Assembly (NCBI RefSeq): GCF_963675165.1
Contig: NC_087390.1
Span: forward strand, 1,507,501-1,571,500
Reading direction: 5' to 3'
Source of the DNA: Halichondria panicea
Taxonomy: Eukaryota; Porifera; Demospongiae; Suberitida; Halichondriidae
DNA length: 64,000 nt
Shown here: positions 1-64,000 of the stretch, one piece after another
Layout of the letters: every line of letters begins with the position of its first letter
Numbering within the stretch: position 1 is the stretch's first letter
Made by a program: the position numbers and the translations under genes
Notes under the pieces: model-generated
What the model was told of the DNA's origin: nothing
The model's database searches: none
Seen by the model: only the letters and a program-made list of their open reading frames with translations

Positions 1-155
1 AATCTGGAGGAGTGTTGTGCAAATAATTATATGATTTCCCTTAAGTGCTTATTACGAAAAGACCGAATAATCATGTTGATTTTTATTGCATGTATGTTGA
101 TTAATTATTCCAACACACCGATTGCTGTTATTGCTAAAGTGTTTAACCGCCCCCT

Positions 156-224
156 CCACACACACACCCATCACACCGTGACACACCACACACACACCCA
201 CACACACGCATCACACACCCACAC
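156..224. repeat. (CA)n-rich microsatellite
   Basis: Imperfect CACACA runs interrupted by TCACAC and CCCA. The open frames across it, rich in His-Thr, are by-products of the repeat. From 1 to 634 I see no gene and no other clear element. Confidence 0.8.
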
Positions 225-634
225 CAGGGAGTGTGGAGCTGAGAGTGCATGGTGGTGTGCGGTGAAGTATCACAAGCTAATGTGAGAGTGTCAGATGGCA
301 AGAACAAGAACAGACTATTCATACTGTACTAGTAGAACTATATACCAATAGAGAACTTGCTTCTTAGAGATTATGAATGTGTGCTGTGCCTGTTCGGTTT
401 GTTTTGTGTCTTCGATTCCACGCTGCCAGACAAAGCATTGCTCCGGACTTGGCGGGGGGGGGAGTAAACATTAACACCACAAATCACTTAATTGCATGTA
501 TTAAAAATGCTAGAAATTTCTGGTATGTTATATATAATTATTATAATACACACAATTCTTCTCGGGTGGGATTTCAATTGATTAGCTAATCAGTAGAGGG
601 CTTAGGCGGGCCGGGATTGTCTCTATGTTCTTAC

Positions 635-987
635 TTTGGGTCATTTGTTGACAGGTTTGATCAGCTGTGTCTCCTTTCCCCAATATCAATGCAATATCCA
701 GTATAGATCTAGAGCTCTGTAAGTTGCTTGTGCAGGATTATGTTGTTTCCAGATCTGGAAACACTTCATCATGGCTGTTTGAGTTCCTTCTCTGTGGTAC
801 AACATATTCACATCAGCTTGTTCAGCACGAGTTAGCCCCATTGCACTCGAATAGATCGTTGCACCATCAAAATTTTCGGCAAGGCTGGAAAAATCAAAAT
901 CCTTTATTTCACTGTTGAGTTGTTCATCAGTCAGACTATATCAGATCATTAGTTCTTGGAGAGTGACTCGATTAGCGGGTGGTCTTA
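635..987 (-). pseudogene. Death-domain exon, broken
   Basis: On the minus strand this segment translates to a Death-domain core: LTDEQL, then SLAENFDGATIYSSAMGL, TRAEQADVNMLY, TAMMKCFQIWK and, in another frame, LDIALILGKGDTADQTCQ. Death domains are six-helix bundles that mediate homotypic assembly in apoptosis and innate signalling. The exon is bounded by an AG acceptor (988-989) and a GTAAGA donor (629-634). It has an in-frame TGA at 941-943 and a frame change around 700-715, so it cannot encode a complete domain. Its closest relative in the window is the Death exon at 12,554-12,898. It may be the last exon of the minus-strand ankyrin-Death gene upstream or a separate fragment. The domain call is by eye from the hydrophobic pattern and the conserved Trp and LG/AE positions. 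Confidence 0.6.
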
Positions 988-1455
988 CTAGCGTGAGAAC
1001 ATTGTAAAATTAGTGGATATTCAAAAGCTCATAGGATGCAATGTATACGTGGAACAATTAACATAACAATTTACACAGGTATTAACATAATTGTAAGCGC
1101 TCCTAAGCAGCTTCCATATTGTAGTGCCAATGTTGGGGACATGCATGCATATAAGATAATTTACAATCATACATAATTATACCACATAATTGTGGTATGT
1201 ATATAAATTATCTGCTCTCTACGGAAGGAGTAACTAAATCTGGTAAATCATAATACTATATAGCTGAAATAATCGATAGGTGTACGTACACTCAGGTTAT
1301 TAGAATATATATAGTCCTAGCTGTTACCATATAGACATATACCCACAGTAGAAGGAACCTCTTCTCTCACTGTATCATAGTCCTGTGATCAATACAATCA
1401 TATATATATTGCACCTGCATGCATGTACTATAATTATTATTATACAGCCACTCAC
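988..1455. other. Presumed intron, nothing recognised
   Basis: AT-rich stretch between the linker exon and the Death exon. No open frame or repeat structure could be supported. Confidence 0.4.
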
Positions 1456-1524
1456 ATTTTGCTCATCACTACTGCTACTAAACACAGAGAGATAAATATC
1501 ATCATGAGCCACACCAGCTAGGTC
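1456..1524 (-). CDS. Possible 23-codon linker exon before the Death domain
   Basis: Minus-strand exon candidate bounded by CAG and GTGAGT, encoding DLAGVAHDDIYLSVFSSSSD plus EQN. A diverged copy of this acidic/serine linker (DDIDPSVFSISGDE) lies at 13,082-13,149, just upstream of the other minus-strand Death exon. The repeated order linker exon then Death exon supports it as a genuine ancestral exon. Its phase (0) does not match the last ankyrin exon seen at 5,999, so at least one exon is missing or it belongs to another gene copy. Confidence 0.4.
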
Positions 1525-2155
1525 CTGTACATATGTAATGTAAATATAATCATGAAAGCAAGAATTAATCATACTAACAGTACCTGTACATACATGTGTA
1601 CATCGTGTAAGACAATCATGTTACATGATAATCAAGCAAAACTGTATCTACATGTGTATACTTAAAACAAACGAGAATTTGATACATTAGGTGTACCACA
1701 GCATTCAAAACGCTAACACAACTATATAGAGCACCAAAGTGCTAACTCTCGGTTGTTGACCTATAGCAACAAAAAGAGTGGCATATACAGTAGCAAGTAA
1801 CAGGAGCAATAATATTAAAATAGACTAGAGGCACGCTGAAACTTTTGAGAACGAATCACAGTAATGCCAGCAAAGAATCTGTTCTGGGGATAGGATAAGC
1901 AAAGAAGCAACAATCACAATCATATTTCTATAGTTTTCCACTTTCATAACTTTTTCCATTGTTCATGGTACGCTTGTATAGCTATAGCTATATAGTGCAG
2001 CCAACGTGCAAGTTATATATCTTTTATTCAATGACAACGAAGCTACTATTAAAATGAAAGCACCACGGGTACGTGCTGATGCCTTGGTGGAGATACCAAA
2101 GCTACATAACATATAAAGCTACCAGTATCATAATTATGATGAACATTAAGTATAG
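1525..2155. other. Non-coding; dispersed repeat fragment 1,735-1,980
   Basis: No gene seen. The segment 1,735-1,980 shares diverged blocks with 6,838-7,210, including GAGCACYAAAGTGC and the AGGCAYGCTGAAAC region, so it is a dispersed repeat. Confidence 0.4.
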
Positions 2156-2295
2156 GATAGACTACACCTAAGAGTAGAATATGTGTCTATGTAACCTCCG
2201 CGGTTGCGGTTAGCCCGAGGCGCAAAGCCGAGGGAATCTAACCGTAACCAAGGCGGTTATTAAGACGCATATTGTACGAGTGGGTGTGGTCTATC
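2156..2295. repeat. Foldback (palindromic) element, copy 1
   Basis: Two arms of about 55-60 bases pair imperfectly around a GC-rich centre containing CCCGAGGCGCAAAGCCGAGGG. Outer ends are GATAGACTACACC and GGTGTGGTCTATC. It has the same architecture, and the same left flank TTAAGTATAGGATA, as the foldback at 5,098-5,250. Both are followed within about 40 bases by a TATA box. Confidence 0.7.
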
Positions 2296-2331
2296 TAACT
2301 TGGACTTCATTGCGCATGCGCGAGGCGTGGT

Positions 2332-2339
2332 TATAAAAA
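2332..2339 (+). promoter_or_regulatory. TATA-box-like TATAAAAA after foldback
   Basis: TATAAAAA lies 37 bases downstream of the foldback. The first downstream ATG (2,441) opens only a 27-codon frame ending at 2,524, followed by a 109-codon frame at 2,564-2,893 with no recognisable domain. Promoter activity is inferred only from the motif and its recurrence at 5,269. Confidence 0.3.
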
Positions 2340-2860
2340 GCCAGGTTTGGTGTGTAGCAACAGAAATTGAATTTGTGCGAGCTGGAGAGCTGTGAGAGAC
2401 ACCAGTTGACAGAAAAAGACAAGAAGACGGCTTCAAAACAATGAAAACTACAGTAAAACTTAGTAAAGCTTGTGAAACGATTCTTGAAGATACTGGAAAG
2501 AACAGACAAGTAAAAAGAACCTAGAACTATGCTAGAACTGACTGCAACACTACAAGAAGAAGAATGAAGCTCTGTGGTGGAGTGGAGGGGGGTATAGAGC
2601 AGACTGGACCGGCATGGAATCTTAAAAAACTCAATAGAAAGTGTCAAGCGACTGCTAAAGTGTTTTTGATGCTTCCTGGCCCCCCTTGCCCATGCCCAAC
2701 TGGAAAAAGCAATACAAAGCAACAGTGGACATGGAAAAAATGGATATTGACTGAACAAACTATTGCATTCTGTGTTTTTTATAATGTTTTTGTCATCTTC
2801 TTGTCACTTTCACTAAAAATTTCATTCCAACTTTTGAGAACTTCCTGCAAATTATTTGTC

Positions 2861-2973
2861 ACTTCCTGTAGAATATGCGTCCATTTCCTGTAGAATATGT
2901 GTCCACTTCCTGTAGAATATGCGCCCATTTCCTGTAGAATAAGTACCTTCTTGTAGATTATGCTTCCATGTAA
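2861..2973. repeat. 22-bp minisatellite, about 5 units
   Basis: Tandem units of the form CACTTCCTGTAGAATATGCG, 22 bp each, with small changes between units. The last unit is degenerate (CTTGTAGATTATGC). Confidence 0.85.
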
Positions 2974-3109
2974 TCTACTGTTTTTAGCCAATCAGATCAA
3001 TTACAGATGATGTAATGTAGTCTAATATTAATTTTGCATGCAAACTCAAAGAGTTGGTAATGATCAACTATTATTATATCGATTGGTGCCAAAAGTTCAA
3101 GTCTAAAAT

Positions 3110-3480
3110 TAATGGCTGCATCAGCAGAGCCTTGCAGCTCTCTTCTTAACTCTTGCAGCTACCAATAGCTAGCGTTTTAGCAGAGCTAACTACTAAGTAG
3201 AGTAGCAACACTCGGTGAACAAGTTTAGCTACGCTCTTCTTCTTCTGAAAAGGCTGCAATGGCATTCCAAGTAGGCATAACTCGAGACGAATCATTATTT
3301 TGCAAACCCACGAATTAAAATCCAAGAAAACACGACTAGATGCCACTAGAAACTCTTACTTGTGCTTGATTGATCCTTGAACAGCTGTAGCACACACACA
3401 CAAATATACCTTGCTTGCATGCGCATGCGCACCGAGGCATAACGAGTGATGCAAGCTGCGCTGTGCTAATGCCTCACACC
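3110..3480 (-). repeat. Dispersed repeat ending in GCATGCGCA
   Basis: Part of an interspersed family seen again, usually inverted, at 15,560-15,830, 31,930-32,340, 32,860-33,110, 36,100-36,320 and within 44,845-45,798. Shared landmarks are the 'lamp' CCACGAATYAAAATCCAAG, a short TG/CA run and GCATGCGCA near one end. No transposase is visible, so it is a non-autonomous element or an old fragment. Confidence 0.65.
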
Positions 3481-5097
3481 ATGTTTTGCTTCGCTCAAGG
3501 TATTGGAGTGTTTAATGTATAGAAGAGGTATTACTTTGTATAATGTTATGTTATTATTATTGGTTGCAATTGTTGACACTAAACCCACACAATCATTATA
3601 GAAAAGGAGTTTAATAAAAAACAGACGTCTATTTGATGAATGATCTTCAACATGTAAATCTACAATGTAGAGGTTTTAATAAATATTTTGCATTTCCTGT
3701 CAAATTTCCCTGAGACAAAAAAAATTGAGGGCTATAGCCTCATTGTAATGACCTGTTTATTCTTGGTGGGGGGGGGGGGGAGGCAGAAATTAAATATATC
3801 CATTGTGAGTGTATGTTGAGGAGTTATTGAGATATACAACATAGCCTACCTTAGGCTGTCAGCTAAAGAAGCTAGCATAGCTAAGGAAATTTTGACTGGA
3901 GATTTTATTATTAGCAGTTGTTTCCTGTGCATGCTCATGCTGAAGAGTCCCACCCACAAAACTGTAAAACAACGTAGCTAGATAGACAGCACAGTGCACA
4001 AAACTGTTCGATTTAATCTTGAGCTTATTTAAAGTTTATTGTCCCAGCTCAGGAGCAGCAACCTTGAAAATCCAGGTAAATAGCACTTTCCGGACGGGTC
4101 ACAGGACAGAGCCTCTTAATCCGGGACGTACTGTCCCGGGAGTTTCAGGACAGTTGGCACCTATAGCTATAATTATACATTGATGCAAAATGTGAGAAAT
4201 GATCGATCATTATCGTAGCTAAATAGGATCGGAAAAATTCAAAAGTCCATAAAATTAATGGCTGCTGCATGAAACAGCTAAGTGCAGCTATTTTTTCATT
4301 CTTGCAACTACCAATAGCTCATCCAACTTAGAATTTAGTTTATCGTCCTGAATTCTCGTGTGGGCAAGCTCTTCATTACACATAATATAATGCATCATGT
4401 ACAATAATTACAGCAATTTTGTTGCCCATGCAGTGAGTGGGCAGATCAAAGCAACCCAGTACTCTGTATTATGGAATGTTGCATCACTACCATGGCAACC
4501 ATATATGTGTAAATGCAGTGGATGAAATCTGCTTTTTTGGCCAATACTCAGGTCCCTTTGCACTATAGTTGTGGGAAGCAAAACTAAGAATTTACTATGG
4601 AATTCAGCAAAACTAATGAATCACTCAAAATACACATGTCTATTATTGCCAATCAGAATAGTGTGACGTCATTGGGCAACGAGCAGGCACCCTCGTGCAA
4701 CATGCCCGGCCCTCGACCATTATGTTGCTCCAGTGGCATGTTGCACTCGTGCTAGCTGGGCAATAAAAAATTATAATAAATTGGAGTTCTTCCTTCAAGT
4801 TATTATTTTTGCCTTAGTTATAGCTCTGCCACATACTTGATGATGTCATATTAATTACAAATAATGAAGTAAAGTACAAAGGTCAATAATGAAAAAGAAT
4901 GCCGTCTTTCTTCTAATTATAGGATCACTCCAATAGAAGAACCAGCTGAATTTTTTCGTTCTATTTACGAATTATTTTATTGTGGTGCTTAATTAATTAG
5001 TTAGCACGACCATTACCAACAACCTACAGTTATAAAATACAGCTAGCATGTATATGGCTTTAAGCCCATAGTCTGTATAAGTCAGGCTCAGTTAAGT
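3481..5097. other. Non-coding stretch with a poly-G run
   Basis: No supportable gene. A run of 14 G lies near 3,767-3,780. The rest is AT-rich unique-looking sequence. Confidence 0.4.
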
Positions 5098-5250
5098 ATA
5101 GGATATACCACACCTACTCGGAGGATATGCACCCATACATCCTCCACTACCGTGGTTACTCCGAGGCAGAGCCGAGGGGTATGTAACCATAGTAGCGGAG
5201 GATATATGTGGGTGCATATCCTCCGTGTAGGTGTGGCATATCTGACTTAT
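5098..5250. repeat. Foldback (palindromic) element, copy 2
   Basis: Arms of about 65 bases: GGATATACCACACCTACTCG on the left pairs with the GTAGGTGTGGCATATC region on the right, around a centre CCGAGGCAGAGCCGAGGGG. It is the sister of the element at 2,156-2,295. A more distant hairpin with a CCCTCGGGC centre is at 48,570-48,683. Confidence 0.75.
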
Positions 5251-5268
5251 ACCACGTGACCGCAGCAC

Positions 5269-5276
5269 TATAAAAG
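5269..5276 (+). promoter_or_regulatory. TATA-box-like TATAAAAG after foldback
   Basis: TATAAAAGG sits 18 bases after the foldback, the same order as at 2,332. It precedes the 44-codon frame at 5,333. Function is inferred from motif and spacing only. Confidence 0.35.
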
Positions 5277-5332
5277 GACCTCCCCCTAGCAACAATTCAG
5301 TCCACGATGCAGACTGCACAAAAAACAGGACT

Positions 5333-5467
5333 ATGCCGGATTTTTCAGCCGTCAAAGAGCTAGTTGAGCAACACGTCAACTCCTACAGATGCTCAAGAGC
5401 TTCCTTGGTCCAAGCGTTGACCATTCGACGTCCCTTACTGGAGGAGTTGCAAGCTTTTCTTGGATAA
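5333..5467 (+). CDS. 44-aa ORF downstream of TATA
   Basis: ATG at 5,333 opens a frame starting MPDFSAVKELVEQHVNSYRC and ending LLEELQAFLG before TAA at 5,465. The peptide is helical and acidic/leucine-rich with no family I recognise. Another ATG at 5,306 starts a different short frame. The only support is its position 57 bases after the TATA box, so it may be a non-coding transcript or chance. Confidence 0.2.
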   Translation: MPDFSAVKELVEQHVNSYRCSRASLVQALTIRRPLLEELQAFLG

Positions 5468-5998
5468 AATGTATCTAAACCAAGCCCATGGACACACGGA
5501 AGCTTAGCCATCTTGCTGAAGAGCAGCTTCGATCCGTGTTTCTGCAGTCGCTTTGAGCCTTGGTACCGTCAAGCATGGCTCTTTTCTCTCTGCTTACTTT
5601 CTTTGAACAAATGAAAAAACAATTTGAAAACTGTGCATGCCTGGGGCTACATGCTAATATTCTATATATCTTATACAGCTGTTACCAATGAGATCAAATA
5701 GTGCATGGTGACGTAAGTGTGGTATAAATGCTGCATATATACTATTGCTGGTACACATACAGTTGATAGAATGCTACTGCAGATAGAGATGACAATCGTA
5801 TAGATTTTGAATTTTTGAGTGGCTATATTTGAGGCAACCAGGTCACTGTAATACCAGAGGTCCCGAAGAATCTGACTTGACAAGCTTTCAGCAGACCCTC
5901 GTTAGCCACACAACAGTGATAATAATTCGATAGGGTTTCGTATAAAAAAAACCAGGAGAGCTGCATGATCTAGGAGGGAAAGGATAAAATTAGTTTAC
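5468..5998. other. No gene recognised
   Basis: Contains a 70-codon minus-strand frame (5,671-5,883) with no recognisable domain. I could not tie it to the neighbouring ankyrin exon. Confidence 0.3.
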
Positions 5999-6837
5999 CT
6001 TTTGAATTGAGGCCCACAGTTTCCACAAGGTGCTTGATACAGTCCAGCCAGCCATAGAATGCACTCACTGATAGAGCACTCTCACCTTATCCTGCAGTTG
6101 GTACAATTATTGTTGGTATACAATCCTATATACTATAAAACCTGGTCTATACTCAGAACAGACATAATTTTATTATACTGTACAATTACAAGGGTTTGGT
6201 ATAAATTATAGTGTATAAAATTATAATAATCACTTATATACTATATACATAACAGATATAATTGTAGAGTTTGCAACACAAGCTCGTAATAAATAATGGT
6301 GTAGGTATAGTAACGGATTTCTTAAACAATAATTATTCTATATACAAGCACGTGAACTATATATATATGTCATTTGCTGACCTTGCTGAGTGCATACACT
6401 CTCTGCCAACTTGTACTCTCCAATGCTCACTATAGAGCTTCCACAATATCCTTCCACTGCATGTCAATATTCTTGATTTTGGCTGCCTGGAGAGTTGCTG
6501 CTGTGGGATGTTGGCTCTTCCTTATGCTTTCCAGTAGGTCATTTCCCAATCCCAAGTGAACACCAAGTTGAAGCCATTGGTCACATTCCAGCAAACTCAG
6601 CTGTTCCAGGGTTGGGTAAGAGGACAGAGGATCTATGCATAATAATTAAGATATATCTGTGGGATTTAGAAACTCCTGTTATATATAGTATCCTGACTAA
6701 TAGAGAGGGCATACTAATAGTCTCTGAGGCATTGTCATCAGTTTTCCAGTCATAATTATTATACTAATTGGTACATATTTATAATTATGAAGGTATCACT
6801 ATATAGACACCTATAGTGACCATTCATATTGTAACTA

Positions 6838-7210
6838 GAGCACTAAAGTGCAAACCCTCGGCTGGTACATGATGACATGATTAAAAAGAAACTAGAAATA
6901 TAATGCAGTGCATATAGTGATGTTGTTATCATGTATGACTTGCACAGCAACTCAGGAGCAATAAAACTAAACCAGACTGGAGGCATGCTGAAACATTTGA
7001 GAACAGGTAGTGGTACTATAGATATATGCACTGTGGATTAGGATCACAGTAAAGAAGCCTGGAGTCTCAGAGAAGTATGGCTCCAGGTTCTGCATGGAGT
7101 AGGATCCCAGTCAGCAGCAGGAGAAGCTTCTCTACTTTAGTGACCCTGTTCCATTGTTCCTGGTATATACAGCTTTCTACTTTAGTGACCCTGTTCCATC
7201 GTTCTTGGTA
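6838..7210. repeat. Dispersed repeat (GAGCACTAAAGTGC family)
   Basis: Intronic block related to 1,735-1,980. Its opening GAGCACTAAAGTGCAAACCC recurs inverted near 63,020. Confidence 0.5.
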
Positions 7211-7217
7211 CAGGATC

Positions 7218-7530
7218 ACTTCAGTTATAAGTAACGCATGTGCAAGTTCTGTTCAAGCTACATTTTGCTCGCTTTTATTAGACAAAGAAGCTTTAACACC
7301 GAAAGCTGCCACTATCAAAAGTACTAACTTGTTGTGTGGAGGCTACTTATGCTGTAAACGCAGTGCTAGAACATCCAGGTAAGCAGACCTAGTCACAAGC
7401 TTATTCAAGCTTCTTAGCTTTTGCTCGACAAAGAAGCTTTAACATCAAAATCTGCCACTATTTAAATCAAGATATTGTTCTGTGAAGGCTATCTATGCTG
7501 TAAACGCAGCGCTGTGGCATCCAGGTGAGT
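7218..7530 (+). repeat. Local tandem duplication, two about 180-bp units
   Basis: The order GACAAAGAAGCTTTAACA, CTGCCACTAT, GCTGTAAACGCAG, CATCCAGGT occurs twice (about 7,275-7,385 and 7,425-7,530). The first copy stays open on the plus strand; the second has an in-frame stop. No known domain. Confidence 0.6.
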
Positions 7531-7543
7531 AGATATACCTGTG

Positions 7544-7578
7544 ACAAACAAACAAACAAACAAACAAACAAACAAACA
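7544..7578. repeat. (CAAA)n microsatellite
   Basis: About nine tandem CAAA/ACAA units. Confidence 0.9.
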
Positions 7579-8188
7579 GACCAACATACTACTATACCCG
7601 TGGCCGCCCACGCGCGCCTCGGGTAATAATAAGTACGTTCCAAAGTCCCAACACCTTCAGAAAAGCTGATCTTAACTAAATACAAGATTTAAATTACACA
7701 GAAACCACTGCCGATTTAGTTGTATACTGACCCAGGGGCATAACTAGCAATGAGGCAGAGGAGGCCCTTCATGCATCTTGTACTACAAATGTCATGTGAC
7801 TCACCTCACTAGCTTTTAATAGCTCTGGCTAGCTAACTTCTGGATAACTAGCCAACTATAGGTGTATAGAATGAACAGAAAATGAGCTCTATCACTATCA
7901 GTTGTATATATAGATGAAAAAAAGACGTGAGTGGGTGTAGTTTCCGGATAAAAATGTTGGCAAGCGCCCCGGTTGCTTCTCCTTCCCATAACATTTCTAG
8001 TTATGCCCTTGCTGACTATGCAACTCACTATAGATACCTATATTGACTATATATACTCTGTATACAGCAGCTGATGGCCAACTCACCTCTAGGTCCAGGC
8101 TGGAACGCCTCCACATAGTCAGCCAAGGCAGGGTACCCATACTCTCTGGCCACAACAGCAGCAGTTCGTCCAGGTATGATCTTGATAT

Positions 8189-9532
8189 CTGCATGGGGTT
8201 GATTGCATGAACAGGAGCTAATGCAAATGCATAAACTGACTGTATGTATATATTATAGGTTTGGTCTATGCTAGCATGCACTCATTGGATAGCCTCGTTC
8301 CCAGGCCTTGCTGTCATTGTTCATGCATAAATAGAAGGTAGCAAAAAAAGAATAGACAAAATGAGGCAGCAAAGAAAGAAATAGGTGTACTAAGAAAAAG
8401 TAAGGCGGCCTGTTTGGGAAATCGCGTGATCCACAAAGATTTTTATGAACGTGGGCGATATAATTATAGCCCACAATCGTGATGTAAGGTATTCTCCTAC
8501 GCATTCAAGTTACTGAGACAACCACCAAGCTGTGCTGGTGGGGAACAGTTAGGGAAACAGCGTGGCCAGCTCTGGTGGCAGTAGCTACCTGCTATAGATG
8601 ATAATGACGCATGACTAAACTATTAGTTTAGATCTAGCGTTTAGAAAGACACAAGAAAAATTTAGAATCTAGATCTACTAGCCTATAGTAGATCTAGCTA
8701 AGGTATAGCTAGCTATAATAAAATAGCTTTTATAAACTGTTTGCAAACTTTCAGTTCCGAGTACAACTTGCAGGGGGCAAAATTTTAGTCGTACATCTCT
8801 ACGTGGGCAGTCTTTCCCCCTTCTACCACCCTTCTACCCTCACGCGACGTCCCAATACATGCAGGCTCTCCTTTTTCCCCTAACTCTACCTCTATTTCTA
8901 TCTTTATTCCTCCAATTAATACCGTATTTTGAATGATTAATACATTATTTTTAATTAACGATTATGATAAAGAACAGAAAAAGGAGAGCCTATGCATAAT
9001 TATGTAGAGGCTACTCTCATTGGACACAATATTCAATTTTAAACCTTATAATAATTATATGGAAATAATTTCATTATTATTTTTGGCAATTTGGTGAATC
9101 TATAATCTTTACAGTGAGGACGCCAAAGTCTATATAGAGATTATGCATGCACACATTTATGGCTTGCCTATAATATACATATATAGTATTGACACGTGCA
9201 TGTGATCAAATGCATGCAGTAAATTGCCAATTTTTTAAATCGCTAAATACAATGCTTGCCAAATTTGTCTGCTCTACGGTATTTGTAACATGAGATGCCT
9301 TACTTATGCCTAAAACATGCTGAACAATGTTTGTAAGTTTGTTACATAGCAACCGTACGTGCACCTGTATTGCGTATACCGGCTACTCAAAGGTACACAT
9401 ATATATGACTGTGAAGGCTTTAATTGCTATATCTATACAATGGCAGCCACGTATACTGCATGCTATATATATATACACCTAGACAAGATGACAGACACCT
9501 ACTAACACAGCTGGACTAACACCCAAGATCAC
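8189..9532. other. Intron 2 of the ankyrin-Death gene
   Basis: AT-rich intron of about 1.34 kb. No exon or transposon terminus identified. Confidence 0.4.
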
Positions 9533-9597
9533 CTGTGGGACAGTGGTGGTGCAGTAACAGCTGAACAGTGTCCTCACTGTTGTAGAAGCATGCCCAG

Positions 9598-10176
9598 CAG
9601 GGGCGTAGCCAGACTTTTGAGACAGGGGTTTCCTCAGAAAAATCAGCGGCACAATAGCGCCGCGAAATTTTTGGCCACGCCCACTTCCGGTACCACACCC
9701 TCTTGATTGGGGCACACCTACTGCTCATTGACTTTTTTTACATGTTTGTGAGAAGCTAGCTAGCTATAGACATACTAAAAGGCAGGTGTTAATTAATTGT
9801 GTATTGCTAGTCTAGCTGAGCATAATTAAATGTCATTTACCTGAGAGGTTTCATGTGGCTGAGATTGTTCTAAACTTATACTTCCTGAATAAAGTTGTGC
9901 TTAGAGCTGAGTCTGAGAATACTGGGATTGATACTAGAACTTAAGTCTTGGTCTTCTTTATTTGAGGTAGCTAGCTAGCTGAGACTAGCTGAGACAAAGC
10001 CAAAGTGAAACGCTTCATGGTGCCATCTCTAGCTCTGATGATTGATTTGCAGCCACATGCATGAAAAGATGGGCAGGGCTGCTTGATTTCAACTATAGGA
10101 GAGCCCTGCCCAATTTTCTCAGCAGCTCCTGGGGGGGTTTCTGGGCAACCAGGAAACAATGGTAGCTACGCCCCTG
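9598..10176. mobile_element. hAT-like MITE in an ankyrin exon, 5-bp TSD
   Basis: A 579-bp element bounded by 12-bp inverted termini CAGGGGCGTAGC (left) and GCTACGCCCCTG (right), flanked by the direct repeat CCCAG (9,593-9,597 and 10,177-10,181). Joining the flanks and dropping one repeat restores the ankyrin reading frame. The CAGGGGCG terminus is typical of hAT-superfamily non-autonomous elements, although hAT insertions normally make 8-bp duplications. No transposase frame inside. Confidence 0.85.
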
Positions 10177-10980
10177 CCCAGTGTAAGGGGGTCCAGCTAT
10201 TATTAGCTGTAGCAGCTACAATAGCTCCAAACTTGATGAGTAGTTCTGCACTTTGGAGATGGTTACGAGCACATACTCTGTGTAGTGGAGTGTCTCTACT
10301 ATGCTTTCTAGTGTAGTAGTCACTGTTGTTGGGTGGAGCTCCTCTTTGTAGCAGCTCAAGCACTGCTTGGTCACTACCATTCTGACTAACCTTGTAGAGC
10401 TGTTCAGCAAGGCGGTCACTATGGGGAGATGATAATTTGCAGCCATTATTGTTTAATTAGTGTTTGGGTGTGCATGCAAATGGTAGATCAAAATCGAATT
10501 AAATCTGCTACTATACACATTGACGTGTAATTACTAACTGCACTTAATTACGCTCTTATTATTTTATTGAGGAAAGATATAATTATAGTGAACAGTTTTT
10601 CTTACCTGTTAGTATCCATGCCGGGTAGTTATGCTCACCAACTCCACTCAACACTCAGACTGACAGTTCTGAAACTCATTCATGCAGACATGCAGCTATA
10701 GCAACAATACAATTAGTTTAAATTATCATTGATTACTGCACACTACCAAACATGGTCACATCAACACACACACATACAATGGGGAACCACTCAAACCAAC
10801 CTCACAATTCTATACAATGCAAACACTGCAACCTAACACTATCTCACATTTTACACTCACATGCAAGGTGGGATATGTGTTACAAGTTTGCACTGGGGAA
10901 CTATATAATACTTAAACCAACCTCTAATCGTAATTTAAGTCCCTCTTCAACCCAAGAACTAGTTCACTCATTGTCACATA

Positions 10981-11360
10981 ACAGGGGCGTTTCTAGAGAT
11001 TAAAAGTACAGAAAAAAAATGGAGCCGCGCGCATAGCGCGCGCGATTTTACGCCTCCGCATTTATTGCGGCGTATCTTTCATACATCCAGCTCCTCCCCC
11101 ATGCAGCCTTGCAGCAAAAAAGTACAGCACACTGCCCAAGAAAAGAGCGGCTCCTACTATTCTCCTCTAGAGCTTCTCTCTTCCATTCTAGTTCTGTTAC
11201 TATGTTACTAGACAAAGCATCTAGCTACAATAATTTTTCTGTGTATCTTCTTGTAAATGACAATATAATGTATAATGTTGTAGTTTGTAGCCCAGAGTAA
11301 TCTATAGTACCGGTACTATAGCTCATAGTTCCCTGCTAAATACACTCAAATGGGATCTAA
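10981..11360 (+). repeat. Dispersed repeat, inverted copy at 47,833-48,140
   Basis: About 300 bases match in inverse orientation the material inserted in intron 4 of SDR copy B, including ATAGTACCGGTACTATAG and CAAATGGGATCTAA. It begins with ACAGGGGCGTTTCTAG, so it may be a further hAT-like MITE or composite. Confidence 0.6.
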
Positions 11361-11912
11361 TGCATGCATAGCGTGATAATAAGACATAATTATGAGTCAG
11401 TCATCTTGTAGGATCTCCATGCACTATTCTTCTGGGGTACATCCTAGCAAACTGGTCAATCACAATGGGGATGTCCAGTCATTCTAGTGTTAGTCATTGC
11501 TTCTCAGTATCTCTCAGTGGAGCAAGAGGTGACTGGGATAGTGCAGAGGATCTATTATGCATGCAATTAGCATTACATAACAACATTGGAATGGCAATAC
11601 TGATTGCACATGCTCAATTGGGCGTGGTCATGACTTGTAATCGTGTCAATGAGATAGAGCTGCACAGTTAGCTAGCTAGCTAGCTACTGAGTGATACGAT
11701 TAGTTTCATGGTTGTCTGGGAGGACAGGGGGGTGCTCAAGCCCCCAAAGCCCCCCATTTTACACGCCACTGCATAACCCTGTTTTCTTGATAAGAGCGAG
11801 TGAATAATGTTTTATATGCAAATCAAAAACAATGAAGTATATGCGCAGAATAACACAATGATACAGAAACATACATACATGTACATGTTATTGTATGTGC
11901 ATGCACGCATTC

Positions 11913-12158
11913 CAGTGGCGGATCCAGGAGTGTTGAGAGGGAGGTTCCAAAACAGTAATTTTACAAAAAAAGGTCATCACTTTTCCTAAGCAATGAGCAT
12001 GCACATCAATTGCATGAAATCAGCCTAGTATCTACAGATCCCGATCATTCAAGTTAAGTTGCTAGCTATAGTAAGTTGATCTCCAGTGACGTGTGTTCTT
12101 GTGTGAAAAAGGGGGGTTCATGGAACCCATGCATGGAACCTGCCTAGATCTGCCACTG
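11913..12158. mobile_element. hAT-like MITE, 246 bp
   Basis: Termini CAGTGGCGGATCCAGGAG (left) and CCTAGATCTGCCACTG (right) are imperfect inverted repeats. The flanks are CATTC and CATTA, a 5-bp duplication with one mismatch. The termini match those of the 2.4-kb element at 33,239-35,647, so they probably share a transposase source. No coding capacity. Confidence 0.7.
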
Positions 12159-12553
12159 CATTATTTTGTTGTGATCCATAATTCAGCTCAAACAGTGTTT
12201 TTACAAGCCGGCAACTAGCTAGGGGGCCTGGGAATTATTTGGAAATTAAGTGCTCAGAGGCACTCAATTTTGTAGTGGGTACACAGACCTCTGCTACTGC
12301 TATATACTGTTGCACTTCGGAAGATGGTGAAAGATGCAGCTGTTCAGTCACTACAACTAATACAGATCAAAACGAGCTGAGGGATGTATATTTCTTGGGT
12401 ATCCTATATAGTGACTCAAGTATGTAGTACATAAATTAGTCTGGATATAATTATAGACGTACACTGTACTTGAAATGTATACACTGCATGCAACAAGTAC
12501 ATTTAGTGGAATACGTTCGTCAAGAATGAACACATGTACTGTCATTGTTATAC

Positions 12554-13707
12554 CTTTTTTCATTAAAGTACTGACAGATCTTAGTAGCAATTTCTTCCTT
12601 CCTTAGATCAAATAAGATCCTAATCAGCGCTCTAAAGGTTGCTTCGCTGGGTTCGTGACCTCTCCAGATTTGACAAACAGTTTATCACTGCCACTTGATT
12701 GCTTTTACTAACATGAGCGCAAGTCCTCGCATCAGCTTGTTTGTTTCCATTCAGCTTCAGTGGGTGGAAGTAGAGCTCCACATCATCAAAGTGCATAGCT
12801 ACTAGAGAAAGGTCATCTTGTTCAATCCCTAGATCCAACTGCTCGTCAGTGACTCCATGCTTGACCATTAACTCGTGGAGACTGGTGGTCCATGGATCCT
12901 ATAACACACATGCATGAATGAGTAACATGCTGAGAAAATAAGTATACTATATATAGCCATAGCCAAGTTTGTGGTAAACTGACGTAGTAGTATACATTAT
13001 ACAAAGAAGTAAAGCACTCATTATAGGGTGGGGCCAAAGGGTAATTATTTTATTTACCTACACAGCTACAGACAACGCACCTTTTTCTCATCACCACTGA
13101 TACTATATCACCACTGATACTAAACACTGAGGGATCAATATCATCATAAAATTAATGTGATGAAGATCATCATATTTAGTCGTGCTTGTAACCTCTCTAC
13201 TCTTTGTAACTGCACAATGAGGGGAATACGATAAGCAAACTAAATGAATTATATGTAGCTATTATGTACATGTATAGCTACCAATAAATGAGAAATTATG
13301 GCCCATTTCCAAATAAACATACAATGTACCATCTGAAAGAGCTCCTTTTAAGCTTTCAGAAAATCAGAAAATCGTTGACATTGGATCATCAGAACTCTAT
13401 TTAGAGAGCCAATTCTAGTACTCGAGTCCAATCACACAATGAAAAATTGGATTGAAAGTACCAAAGGACAATTGGAATGCAATTAAAGTCCTCCAGAAGC
13501 ATATTTTAATTAAGAACTTTGACCCTGACATTCATTATGCATTGAGAAAATGACCTCTCACCTTTAGATACTCGTAGCAACTCCCTCAGAACAGACATAA
13601 TAGCAAAGGGTACTTTCCTGTAAAATTACGAGGGTATGGTATAGTGCATACAATGCCGCTCTAAATGAAACTATAGTGAGCAGTTTCTCTTACCTGTTAG
13701 TATCCAT
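12554..13707 (-). pseudogene. Second ankyrin-Death gene copy, decayed
   Basis: Exon 1 (13,707-13,694, ATG GAT ACT AAC AG before GTAAGA) is almost identical to exon 1 of the gene at 10,619, with matching upstream sequence. A decayed linker exon lies near 13,149-13,082 (DDIDPSVFSISGDE, with an internal 17-base duplication). The Death exon 12,898-12,554 reads PWTTSLHELMVKHGVTDEQL, then LVAMHFDDVELYFHPLKLNG. It changes frame by one inserted base near 12,670 and continues ATFRALIRILFDLRKEEI, ATKICQYFNEKR. No ankyrin exon was found between exon 1 and the linker, where a dispersed repeat sits instead. The domain order implies the same adaptor role as the intact ancestor; this copy is not expected to work. 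Confidence 0.6.
13290..13560. repeat. Dispersed repeat family R3
   Basis: Landmarks are CATCTGAAAGAGCTC, AAGCTTTCAGAAAATCAGAA, TTGGATCATCAGAACT and GGAATGCAATTAAAGT. Related blocks occur at 19,640-20,110, 59,900-60,400 and, inverted, 63,590-64,000. Origin unknown. Confidence 0.6.
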
Positions 13708-14476
13708 TGTATAGAGTAGCTATTCACCAACTCTATATATACACTCAGCTGACAGCTCCGAAACTCATCCAAAAACAATACAATTATCATTGATTACTGC
13801 ACACCACCAAACACGGTCACATCAGTGTACACACCACACATGAAAGGATGCCATGTATTTACAATGGGGAACCACAAAGCCAACTATGCACGCATTGCAA
13901 ACACTGGAACCCAACACCATCTCACTAAGAGTTCACAATAAAGAAAGAGTATGAAACTTACTATAATTACGGGTACATTCCTTAATGCATGTTGGATGTC
14001 AGGGTCATGCTGTCATGATGCATTTAAACTCTGCTTCTGCTTTGGAGGACTTTAATTGCATTCCAATCATCTAGATCGAATTCTTCCTTTGATACCTCCA
14101 CTCCATTATTGGGTTATAGGGTTAGTACAGGAATTTTTAGGGTACTATAATCGCTGTTAAATTTACAATTTCAACAATTGAAAAGGAGCTGTTTTATAAA
14201 AAATTTCAGCCATAGCAAAAACGAGCCCATTATCTTCGAGGATCCTCCTTCGTTTAATTCTCCTTCTCTGTAAGTTTCTCACCGTGCACGCACAAAAACG
14301 GTGCACGTGCAATGCATTCTTTACTATTTTTAGATACAAGACCCCGCCCATTTGTTTTCTGATAGATAGTAGTTGCATGCCCTCTTCTCTTCATACGCCC
14401 TTGGTATTATATAATTGTATATAGCTGACGTCAGTCAAAGGCCATTCTATGCTGACTGATCACATGTGTATCGTAG

Positions 14477-14654
14477 GGCATTTGTCAATCTTATTAAAAA
14501 ACATGGTTTCAGCCCTGCAGGTGACCTGTTCTGGTGCTGTCGACAGTTTTTTAATATTGTGTATCGCACCATAGAACCGCTGAACGATGCTGCAGATACT
14601 CTCTCTGCCCTATCAGCCAAAAATGGAGCTTTGCGAGACTATTTTCATAGAAAA
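14477..14654 (+). CDS. Possible exon, unknown protein
   Basis: Open plus-strand stretch after an AG (14,475-14,476), encoding AFVNLIKKHGFSPAGDLFWC, CRQFFNIVYRTIEPLNDAAD and TLSALSAKNGALRDYFHRK before a weak GTAAAG donor. It looks compositionally like protein but matches no family I know. Together with the open segment 14,909-15,024 (MLDGVDKATVLHHTSSSAQA) and the exon-like 16,051-16,153 it may mark the 5' part of the plus-strand Death-domain gene ending at 17,029. Phases between these pieces could not all be reconciled. Confidence 0.3.
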
Positions 14655-14844
14655 GTAAAGTTTGTATACGAGTGTAGTACACATAGTGATATGTACTCTA
14701 TATAATTATATAACTGCATGGTGAGAACTCGAATAGAAATGGTGCATGTACTGATCCGTTATACGCCTATACCTGAACACTTTGAGTCAGAATTATCCTG
14801 TGTAATCAATAATGTGTCGATCAATTACACGCATGCACAATGTT

Positions 14845-14903
14845 AGCCTCAATCCCAGGCCGATCCGTCTCCAATTGAACGCTAGGTCACCTTCTCGAGG
14901 CTA
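14845..14903. mobile_element. Short AGCCTC...GAGGCTA element, 10-bp TSD
   Basis: A 59-bp sequence begins AGCCTCAATCCCAGGCCGA and ends CTCGAGGCTA, flanked by the perfect 10-bp direct repeat GCACAATGTT (14,835-14,844 and 14,904-14,913). It belongs to the family at 33,487-33,573 and 34,624-34,680, but its inner part is no longer a hairpin. Confidence 0.8.
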
Positions 14904-16050
14904 GCACAATGTTAGATGGTGTTGATAAAGCCACAGTATTACATCACACATCTTCGTCAGCTCAAGCATCTGATCTGGTACATTTCCGTCTAACGTTAAT
15001 TGACTTGCATGATGGCCATTGCAGGTATACAGTAACATGTAGGGCAATAATTTAATATGCCAAACCAATCTAAAGGTACTGTCTGTTCCCTGTGCAGATG
15101 AGGTTTCAAGCGTAAGGACGTCAACAACATAGAACCTTTTGAGAGTGCAGCCGATACTGAAAATGAACCATTCTCAACTATCCCAAAAAATGGTTTATAA
15201 GTACAATTTCATGTGCGCAGCATCTCAACAAACTTCTAGTATACTCTATGGGATGCCAGAGCAGATTGGAACAGCCTGGCCATACAGTTGGACATACCGT
15301 CAGGAACGCGTATACACTGTTAAAAATGGGGTGTTACGTAGCACACTAATTTTAGTAGGTAAATGTCAGTGGTGTGTTAATGAACACACTCGTGTGTTTG
15401 TCGTACTCAACAACACACTTGGAGTGTAATAGAACACACTTGGGTGACACAACAGAATGGTGTGTTACTGAACACACTGACATCCATACAGTGGTGTAAA
15501 GTAGCACACGATATATAAGATATTAAGAAGGTCTTTTTACTTTTCAGATACCAGAATTAATATTTATGTTCCACTTAGTACAGTTAGATCACCAAGAGTG
15601 CTAAGTATGTGCAAGTGAAATAAGAGTTGAAATGCTGCAGTCCCTGCAAATGCGGAAAACAACTTGCTATCACTCTCAAAGGAAGCTTTATACTTTGCAA
15701 ACCCAGAAATCCAGGTCCTAAAAGTATGGCTATAGTATATAGAAGCCTGCAAGATTCTACATGCATGCTATATAGAGCTAAGTGGCTAAGTCCAGACCTT
15801 CTGTGTGCGCATGCGCATTGAGGCTAGAAGCACATGTAGTGTGCTTTAATTAAAATCAACAAAGACTCAAGAACTGGAGAAGAACTCAATTTAGCTCTAT
15901 ACTAACTGCACTGAGTGTTTAGCTTTCCTGAAGAACATACACTACTGCAGCACTTCATGGAGCTTCCAAAGGCCATTCATGTGGTAAGCTGGTGCAATAC
16001 TATGTGTGATATGATCATATAAATTATATATAGCCTTTCTCACAACTCAG

Positions 16051-16153
16051 CCCAGAACTTGACCTCATTTTTGACTTGAGCACTGGTTTGGGTACAGAAG
16101 TGACTATTCTCTGGGACATACTAACTGCTATAAATGTGCAGAAAAGTATCCAG
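16051..16153 (+). CDS. Exon-like segment inside a TIR element
   Basis: Bounded by CTCACAACTCAG and CAG/GTACGT, open in one frame: PELDLIFDLSTGLGTEVTIL, WDILTAINVQKSIQ. Good splice-site match and protein-like composition, but no family recognised. It is either a captured host exon or an exon of the plus-strand Death-domain gene whose intron carries the transposon ends. Confidence 0.35.
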
Positions 16154-16493
16154 GTACGTGGAGTAATAGATATGCTTACCTATACCAGACATAATTATAT
16201 TTATTATTTAGGACAAGACAAGATGACAAGATGACAAGATGACTTCAATCAAAATGTGCTACTGCTGCTGTGCGCTCTTTCGTCAAAAAGGGAACATGTG
16301 ATGTGCTGTCATTAACAGTAATGTGTTGTAATAATCCGTATAACATTTAAATAGTCATTCGTTGTATAGATGTGTTTTTAATTTGTGTTAAATGACTTGT
16401 ACATTTCGTTGAAATTGCAACAGCACCAAGCTAACTAACATAGAGCAACTACACTATACCGTCCTGAAAATAACCAAGTTACGAGGTGCACAT

Positions 16494-16668
16494 GCACTGT
16501 ATGCATGTGCTAGACAAACATTATTAGTGTGCTTGAAGGCACTGTATGCATGTGCTAGACAACACATTTACCATTATTAGTGTGCTTGAAGGCACCTATG
16601 CATGTGCTAGACAACACTTTACCATTATTAGTGTGCTTAAAGGCACTTATGTATGTGCTAGATAACAC
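16494..16668. repeat. Tandem repeat, about 3.5 units of 45-56 bp
   Basis: Units start with GCACTGTATGCATGTGCTAG and end with ATTATTAGTGTGCTTGAAG; the unit length varies by small internal indels. Confidence 0.85.
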
Positions 16669-16847
16669 ACTTGCCAATGTGTTCAGCGACACACAACAGT
16701 CTATGTGTTACAAAACACCTTTAGGGGTGTCAAATTTAAAGTGTCATACCAACATCCCAAAAGTGTGTTCCAGAACACATCATTTTTAACAGTGTATAAG
16801 GTTAGGTGATTTTTAAGTGTGCCCACTCCTCATAATTCATTGTGCAG

Positions 16848-17029
16848 GAAATTAGAGCGGATAATCGGGACGGGGGCGTTCGTGAAATGTTTGTAGCAAT
16901 GCTCGAGGAGTGGTGAATGGTCCCGTTGATCTAGATGACCTCGTGACTGCTCTTCGATCTGAGCCTGTAGGCAGGGGGGACATGGTGCGAAAAAAGATTA
17001 CAAGCGGAGAGATAAAACAACCACAATGA
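16848..17029 (+). pseudogene. Death-domain terminal exon (plus strand), frameshifted
   Basis: After an acceptor CATTGTGCAG, the frame reads EIRADNRDGGVREMFVAMLE, EW and stops. One base out of frame it continues VNGPVDLDDLVTALRSEPVG, RGDMVRKKITSGEIKQPQ and ends at TGA (17,027). This is the second half of a Death domain: the IRADN...MLEEW helix pair and the LV.ALRSE.VG.G closing helix. The frame break near 16,910 would truncate it. Upstream exons are uncertain (see 14,477 and 16,051). Confidence 0.6.
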
Positions 17030-17226
17030 CATAGATTCTAGATGTCACTAACACATAGAGTTTTTTTATACTAGCTTGAAGCATGGTCATACAAATCTTA
17101 TCAGAGTTCACAGTCGTAATTATAGCTACGTATATAATTATTTTATAGAAAGACAAGCAAAATTATATAATTATGAAGTGTAAAAAAGTAGAACTCTTGA
17201 CAATAATCTCCAAAATAATAATCAGG

Positions 17227-19510
<2,284 letters not shown>

Positions 19511-19639
19511 CTTATCTTGGACTGATAAACCTCAGGAATTGTCAATTTGTTGTGGCGATGGGAGTGGGGAACAGGCATTAAATAGATGTGGTGTGTGTGT
19601 GTGTGTGAGGGGTAGCAGCAGAAATAAGAATTGCTCTCA

Positions 19640-20110
19640 AATATGAAAGGTCTCTTTCTAATTAAGCTTTCAGAAAATCAGAAAAGCGTTGAAATTGGAT
19701 ACCCGGAATTAAGTATGGCAGATGAAAGAGTCCCGGAACCATTGAATAAACGGAGGGGGGTTGTAGTTAAACATATATGTTTCTTTCAACAGCCATAACT
19801 TCAGTACTGGTGATCCAATGTCAACATTTTTATGATTTTCTGAAGCGTACAAAGAGACCGTTCAAATTATGTCTTTAAATCCAAACTTTCATTGGGGCCG
19901 TAATTTGCCATTTTTCGCCTTTGGACCATGGTATTGCCAAATTGGCAAACACTTTTATCTCTTAAATATGAACTTTGATGACACCATTTGAAAGGTTTAT
20001 TTCTAAGCTTTCTGAAAATCATAAAAGCGTTGAAATTAGATCCACGGAATTCAAGTTATGGCAGCTGAAAGAGTCCCCAAACCATTGGGAAGCTATTACA
20101 CTTTGGTGCC
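19640..20110. repeat. Dispersed repeat R3 (duplicated with the CPVL block)
   Basis: Two R3-type units with AAGCTTTCAGAAAATCAGAA and the GTTGAAATTGGATACC region. The same units are at 59,900-60,400 in copy B. Confidence 0.6.
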
Positions 20111-20253
20111 CTTAGTGACTTTTGCTGGATTTTGTCTATAATTATAAGCAAGCAACTCCATTAAACCTGGGCTGTAATAATTATAGAGGGTGTCCTAGTG
20201 GTTAGTGTACACACATAATACACTTGACTCTGCCTGAGTGTCCTACTAATAAC

Positions 20254-20393
20254 CTGATGGCCTTGAGTTGGATGTTGTTACTGATCCTCTCCAGTACTGC
20301 CTCCCCAGACACAGTGTCTATGATGAGCACACACTCTTTAGTGACAGGCTTCTTGGGTCCTCTGAACTGGGCCACATCATCAGTCCACTCAGC
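20254..20393 (-). pseudogene. EAF exon 3, orphan copy
   Basis: Encodes AEWTDDVAQFRGPKKPVTKE, CVLIIDTVSGEAVLERISNN and IQLKAIR, the end of the conserved N-terminal domain of ELL-associated factors (pattern KP..KECVLI...G...LE.IS.NIQ.K..R). Splice sites CAG (20,394-20,396) and GTTATT are preserved. Exons 1 and 2, present in the 60-61 kb copy, are absent because similarity between the two blocks stops at about 20,699. It was therefore carried along by a duplication that included the CPVL half-gene and is not expected to make EAF. Confidence 0.7.
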
Positions 20394-20707
20394 CTGTGTG
20401 GAAGTGGAGGGGGGCAGAATGATTGTAGTTTATATAGTCAAACCTGTCTATTGTAGTCATCCTCTATAATACAGCCACTCAACATCTCCATAGCATATAA
20501 TTATGTGTTTGGACCTGACTGTGTTAGGAGGCCACCTCTCTATTGGCAAACATGCCTCACAATAAAATAGCTGATTGGAGACCTCATAATTATAACTACA
20601 CAACTACATGTACTTGCTTATTAAGTTTGCTCCCTAGAAACCTACTAATAGATCTAGCTCAGTTGCTGTGAAATAGCAAATAGTGTGTGATATGATGCTT
20701 GCAATAC

Positions 20708-20883
20708 CTTGCCGTCTTTAATTCTCAATCCATCGACATTGACCACATTGGCAAACTCAGGTGTGAATACTAATGAGGAAGAATGCTCGAGCTCATCAAA
20801 ATCTTCATTTCTTGTCGTATCTTGAACTGGTTTGGCAACAAGAAGGTCATTTTGGAGTTGAATGAGCGTCACATGCACATTAA
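20708..20883 (-). CDS. Possible exon of an unidentified minus-strand gene
   Basis: Open stretch with acceptor TTCACACAG and donor GTATTG, encoding NVHVTLIQLQNDLLVAKPVQ, DTTRNEDFDELEHSSSLVFT, PEFANVVNVDGLRIKDGK. Farther upstream (about 21,010-20,930) another open piece reads CVRLWEGAAQYLTESGRKAA. The two do not join in phase with the splice sites I can see. No family recognised. It begins just beyond the edge of the CPVL/EAF duplication. Confidence 0.35.
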
Positions 20884-21272
20884 CTGTGTGAACGAGAATG
20901 GATTATTAAAACAGAGAATAAAACTAACTTGTGCGTTTAGCCTAGCTGCTTTGCGACCACTTTCAGTCAAGTATTGAGCTGCTCCCTCCCACAGTCGAAC
21001 ACAGGGCGGATGAGATTTTGGCCAGGCTTCTCAATAGCTGGCCTTTGTTGCATGTAGCATGCATGTACGGTCCACTTTATACGTATATACATTGTAAAAT
21101 GAGGCCTCAGGCTCTTCTGCTGTGGTACATGCATGGTCCTGGATATAACTTGTTTTAAATAGATGATGGCTTCTTATAGCTGGTTGTTTTGGAGTGTTCC
21201 CTGACATGATTCTATTGATGGCAAGGTCTTTGCTCCAGGCTGTCTTGATGATGTCTTTCAGCTTGTTGGTTA

Positions 21273-21335
21273 GTCTCACGAATCAGCCGCCCTTCCTAGG
21301 TCTCTCACTTAGGAAGGGCGGCTAATTCGTGAGAC
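21273..21335. repeat. 63-bp hairpin
   Basis: GTCTCACGAATCAGCCGCCC pairs with GGGCGGCTAATTCGTGAGAC around the loop TCTCTCACTT; one mismatch in about 27 pairs. No clear target duplication found. Confidence 0.85.
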
Positions 21336-21699
21336 TGGCATGCAATTAGGGTTTGTCTAAGTTCAACGTGTTTGATGCACTCCTTTATGAGACCCCACCC
21401 CTCCATTAGCTAGCTACTCTGCATAATATCTGAGACCGAGCTGCATGCATGGCCGGGCAGTGGGCAAAGGGATTATAGCACAAGCACAAGGCCTAGGGGA
21501 ATTAAATCTACTATGACTTGAGGGATAGGAAGTAGACTCTCCATTGTCTGCAGTATAGACTTGATATACTACTTGCACATGTCTGCAGTAGACTAGCTAC
21601 ATGCACAATGACTGAATTAAGTAACATCGAATCTTTCATAAGATAGCCAAACTATCTATAGATGTTGTGACAAAGTTCCAAACCTTAGCCGGAAACTGT
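21336..21699. other. No gene recognised
   Basis: Unique-looking non-coding sequence between the hairpin and the foldback arm. Confidence 0.3.
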
Positions 21700-21935
21700 T
21701 GGCCTTTTCTCTCCCTAACCGATTACCCACTATAACAATTGGGTACTGTTTTATTAATCACCACAAACCCACCACCTTATGTTGTCATGGAAACAATTTT
21801 GGATATGTTGTAGCTTATTCATTCACCTACACAATGGTATCAGCAGATTTTCTTAGAAATGTTCCAATCATAAGATATTTACATTTAAGTACAACTACTC
21901 ACACATTTTTGGTATTCTACTCTTTAGACTGGATG
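21700..21935. repeat. Single arm of the 1.23-kb foldback family
   Basis: Matches one arm of the element at 50,612-51,842, e.g. ACCGATTACCCACTATAACA, CAAACCCACCACCTTATG and AAGATATTTACATTTAAGTA. Only one arm is present, so it is a solo or broken copy. Confidence 0.75.
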
Positions 21936-21949
21936 CACTGTATGTTCTA

Positions 21950-22782
21950 TGCCGTGAAACACATTGATATCATTATACTGTTGTATAATGAGCATTGTCT
22001 TGTTTTATCTGTTAGTGACATGAAGTCCATCGAAATAAAGAGATTCGCTAACATAATGAATACACATATAGAGCAGAATCTTGGATCGGAACTTTTAGGA
22101 CACACTGTGTTGAATGTATGGTCATGTATATGTATTTTACAATGCATGCCCTGTATCGTTTAATACTGCAATATCTTCTACTCACTTATTCAATGATGCT
22201 GCACTATTTTATACTTTTTCTCCACATGCACATCTGAATGCATGCAGAGGTATTTATGATAAAGGTTATAGTTGACACCAGAGACATTCAGTGCACTATC
22301 TAATATAGAAGTGTAGATATGACGCCATTTGGGTATCAGCCACAAAGAAGGAATCAATATTGGGGAACCACGGGGAAACTGCCTTGGGCTCAACCACAAA
22401 GAAGGAATCAATATTGGGGAACCACGGGGAAACTGCCTTGGGCTCAACCATAAAGAAGGAATCAATATTGGGGAACCACTGGGAAACTGAGCCTATACCG
22501 CAATGGTCAGACAACAGATGGCCATGCCTTTATGTGGTTGAACTGGTATTGCTTTCAAACTCCCCTTAGTACATGGCATGCGGAAAACAAAGCATTTAAA
22601 ACGCTTGTTGACTATAGCAATATAGTATAGTAAAACAGAAAAGAGTTCAGCATCCATTGAATAAGTGAGTTACAGTAACTATAGGCACATGCATTACATA
22701 TAATTATCGACTTACAGCCATTCTTGGAGCAGCATAATGATTAACATGCCAACAATCATCCTCACATACATGCACCTCAGAT
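21950..22782 (+). repeat. Upstream block of Pmp copy 1, with a 54-bp tandem repeat
   Basis: Non-coding block repeated almost identically upstream of Pmp copy 2 (39,055-39,836) and partly at 37,465-38,030. It contains a 54-bp unit (CACAAAGAAGGAATCAATAT ... GCCTTGGGCTCAAC) present about three times at 22,340-22,490. It is the likely promoter/5' region of the Pmp gene, since it is conserved immediately before the start codon in both copies. Confidence 0.6.
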
Positions 22783-25700
22783 ATGCTGTCTAGAAATATT
22801 CTCAGCTAGTTAATACTGCTACTGATCCTAGCTACTGTTACCAGGAGTGAGCACTATCACATTGTGCCAGTGGATTCAACCAGCTTGTGTTATGACTATC
22901 GAAATGGAGCTTGTTTCACTCTCGAGCAGCTTGTTCAAACACTGAACTTGTTATCTGGTGGAGGCAATCTCACCTTGAGCTTTCTACCTGGAGATCATGT
23001 GTTAACTGAGCAGCTATTGATTCGTAACTTCTCACATGTGCAAATCACTGGCCAGAACAAAAGTACAACTGTAGTTGGATTCCATAGCAATGGTGCGATA
23101 CGTTTTGTTAGCCTTACCAAATTGAGTATTGAACACTTGGGTTTCGTTGGAGTGAATGTCGGACCACCAAACTCACATCAAGGAGTAATCATTGTTGGTT
23201 CCCATGATGTCTACATTAACGATTGCTACTTGATGGAGTTTGGCTCAAATCAGCCGGAAAAAACACACATAGCTAAAACTAAAACTGCAACGATTGAGAG
23301 CACTCTCTTTATGAACAACACTGATCAGGCACTGCACGTTGAGGCTGATGATGTATACATAACAAATAGCGAGTTCACTAAAAATAGTGGAGGTGCAGTT
23401 CACATTAAGTCAAACAACTCTCTGATCAACAACACAGGGTTCAACTACAACAGTGCTGAGAACGGAGGAGCAGTAGAAGTAGTATCTGGTACTGTAGTGA
23501 TCACTTCGTGTACCTTCACAAATAACAAAGCTTCTGTGTGGGGTGGAGCCATTGCTGTTGTCTCAAGCAGTGTGTCCATCTCCAACAGTGAACTGACACA
23601 AAACAGTGCATATGGCGGCTATTACGGCGGTGACGGCGGAGCGATTAATGTTGACTCTGGTAATGTGTCCATCTCCAACAGTGAGCTGACAAACAACGGA
23701 GCTGGTGATGGTGGAGCGATTAATGTTCAGTCAGGCAGTGTGTCCATCTCCAACAGTATGCTGACAAACAACAGAGCTGCCCATTATGGTGGTGGTGGAG
23801 CGATTAATGTTTACTCAGGTAGTGCGTTCATCTCCAACAGTACGCTGACAAACAACAGTGCTGAGTATGGTGGAGCGATTAATGTTGACTCAGGTAGTGT
23901 GTCCATCTCCAACAGTGAGCTGACAAACAACAGAGCTGGTATTGGTGGTGGTGGAGCGATTAATGTTTACTCAGGTAGTATGTCCATCTTCAACAGTGAG
24001 CTGACAAACAACAGTGCTGAGTATAATAGTGGAGCGATTAATGTTGACTCAGGTAGTGTGTCCATCTCCAACAGTGAGCTGACAAACAACAATGCTGAGT
24101 ATAATAGTGGAGCGATTCGTGTTGACTCAGGCAGTGTTTCCATCTCCAACAGTACGCTGACAAACAACAGAGCTGGTGTTGGTGATGGTGGAGCGATTTA
24201 TGTTCTGTCAGGCAGTGTTTCCATCTCCAACAGTACGCTGACTAACAACAGAGCTGGTACTGGTTACGCCGGAGCGATTAAAGTTGACTCAGGTAATGTG
24301 TCCATCTCCAACAGTGAGCTGACTAACAACAGTGCTGGCTATGGTGGAGTGATTAGTGTTGACTCAGGTAGTGTGTCCATCTCCAACAGTGAGCTGACAA
24401 ACAACAGTGCTAACCACCAAGGTGGAGCGATTATTGTTTACTCAGACAGTGTGTACATCTCCAATAGTGAGCTGACAAACAACAGTGCTAACGATGGTGG
24501 AGCGATTTATGTTGACTCAGGTAGTGTGTCCATATCCAACAGCGAACTGACAAAAAACATTGCTAAAAGTAATGGTGGAGCGATTGATACTAACTCAGGT
24601 AGTGTGTCCATCTGCAACAGTGAGCTGACACACAACAGTGCTAACCACTATGGTGGAGCGATTCGTGTTATTGAATCAGGTAGTGTGTCTATCTCCAACA
24701 GTAAGCTGACAAACAACAGTGCTAACAAAAGTGGAGCCATTTATGTGTTCCAATCTTCCACCTTGATTATCAACAACACTTACATTACTAATAACATAGG
24801 CAGTTTGAACATTTCGCAGTCAAATATAACATTTATTGGAAGGAATATTGTCAGTAATAATGGTCGTCCCATTTATGCTTTCAGTAGTCGAATCGAGTTT
24901 AATGGACCTACAACACTGAGTAACAATTGTGGTGTGCTGGGAGGAGCTATTAGTGCTGTCCAGAGTGAAATAGACATTAACACAGAAGGAGTTATCATCA
25001 CCAACAACACAGCTACCTCAGGAGGAGGGATATTTCTGAGAGAGAGTACACTCTTTGTAAATGAGCCAATAAAGATCTATCACAATACAGCACACCAGGA
25101 TGGTGGAGGTATTTATGCATATTCTAGCAGAGTTGAGTTCCAATCTGTGCTGATGCGGGGTCCATATGGTTATCCAATTCCTCCAAATACACAGAGTGAG
25201 ATTGCTCACAACATTGCTGAGAATAATGGTGGAGGTATTTATGCAGTATCTTCAACTATCAAACTTACTCAATCACACGTCAACATTGACTCAAACACAG
25301 CTAATGCTAGTGGAGGTGGAGTGTTTCTACGGCAAAGTTCCAAACTGTACTTATTTAAAATGGATGTTGACTATTTTGGGAACAAATTAATTGTCAAGTT
25401 AATGATTAACAACAACTTGGCCAAATACGGAGGGGGGATACTTGTGGCAGATGACACCCAGAGGAGCGCATGTGGAGGAGGGATCACAGAAGATGATGAT
25501 ACTCGCACCATTTTTGCTGGCTGCTTCATTCAAACAATTAAACTGTATGAGTTAATAGGCTATCCTGATCATCCAAACTATTTCAACACATTCATGACTA
25601 ACAACACGGCTACCCAGTCAGGAGCAGACATCTACGGAGGTCTGTTGGACAGGTGTACAATTAATCAAAATGCTGAATATGACATTTCTTCAAATGGATC

Positions 25701-27858
25701 TATATTGGACTACATAAATAACACCATCAAATCCTCCACCGAATTATCGATCTCCTCTGGGCCTGTTCGGGTGATGTTTTGTAACTATTCTCAAAATGAC
25801 TATGTTTCTCCAAGAAAGGGACACACATTTAAAATCAGTGTTATGGCTGTTGACCAAGTTGGAAATCCAACGGATGGTACAATTCGCAGTTCTGTTATCA
25901 CTGATAGTGGATTTGATCGTCTCAAAGAAGGACAGGCAAAACAAACAGTTGGCAATCAGTGCACAGAATTAGAGTACAATGTATTCTCACAAGATAGCTT
26001 TGCTCAAGTGGAACTCTATGCTGAGGGTCCATGCATCAATTTGGGAATTTCAAGACAACTCATCAATATTTCTTTTAAATCCTGTATATGCCCTATTGGA
26101 CTCAAACCAATTCAGTCCGATACTGAGTGCAAGTGTGACTGTGATCCAGACTTGCTACAATATCAGATTACAAACTGTTCTGAGGAAAATGGAACCATAA
26201 AGCTGGAAAGTAATAACAACATATGGATAGAAGTCATAAATACCACCAACAAAACAGGGTATGTTGTTAGTAACTGTGTATTTGACTATTGTGTAGAAAA
26301 ACCAGTCAACATCAGTATAAGCAGCCCTGACGAACAGTGTGCCTACAATCGAAGTGGTGTCTTGTGTGGAGAATGTGAACCAGGACTCAGTGTTATGTTG
26401 GCTACGTCAAAATGTAAAGAATGCTCTAATCTTTACCTTCTTTTGCTAATTCCATTTGCGCTGGCTGGCATATTGCTAGTTACTTTAATTCTCGTGCTCA
26501 ACATCACTATAGCAACTGGGAATATTCATGGTCTCATTTTTTACGCCAATATACTAGTAGCTAATAGAGTGATTTTCTTAGTTAACGTAAACAACTTTTT
26601 AACAGTTTTCGTATCCTGGGTGAATCTTGATTTGGGTATAGAGACATGCTTTTACGATGGAATGAACTCTCAAGCAAAAGTGCTCCTTCAACTTGTCTTC
26701 CCAGCTTACTTGTTTCTTCTAATGTTTCTTGTTATAATTTTGAGCAACTATTTTGACTCGTTTGCAAAGCTCCTCTCCAACAGGAACCCAGTTGCTGCAC
26801 TAGGCACACTCGTCCTACTCTCTTATTCTAAATTTTTACGGTTTATCATTGCTGCACTACAAAACAGGGTCTTGGATTATCCTGACGGTTCAACCAACAC
26901 TGTTTGGTTGTTTGACGGCAATGTGCCATACTTCACTCCCAATCACATTCCTCAGTTTTTTGCTGCTGCCATTATCCTCATTGCTGGTGTATTGTTCACT
27001 GTACTGCTCTTCTTTGGACAATGGCTTCCGCACTGTTCAAAAGTTATGAAATGGACTAAGAACACAAAATACATCGGCTTCATGGATGCATACCATGCTC
27101 CATTCACTCCCAAGCATCGCTACTGGGTGGGACTGCTCCTCTTTGGCCTGATTGCTCATAATCTAGTAGTTGCCATAGCTCCAGACACTTTTCTCCCTGT
27201 GCTATCATCTGGGTGTATTGCATTCGGACTGATATCATTGAACAACCGAGTGTATAAAAAACAACTTAATGAATATCTAGAAGCACTGTTTTTACTTAAT
27301 CTCGGCGTTCTATCTATTGGTACCTCCTATGTTGTTCAAACACACCAACAGCAAGAAACACTGGCTTTTGTTTCAATGTCCATAGCTTTCATTCTCTTTG
27401 TGATAATAATCAGCTACCATTTCCACCACTTCATACTGAAGAAGACCAAAATATGGCTCAAGATAAAGGAAGTTGTTAATGATATCAAAAGGAACCTATG
27501 TGCTGGTGCTGCAGACATTAGACTCCAACGAGCTAACAATGCCCGGGAAATGTATCAGCAGGTAGCCGATGAAAATGATGACGATGAATTACTCGAAGCA
27601 GTAGACGACTATGAACAAAGAGACGCCTTGAACCCACCTTACACTGATGGAGCCGTGGAAGAAGCTGACGCTGATCGTTACATCACTCCTCCCATCATCA
27701 GACCAGCCACGAGGCCGGACCAGCTGAGACTATCCTACATGGATGATCTAGCCCCCCTCACCACAGAGGACTACAGACCAGCCCCTCCCCCTCAAAGAGT
27801 CAACCATCGTCCGGTTGTTACACACACAGAAATCGGCCCGATACACAATCAAGTGTGA
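22783..27858 (+). CDS. Pmp-like beta-helix multi-TM membrane protein, copy 1
   Basis: One intron-free frame. By comparison with copy 2 the start is ATG 22,783 (MLSRNILS), but codon 9 is TAG (22,807-22,809) where copy 2 has TGG, within the signal peptide. The open frame after it runs from 22,864 for 1,664 codons. Layout by codon from 22,864: about 30-640 right-handed beta-helix with 15 short repeats of the type GGAINVDSGSVSISNSELTN; about 640-950 more degenerate GG[AG]I/TNNTA coils; about 960-1,060 a possible Ig-like domain (GHTFKISVMAVDQVGNP); about 1,065-1,185 Cys-rich; about 1,190-1,530 eight or nine membrane segments (first LLLLIPFALAGILLVTLILV); then an acidic, proline-rich tail. Repeats resemble chlamydial polymorphic membrane protein repeats (GGA[ILV] and xxN motifs). 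Likely a cell-surface receptor or adhesion protein; the function is unknown. Translation would need read-through, an alternative 5' exon or a later ATG, so it may be a recent pseudogene or null allele. Confidence 0.8.
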
Positions 27859-28580
27859 ACTGTGTTATTTAGCTGAGGTACCTTTATAACATGTACAACT
27901 TAAAATAATGTTCGTAGGCATATCAACAGTTACTGACGTTAGCAATTGCTTATGTTGCACCATTGTAGTTTAATTAAAGAGAGATAGGATTTTTTGTAGA
28001 GTTAAAAATTAATTGTTGTGCTACTATAGCTATATAATTGAATGTTTGGTTCCCTTGGCTAACCAGACATGTATATGTACCGTATAATGATATAATTATA
28101 GTGGGTAAGCTTCGAGGGTCTAATGTTTGCAAACAAGTAACCTTCACAATAAATAATTATCGTAATTATACGCAATGAAGTATCAACTGTATTATAATTA
28201 TAGCTACCCCGCTATATATGTGTTTGCATGTTAGTGTTGGTTCAATCACTATATAGCACAACGGTCAGTGAACAGGTATACGTTATATTTATGGGATTAA
28301 TTATGTGTATAAAGACAATCTTTACCAATACAGCTGCTGTAAAACTCATTAGCTATATATATACGTGAAGATCTATATAGTCTATATAATGCAGGCATAA
28401 TAACTGTAATGGTAAATCATCTAGCCCCTTCTTCTATCCTGTGGCTAAGGCCAAGAGTGCATGCACACAACCTGATCGATTTTGAGCTTCTCACTATATA
28501 TATACTATATCTATATACATGCATGCACATGTAGCTACATGCATGTAGTCTGTGTATAAAAATGATTGGCATAATAACTA
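27859..28580. other. Intergenic between Pmp copy 1 and SDR copy A
   Basis: AT-rich, no gene. Contains TACCGTATAATGATATAATT (28,078), a fragment also present after Pmp copy 2. This interval is the empty site for the 954-bp insertion at 44,845-45,798 in the duplicate. Confidence 0.5.
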
Positions 28581-30703
28581 TTATACAACTAGTATGTCTG
28601 GTAATTGATGTTTGAGCTCTCTTTCTGATTTTTCTCTTTCTGATGTAGGAGGTTGGCGCAGTAGGTACTTGCAGAGTGAGGGAGCATACTGAGCCAGGTA
28701 AGGAAAGAGGAGGTAGGGCTGCTTGGAGATCCACACCTGCATTAAGAACATGTTTACATCCATGCACCGGCGTGCTACAGAAACAAATATATAGGCTAGC
28801 TACAGTAGACTCTCGTTAATCCGGTCACCCTTGGGACCATGCAGCTTGGCCGGAATAGCGAGGTGGCTGTAGCTCAGGAAATAGCCGCGGCTTAAAAACG
28901 ACCTTACCTCGAATCTAATTACTACTTAATTACTAACTGCGGTTCTTGTCTCGAGGATAATGTAATCATTCTGTTATTTTATTTGCTAAACCACACCCTA
29001 AACGTCATATCCGGCCGTAATATACGTATAAAATTACATGCATTGAAAACCTTGTTTGGGACAGCCAGCACTGGCCGGTAAACGTACTTCAGGGTGAGTT
29101 TTGTGCAGTAAACATATAGCTAGCATTCCGTGCCAAGCCAAATGGCTGGTATATCGAGGTGGCCGTACTTCAGAGAGCCGGAATAGCGAGAGTCTACTGT
29201 ATATGGCTATATGAATTTACTTGTTGGCATATTATATATCGATACTCAAAATCGTATAATAGTGAACTGGTGTGTTCATTACCTCATTGAGTTGGTTGGA
29301 CGCAGCAATCAGAGTGAGCTCCACACATCTGAATGCATGCGATATAAGAGTATACATATAACACCAGAGATATTCAGTGCACAAATAGAAATGAAGGGCC
29401 ATTATTAAAATACATTGCTGTCAAAATTATTACTGAACTAGACCTTTTCGCAACACATTATAATTCTGAAGGCCTTGAGTATATAGTAGCACTTGACAGG
29501 GGAATAACTTCATTGAGCTGACCTTTGGACTCTCATCCTGCCCTCAATGAGAGAGTGCTTCTTCTTGCTGGTGGATCCATCAGACAGGAGAGCATTCTCT
29601 GCCACAGCTGTCCTCACTGGCCCCGGGCACACGTTAGTTATATGGACGTTCTTACCCATAACCTGTAGCGAGCAAAGAGATTCTTTAAGTGACAATACTG
29701 TCATGCAGGATAAGCCCCTATAATTAATCATATATCGGATGTCTAAAGACACAAATGTTACAGTAATGATGCTGTACAAAGCATATCACAAATCCGATAC
29801 ATCTGCCCACTCTGATTAATAGTGTCTGTTGCTTCACTGAAATGTCACAGTACATTGAATGCATATCAACCTCTATCCTCTAGCTCACGTGTGTGTATAA
29901 TCAAACCTTGATATCAACAGACAGTCTAAATTAGGACAAAGCCATAACAAACGATGATAACATGACATGACCACAAAGCCATAAGAGAAAGTACAAACTA
30001 TTTCACAACATGACATGCTACACACCTCCCAGCGAAGGGAGTCCATCATTCCCATCAGCCCAAACTTGGCTATGGTATACGAAGTTCTTCTGTTAGTACC
30101 AAACTTCCCCGCAATGGACAAGATATTGATCACATGACCAAAACCAGAGGAGAGCATTCCTATAGCATGCACAGGCGTGTAGTACACTATCAAAACTTAT
30201 GCCCTCAATTCATACCTGGTAAGACGTCATGGGTCAGTATCCAGGGTGCAAAGAGGTCAACCTCCATGAGACGTCTGTGTGTAGGCTCTTAATTGCATAT
30301 CGATAAACAGCGACCTGGTAGAAACACCTAAAGTGGAAGGTTTAGTGTACTAAACAACCTTTGACTGTTGCATGTAGTACCTGCATTGTTGATGAGAATG
30401 TCTATTCCTCCAAACAGAGCCTTTGCCTTCTCAGTAGCCTCCCTAGTGGCAGAAGGGTCACTCAGGTCAACTGGCAGGATCCTGAATATGGAGCAAACAA
30501 AATTGTTTTGTTTATTGCAATTTCTGAAATCACTTCCTGAAGAGGCTCCAGTGACCCACACCACATTGTTGTCAAAGTAACGGGTGTCTAGTGTTCTGCT
30601 GAGGAGTGTACGTGAGATCAGCATCAGCTCTGACAAACACTACCGGCTTGTACAGCATGTAGAGCAAGGCCAGCACCAGCAGGATCACTAACCAGGGGGA
30701 CAT
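28581..30703 (-). pseudogene. DHRS7: DHRS7-type short-chain dehydrogenase, copy A (broken)
   Basis: Exons on the minus strand: 1 (30,703-30,534), 3 (30,481-30,381), 4 (30,327-30,216), 5 (30,159-30,026), 6 (29,662-29,523), 7 (29,328-29,283) and 8 (28,736-28,581). The catalytic exon 5 is intact (Ser in NILSIAG; YTIAK). Lesions: exon 2, which completes the TGxxxGIG cofactor loop, is deleted; exon 1 has a 4-nt insertion (GTAC) near 30,612; exon 4 has a 4-nt insertion (TTAA) near 30,290. The family are ER-membrane-anchored NADP(H)-dependent oxidoreductases of retinoids, steroids and quinones. Loss of the cofactor loop means no enzyme is expected. It lies downstream of Pmp copy 1 on the opposite strand, as SDR copy B does beside Pmp copy 2. 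Confidence 0.85.
28803..29199. mobile_element. pogo/Tigger-like MITE, TA target
   Basis: 397 bp in intron 7 of SDR copy A. Termini CAGTAGACTCTCGTTAATCC (left) and GGAATAGCGAGAGTCTACTG (right), flanked by TA. The terminus type (CAGTAGA..CTCG.TTATCCG) is that of pogo/Tigger non-autonomous elements. It is shared with copy B (46,483-46,881) and absent from copy C. Confidence 0.85.
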
Positions 30704-30841
30704 CTTGATAACTATAATACTATAGCTAGCCCCTCCCCCCCATGAGTCAATTTAGAATTATAATGAGATAAGATCTAGGGTAGACAATTCGGAAAAATCA
30801 TATAATTAATTCTTTTTATCTTTATTCATCTTCTCTTTCCT

Positions 30842-32801
30842 CTAACTCCACCAGTGCAGTAGGTACTTGCAAAGTGAGGGAGCATACTGAGCCAGGTAGG
30901 TGCACAGGAGATAGGGATGCTTCGAGATCCATACCTGCTTGGATAAGAAAAGTATATTTAACTAACGAATACCATGTGATTGAGATACCAATCCGAGTAT
31001 TTATGAATTGTTGATGGCGTACCTCATAGAGCTGACTAGACGCATCGATCAGAGTAAGCTCTGCACACCTGTATACGCGATATAAATAGAATGGAGTCTT
31101 AGTATTAGTCTCGCACAGCCAGCCCCGGATGTTTTCTATTTGAACGCTAGGTCGATAACATGGGTCTGGTGAACTTCCTATAATGTACAAGTTGTGTCGA
31201 CACGCCAAAGATTTCTCGGCGTGTTAACCGCTGCGGTCAACTGGAGGCAAAAAGAAGGAAAGATAGTTATGCAAAGCAGCCTCTTGTTGCCCAGTTTCTA
31301 GCTAAATGCAACTGACAATAATTATAATGGCTTATTTATGCCCTAAGACTATCCCAGAAGATCACAAGTTCCATGGGTAGTTGTACAGAAGCAAGAGCTG
31401 AGTTGTAGATAATTAGCTTCAAGGATGTCTCCTACTAGTACTACATCTATACCTGAAACCAGCATTCCATATTCAAGTGGCAGTACTGCAAATAAGATTT
31501 GATTTGCATCTTTTTCTCTGAGAACTGAATCCATGCCATTGTTGAGAACCTTGAAACATAACATGCCTGCATGGTTTAAACTCAGTCTAGATCTTTCTAG
31601 TGACTCTGAGTAGTTGCTATAGCTTCTCTCCTTCTTGCATATGTAGCTTTAGATCCATCCTGATTTGAGCACTGAGCACTGAGGACTCTCAACTATACTG
31701 TACATATAAATTTATTTGCAGAACTGTGGTTTTCACATTATTGTAACCACAATGTGGTCATCAACCATGAATAATATTATTAATTTTGTGACCACTATTT
31801 ACTATCACCCACTTAAGGTCTTGCACAACTCGTTGATATAGGAAGTTCTCCCAGACCCTATTTTTAATCGGGGCTGGTGCGAGACTATCTTAGTATGTGG
31901 CTAGAATCAGGTCAAAGTGCATTCACTAGATTCTTTTTATGCCTCGGTGCGCATGCGCAAGCGAGGTATACGGTAGTGTGTTTGTGTGTCTGTGTGTGTG
32001 TCTGTGTGTCTGTGTGTGTGTGTGTGTGTGTGTGTAGACCGCTATACAGCTGCTCAAGGATGAATCAAGTGCAAGTAAGAGTTTCTATAGGCTTCTAGTC
32101 ATGTTTAGTTTGATTTTAATTCGTGGATTTGCAAAATAATGCTTCGTTCTCGTACTTGGAATGTTATTGCAGCCTTTTCAGAAGAGTCCGTAGCAAAACT
32201 TGTTCACCGAGTGTTACTACTCTACTTAGTAGTTAGCTCTGCATTAGAACGCTAGCTATTGGTAGCTGCAAGAGTGAGCAGAGAGCTGCAAGGCTCTGCT
32301 GACTTGCCGCCATAATTTTAGACTTGAACTTTTGGCATCTATCGTTTTTAATTAACAACAATCATGGTTGATCATTACCCACTTTCGGTTGATTGCATGC
32401 AGCAAAATTAAAGCTGATGTTCATCATGATAATTATAATCAATGTGCGTATAAAAACTAGCTATTAGTAGTTTTATGTTATGTAGCTTTGGCACCTCCAC
32501 CGAGGCATCAGCACCAGCGGTGCTTTCATTTTTAGCAGTACTGCTACATCTATGCAATATTTGCACATTAATTATTAATTTGGCATAAACTGAGATGAAC
32601 GATATTTTCTATTCCTAAGATATCCATATGATTATTATACAAATGCACACACTGAGTTGACCTTTGAACTGTCATCCCGCCCTCAATGAGAGGATCTTTC
32701 TTGTTGTTGGTGGATCCATCAGACAGGAGAGCATTCTCTGCCACAGCTGTCTTCACTGGCCCCGGACACACGTTAGTCACATGGACATTCTTATCTATAA
32801 T
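30842..32801 (-). pseudogene. DHRS7-type SDR, copy D (3' fragment)
   Basis: Only the last three exons remain: 6 (32,801-32,662; NVHVTNVCPGPVKTAVAENA), 7 (31,068-31,023; CAELTLIDASSQLYE) and 8 (30,934-30,842; VWISKHPYLLCTYLAQYAPS). Exon 8 ends early at TAG after LLHWWS, without the charged tail of the other copies. Intron 6 has been enlarged by a dispersed repeat (31,930-32,340). No exons 1-5 were found upstream. It is the most diverged copy in the cluster, so the cluster is older than the Pmp-SDR segmental duplication. Confidence 0.8.
31930..32345 (+). repeat. Dispersed GCATGCGCA repeat with TG run
   Basis: Begins GCCTCGGTGCGCATGCGCAA, contains a (GT)n run at about 31,976-32,035 and matches 3,110-3,480 in inverted orientation. 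Confidence 0.7.
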
Positions 32802-32854
32802 CTGTATAATTATAGTGAGCAAAAATGTGAGCACACATTATAATTACACTGACA

Positions 32855-33120
32855 CCTGATGTGTGTGTGTGTGTGTGTGTCTGTTCCAGCTGTAACTGCT
32901 TAACGGTTGCAATGCGACGAAAGCTAACAGCTTCTATAGGCTTCTAGCCACGTTCTCTTGGATTTTGATTCGTGGATTAGCAAACTAAAGCTTCTTTCTC
33001 GAGTTATGGCTAGTTTGACCATAGATTGAAAAGGAAGGGGATTGGAAACGAAAATGTTTGCGTGAAACACTCCGCGTTATAGGGCGTGGCTAAAACTACA
33101 GTCAGCATGCTCATTACCTG
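32855..33120 (+). repeat. Dispersed GCATGCGCA-family repeat, partial
   Basis: Starts at a TG run (32,860-32,881) and carries the landmarks CTTCTAGCCACGTTCTC and GATTCGTGGATTAGCAAACT. It matches 45,580-45,760 inverted and 36,100-36,180. Confidence 0.6.
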
Positions 33121-33486
33121 TCTTGGCTGCCATACAATGTGCTGTACATAGAAATGGTGAAATTGATCACTTTTAATGTTGAATATTCTAAAAAGTAAAA
33201 AGAATATAGCTCTAAAAGGTCGACTAAGCAACGCAACCCAGAAGCGGATCCAGGGGGAGATCCAAGGGAGCAAAGGAACCCCCCTTTTGCTCAAAATATT
33301 AAAATTGATTTTTAGCAATCTACAGTCATTTACAGTCATGTTTTACCTATTCTACTTATGTAGTAATGTCAATACCTGCATGTAGTCCACTCTAGAAGGA
33401 ACAGAACTTAGCTAAAAGCAGTGGCAGCTTCTTTACTCTGATCGCGTTGCAAAAACTGCATAGTAAGCAGTAATTAATTGGATACA

Positions 33487-33573
33487 AGCCTCGATCCCAG
33501 GCCGAGTTTTCGCTTTTATAACGGTTAGGCAAAACCGTTATAAAAGCGAAAACTCGGCCTGGGATCGAGGCTA
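33487..33573. mobile_element. 87-bp hairpin element, perfect 10-bp TSD
   Basis: AGCCTCGATCCCAGGCCGAG pairs with its complement ending CTGGGATCGAGGCT over 39 bases with a 5-base loop. The direct repeat ATTGGATACA lies at 33,477-33,486 and 33,574-33,583. Nested in the hAT element. Confidence 0.9.
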
Positions 33574-33652
33574 ATTGGATACAAGATGGGCCACATCCAT
33601 GCAGCTTTGATTGTGGTAATTATGTTCAACCAGACTTACTTATTATACAACA

Positions 33653-34065
33653 ATGAGTAACAGGAAGAGACCAAGTCAAGTGCCAATTTCAACATTCTTC
33701 AAAAAGAGTAAAGCAGGTACGGTTTCACATAAATAAAAATCCAAATCATATAAATAAGGAGCTGCCTTGAGAGAGTGCCATGTGATGACATATCCAAATG
33801 TGAATCTTCTGTTGACATTGGCTCTGACACTTCCTATTACATCTTGTGAGAGCGAGAGGAGTTTCAGCCAACTAAAAACTTATTAAGACAGCCCGACGTG
33901 ATACCATGTCGGAAATCGAGATTGGGTTCACTTGCTTTAATGAATATCAATCGTGACCGATGCAACCAGCTTTTGTCTGCAGAAAATATGAAAAAATTAG
34001 TAGTATCATACAGCCAGCTACACCCAAGGAGAATGAAACTCCCTTTTATGCTACCTGATGATTGA
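33653..34065 (+). pseudogene. hAT transposase remnants (N-terminus plus dimerisation domain)
   Basis: ATG 33,653 starts MSNRKRPSQVPISTFFKKSK, the usual opening of TTF-zinc-finger-type hAT transposases, followed by a GT at 33,718. After a short gap come TYPNVNLLLTLALTLPITSC, ESERSFSQLK and, after frame changes, SRLGSLALMNINRDRCNQLL to LPFMLPDD and TGA (34,063). This is the hAT C-terminal dimerisation motif (SCERSFS.LK ... RL..LALM.I). The BED/catalytic DDE part is missing and there are stops and frame changes, so no transposase is made. Confidence 0.7.
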
Positions 34066-34282
34066 ATGTCTTTATAATTATGTGTTTTTTACAATCAATT
34101 ATTAAATACTCTAAGCTCTTGTATAAAAATTACTCATTTACTCACTCACACACTTACTTAACTTCTTGATCTTACTATCACTGCACTGGAGCCATAGCTA
34201 TAGCTAGACATAATCTTACATCTACTACGGTACTATAATAGACCTCCCTAGCCCTTGGCCTAGCACTCAGGTGACAGGAAAC

Positions 34283-35513
34283 GACACCGGTGTAGAAGCG
34301 ATATGGGCCCCCCCCTTATTTTGGGGCCCCCGGCCCTAAAACGCTAGCGATTTGGGGTGTAAGGGGGGTCCCATTGCACTGGCGGTATACGCCCCCCTTA
34401 GTGATTATAGGGCCCCCCTAGAGAAGTCTATTCTGAGCAGTGGAGTCAAGCCAGCACAACAGTAATAGGAGGTTGAGTTGAGAATCAATGGCTATAATGT
34501 TTATGTAGATCTAAACTCCAATACAGAATATATTACTAGCCTATAATCTGGGCTGCTTGGTCACTGACGATAACAGTATAATTATGTGCAAAATAAGGCC
34601 TGTATTACAGTGTGGCAGCACATAGCCTCGATTCCAGGCCGATTAAAATACGTATTTTAATCGGCCTTGAATCGAGGCTAGGCAGCACATAGCCATTGTA
34701 TACACAGCACATGCATGCATGCATTCATATAGGCTGAGCATATACTACTGAGAATACAAGCAGCAGCCGCAGCCCATGCACTTTGTTATCAAGAACTTTT
34801 CCTGGCGAAGTTGAGAATAAACTGCAAATCAAAGAGCAAGAAATTGTGGAGGATGCATGGTAGTCAGCCACCACCTGTGGACACAGTTGTTCTTTTTTCC
34901 ATATGTGTTTTATTACCTCTATCTCAGCCCTATGTATGTAGAGCAAGGCTCTATGGTTTACTTGTGTTGTGAAGAGGCCCTGCTCGTCTTTGTTCCTATG
35001 ACAGTAATGTATGTCTCACTCTGCATGCATGTTCTGTGTGTGCATGCATGTGTTTCTCTCTATTATCTCTTATTATCTAACGAACAGAGCCAGTTAAAGG
35101 AACAGTAATTTATTCCGTAACTGATAACAGGGGCATAAAATAACAACTTTCTCGAGTTCAGTTAAAGTATTGAGGATAGATCTACATCTTCCTGCTCTGG
35201 TATAGCTAGCCTAACATTAGCCAATAGCACCTGCAAGTCATGGTGTTATTAAACTCTGCACTTAGTCAGCAAGAGAGCTATGCAAGATCTAGTCAGCAAG
35301 GGACATCTAGATTTACTTATACCATGAGGCTGAGGCTGAGGCTACAAGCATATAGATACCATCTACACTACAAGTTATAAGTGGGGGCCCCATATCGCTG
35401 GAGGGGCCTCAAAGCGCTAGTGAAATAGGACCGTGGGGGGGCCCCAAATCACTAGCGTTTTAGGGCCCGGGGGCCCTGAAATGGGGGGGAGCCCCATATC
35501 ACTTCTACACCGG
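34283..35513. repeat. Inverted-repeat structure inside the hAT element
   Basis: Left arm (about 34,283-34,430) starts GACACCGGTGTAGAAGCGAT and holds GGGGCCCCCGGCCCTAAAAC. The right arm (about 35,385-35,513) is its imperfect inverse, ending CACTTCTACACCGG. Arms are strikingly C/G rich compared with the AT-rich surroundings. It may be a nested foldback transposon. No gene is recognised between the arms apart from the hairpin at 34,624. Confidence 0.6.
34624..34680. mobile_element. 57-bp hairpin element, perfect 10-bp TSD
   Basis: AGCCTCGATTCCAGGCCGAT pairs with ATCGGCCTTGAATCGAGGCT around ACGT. The 10-bp direct repeat GGCAGCACAT lies at 34,614-34,623 and 34,681-34,690. Same family as 33,487 and 14,845. 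Confidence 0.9.
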
Positions 35514-35652
35514 AAATGGGCGGGTTTACACCGGAAGTGGGCGTGGTCCAATTTTCCGCGCTGCGCGAGGCTTAATACTTGCCCTTCGGGTTCGTTATCC
35601 TTTTGCTTTTAGGAACCACCCTTTTCTAATGTCTAGATCCGCCTCTGCAACC

Positions 35653-37149
35653 ACTATCACTAAACAAATAAATGCTATAAAAGAAGGAATAGCCCTTACT
35701 ATGAAGTCGTGAGAGGTCAAGGCCCGTGGTGTGTCTAAAAGTATACTAAAGCAGTTTGAAGGACTATACTGCAAACGTTTATGAACAGTAAAGCTTCTCC
35801 ATGGCATGAAACCATTCTATATAGCACTTAGATACATAATAACCAAGGCAATGTCTTTTGCTGTTTAGGCTTCGCAGCAGGGAAAGAGAAAAGTTGACAT
35901 GGAGTAATTCAAGCTATACTCAACAAAAACTAAAAACAGAGTAAAGACAGCGGACTTAGACAAGTTAAAACTTGTCAGTGGTGTAAACTTACTTCTCTAG
36001 AGTAACCTCCCAGCCTCTGAGTGATCGCTAGTGGATAGGAGAGCTAAAAACAGTTGAAATACAACCAGAGTACGGTCAAAACAAAAATAATCGCGAACGC
36101 GAAATCATAACGCGGAGTGTTTCAACCATTTACACAGGGAGGCCTGGTCATTTCCAATCCCCTTCCTTTTCAATCTATGGTTTGACTCACATTGAAGGCT
36201 GTTGCAGTCTCTTTAGAATCTTCCATAGCATCATCTGTCCGCACAAACTTTCTATTCAACATAATTATGAGTTAGCCTTGCACTAAAGCGCTAGCTTTTC
36301 TATGGATGTAATGCGCATGCGCGCTCAATCCCCGTGTGAGAAAATAATATCCAAGATCCAGATCCAGATCCTCCTGGCAGAATCATCTTTGTCTTGAGGG
36401 CCTGGTAAGCCACAAAACACTACCATATAACAATAATTATAGATAACAATATGCATGTACACAGGTCTTTTCTTCTTAGATATTATTATATACACTGAAC
36501 TACAGATCCTGGAAGAATCAATTTTCTTCTTTCTTGAGGTCCTGGTAAGCCACATAATACAATAAATAATAACAACAATAGCTAGATACATGTAAATAAG
36601 TCTTTTCTTCTCAGTGACTTTATATAGATAAGCTAACTTTAATATAAAATTCATTATAGAAACTAATATAACACTAATACTTTTTGAGCGAAAGCATAAC
36701 ATGGCGAGAGGCATTAGCAAGCGCACGCTTGCAACACTCGTTAAATGCAGTTCTTCACCCATGTAGCTGTGGGTTATAAACTGGGGCTCCGGGGCTGTAG
36801 GTGGGTGGCCGGGAAACTGGTCACCCACTTCCTACTGTCTTTCATTCATGTCAGTCAGCAGCCCTATGTCTTTCATTAGTCAGCCCTACTATACCTTTCC
36901 GGCATTAGGTAGCAGCCCTACTACCTTTCACTATAGGTAGTAGCCCTATACTGTCTTTCATTATAGGCAGCAGTACTCCTACGTACTGTCTTTCATTACT
37001 ATATAGGCAGTAGCAAACGGTTTTTTTTTAATAATTATATATATAGTCTGTTTTGTCATAAGGGAGCAATAATCGTGAACATGTATGTATAAATATGGAC
37101 CTTTCATCAACAGTGATATATAATCTTACTAACTGAGCTATGTGCATAC
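35653..37149. other. Non-coding with a GCATGCGCA-family repeat (36,100-36,330)
   Basis: No gene supported. 36,100-36,330 is an inverted copy of part of 45,330-45,560. Tandem-like ACTGTCTTTCATTA units recur at about 36,830-36,990. A 167-codon minus-strand frame (36,325-36,828) is mostly repeat-derived and has no known domain. Confidence 0.4.
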
Positions 37150-38966
37150 CTGTCTAGGGCAGTAGATTCGTGCTGCAAACTCCATTTGATAGAAGAAGAG
37201 CAAGTTAGCTCCACCAAAGCAGAACCCTATCAGCAGCAGTATTTTGTACATCCTCTCCATGCATGTATATATAAGTATACGTACATGTATTGGTAGCCCT
37301 GCCCCTTCCGCACACTCACATGTTTTATGTCCCTGTAGATGTACGAGTGCATGCAGCCGTGGACCAGTATATTCCACTTGCGGTAGAATGTAGATAACGA
37401 TGTGCAAGTCCACCAGTCCTAAGAAATTAAAACTTGAGTAATGTATAGCAGCATGCATGCATGCATGGGTATGAAAACACATTGATATCATTATACTAGT
37501 ATACTGTTGTGTAGCATTGAAGATCTATATAATGAATTTATTGCATTGTCTTGTTTTATCTGTTTTTGTGACATGAAGTCCATCGAAATAAGGAGATTTG
37601 CTAACACACATAATTTTATAGCAGAATCTTGGATTGGAACTCTTAGGACACACTGTGTTGAATGGTCATCTATATGTATTTTACAATGCATGCCCTGTAT
37701 CGTTTAATACTGCAATATCTTCTACTCAGTTATTCAATGATGCTGCACTATTTTATACTTTTTCTCCACATGCACATCTTAATGCATGCAGAGGTATTTA
37801 TGATAAAGGTTATAGTTGACACCAGAGACATTCAGTGCACTATCTGTGTATAGGGAAGCCATTTGGGTACTCATGCAGCCATTACTTTACAAAGAAGGAA
37901 TCAATATTGGGGAACTACAGGGAAACTGAGCCTGTACCGCAATGGTCAGACAACAGATGGCCATGCCTTTATGTGGTTGAACTGGTATTGTTTTCAAACT
38001 CCCCTTGTAGTGTGAGCACATACAGTAGATTGTCTATAGGGCTAACCAGCAGTGCATGGCCTATAATATACATGTGAGAATATACAGCATTGTCATACTC
38101 CAGGGCTTACCAGCAGTGGCCCAGTGGCCTGTATATAAGTATACGTACATGTATTGGTAGCCCCGCCCCCCCTTCTGCACACTCACGTATTTTATGTCCC
38201 TGTAGATGTACGAGTGCAGCCAATCGTGGACCAGTATGTTCCACTTGCGGTAGAATGTAGAGAATGATGTACAAGTCCACCAGTCCTAAGAAATTAAAAC
38301 TTGAGTAATGTATAGCAGCATGCATGCATGGGTAGACCAACAGTGGAGTCCACTAACACCTGTATAGGTAATAGCATGTGTTTGGACCTGTGTTAGAATC
38401 ACTACAAGTGCTACTACATTGTGGCCTGGATGTGACCGCAATGACATCAATGCACTGAAATTGTAGTGATTCGTGCAGGCATGTCGGAACTCTTCTGCAG
38501 TACACACTGTATGAATAGGAAAGGCCACTTATGTACTCACCATACTCAGCTCACTAAGTACCCAAGGAACAACAGAAACCACATAAGCACAAACTGGAAG
38601 ACATAACTCAGAGCTGCCCTTGCAATGCGGTTGCACATGCCAAGCTAGGCTTCTCTGATGGCAAAATACTTATTAGTACAATTTCCATTATAATGCTTGC
38701 GGTTTTGGCATAAGCATTTACCAAGAACATTTATACCCGTGAATTTAGTATCACATGCATGCATGCTACAAAGAGGCTGCTATTCCATATCCTCGAAATA
38801 AATAATTGTGTACACATTTCTCACAGCATAAAACTCTCTGTCTGCAAACCTCAGCACTTCACAGGAGAAGTTGAGGTAGCTATGAAGGAAGCTGGTGTGA
38901 GAGAGGAAGATGATCGGGAGTACGTACACTAGACTAGCCATGTACGACAATAGTAGAACCTCCGAC
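37150..38966 (-). pseudogene. SOAT-like sterol O-acyltransferase (MBOAT) fragment, scrambled
   Basis: Minus-strand exons: 38,966-38,825 (FLHSYLNFSCEVLRFADREF, YA), 38,285-38,187 ([33 protein letters not shown]), a second copy of that exon at 37,418-37,320 ([18 protein letters not shown]), and 37,252-37,150 (FCFGGANLLFFYQMEFAARI, YCPRQ). They match, in order, the loop before the FYxDWW motif, the FYxDWW/HDWL segment and the final membrane helix of ACAT/SOAT enzymes, ER proteins that esterify sterols. The N-terminal half and the exon with the catalytic His (HEY) are not found. The two DWW exons are separated by a copy of the Pmp upstream block. The second copy has lost the HDW residues. Not expected to be functional. 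Confidence 0.75.
37465..38030 (+). repeat. Third, partial copy of the Pmp upstream block
   Basis: Matches 21,950-22,570 and 39,055-39,620, including GACATGAAGTCCATCGAAAT and CCGCAATGGTCAGACAACAG, with the 54-bp unit reduced to one. It lies between the two duplicated DWW exons of the SOAT fragment, which shows the rearrangement path. Confidence 0.8.
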
Positions 38967-39035
38967 CTGTGTGTGTGTGTGTGTGGGTGTGGGGGGGTGT
39001 GGGGTGTGGATGTGTGGGTGTGTGGGTGTGTGTTA
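38967..39035. repeat. GT/GGGTGT microsatellite abutting a splice acceptor
   Basis: (GT)n followed by GTGTGGGTGT variants. On the minus strand it forms the CACACACACAG acceptor of the SOAT exon at 38,966. Confidence 0.9.
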
Positions 39036-39054
39036 CTGTAAATGAATTAACTAT

Positions 39055-39836
39055 GTTCTATGTCGTGAAACACATTGATATCATTATACTGTTGTATAAT
39101 GAGCATTGTCTTGTTTTATCTGTTAGTGACATGAAGTCCATCGAAATAAAGAGATTCGCTAACATAATGAATACACATATAGAGCAGAATCTTGGATCGG
39201 AACTTTTAGGACACACTGTGTTGAATGCATGGTCATGTATATGTATTTTACAATGCATACCCTGTATCGTTTAATATCTTCTACTCACTTATTCAATGAT
39301 GCTGCACTATTTTATACTTTTTCTTCATACATCTGAATGCATGCAGAGGTATTTATGATAAAGGTTATAGTTGACACCAGAGACATTCAGTGCACTATCT
39401 AATAGAAGTGTAGATATGACGCCATTTGGGTATCAGCCACAAAGAAGGAATCAATATTGGGGAACCACGGGGAAACTGCCTTGGGCTCAACCACAAAGAA
39501 GGATTTAATATTGGGGAACCACGGGGAAACCGAACCTATACCGCAATGGTCAGACAACAGATGGCCATGCCTTTATGTGGTTGAATTGTATAGCTTTCAA
39601 ACTCCCCTTAGTACATGGCATGCGGAAAACAAAGCGTTTAAAACGCTTGTTGACTATAGCAATATAGTATAGTAAAACAGAAAAGAGTTCAGCATCCATT
39701 GAATAAGTGAGTTACAGTAACTATATAGGCACATGCATTACATATAATATTACATAATTATCGACTTACAGCCATTCTTGGAGCAGCATAATGATTAACA
39801 TGCCAACAATCATCCTCACATACATGCACCTCAGAT
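39055..39836 (+). repeat. Upstream block of Pmp copy 2
   Basis: Near-identical to 21,950-22,782; the 54-bp repeat is present about twice here. It directly precedes the ATG of copy 2. Confidence 0.75.
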
Positions 39837-42800
39837 ATGCTGTCTAGAAATATTCTCAGCTGGTTAATACTGCTACTGATCCTAGCTACTGTTACCAGGA
39901 GTGAGCACTATCACATTGTGCCAGTAGATTCAACCAGCTTGTGTTATGACTATCGAAATGGAGCTTGTTTCACTCTCGAGCAGCTTGTTCAAACACTGAA
40001 CTTGTTATCTGGTGGAGGCAATCTCACCTTGAGCTTTCTACCTGGAGATCATGTGTTAACTGAGCAGCTATTGATTCGTAACTTCTCACATGTGCAAATC
40101 ACTGGCCAGAACAAAAGTACAACTGTAGTTGGATTCCATAGCAATGGTGCGATATGTTTTGTTAGCCTTACCAAATTGAGTATTGAACACTTGGGTTTCG
40201 TTGGAGTGAATGTCGGACCACCAAACTCACATCAAGGAGTAATCATCGTTGGTTCCCACGATGTCTACATTAACGATTGCTACTTGATGGAGTTTGGCTC
40301 AAATCAGCTGGAAAAAACACACATAGCTAAAACTAAAACTGCAACGATTGAGAGCACTCTCTTTATGAACAACACTGGTCAGGCACTGCACGTTGAGGCT
40401 GATGATGTATACATAACAAATAGCGAGTTCACTAAAAATAGTGGAGGTGCAGTTTACATTAATAAGTCAAACAACTCTCTGATCAACAACACAGGGTTCA
40501 ACTACAACAGTGCTGAGAACGGAGGAGCAGTAGAAGTAGTATCTGGTACTGTAGTGATCACTAGGTGTACCTTCACAAATAACAAAGCTTCTGAGTTTGG
40601 TGGAGCCATTGCTGTTGTCTCAAGCAGTGTGTCCATCTCCAACAGTGAGCTGACAAACAATAATGCATATAGCGGCGATGGCGGAGGAGCGATTAGTGTT
40701 ACCTCAGGCAGTGTGTCTATCTCCAACAGTGAGCTGACAAACAATAATGCATATAGCGGAAGAGCGATTAATGTTACTTCAGGTAATGTGTCCATCTCCA
40801 ACAGCGAGCTGACAAACAATAGTGCTGACAATTTTGGTGGAGCGATTAATATTGACTCAGGTATCAGTGTGTCCATCTCCAACAGCGAGCTGACAAATAA
40901 CAGTGCTTATTTTGGTGGAGCGATTTCAATGTGTCCATCTCCAACAGCGAGCTGACAAACAACAGTGCTTACTATGGTGGAGGAGCGATTGGTGTTGATT
41001 CAGGTACTGTGTCCATCTCCAACAGCGAGCTGATGAACAACAGTGCTAACCATGGCGGAGCGATTAGTATTTACTCAGTCAGTAGTGTGTCCATCTCCAA
41101 CAGCGAGCTGACAAACAACAGAGGTACTAAGTATGGTGGAGCGATTTATGTTGTATTAGGCAGTGTGTCTATATCCAACAGCGAGCTGACAAACAACAGA
41201 GCTGACTATGATGGTGGAGCGATTCATAATTTTGGCAGTGTGCACGTGTCCATATCCAACTGTCAGCTGACAAACAACAGTGCTAACCGCTATAGTGGAG
41301 CGATTTATGTTGACTCAGGCAGTGTGTCTATCTCCAACAGTGAGCTGACAAACAACAGAGCTAACTCTGGTCGTTGTGGAGCGATTGGTGTTTTTGAATC
41401 ATGCAGTGTGTCCATCTCCGACAGTACGCTAACAAACAACAAGCGATTTATGTCCAATCTTCCACCTTGATCATCAACAACACTAACATTACTAATAACC
41501 CAGGCAGTTTGAACATTTTGCAGTCAAATGTAACATTCATTGGAAGGAATATTGTCAGTAACAATGGTCGTCCCATTTATGCTTTCAATAGTCGAATCGA
41601 GTTTAATGGACCTACAACACTGAGTAACATTGGTGGTGTGTTTGGTGGAGCCTTCAGCTCTGTCCAGAGTGAAATATACATTAACACAGAAGGAGTTATC
41701 ATCACCAACAACACAGCTACCTCTGGAGGAGGGATATTTCTGAGAGAGAGTGCACTCTTTGTAAATGAGCCAATAAAGATCTATCACAACACAGCACACA
41801 AGGATGGTGGAGGGATTTATGCATATTCTAGCTAGCAGAGTTGAGTTCCAATTTGTGCTGATGCAGGGTCCAGATGGTAGCCTAAGGCCACTTCCTCCAA
41901 ATACACAGAGTGAGATTGCTCACAACATTGCTGAGAATGGTGGAGGTATTTATGCAGTATCTTCAACTATTAAACTAACTCAATCATAATAATGTCAACA
42001 TTGACTCAAACACAGCTAATACTAGTGGAGGTGGAGTGTATCTACAGCAAAGTTCGAAACTGTACCTATTTAAAACGGATGAAGAATATAAGATTCAGGA
42101 TCGATATGTCAAGTTAATGATTAACAACATCTTGGCTCAATACGGAGGAGGGATATTTGTGGCAGATGGCACACAGAGGAGCGCGTGTGGAGGAGGGGTC
42201 ACAGAAGATGATGATACTCGTAACATTTTTGCTGGCTGCTTCATTCAAACAATTAAACTGTATGGGTTCGACAGGCCTGATTTAAACTATTTCAACACAT
42301 TCATGACTAACAACACGGCTACCCAGTCAGGAGCAGACATCTACGGAGGTCTATTGGACAGGTGTACAATTAATCAAAATGCTGAATATGAGATTTCTTC
42401 AAATAGATCTATATTGGACTACATAAATAACACCATCAAATCCTCCACTGAATTATCTATCTCCTCTGGGCCTGTTCAGGTGATGTTTTGTAACTATTCA
42501 CAAAATGACTATGTTTCTCCAAGAAAGGGACACACATTTAAAATCAGAGTTATGGCTGTTGACCAAGTTGGAAATCCAATGAATGCTACAATTCGCAGTT
42601 CTGTTATCACTAAGAGTAGAGTTGGTCGCCTCAAAGAAGGACAGGCAGAACAAAATGTTAGCAATCAATGCACAGAATTAGAGTACAATGTATTCTCACA
42701 AGACAGCTCTGCTCAAGTGGAACTCTATGCCGAGGGTCCATGCATCAATTTGGGAATTTCAAAACAACTCATCAAAATTTCTTTTCTACCCTGCACATGC

Positions 42801-44569
42801 CCTATTGGACTCAAACCAATTCAGTCCGATACTGAGTGCAAGTGTGACTGTGATCCAGACTTGCTACAATATCAGATTACAAACTGTTTTGAGGAAAATG
42901 GAACCATAAAGCTGGAAAATAATAACAACATATGGATAGAAGTCATAAATACCACCAACAAAACAGGGTATGTTGTTAGTAACTGTGTATTTGACTATTG
43001 TGTAGAAAAACCAGTCAACATCAGTCTAAGCAACTCTGATGAACAATGTGCCTACAATCGAAGTGGTGTCTTGTGTGGAGAATGTCAATCTGGACTGAGT
43101 CTTGTGTTGGCTACGTCCAACTGTAAAGAATGCTCTGATCCTTACCCTCTTTTGCTAATTCCATTTACACTGGCTGGCATATTGCTAGTTGCTTTAATTC
43201 TCGTGCTCAATATCACTATAGCAACTGGGAATATTCATGGTCTCATTTTTTATGCCAATATACTAGCAGCTAATAGAGTGATTTTCTTAGTTAACGTAAA
43301 CAACTTTTTAACAGTTTTCGTATCATGGGTGAATCTTGATTTGGGTATAGAGACATGCTTTTACGATGGAATGAACTCTCAAGCAAAAGTGCTCCTTCAA
43401 CTTGTCTTCCCAGCTTACTTGTTTCTTCTAATGTTTCTTGTTATAATTTTGAGCAACTATTTTGACTCGTTTGCAAAGCTCCTCTCCAACAGGAACCCAG
43501 TTGCTGCCCTAGGCACACTCGTCCTACTCTCTTATTCTAAATTTTTACGGTTTATCATTGCTGCACTACAATACAGGGTCTTGGATTATCCTGACGGTTC
43601 AACAAACACTGTTTGGTTGTATGACGGCAATGTTCAATACTTCACTCCCAATCACATTCCTCAGTTTTTTGCTGCTGCCATTATCCTCATTGCTGGTGGA
43701 TTGTTCACTGTACTGCTCTTCTTTGGACAATGGCTTCCGCACTGTTCAAAAGTTATGAAATGGACTAAGAACACAAAATACATCGGCTTCATGGATGCAT
43801 ACCATGCTCCATTCACTCCCAAGCATCGCTACTGGGTGGGACTGCTCCTCTTCGCTCTGATTGCTCATAATCTAGTAGTTGCAATGGCTCCAGACACTTC
43901 TCTCCCTGTTCTATCAGCTGGGTGTATTGCAGTCGGACTGATATCATTGAACAACCGAGTGTATAAAAAGCAACTTAATGAATATCTAGAAACATTGTTT
44001 CTACTTAACCTCTGCATTCTATCCTATGCCACTTCCTATGTTGTTGAAACAAACCGACAACAAGAAACACTGGCTTTTTTTTCAATGTCTATAGCTTTCA
44101 TACTCTTTGTGATAATAATCAGCTACCATTTCCACCACTTCATACTGAAGAAGACCAAAATATGGCTCAAGATAAAGGAAGTTGTTAACTATGTCAAAAG
44201 GAACTTATGTGCTGGTGCTGCAGACATTAGACTCCGACGAGCTAACAATGCCCGGAAAATGTATCAGCAAGTATAGCCGATGAAAATGATGATGATGAAT
44301 TACTCAAAGCAGTAGACGACTATGAACAAAGAGACGCCTTAAACCCACCTTACACTGATGGAGCAATGGAAGAAGCTGACCCTGATCGTTACATCACTCC
44401 TCCCATCATCAGACCAGCCACGAGGCCGGACCAGCTGAGACTATCCTACATGGATGAACTAGCCCTCCTCGCCGCAGAGGACTACAGACCAGCCCCTCCC
44501 CCTCAAAGAGTCAACCGTCGTCCAGTTGTTACACACACAGAAATCGGTCCGATACACAATGAAGTGTGA
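39837..44569 (+). pseudogene. Pmp-like beta-helix membrane protein, copy 2 (pseudogene)
   Basis: The start is intact: MLSRNILSWLILLLILATVT is a clear signal peptide, followed by the same N-terminus as copy 1. The short GGAI...ISNSELTNN array has 11 units against 15 in copy 1. The frame is then broken at least five times: a deletion near 40,925-40,940; a deletion near 41,445 that ends the repeat array early; a 4-nt duplication (CTAG) with TAG near 41,832; an insertion with TAA near 41,987; and a TA insertion giving TAG at 44,274. Between them the long frame 42,036-44,276 still encodes the Ig-like, Cys-rich and multi-TM parts almost unchanged. The tail (44,366-44,569, ending HTEIGPIHNEV) is intact out of frame. 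Lesions are clustered, while flanks and TM part stay very similar to copy 1, which suggests recent duplication or conversion. Confidence 0.85.
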
Positions 44570-44844
44570 ACTGTCTTATTTAGCTGAGGTACCTTTATAA
44601 CATGTACAACTTAAATAATATTCGTAGACATATCGACAGTTACTGACGTTAGCAATTGTTTATGTTGCAACATTGTAAAGAGAGATAATTGTAGAGTTAA
44701 AATTGTTGTGCTATATAATTGAATGTTTGGTTCCCTTGGCTAACAAGACATGCCGGCATTGTACTATACCGTATAATTATATAATTATAGTGGGTAAGTT
44801 TCGAGCTAGGGTCTAATATGTTTGCAAACAATCACAATAAATAA

Positions 44845-45726
44845 CTAGTGTTCAAGCTGGCGCTGTGCTAATGCCTCTCGCCATGATTTGCTTTCGCTCA
44901 AAAGTATAGAAGAGAAAGTATAGAAGAGGAAAAAGTGTATAAAATAATCTGTCTAAAACTGACTTGCAATTGTATAATTATGGTATCATTGTTGTGTTTT
45001 GTGGCTGCTTATACCAGGACCTCAAGGATCTAGGAAGCAACAAAGAAGAAGATTTTGTTTTCAATTAATTATAAGCGGAAGTGCATAATTATTTCATAAA
45101 GTTAGCTTATCTATATAAAGTCACTGAGAAGAAAAGACTTATTACATGCATCTATTGTTGTATTATGTGGCTCTAATACCAGGACCTCAAGAAAGAAGAA
45201 AATTGGATCTGTAGTTCATGCAGTGTATAATTATAATATTTAAGAAGAAAAGACTTGTGTACATGCATATTGTTATCTATAGTAGTGTTTTGTGGCTTAC
45301 CAGGCCCTCAAGAAAAATATGATTCTGGATCTGGGGAATGAGCGCGCATGCGCATTACATCCATAGGAATAATTAAAGGGTGTGTCCAAAGAGATCAATT
45401 TCACAAATGGCTACTGCTAGCTAGCTGTTTTAACAGGTATTTTCTGAGTCTTGTAGCTAACAAAAAGCTAGCGCTTTAGTGCAAGGCTAACTCATATGTT
45501 GAATAGAAAGTTTGTGCGGACAGATGATGCTATGAAAGATTCTGAAGAGACTGCAACAGCCTTCAATGTGAGTCAAACTAGCCATAACTCGAGAAAGAAG
45601 CTTTAGTTTGCTAATCCACGAATCAAAATCCAAGAGAACGTGGCTAGAAGCCTATAGAAGCTGTTAGTTTTCGTCGCATTGCAACCGTTGAGCAGTTACA
45701 GCTGGAACAGACACACAGACACACAG

Positions 45727-45757
<31 letters not shown>

Positions 45758-45798
45758 CAGCTTTACCGTATCCCTCGTGCGGCTACGCCTCGAGGCAT
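44845..45798. mobile_element. 954-bp composite insertion seen against an empty site
   Basis: Copy-1 side reads CAATAAATAATTATCG; here the same sequence is split between ATAAATAA and AATAATTATCG, with an AATAA-type duplication. The insert begins CTAGTGTTCAAGCTGGCG and ends GCCTCGAGGCAT. It is built of dispersed GCATGCGCA-family repeat, including a (CA)n run at 45,720-45,755. No coding capacity. Confidence 0.7.
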
Positions 45799-46254
45799 AA
45801 TAATTATCGTAATTATACGCATGCAATGGAAGTATCAACTGTATTATAATTATAGCTACCCTGCTATATGTGTGTGCATGTTAGTGTTGGTTCAATCACT
45901 ATAGCACAACGGTCAGTGAACAGGTATATAGCTAGAGGGAGGGGCTACGTTATATTTATGGGCTATTAATAAAGACAATCTTTACCAATACAGCTGCTGT
46001 AAAACTCATTAGCTATATACGTGAAGATCTAGTCTATATATAATGCAGGCATAATAACTGTAATGGTAATCATCTACATAGCCCCTTCTTCTATCCTATG
46101 GCTAAGGCCAAGAGTGAATGCACACAACCTGATCCATCATGAGCTCTGCAGCAAAATCATGATTCTCACTACTATAATATCTATATAATCATACATGCAC
46201 ATGTAGCTATACATGCATGTAGTCTGTGTATAAAAATGATTGGCATAATAACTA

Positions 46255-49200
46255 TTATACAACTACTATGTCTGGTAATTGATGTTTGAGCTCTCTTTCT
46301 GATTTTTCTCTTTCTGATGTAGGAGGTTGGCGCAGTAGGTACTTGCAGAATGAGGGAGCATACTGAGCCAGGTAAGAAAAGAGGAGGTAGGGCTGCTTGG
46401 AGATCCACACCTGCATTAAGAACATGTTCACATCCATGCACCGGCAATAAGACGTGCTACAGAAATAAATATAGGCTAGCTACAGTAGACTCTCGTTAAT
46501 CCGGTCACCCTTGGGACCATGCAGCTTGGCCGGAATAGCGAGGTGGCTGTAGCTCAGAAAATAGCCGCGGCTTAAAAATGACCTTATCTCGAATCTAATT
46601 ACTACTTTTGCGGTTCTTGTCTCGAGGCTCTAGTTAAGTGTAATCCAATTTTATTTGCTAAACCACACCCTAAACGTCATATCCGGCCGTAATATAAAAT
46701 TACATGCATTGAAAACCTTGTTTGGGACAGCCAGCACTGGCCGGTAAACGGAATAGCGAGTGGCCGTACTTCAGGGTGAGTTTTGTGCAGTAAACATATA
46801 GCTAGCATTCCGTGCCAAGCCAAATGGCCGGTATATCGAGGTGGCCGTACTTCAGAGAGCCGGAATAGCGAGAGTCTACTGTATATGGCTATATGAATTT
46901 ACTTGTTGACATATTATATATCGATACTCAAAATTGTATAATAGTGAGCTGGTGTGTTCATTACCTCATTGAGTTGGTTGGACGCAGCAATCAGAGTGAG
47001 CTCCACACATCTGAATGCATGCGATATAAGAGTATACATAACACCAGAGATATTCAGTGCACAAATAGGCCATTATTAAAATACATTGCTGTCAAAATTA
47101 TTACTGAACTAGACCATTTCGCAACACATTATAATTCTGAAGGCCTTGAGAGCACTTGACAGGGGAATAACTGCATTGAGCTGACCTTTGGACTCTCATC
47201 CCGCCCTCAATGAGAGAGTGCTTCTTCTTGCTGGTGGATCCATCAGACAGGAGAGCATTCTCTGCCACAGCTGTCCTCACTGGCCCCGGACACACGTTAG
47301 TTATATGGACGTTCTTACCCATAACCTGTAGCGAGCAAAGAGATTCTTTAAGTGACAATACTGTCATGCAGGATAAGCCCCTAATTAATCATATCGGATG
47401 TCTAAAGACACAAATGTTACAGTAATGATGCTGTACAAAACATATCACAAATCCGATACATCTGCCCACTCTGATTAATAGTGTCTGTTGCTTCACTGAA
47501 ATGTCACAGTACATTGAATGCATATCAACCTCTACTAAGCAAACCTTGATATCAACAGACAGTCTAAATTAGGACAAACCCATAACAAACGATGATAACA
47601 TGACATGACCACAAAGCCATAAGAGAAAGTACAAACTATTTCATAACATGACATGCTACACACCTCCCAGCGAAGGGAGTCCATCATTCCCATCAGCCCA
47701 AACTTGGCTGTGGTATACGAAGTTCTTCTGTTAGTACCAAACTTCCCCGCAATGGATAAGATATTGATCACATGACCAAAACCAGAGGAGAGCATTCCTA
47801 TAGCATGCAGGCGTGTAGTACACTATCAAAACTTAGATCCCATTTGAGTGTATTTAGCAGGGAACTATGAGCTATAGTACCGGTACTATAGATTTCTCTG
47901 GGCTACAAACTACAACATTGTATATTGTATTGTGATTTACAAGAAGATACACATGTAATAACATAAAAATTATTGTAGCTAGATGCTTTGTCTAGTAATA
48001 TAATAACAGAACTAGAATGAAAGAGAGAAGCTCTAGTTTCTTTTTTTGGCTTTGTTCGAAAGTAGTAGGAGACGCTCGTTTTTTGGGCAGTGTGCTGTGC
48101 TTTTTTGCTGCAAGGCTGCATGGGGGAGGAGCTGGATGTATGGAAGTGCTGGGATTCTAGCTTTGGCTTCTTCCTAAAGTTCCTTTCGCTTTGTTCAAGA
48201 GTAGTATAGGAGCCTCTCGTTTGCTGGGCTTGTTTGCTGCAAATTATAGCTTATAGGTGTCTTCCCTTTCGCTTTGTGAGAGTAGTATGAGCCGCTCGTT
48301 TCTTGGGAAGTGTGCTGGGCTTGTTTGCTGCAAAACTGGGGGAGGAGCTGGATGTTTCCGTTTTGTGGGTGGAGCTAGGACTATAATTTTGTCCATCAAA
48401 CTGAGGTGGAAGAACAGGGTTGACTTGAGTAGAGACCACAGATTTAGTAGAGACACAGAGATGCCAACTTCAGATATTAGTTTTCAAAAGAATAATGATG
48501 CAGTTGCTAGGTTGACTGTTGCTAAGCTAGTGCATTTCTAGTAGCCAATAGGTTTTGGGATCTAAATCAGTTAGAACATGTGCATTCGGTATCTATGGTT
48601 ATAGTGTCCCTCATCCCTCGGGCTAAAGCCCTCGAGCTTTGGGACACTATAACACATAGATACCTCATGCCCATGTTCTAACCATAACGTATGCTTTCAA
48701 TTCATACCTGGTAAGACATCATGGGTCAGTATCCAGGGCGCAAAGAGGTCAACTTCCATGAGACGTCTGTGTGTAGGCTCTTGCATGTCTATAAACAGTG
48801 ACCTAGTAGAGACACCTACAAGTGGAAGGTTTAGTGTACTAAACAACTTTTGACTGTTGCATGTAGTACCTGCATTGTTGATGAGAATGTCTATTCCTCC
48901 AAACAGAGCCTTTGCCTTCTCAGTAGCCTCCCTAGTGGCAGAGGGGTCACTCAGGTCAACTGGTAGGATCCTGAATATGGAGCGAACAAAATTGTTGTTT
49001 ATTGCAATTTCCTGAAATACACTCTTACTTTGCCTGGTTGGGTTTTGCAAGTCCCTTCCTGACCACCTCCAGTTTGTCCTCTGACCTTGCACTGAGAATT
49101 AGTCTAGCACCCAGTCTAGACAACTGGTAGCACAGCTCCTCTCCAACTGAAAGAAAATTAATGTTTGTCATTTAATAAATAGCTGAAGTATTTATGACGG

Positions 49201-49462
49201 TTTAATACCAGTAATATACTTAGATGACTAAATGATACGATTCAGCATGCAATAGTAATATGCACTCCATTATGTCTTTAAGAGCCCTAACTAACTCACT
49301 TCCAGAAGAGGCTCCAGTGACCCACACCACCTTGTTGTCAAAGTAACAGGTGTCTAGTGTTCTGCTGAGGAGTGTGAGATCAGCATCAGCTCTGACAAAC
49401 ACCACCAGCTTGTACAGCAAGTAGAGCAAGGCCAGCACCAGCAGGATCACTAATATGGCCAT
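46255..49462 (-). CDS. DHRS7: DHRS7-type short-chain dehydrogenase/reductase, copy B (intact)
   Basis: Eight exons, all GT-AG and in phase: 49,462-49,300; 49,146-49,029; 48,970-48,870; 48,815-48,708; 47,797-47,664; 47,325-47,186; 47,010-46,965; 46,410-46,255. They total 966 nt, 321 aa. Residues 1-23 are a membrane anchor (MAILVILLVLALLYLLYKLV). TGASSGIG at 49-56 binds NADP(H); NNAG is at 125-128. The catalytic triad is Ser178 (NILSIAG), Tyr191 and Lys195 (YTTAK). VCPGPV and the C-terminal VWISKQPYLL region match DHRS7, an ER-anchored reductase of retinoid and steroid carbonyls. The length agrees with the family (about 330-340). Intron 4 carries an 860-bp insertion with a hairpin; intron 7 carries a pogo-like MITE. 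It lies convergent to Pmp copy 2. The substrate is unknown. Confidence 0.9.
46483..46881. mobile_element. pogo/Tigger-like MITE, TA target (duplicate copy)
   Basis: Same element and same site as 28,803-29,199, with termini CAGTAGACTCTCG and CGAGAGTCTACTG. It was inserted before the A/B duplication. Confidence 0.85.
47833..48690. mobile_element. Composite insertion in SDR-B intron 4
   Basis: Copies A and C read CAAAACTTATGCC here. In copy B about 860 bp separate CAAAACTTA from TGCTTTCAATT. The insert contains an inverted copy of 11,100-11,360, a related GAGCGGCTC/TTTGCTGCAA tandem-like stretch (48,060-48,350) and the hairpin 48,570-48,683. Confidence 0.7.
48570..48683. repeat. Hairpin with CCCTCGGGC centre
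   Basis: GTTAGAACATG and GGTATCTATGGTTATAGTGT pair with ACACTATAACACATAGATACC and CATGTTCTAAC around CCTCGGGCTAAAGCCCTCGAG. It resembles the foldbacks at 2,156 and 5,098 in plan, but no TATA follows. Confidence 0.8.
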
Positions 49463-49764
49463 GCAGGAAAGCTTGTTTGTCTAACGATTCCACTGACTTG
49501 GAAGATATCATTATGATCCTTCTTAGAGGAAGAGGGCGTGGCTGATCTTACCGTATTTTGCCTATAAATTCTGCAAGGCTTGGTAAATCATCTATGCTAG
49601 CCCCTTCTTCTATAATACCTATAATTATGGCTAATGCCAAGAGTGTATGCACACAACCTGAGCTCTGCAGCAAATTCTCACTACTATTATATCTATATAA
49701 TCATACATGCACATGTAGCTACATGCATGTAGTCTGTGTATAAAAATGATTGGCATAATAACTA

Positions 49765-52700
49765 TTATACAACTAGTATGTCTGGTAATTGATGTTTGAG
49801 CTCTCTTTCTGGTTTTTCTCTTTCTGATGTAGGAGGTTGGCGTAGTAGGTACTTGCAGAGTGAGGGAGCATACTGAGCCAGGTAAGGGAGGAGGAGGTAG
49901 GGCTGCTTGGAGATCCATACCTGCATTAAGAACATGTTTACATCCACACAATAAGACGTGCTACAGAAACAATAGAGGCTATAATATAATTATGGCTACA
50001 TGAATTAGTCTACTTGTTGGCCAATTAATAACATACACTGTAAAAAATGATGTGTGGTTTTGACGCAGAGTGCTATTGTGGCAAATGCGCGTTTTTCCTG
50101 ATAGTTGCCACAATAGTCACGCACTCTGCGTCACCATTATTTACAGTGTACTTATAGCAAACATTACCTCATTGAGTTGGTTGGATGCAGCAATCAGAGT
50201 GAGCTCCACACATCTGCGATGTAAGAGTATACATAACACCAGAGATATTCAGAGCATAAATAATATTGATAGAAATTATTACTGAATTAGACCCTTTCAC
50301 AATAATTATGGAACACCAAATCTGCCAAAATTGTTGTTTACTTATAAAATATTCCGAATCCGATACATCTGCCCACTCTGATTAATAGTGTGTTTGTTGC
50401 TTCACTGAAAGACGTCACAATCCATTGAATTGCGTATCACCAGGCCTCTACTATCCTCGTGTATGTTATAAGCAAGCCTTGCAATCAACAGACAGTCTAA
50501 ATTAGGACAAAGCCATAAGCTATTTATGTGAACAACAATTTTGGCGGATTTGCATGGCATTCCATATCACAACACATTATAATTATGAAGGCCTTGAGAA
50601 TAATTATAGTACAGTTCATTTAGTTAGAGAGTAGATTACCACAAATGTGTAGGTAGTTGTACTTAAATGTAAATATCTTTTGATTGGAGCATTTCTAAGA
50701 AATGGTGTTGATACCCGTGTGTAGATGAATGACTGAACTACAACATATCCAAAAATGTTTCCATGGAAACATAAGATGGTGGGTTTGTGGTGATTAATAG
50801 AACAACAGCAAATTGTTATAGTGGGTAATCGGTTAGAGTAATAAAACACTAACCTTAAACAGCTAAGGTCTTAGACTTTTATCACACAATAGTTTAATGG
50901 TTTAGGCATCCTGACCATCCCTTTATGGGTCTTACATATGCTCACAGTGTCTATAATTCATGATTTACCGGTGTTTAGGTACACTTTTGGTTTGAGTAAT
51001 ATCTTCTGAAAATTTTATAGCTTAGCTTTAAAAGTTCTCTGGTAAGTTTACAAATAAATGGGCTACATTTTGATACCAAGAACATCCTTTATGCTTATTC
51101 CATTGTTGAGATATCACTGAAAAACTACATATTCTACTATTTTCTACTGTTTTGATGACATCACAAGTTGCTAACCACAAATTGATGACACTCAAATTAA
51201 CCACGTAAGTGGGCGTACAATAACTGTACGCCCACTTTTAATTACGTTTGTGGTTGATTAAAGCATCATTGGTTTGTGGTTTGCAGCTGCTGATGTCATC
51301 AAAACAGTAGAAAACAGTAAATTATGTAGCTTTTCAGTGTTATCTCAGCAATAGAATAAGCATATAGGATGTTCTTGGTAGCAAAATGTAGCCCGTTTAT
51401 CTGTAAACTTACTACAGTTATTTGAAAGCTAAGCTTTTAATTTTTCAAAAGTTATTACTCTAACCAAAAGTGTACCTGAAAACCAGTAAATCATGAATTA
51501 TAAACACTGTGAACATTTGTAACACCCATAAAGGGATGGCCAGGATACTTAAACCATTGAACAATTATGTGATGAAGTCTAGGACCTTAGCTGTACAAGA
51601 TTACTGTTTTATTACTCTAACCGATTACCCACTATAACAATTTGCTGTTGTTCTATTAATCAGCACAAACCCACCACCTTATGTTTCCATGGAAACATTT
51701 TTGGATATGTTGTAGTTCAGTCATCCATCTACACACGGGTATCAACACCATTTCTTAGAAATGCTCCAATCAAAAGATATTTACATTTAAGTACAACTAC
51801 TCACACATTTGTGGTAATCTACTCTCTAGACTAAATGAACTGTAGCACTTGACATGGGAAAAATGTGTGTATAATATTGAGCTGACCTTTGAACTCTCAT
51901 CCCGCCCTCAATGAGAGGATTCTTTTTTTTGCTGGTGGAGCCATCAGATAAGAGAGCATTCTCTGCCATAGGAGTTCTCACTGGCCCCGGACACACATTA
52001 GTTATATGAACGTTTCTGTCCATAACCTGTAGCGAGCAAAGAGATTCTTTAAGTGACAATACTGTCATGCAGGATAAGCCCCTAAATCATATTGGGTGTG
52101 TAAAGACACAAATGTTACAGTAATGATGCTGCACAAAGCATATTCCGAATCCGATACATCTGCCCACTCTGATTAATAGTGTCTGTTGCTAGACGTCACA
52201 ATCCTTTGAAATGCGTATCAACCTCTATCCTCGTGTACGTGTATAAATTAATTATAAGCAAACCTTGATATCAACAGACAGTCTAAATTAGGACAAACCC
52301 ATAACAAACAATGAAAACATGACATGACCACAAAGCCGTAAGAAAAAGTACAAACTATTTCATGACATGACATGACATGCTATACACACCTCCCAGCGAA
52401 GGGAGTCCATCATTCCCATCAGCCCAAACTTGGCTGTGGTATACGAAGTTCTGCTGTTAGTGCCAAACTTCCCCGCAATGGACAAGATATTGATCACATG
52501 ACCAAAACCAGAGGAGAGCATTCCTATAGCATGCAGGCGTGCAGTACACTATCAAAACTTATGCCTTCAATTCATACCTGGTAAGACATCATGGGTCAGT
52601 ATCCAGGGTGCAAAGAGGTCAACCTCCATGAGACGTCTGTGTGTAGGCTCTTGCATATCAATGAAACTTGATCGGGTAGAAACACCTAAAGTGGAAAGGT

Positions 52701-53413
52701 TAGGGTTAGAACTCAATAGTGTACTAATTTGACCGTTGCATACTGAACCTGCATTGTTGATGAGAATGTCTATTCCTCCAAACAGAGCCTTTGCCTTCTC
52801 AGTAGCCTCCCTAGTGGCAGAGGGGTCACTCAGGTCAACTGGCAGGATCCTGAATATGGAGCAAATAATTGTTTATTGCAATTTCCTGAAATACACTCTT
52901 ACTTTGCCTGGTTGGGTTTTGCAAGTCCCTTCCTGACCACCTCCAGTTTGTCCTCTGACCTTGCACTGAGAATTATTCTAGCACCCAGTCTAGACAACTG
53001 GTAGCACAGCTCCTCTCCAACTGAAAGAAATGTTTGTCATTTTAATATTAAATAGTCGACTGTTAGAAAATAACTAAATGATGGTAAGATTCAACATGCA
53101 ATAGTAATATGCACTCCGTTATGTCTTTAAGAGCCGTATTAAACTCACTTCCAGAAGAGGCTCCAGTGACCCACACCACCTTGTTGTCAAAGTAATGGGG
53201 CTTTAGTGTTTTGAAGAGGAGTGTGAGATCAGCATCAGTTCTTATAACAAACACCACCAGCTTGTACAGCAAGTAGAACAAGGCCGGAACAGGCAGCAAC
53301 AGCAGGATCACAATCACCAGGAGCAACAACAACTTGAGCAACCCACAGACACAAGCTATGACACAAGAGAGCAACCCATAGACACAAGCTATGACACAAG
53401 AGAGCAACCCCAT
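49765..53413 (-). CDS. DHRS7: DHRS7-type short-chain dehydrogenase/reductase, copy C (intact)
   Basis: Eight exons in phase: 53,413-53,149; 53,020-52,903; 52,849-52,749; 52,685-52,578; 52,523-52,390; 52,026-51,887; 50,214-50,169; 49,920-49,765. Total 1,068 nt, 355 aa. TGASSGIG, NNAG, NILSIAG and YTTAK are all present. The N-terminus is 34 residues longer than in copy B: a direct repeat of 33 nt gives GLLSCVIACVY/GLLSCVIACVC before the leucine-rich anchor, so the membrane segment is enlarged or doubled. Intron 6 holds a 1.23-kb foldback element and intron 7 a 113-bp MITE. It lacks the pogo-like MITE of A and B. Enzyme class and ER-anchor role are as for copy B; exon 6 differs most (MDRNVHITN, TPMAENALL), which may change substrate preference (inference). 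Confidence 0.88.
50036..50148. mobile_element. 113-bp MITE, TA target
   Basis: Termini CACTGTAAAAAATGATG and (read inward) CACTGTAAATAATGGTGACG; long arms pair through GACGCAGAGTGC and CTATTGTGGCAA; TA flanks. It shares the CACTGTWAAAAATG terminus with 15,315-16,794. Confidence 0.85.
50612..51842. mobile_element. 1.23-kb foldback element, about 600-bp arms, TA target
   Basis: Left end CAGTTCATTTAGTTAGAGAG and right end CTCTCTAGACTAAATGAACTG. The arms stay complementary to the centre at 51,222 (AAGTGGGCGTACA / TGTACGCCCACTT, 5-base loop). Flanking TA. SDR copies A and B have the empty site (CCTTGAG...GCACTTGACAGG). A solo arm lies at 21,700-21,935. Confidence 0.9.
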
Positions 53414-55002
53414 GCTCCAAACATTCTTGATCTTAGAGGAAGCTGGAAGGCATAGCCTGTTTCATCTAGTTGGGCGCCGCCGCCCTCTACCGTCGTGGTG
53501 ATGCCCCACATCATATCCCCTGACCATGTCTTTTTTTTTTTTTTTGGAAAAAGAGCATGTATACATTGTACATAATAATTTATTGGAAGCAGTTACACTT
53601 GATTAAATTTGAGGGATCAGGCCCTCTTCCTTTGCAAGAGTAAGGCCACTCCAAATGAGACTGTATAGTTTCCCGTCCAACTCGCGCTTCTTGCTTCATT
53701 GATACCGTATAGCGGGTAAGTTTCGTGGGGTAAAAAATTCGTTCAACTCGAGAAACCATAGATACTATAAATTACATTTATAGTATCTATGGAGAAACGG
53801 TAGTTTTCGTGAGTAAAAATTTCGTTTAGTCTCGTGGCTGCACGGCATTCCTACGTTCAGATAACCCTTTCCTTGCCATTCGTGAAATCTGGAACAGGAG
53901 CGTCTTTAGGTCGATCAATTAGTGTGGATCCCGCCTCACCACGCCTCCATGTCATTCTAGATCAGGCTAGCAATTCTAGCTGGGACTCCCAGTTCTAGCT
54001 CCTTTTGTTTAGCGTGTCAGAGACTGGGAGAAGACGATTGGCACTCCCTGGCTCCTTTGGATGTACAGCTGTCCAGATCCCTAGAACATACCCTCCATTC
54101 TGACGAGTTATCAGTGCATAGGGTGCTTACTAGATTCTTGCCAGCCAGTACAGTTCAAGCTACACACAGCACCGCTCAACTATTCTCTACCCCATTATCT
54201 AGCTAAATCTGGTCCAACTAGACAGCAGACACAGCTAGTTAATTCAGTAAAGCCAGGGGTAGCCCTACTTCTACGGTTGTTCAGTACCCACGGTAACAAT
54301 TCCTCTGGGCTGGGCTAACTAGTTGAGCCACGCCTCCCAATTCTCAAGGCTAGGTACATGTCTCTGTCTAGCTGCTTCTTCAGCTTCTTGCTCAGTTTTG
54401 TGGCTTAGAGAAAGGCCAGCTACTCAGGGGGAAGAGTCCAGATGAAAGTCTGGCAGCCAGGTGACGTCCAAACGGTCAGTTATTCTTTCCACCAACTTTT
54501 TAATCTAGTCTAGTCCTGCTTGCACTGCTACTACTACTACTGCTACTCTTCCTACTACTACTACTGCTGCTACTCTTCCTAGCTAGTCAAAGGTTTCTTT
54601 TTTTTTTTACATATGCACAAAGAGACATCAAAGCTTACATCAAAGGACACAGATTTTTAGCCTACTTGACTGATAAGGCCGTTACCTAGACTACAGTTTG
54701 TTTGTCAGGGAGGAGCTCACATACAACTTCATCTAATTCATCATAACGATTCCTTATCCATTGTTGTAATTTCTACAACAGATTGCCAAGGAAAGGGATA
54801 AGCCACGCCTAAGATAAAATTTCGTGGAGGTCAGCCTGCCCACGAAAATAACGAATATTTTACCCCACGAAAAATGGTAGTCATTATGGCCATTATTTCT
54901 CTAATTATCCAATGAAATATTGAAATTACTTTTTTATTGTTCTTTGTTGCCTCCAAGCACATGGTTGGCTGAATTTTTGTGGCTACTTAATTAAATTCAT
55001 TG
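53414..55002. other. Non-coding; CCGTATAGCGGG-type repeat, hairpin, CTA microsatellite
   Basis: No exon could be supported. CCGTATAGCGGGTAAGTTTC at 53,705 and the inverse TTTTACCCCACGAAA near 54,865 may be the two ends of a 1.2-kb repeat. A 37-bp hairpin (CCATAGATACTATAAA and its complement) lies at 53,757-53,793, flanked by AGAAA on each side. (CTA)n runs lie at 54,528-54,575. Poly-T tracts are at 53,529-53,544 and 54,596-54,609. Confidence 0.5.
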
Positions 55003-56710
55003 AATGGATTGAACGTGACTGAGTTAAAAAGGAACAACACAAAAATCTTGCCACATAATTTACTGTCTGAACATTCATTTACCAATATCAAAGCAAAAGC
55101 AACGTTTCAAACAAAAGATATCGTTTTTTCAACTTTCAAAAACTTAATTTCAATATTAAGCCACTGGAAACTAAGCTTACAATATATGCGATACTCTCGC
55201 CGTGTTGAGTTGACCCCCGCACAATCTGAGCAGCTTTTTAGTACTCTACTCAATTGTCTGATACTTAAAGAACTCGATATCCAAAGTGAAATAAAGGGCC
55301 GATTTGAATATTTCTTTACCCACCAACACTTGCAATCACTAACTTTGGATTGTCGTGATAATGCCTGTGAGGTTTTACGTTCTCTCAAAGACAATCGAAT
55401 ACATTCCATTAAAAGCCTTACACTTATATGTAACATTGACTGCTATTTTGATGAAGCTATTGGTGAGTATCTACAGACAGACACATCTCTAGAAGAATTG
55501 AAACTGCATTATAGGGGTTTCAAAAGTAAACTAAGTCATTTAATGCAGGGACTGCAAGCACATATCTAACTAAGCTAACTATTTTACCAGCTACTATTCC
55601 ACTAGGTATTTCACTAAATGATTTTGAACTGGCCCATATGTTTCATAATACAACTCTACAATTCATTACGTTTTGTAAGCAGTTGCTAATGGATCTACTA
55701 CTGCCCTTTGCAGCTCACTTGGAAGTTTGGAGCAAATAGTAAATTGCAAAAAACCACTTGAGATAAGTGTAACAGTTTACACAAGTAAACCACAAGGGAC
55801 AAAGTATAAATTTTGGAACAGAAGATTCAGATCTTTATATGTGGTATATAGTATATACCTTAGTACAGTTTTCAGCATAAACTACTATAGTTGGGTATAA
55901 CCATGCAAAACTAATCCTTATCAAGAGGAGTTAAGTGGTGTACTATGTCATTGTGGCAGAGAATTGGAGACTGGTTCAGCAGCAGGCTGTTTCTCAGTCA
56001 ACAAAAAATAGCTAGACGAACAGGCAGTTATGTCGTAATCAAGCTACTTCTACAGCCCAAACTTAGTACTTATAGATAGAGATTTGGCCAAGTTGTGGTT
56101 TAGCTGTAAACTGTTACACAGTGGTTTTTTTGCATTTTACAGTAATACTATTTTGCCAAAACTTCACGTGAGCTTACGTGAGCTGCAACAAATAGCGTGA
56201 AAAACTACAACAACAAAACATAAAGATCTGGTCTATTCCAAAATTTAAACTTGGTCCCTTAGTATTGTGGTTTACTTATGTAAACTGTTACACTTATCTC
56301 AAGTGGGTTTTTGCAATTTACTATTTTCCCTAAACTTCCTAGTGAGCTGCAAAGGGCAGTACCCGTTTTGGAAGCATTGAGAGAAAACAATACAGTTAAA
56401 CACCTGATACTCCGTCTGTATGTGCCACACTGGTAAATAGATTTTATACCGTACACTGTTACCACTGAAGAGGCTGAAGCTGCTGGTAATGTGTTAGCCA
56501 AGAACAAGACTCTAAAGGTGTTTCACCTCAATGCTGAGATCACCGATCGAGTGCTCTCCAATTGTCAGGGGGCTGTTGGAAAACAAAACACTGAAAGAAT
56601 TCCGCACTTCTAAGAAGACAAAAAAGAACATTGTCACATGTCCCGAGTACGTTGATGTCAGACAAAGAATTGTGTTTGTGACTGACCGGATTGATTATTA
56701 TAATATGTAG
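55003..56710 (+). pseudogene. Leucine-rich-repeat protein, broken
   Basis: Plus-strand coding remains: LRR-like strands LILKELDIQSEIKGRF, HLQSLTLDCRDNACEVLRSL, SLEELKLHYRGFK, then after a frame change near 55,567 LTKLTILPATIPLGI. A transposon at 55,701-56,359 interrupts the frame; it resumes exactly after the element with PVLEALRENNTVKHLILRLY. Further on, LAKNKTLKVFHLNAEI and, one frame over, GLLENKTLKEFRTSKKTKKN end at TAG (56,708). An in-frame TAA is at 56,434. The LRR spacing resembles ribonuclease-inhibitor-like repeats of NLR-type immune receptors, but no NACHT domain is seen, so only 'LRR protein' is claimed. Clearly a pseudogene. Confidence 0.65.
55701..56359. mobile_element. 659-bp foldback/TIR element in the LRR gene, TA target
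   Basis: Inverted ends of about 140 bp: CTGCCCTTTGCAGCTCACTT (left) and AGTGAGCTGCAAAGGGCAG (right), with AGATAAGTGTAACAGTTTAC in both arms. TA flanks at 55,699-55,700 and 56,360-56,361. Removing it with one TA rejoins the LRR reading frame. Confidence 0.85.
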
Positions 56711-57039
56711 TATATAATGACTCTTGTTTAGTAGTCTGGTGTAAGTAATATTGTTGTTATTTGTATACTAAATCTTATAAGTCTTCCCAATCGGTGGCTA
56801 TCTTTCTTATACATGTACAGTATATTTTTGTGTACCATTGGGCAGAGAGTATAAACTCTGTACAATAATTATACACTCCATAATTATTTATGTCTCTAAT
56901 AGCAATTGTTTTTGATCGTTTCGTTGATTTGGTAATTAAAATCTTCTCTTCAAACAACATATTAAATGACACGACTAGATTTCATTTTTATCCTTATACT
57001 TGAAGCATGATCATTTCCAGACAACATAATTATAATAGG

Positions 57040-59655
57040 CTATTGCATGTTCACAAAGTTCTGGATGAGGTTGAGTGCTCTCTCCGGCTGGTCAAACGGG
57101 AGAATGTGCCCACCCCCTCTCACGACCACCTGCATAAACTTGTTCACTGTCCTCACATACCCGGCAACATCATCTCCTATCTGTGAAGGGAGAAATGTGT
57201 GTGTGGGGGTTAGGGTTAGAGTTAACCCGAATATAACAAAATTAGAAACCTTTAATGTGTGTGTGTGGGAGGGGATGAAAACAAGAATATGTGTGTGTGT
57301 GGGGGGGGGGTGAGAATAAGAAATGTGTGTGTGTGTGGAGGGGGGGAGGGTGAGAACAAGAATATGTGGGTGTGTGTGGGGTGGGGGTGAGAACAAGAAA
57401 TGTGTGTGTGTGTTGGGGGGGGGGTAAGAACAAGAGATGTGTGTGTGTGGGGGGGGGTGAGAACAAGAAATGTGTGTGTGTGTGGGGGGGGGGGATTAGA
57501 ACAAGAAATGTGTGTGTGTGTGTGGGGGGTGAGAACAAGAAATGTGTGTGTGTGGGGGGGGGGGATGAGAACAAGAAATGTGTGTGTGTGTGTGTGTGTG
57601 GGGGGTGAGAACAAGAAATGTGTGTGTGTGTGGAGGGGGGGAGGGTGAGAACAAGAATATGTGGGTGCATGTGTGTGGGGTGGGGGTGAGAACAAGAAAT
57701 ATGTGTGTGTAGGGGGATAAGAACAGGATAAGAACAAGAGATGTGTGTGTGTGTGTGTGGGGGGGTGAGAACAAGAAATATGTGTGTGTGTGTGTGTGGG
57801 GGGTGAGAACAAGAAATGTGTGTGTGTGTGGGGGGGATTAGAACAAGAAATGTGTGTGTGTGTGTGGGGGGGGATGAGAACAAGAAATGTGTGTGTGTGT
57901 GTGGGGGGTGAGAACAAGAAATGTGTGTGTGTGGGGGGGGAGAACAAGAGACGTGTGTGTGTGTGGGGGGGGGAGAACAAGAAATGCGTGTGTGTGTGGG
58001 GGGGGGGGGGGAGAACAAGAGATGTGTGTGTGTGTGTGGGGGGGAAACAAGAAATATGTGTGTGTGGGGGGTGAGAACAAGAAATGTGTGTGTGTGTGGG
58101 GGGGGGGGGGTGAGAACAAGAAGTGATGAATATGAAATATGTGTGTGTCAGTGTGTAAGAACATAATATACAAAACTAGCAACCTTTAATCTGTCCACCT
58201 CAGCTTTCTAAGGGCCATTTCCACGTCTTCAGACTGAGAGCCATAGCTGAGACTACTGCCGACGTGAATGGCTCGTCTGATGACAGTGGTGTTGATGAAG
58301 GGAACGTAGCAGTTAAAATCAGGGGAGGCTGGACAAATAAGAAATATTGCATGTGAAGAACTGTCTTAAATAATCAATTTACATGACCACAATGTCAGCA
58401 ATTTCCCTCTACAGTTCTTATATATACTGTAACTAAATTAAATGCAGTGAAACTTGTCTATTGTGGTCAGCCTATAATCAGGCACCCTTTACAATACAGC
58501 CAGGTTAGCAAGCTTCAGAGTCTCCATATAGCATGTGTTTGAACCAGGCCACCTCTTTATTATAGCCACTGTTGGTCTGCCCTTGCAAGGGGTGACAGCT
58601 ATAGATTGGTTTCCTTACACAAGTATACACACAGGGAGAAACCAATCACCCCAGGGCATGACATTTCAACAACACCCTACAATACTTAAGTCAGTGTTTC
58701 CCCAGTGTAAAGTTCAAACAGGGTGGCAGGCTAGACTATGGCTTGGGGGAGGGGCAGCATGTATTACTGCTAATCTTTCTTGCCATTATTTGCCATGCAC
58801 ACAGCTTCTCAATGTCCTCTAACACAGTACATGACCACAATAGAGATAATTGTATAGTCCAGGACTTCCCCAAATTCAATCCATACGCACAACTTAACTT
58901 GTACAGATTCCCAAATTCAATTAGCTACTCAAACAAGAGCCCTTTAACCAAACACTGGTTAAGTATGTACCAACATAAGATAAATAATACAGTAGAATGT
59001 TCAGTACACTACGTATAGGTAAAAAGAGTATATACCACTCCAAACAGGACTGTATACTTCTATCCAAAACTTTCTGACATACTCTATCAACATACGTGTA
59101 CCTAGCGAGGTCCTGAGAATGTTGTAGTAGTTGGTGGATCCAGTGATGTTGTACAAGTACGTAGGATACGGTATCAGATCTCTGTTGAGCAGAGCATCAA
59201 AAATCTGCAACAGTCGGCACAAACATGTTATACCTACTTTGAGAATGTGAAATGGATTTTGGATTCTTAGCTTCTGTGAATTGGCCACCGAATAAACCGT
59301 AACAGCTGCGTTGAGTAATAGCTTAGACAAGCACACAGCTGGCTACAATGTTCACTAACTGCTAGGTACTGAACCCTGGTGGACGAGAGGGGGTACGTGA
59401 TGCACATACATTGTAGTTAGTCAGTGGCTTCAGTAGTTGGTTCCTGTACAGGTACTGAGTACTAGAGTTGCCTCTGTGACTAGAGTTCTGATGCTGTGTA
59501 TAGTGTGTGTACCTTGAAGCCATCGTAAAACCATTCAGCATGTACTGCACAGCCGTGTTGGTCCTTGAATAAACGTAAGTGGCTTGGTTCTCGTCAGCCA
59601 TTCCAAACTGAAACACAAGGTCAGCGTACGCATTCATCATCACTTGCGTCCGTCC
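57040..59655 (-). pseudogene. CPVL: CPVL-type serine carboxypeptidase, 3' half (copy B)
   Basis: Duplicate of 17,227-19,370. Exons kept: 59,655-59,513 (VMMNAYADLVFQFG; a 4-nt deletion after VQYM shifts the frame), 59,204-59,102, 58,328-58,204 (its donor GTGAGT has become CTGAGG) and 57,180-57,040 (GGGHILPFDQP, shortened by three codons at its start). The exon with the catalytic Asp (NGQLDIIVG) and the DIMDTVRDWL exon are gone; a 0.97-kb minisatellite occupies the space. The N-terminal half is absent as in copy A. Non-functional. Confidence 0.8.
57190..58155. repeat. GT/G minisatellite, about 24 units
   Basis: Units of 28-50 bp: GTGTGTGTG, a run of G, then TGAGAACAAGAAAT. Run lengths vary, giving long artefactual open frames in all phases (His-Thr-Pro or Cys-Val-Gly). 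Copy A has two units at the same site. Confidence 0.95.
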
Positions 59656-59656
59656 C

Positions 59657-59815
59657 TGTATGTGTGTGTGTGTGTGTGTGGGTGGGTGTCTTATCTGTAT
59701 AAATGTAGGTTGCTTGGTTGAGGTGATTTTATGATAATAAACCTCAGGAATTGTCTAGAGGTTTTGTGGTGGTGATGGGAGTGTTGGGAATGGGGAACAG
59801 GCATTAAATAGATGT

Positions 59816-59862
<47 letters not shown>

Positions 59863-59885
59863 GTGTGTGTGCGTGGTGTGTGTGA
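59657..59885. repeat. Two (GT)n microsatellites flanking the CPVL-B exon
   Basis: 59,657-59,690 abuts the splice acceptor of the exon at 59,655; a second run lies at 59,816-59,882. Much shorter than in copy A. Confidence 0.9.
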
Positions 59886-59899
59886 GGGGTAGCAGCAGA

Positions 59900-60400
59900 A
59901 ATAAGATTGCTTTTTTATCTCTCAAATATGAAAAGTATCTTTCTAAGCTTTCAGAAAATCAGAAAAGCGTTGAAATTGGATACCCGGAATTCAAGTTATA
60001 GCAGATGAAAGAGCCATTGAATAAACGGAGGGGGGTTGTAGTTAAACATACATGTATCTTTCAACAGCCATAACTTCAGTACTGGTGATCCAATGTCAAC
60101 ATTTTTATGATTTTCTGAAGCGTACAAAGAGACCGTTCAAATTGTGTGTTTAAATCCAAACTTTCGTTGGGGTCGTAATTTGTCATTTTTCGCCTTTGGA
60201 CCATGGGCTATTTATTGTCCATGGTATTGCCAAATTGGTAAAAACTTTTATCTCTTAAATATGAACTTTGATGACACCATTTGAAAGGTCTATTTCTAAG
60301 CTTTCAGAAAATCAGAAAATCTTTGAAATTGGATACACAGAATTCAAGTTATGGCAGCTGAAGAGTCCCCAAACCATTGGGGAGCTATTACACTTTGGTG
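59900..60400. repeat. Dispersed repeat R3
   Basis: Duplicate of 19,640-20,110, with two units of AAGCTTTCAGAAAATCAGAA. Confidence 0.6.
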
Positions 60401-60549
60401 CCCTTAGTGACTTTTGCTACAGTAGATTTTGTCTATAATTGTAAGCAAGCAACTCCATTAACCTGGGCTGTAATAATTATAGAGGGTGTCCTAGTGGTTA
60501 GTGTACACACATAATACACTTGACTCTGCCTGAGTGTCCTACTAATAAC

Positions 60550-61472
60550 CTGATGGCCTTGAGTTGGATGTTGTTACTGATCCTCTCCAGTACTGCCTCC
60601 CCAGACACAGTGTCTATGATGAGCACACACTCTTTAGTGACAGGCTTCTTGGATCCTCTGAACTGGGCCACATCATCAGTCCACTCAGCCTGTGTGGAAG
60701 TGGAGGGGGGCAGAATGATTGTAGTTATAGTCAAACCTGTCTATTGTAGTCACCCTCTATAATACAGCCACTCAACATCTCCATAGCATATAATTATGTG
60801 TTTGGACCTGACTGTGTTAGGAGGCCACCTCTCTATTGGCAAACATGCCTCACAATAAAATAGATGATTGGAGAGCTCATAATTATAACTACACAACTAC
60901 ATGTACTTGCTTATTAAGTTTGCTCCCTAGAAACCTACTAATAGATCTAGCTCAGTTGCTGTGAGATAGCAAATAGTGTGTGATATGATGCTGGGCTAGT
61001 TGTACAGTACCCCAGTGTGCTAAGCTACAGCTATCCCCTCACCTGTACTACTGGTAGTTGTACGTTCACTTCATCACCAACCACTCCCAGTTTACCAGAC
61101 TTTGTGGGATCCACTGACAGTGGCTTCAAGTCATCTGATACAGTGGCCACCAATGTCAGTCACTAAATGACTCGGTAAAATTCGGCTGAAAAAATACATG
61201 TGTTAGACATTATATTAAGACTAAGGGGGTGGAGACACGCCACTACAGTCTTCCTACCATACTGGTTTATATAATCCTTCACTGAAGGAGATGAACTCTA
61301 TGTATGTAGCAATATTATTTTTTTAGTATGGTAGAAATTGGAGAAACTCTGACTCACGTTTGATGGTGTGATAGGCGTTCTCCCTGGGGAAGGTGAAGCT
61401 CTTGCCCAGTTTGACTCGGTATTCCTGACCCAGTTTCACTGGGAGCTGCTCAGTAGAAGCAACTTCAGCCAT
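60550..61472 (-). CDS. EAF (ELL-associated factor) N-terminal domain
   Basis: Three phased minus-strand exons: 61,472-61,358 (MAEVASTEQLPVKLGQEYRV, then FTFPRENAYHTIK), 61,134-61,043 (DLKPLSVDPTKSGKLGVVGD, EVNVQLPVVQ) and 60,689-60,550 (KPVTKECVLIIDTVSGEAVL, ERISNNIQLKAIR). About 115 residues cover the conserved EAF N-terminal domain: GxxFxFxxxxxYHTI, the DFKP-like DLKP, and the KECVLI...IQ.K..R end. EAF proteins bind ELL and support RNA polymerase II elongation in the nucleus. The Ser/Asp-rich C-terminal activation region (full length about 250-270 aa) is not found; the next sequence on the strand is the CPVL half-gene. Either a long intron follows or the gene is truncated here. Exon 3 does not join the CPVL exon in phase, so a fusion is not supported. 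Confidence 0.7.
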
Positions 61473-61593
61473 AAAACAAGACTGGAGAGCACACTTGAGG
61501 CCAAATTGTCATATACGGTAAAGATCGTTGATGAAACAATTGAAAGAATAGCGTTGCAAAAATCGGGGAGGGTCTTGTATATGTATGCCAGTA

Positions 61594-61901
61594 CAGTAGA
61601 ACCTCGATTATCCGGACACCTTGGTTCCAGAAGCTGGCCGGATAAGTGAATATGCCGGATAATCGAATAGATAAACCACGCCTTGATCCACCCACTTTAT
61701 TGATGAACAGCAGTGCCACATGTTGTCTGCGCATGCGCAAAAGAAAAGCAGGCATGTCTCCATGGTAACAGCTGAAACGCGCATGCGCATTTGAGGGACA
61801 CGCCCATTTTCTGAATTATGTAATCTGATTAAAAAGAAAACTGCCAAGCCGGATAATCGAGGTTCCGGATAATCGAGGGCCGGATAATCGAGGTTCTACT
61901 G
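61594..61901. mobile_element. pogo/Tigger-like MITE, 308 bp, TA target
   Basis: Termini CAGTAGAACCTCGATTATCC (left) and ATAATCGAGGTTCTACTG (right), TA flanks. Internal CCGGATAATCGAG repeats near the right end. It lies upstream of the EAF start codon. Confidence 0.9.
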
Positions 61902-62174
61902 TATGGTCAAAGGTACGTATCAAGTATTAAAACAAGGCACAAGATTCTCTGTTCTGACTTGTAGTCTAGTGTTAATTGTTGTGATTAAATTTGAAGATGC
62001 ATTGTTGTGTACTAAATCTGTATTTGTGATAAAAATTAATTATACTTTATTAGGGTAAAGATCATTAATGAAACAATGGTAGATCACAATTATGGGCTAG
62101 ATGGGCGTATCAGTCCAATCCAACAGCAACGCCCAACTGCCATGTGGTAAAAGCCATGAAGATAGCCTAATTTC

Positions 62175-63556
62175 ATGATGCCTGCTCCTCTTCCACGATG
62201 TTTCTTTGACATAGCTATCAATGGAGTGGCAAGTAAGTTATGGATGTGTTGGTTTGGCTGTATAATCAAGCTGTACTAGATCTAGTAGACATTTTAATAT
62301 GCGACTGTCGTAAAAAGTATTTCTTCCTCTCTTGTTCAGCTGGGCGGGTTGTGTTTGAGTTATATAGTAATGTGGTTCCCAAGACAACGGAGAACTTCCG
62401 GTGTCTGTGTACGGGTGAGAGGGGGGAGGGCAAGAGCACGTTCAAGCCACTACACTACAAGGGCACACCCATCCACCGTATAGTGAAGGGATTCATTGTA
62501 CAGGGAGGAGACTTCAGCTGCGGTCAGTATGGACATTGTATCATGTCATTTGTGATAGTATTATGTACCTAAGTGTGAAAAAATACGATGCTTAAATTTT
62601 TTTAGTCGTAAGTTAATTACATGTACACACAAGGGTACTACACATCTTCAGTAGTTTTCCCGAAGACAATTGGACAATCTTTGTGTTTCATCCCCCCTCC
62701 ACACACACACCCACACACACACCTCCACCCCCACACACACCTCACACAGGTGATGGAACGGGTGGGGAGTCCATCTATGGTGGCATGTTCAAGGATGAGG
62801 CGTTCCAGCACAAACACGAGAAACCATTCCTCCTCTCAATGGCCAACAAGGGACCAAACACCAACGGATCTCAGTTCTTCATGTGAGAGATTGGGCGGAT
62901 AATAGCTGTGTGTGTGTGTGTGTGTGTGTGAGACTACCATCTTAGCTGCACTTATATTTATAGTATGAAATGCTACCATCCGGAATTAAAACATCTGGCA
63001 GAGGAGACCTAATCATGTCACCAGCCGAGGGTTTGCACTTTAGTGCTCTAGTGTAAATTGAATGTTTCTTATCCCCCTATGTATAGGTCTAGATCTGTAG
63101 GCGTGTAAAGCCTCTGTAATTGTCTCCATAAGATAATTATTGCCCTGAGCTTGAAGTCTGATAGTTGTGTTTGCAGCTGTGTATGTTCATCTTGTATACC
63201 GTATAGCGGGTAATTTTCATAAAGTAAATATTCGTTATTTTCGTGGGCAAGCTGACCTACACAAAATTTCACGAAACTCACCGTTTTCTAGTTGAACGAA
63301 TACCCAGTATACAGTATACAGAATGTAGTTTGTATACCAGTGTCGTTATAACAGTAATTATATTCTTACCCCCCACCCTCTCATAGTACCACTCGTCCTG
63401 CCCCCCACCTTGACGGCATTCATGTGGTGTTTGGTCATGTGATCAGTGGAGTACAGTTTGTGACAGAGATGGAGAATCAGAAGGTAGACACGAACTATCG
63501 ACCCTACACTGACGTCAGGATTGTCAACTCAGGGGAGCTGGTACGAGTCTCTAAAG
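62175..63556 (+). CDS. PPIG: PPIG/NKTR-type cyclophilin, N-terminal domain (5' part of gene)
   Basis: Exons 62,175-62,232; 62,340-62,522; 62,750-62,882; 63,387-63,556; all GT-AG and in phase (181 codons, then a donor GTGAGA). Starts [20 protein letters not shown]. Catalytic Arg66 (PIHRIV), Phe71 and Gln74 (FIVQGGDF) are conserved. NGSQFFITT and [15 protein letters not shown] follow. The PxPHLDG segment has His where cyclophilin A has Trp121, as in the large SR-cyclophilins PPIG and NKTR, as does the long GERGEGKS loop. The domain closes with SGELVRVSK, the usual junction to the SR-rich tail. Peptidyl-prolyl isomerase acting in nuclear speckles with splicing factors. The gene continues beyond the window. 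The acceptor of exon 3 lies in a CA-rich tract. Confidence 0.92.
63196..63315. mobile_element. CCGTATAGCGGG-type MITE in a PPIG intron
   Basis: ACCGTATAGCGGGTAATTTT (left) and inverse-type end AATACCCAGTATACAGTAT (right), about 120 bp, with TTCGTGGGCAAGCTGACC and ATTTCACGAAA inside. Related to 53,705 and 54,865. Confidence 0.6.
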
Positions 63557-63589
63557 GTGAGAGGTCATTTCCTTAATGCATGATTGTCA

Positions 63590-64000
63590 GGGTCAAAAGG
63601 TCGTATTTAACTGCCTTCCCAGATGACTTTAATTGCATTCCAATTGTCTCCAATTCTACCTCCAATCCTTGGAATAATTTTTAGAGTACTAGAATTGGCT
63701 TTTTAAATAGAGTTTCGATTGTCCAATGTTATCGATTTTATAATTTTCTAAAAAAAGCTCTTTCAGATGGTGTGTTTAATTCTTAAATTTGGAACGCGCC
63801 ATAATTTCTGGAAAATACCATGGGCTATAGTTCATGGTATTTTGCAAAAACAGACCTAAAATAGACTTTTGATTTTAAGACACCATCTTAACAAGTTTGA
63901 TCTAAGCTTTCAAAATATCATAAAATTTACGTTATTGGACCAACAGAACTAAAGTTATGGCCGTTCAAAGATGCTTTATTTAACGCTTGGCCAATCTACG
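63590..64000. repeat. Dispersed repeat R3, inverted relative to 13,290
   Basis: Contains GACTTTAATTGCATTCCAAT, AGCTCTTTCAGATGG and GGCCGTTCAAAGATGC; runs to the window edge. Confidence 0.6.

Follow-up and report, generated by a model that had tools for sequence, protein, structure and literature searches.

The three short inserts in the window, by which we mean the whole 64,000-nucleotide stretch of Halichondria panicea DNA analysed here, belong, as its smallest members, to a highly abundant, transposase-dependent family whose elements are bounded by TAGCCTC...GAGGCTA ends. Throughout the genome 10,565 ends (5291 + 5274) match this terminus at up to three mismatches, against 12 (8 + 4) for the control, and at the same stringency the window itself holds six matches against a shuffle mean of 0.01. 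The inserts are probably miniature inverted-repeat transposons mobilised by a Mutator-like transposase; we infer the superfamily, since our partial search yielded no transposase-bearing copy. The view that they are non-autonomous members of a group of DNA transposons with terminal inverted repeats is supported, but the original prediction of a single tiny family, conserved only at its ends, is not: the inserts are three different derivatives of a larger group, one present at roughly 200 places or more and the other two at 3 each. Among the titles listed by our literature searches, with Repbase outside their scope, none dealt with the TAGCCTC terminus or with a sponge hairpin family.

All three inserts are placed on the forward strand, have common ends and are each enclosed by perfect direct repeats that differ in sequence from one insert to the next, just as had been noted from the window alone. 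The first, a 60-bp asymmetric element with TAGCCTCAATCCCAGGCC...TCGAGGCTA ends (14,844-14,903), lies between two copies of the 9-bp target duplication GCACAATGT (14,835-14,843 and 14,904-14,912) and forms no hairpin (folding z 0.02). The other two are the near-perfect hairpins they had been taken for, as judged from both stem pairing and folding energies. The 88-bp element (33,486-33,573), whose 5' base is A and not T, has a 40-bp perfect stem with a 6-nt loop (-52.9 kcal/mol, z -18.15) and is flanked by the 9-bp duplication ATTGGATAC (33,477-33,485 and 33,574-33,582), and the 58-bp element (34,623-34,680) has 26 paired bases with a single stem mismatch (-27.4 kcal/mol, z -11.55) and is flanked by the 9-bp duplication GGCAGCACA (34,614-34,622 and 34,681-34,689). 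Moreover, the window contains a 782-bp element with a sister type of terminus, TAGTCTCGCACAGCC...GAGACTA, on the forward strand (31,106-31,887) with the 9-bp flanking repeat TCTTAGTAT; its three minus-strand frames gave no Pfam match at E up to 1.

While the termini first described are indeed shared, the left boundary was misplaced, and the true left end lies one base further out, at TAGCCTC. Among the 63 elements with distinct duplications, 61 have T immediately before AGCCTC, and this base hence belongs to the element. Read in the frame T/AGCCTC...GAGGCT/A, the flanking repeat is 9 bp long in 59 of these 63 elements (exact in 49, with one or two mismatches in 10), 8 bp in one (exact only at that length, with three mismatches at 9 bp) and an exact 10 bp in three. 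A duplication of exactly 10 bp, as originally proposed, is thus ruled out as the rule, the tenth base being the element's own T. Of the two exceptions, one is the insert at 33,486, which has A at this position, so that a genuine 10-bp repeat may be present in that single copy. Among the pooled elements, 63 of 67 duplications were distinct; 26 of the pooled elements had been preselected for a flanking repeat of at least 8 bp, and the 40 short loci described below were fetched without this selection. Tabulated over genome copies, the duplications are mostly of one length rather than variable or absent, and that length falls within the Mutator range, as expected, and is ordinary for Mutator-like elements instead of unusual. 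Once 10 bp is corrected to 9 bp, the feature that had seemed anomalous in these inserts disappears.

The 58-bp hairpin moves as a single unit, because its core occurs at no fewer than 204 places genome-wide (up to two mismatches) and all 40 fetched short loci (38 of the 58-bp type and two of 88 bp) carry family-type ends with a flanking repeat, which is exact at 9 bp in 30, has one mismatch in 7 and two in 2, and in the last has three mismatches at 9 bp and reads as 8 bp. That small hairpins do move is supported. Like other miniature inverted-repeat elements (MITEs), the 58-bp form is short and non-coding, with terminal inverted repeats and a duplication of fixed length; a high number of near-identical copies at unrelated sites is seen with this form alone, the 88-bp and 60-bp inserts being rare derivatives at 3 places each (88-bp junction and 60-bp core, up to three mismatches; the 88-bp sites have three different duplications). 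We also considered that the hairpins are immobile as such, a long element having inserted with its 9-bp repeat and then lost its interior in place, so that just the arms were left. The palindrome centres do differ among the 88-, 98- and 101-bp forms, as expected of separate deletions, the 88-bp junction is limited to its three places, and a 36-bp form at locus L150 resembles a hairpin whose centre has been lost. However, deletion in place does not readily account for one 58-bp core common to so many places, for distinct duplications at 36 of the 40 fetched loci, or for two of the three 88-bp copies, which carry an identical junction, oppositely oriented, and have duplications that differ, and we regard it as unlikely.

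Larger forms with the same ends, likewise flanked by 9-bp repeats, measure approximately 0.6-0.8 kb, 1.09 kb and 2 kb, so that the longer relative looked for in following up the original prediction was found, although a transposase was not, within the readable flanks. The elements of about 1.05-1.09 kb, bounded by TAGCCTC...GAGGCTA, have long inverted repeats (86 bp and perfect in the one copy measured, of about 1.09 kb at locus L177), and 40 places are identical across their outer 182 bp. Interiors differ among the forms of about 0.6, 0.7, 1.09 and 2 kb, and the matching ends of the 2-kb form are only short. Read by eye, the arms contain no tandem unit, only recurring CCAGGCC/GGCCTGG motifs. 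One copy of 1,093 bp interrupts a Merlin transposase gene, and the flanks of this copy, once joined, align with a homologue lacking the interruption.

Profile searches of the genome gave 31 matches for PF10551, 26 for PF20700 and 24 for PF12762, and in the flanks of 28, 3 and 3 of these loci, respectively, there was no transposase gene between TAGCCTC-type ends with a flanking repeat; many of the flanks read were short, such as the 3.3 kb at 12 of the 31 PF10551 matches. At L150-L172 no end pair with a flanking repeat (at least 8 bp exact, pairs up to 6 kb) surrounded the gene, and at L175, L176, L181, L182, L225-L227 and the extended L160 and L180 no convincing pair did so (up to two mismatches in 9). 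Weak pairs around the L182 gene and in the extended L160 were taken as chance because the two ends of each pair differ (14/40 and 12/40 matching, against 40/40 for the L177 element). The Mutator-like gene family of L150-L155 was rejected as the autonomous partner: copies L150, L152 and L155 apparently terminate close to CACAGCG and are no more than hosts to hairpins that inserted near this end. An inverted repeat near L180 resembles a pogo/Tigger end. No Pfam family was matched at E up to 1 in six frames of one 2-kb copy and six of one 1.09-kb copy (approximate lengths). A PF07280 match, far below that family's cut-off, was disregarded, and matches from a 15-base pattern scan of prokaryote contigs were taken as chance and left unused.

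Target duplications are 8-11 bp, typically 9, in Mutator-like elements, 8-9 bp in Merlin and 8 bp in hAT elements. Both the duplication length and the long terminal inverted repeats enclosing heterogeneous interiors agree with the Mutator-like group, and hAT was discarded since 59 of 63 duplications are of 9 bp. A Merlin (IS1016-like) transposase as the owner would fit the overlapping duplication length and the presence of Merlin-type genes in this genome (the 24 PF12762 matches); nevertheless, among the three of these loci that were read, two show complete inverted repeats, different termini and 8-bp duplications, on which ground Merlin was rejected, and the third is the one interrupted by the 1,093-bp TAGCCTC-family element. 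We thus hold Merlin ownership to be very improbable. An unrecognised or extinct superfamily might instead mobilise the elements, given that no autonomous copy was found though some copies look very young (the 40 places identical over 182 bp), and that the target preference here is palindromic, in contrast to the mosquito Mutator-like element Muta1, for which no apparent preference was reported (PMC5225508). Yet the search for an autonomous copy was incomplete, with limited flanks, and Mutator-like elements typically have 9-bp duplications and foldback derivatives, which makes a new superfamily quite unlikely.

Targets fit the pattern KCWN-N9-NWGM loosely, and the element tips, GCTA/TAGC, match this pattern. 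CW is present on the left in 24 of 49 sites and WG on the right in 28; among 26 sites held out from pattern discovery the counts were 12 and 11 (p 1e-4 and 6e-4), with both sides fitting in only 3 and neither in 6. This resemblance offers a reason for tandem pairs that share one duplication, with copies standing head to tail. The tandem pattern GAGGCTA-N{3,20}-TAGCCTC occurs at 228 places genome-wide against 0 for the control, and among the first 50 of the 228 listed a spacer of 9 accounts for 14 of 41 distinct spacers, the next commonest for 4; the corresponding sister-terminus pattern is at chance level (12 against 15 for the control). Loci L155 and L016 show the complete order repeat-element-repeat-element-repeat.

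We postulate that a transposase encoded elsewhere would bind the ends (TAGCCTCGATYCCAGGCC), excise the element and insert it at a target cut with a 9-bp stagger, from which the 9-bp duplication would result. Since the tips match the target pattern, each insertion would leave duplications with an ideal half-target on one side, and a second copy may then enter the same 9 bp to produce the tandem order. Hairpins would arise when a longer form whose inverted repeats are long, the 1.09-kb one for example, loses its interior and its arms are joined almost directly; the two junctions of this kind that were counted have remained rare, and one 58-bp hairpin has become widespread. We consider it fairly likely that this whole account applies, with non-autonomous miniature elements moved by cut-and-paste into a 9-bp staggered target by a Mutator-like transposase, hairpins made by arm joining and tandems by re-insertion. 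More tentatively, we speculate that the transposase target mimics the tips of its own element (CTA-N9-TAG), that insertions make new adjacent targets, so that stacks sharing one duplication grow stepwise, and that the 58-bp hairpins still act as full substrates, which would rank them with the smallest mobile units of an animal-type genome. The family offers a clean natural test of the minimum substrate size for cut-and-paste and of the consequences of a target site resembling the element's own end, and it explains one way in which small perfect hairpins and tandem inserts come about in a compact genome.

The fit to Mutator-like elements rests on the resemblance in duplication length and foldback design to Tm1 (9 bp; PMC3169594), Muta1 (8-9 bp; PMC5225508) and Tetris (8-10 bp; PMC4079207). 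Tm1, a Mutator/Foldback element of root-knot nematodes, likewise combines 9-bp duplications with inverted-repeat foldback elements, and in M. incognita its MITE-like short forms outnumber one transposase-bearing form; it differs in that this transposase-bearing copy is known, in its ends (motifs A1/A2, GGA), in arms made of tandem units, mostly of 14 bp, in low copy number (39 and 22 elements) and in size (0.17-2.5 kb against 58 bp in the sponge). In Aedes aegypti, Muta1 and its Mutator-like relatives share an imperfect palindromic terminal motif and numerous non-autonomous derivatives whose inverted repeats are truncated, but, besides lacking apparent target preference, they have known autonomous copies and subterminal tandem repeats. 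For Tetris of Drosophila virilis, as here, no autonomous copy was found and the Mutator assignment came from duplication length and foldback design, whereas only three structurally complete copies are described and the element is a source of satellite DNA. In MuTAnT, Mutator-like elements of Medicago, 9-nt duplications are similarly accompanied by a target preference, which is for TA microsatellites and not for a palindrome resembling the element tips (PMC4486113).

The three inserts at window positions 14,844-14,903 (60 bp), 33,486-33,573 (88 bp) and 34,623-34,680 (58 bp) carry TAGCCTC...GAGGCTA ends and are flanked by the 9-bp direct repeats GCACAATGT, ATTGGATAC and GGCAGCACA, respectively. 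The original prediction of shared-end inserts within direct repeats thus stands after the boundaries are mended, the left ends starting at 14,844, 33,486 and 34,623, and the two near-perfect hairpins that it described are the 88-bp and 58-bp inserts; the 60-bp insert has no hairpin fold. Its exactly 10-bp target duplication, by contrast, is really 9 bp plus a chance T (A at 33,486). Our first collection comprised end pairs with a flanking repeat of at least 8 bp in the fetched loci and the window (48 pairs, some overlapping or chance), and the 26 elements tabulated from it were thus all pre-selected by the flanking repeat. Because of this filter, we took an unselected sample of 40 short loci, picked solely by the 58-bp hairpin core (38 loci, including two of 59 bp) or the 88-bp junction (two loci). 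All 40 showed family-type ends and a flanking repeat, which was an exact 9-bp repeat in 30 and had one mismatch in seven, two in two and three in one (reading as 8 bp). Pooling 67 elements gave 63 with distinct duplications: 49 exact at 9 bp, 10 mismatched at one or two of the 9 positions, one exact only at 8 bp and three exact at 10 bp. The base 5' of AGCCTC is T in 61 of these 63, and hence this T belongs to the element.

The family is abundant. Across the 131.5 Mb searched (39 contigs, the window being C14:1,507,501-1,571,500), the terminus, at up to three mismatches, gave 5291 forward and 5274 reverse matches, against 8 and 4 for the reversed control; the window itself holds six, against 0.01 expected. 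Related terminus types, TAGTCTCGCGAGCAGCCG and TAGTCTCGCACAGCC, are built on the same design. The latter bounds a 782-bp element (window 31,106-31,887; 9-bp repeat TCTTAGTAT) that has TTGAACGCTAGGTC in common with the 60-bp element at 14,844, and the former bounds a 68-bp hairpin in locus L014, which is flanked by a 9-bp repeat and whose 32-bp stem is paired throughout; the core of this hairpin occurs at three places genome-wide. A further element of the group (window 8290-9013) starts with TAGCCTCGTTCCCAGGCC, ends with GAGGCTA and has the 9-bp repeat CTCATTGGA on either side, two extra bases preceding the right copy. The first 30 loci include long-inverted-repeat elements of ~1.05-1.09 kb, forms of 600-770 bp, ~100-bp hairpins and 58-bp hairpins, several of the 58-bp copies being non-independent, with one larger flanking context in common. 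One 1,093-bp copy, with perfect inverted repeats of 86 bp, sits inside a Merlin transposase gene, and its flanks, once joined, align across the junction to an uninterrupted homologue. The outer 182 bp are identical at at least 40 places (40 of 1041 candidates scored). Otherwise unlike long forms in five loci (L010, L012, L018, L005 and L162) share a subterminal GCGCATGCGTYA with a small palindrome after it, which may be a promoter or transposase site common to them.

The short hairpins differ in how they multiplied. The 58-bp core (up to two mismatches) gave 204 forward and 196 reverse matches, counted as at least 204 places because a palindrome can match both strands, and 36 of the 40 short loci lie on distinct duplications; this hairpin has spread as a 58-bp unit. 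The 88-bp junction occurs at three places, each with a different duplication, the core of the 60-bp element also at three, and the centres of the 98-bp and 101-bp hairpins are unlike the others. Given these few places and differing centres, it seems that the rare hairpins were produced repeatedly, by joining of the arms of a longer parent. Among the 38 loci of 58-bp type, two combinations of arms predominate (GATTCAAGG paired with GATTCCAGG, GAATCCAGG paired with GAGACCAGG), alongside mutated and symmetric forms; our guess is that the symmetric ones derive from stem correction. In L004 (1501-1783), the centre of a 58-bp hairpin is interrupted by a TA-flanked inverted-repeat insert of ~226 bp, which resembles a nested miniature element of Tc1/mariner type. 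At ~2927 of L151, homology to other copies of its Mutator-like gene ends within the hairpin's left arm, as would follow from a break at the palindrome.

Insertion follows a real but loose target preference. In the 49 perfect distinct sites, CW stands at -3/-2 in 24 and WG at +2/+3 in 28 (background 0.143 and 0.146), with weaker signals for K and M adjoining CW/WG and for R/Y where the 9 bp begin and end. The pattern was first spotted in the 26 tabulated elements; the later loci alone, also with 26 distinct perfect sites, gave CW in 12 (p 1e-4) and WG in 11 (p 6e-4), both sides fitting in 3/26 and at least one in 20/26. The element tips, GCTA and TAGC, agree with this preference, and an inserted element therefore leaves its duplications beside ideal half-sites. 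Tandem arrangements of the form GAGGCTA-N{3,20}-TAGCCTC occur at 228 places genome-wide (control 0). Among the 50 of these listed, the spacer is 9 bp in 19, and of their 41 distinct spacers 14 have this length, every other length being found at most four times. Two loci (L155 and L016) read repeat-element-repeat-element-repeat, with one 9-bp sequence three times over, and L198 has an upstream element end, repeat, element and repeat. Such stacks may stem from re-insertion or, alternatively, from a process such as unequal exchange between duplications. The sister pattern GAGACTA...TAGTCTC showed no tandem excess (12 vs. 15 in the control, i.e., chance).

Duplication length and foldback design point to the Mutator superfamily, for which 8-10 bp is stated as typical (PMC5225508), and Tetris was assigned to Mutator from 8-10-bp duplications and foldback design (PMC4079207). 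As far as the comparison goes, the family appears to work like Tm1, Muta1, Tetris and MuTAnT, its Mutator membership being unproven. In root-knot nematodes, Tm1 duplicates 9 bp, its arms are of the foldback kind, some of its forms are MITE-like, and its transposase resembles that of Phantom-type Mutator elements (PMC3169594). Target choice differs: our family loosely prefers CW/WG flanks, whereas Muta1, with duplications of 8-9 bp, is described as having no apparent preference (PMC5225508), and MuTAnT, with 9-nt duplications, as preferring microsatellites (PMC4486113).

The genome holds 31 matches to PF10551 and 26 to PF20700 (Mutator-type transposase profiles), and 24 to PF12762 (Merlin-type). 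Flanks were covered at 28 of the 31 PF10551 places (~3.3 kb at 12, one of them extended; 10 kb at 11; 3-7 kb at C12:1785729, C1:8643169, C1:11423995, C9:2863443 and C7:2256885), and at 3/26 PF20700 and 3/24 PF12762 loci. Within L150-L172 and the remaining flanks covered, no gene was found to be bracketed by TAGYCTC ends plus a flanking repeat, in a search that a span longer than covered, or decayed duplications, would escape. Beyond L150-L172, the only exact 9-bp pair in the flanks belonged to the known 1,093-bp element in the Merlin locus (L177). A weak end pair across the gene of L182, with a repeat mismatched at one of its 9 positions, was rejected, the two ends agreeing at only 14/40 bases. 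Coding traces were absent from the forms scanned (a ~2-kb copy, a ~1.09-kb copy and the window element at 31,106). The PF20700 Mutator-type transposase genes of L180 and L182 are followed by an apparent further domain, presumably YqaJ exonuclease-like.

Between the 88-bp and 58-bp hairpins (window ~33780-33890), the C-terminal dimerisation region of a hAT transposase survives as a remnant (PF05699, E 6.8e-7). The window also contains two coding stretches that are related to each other: both have repeated units of the SNSELTNN type, and their C-terminal parts are similar. The one at 22810-27858 is a single long open frame, and the one at 39795-44276 is spread over several frames.
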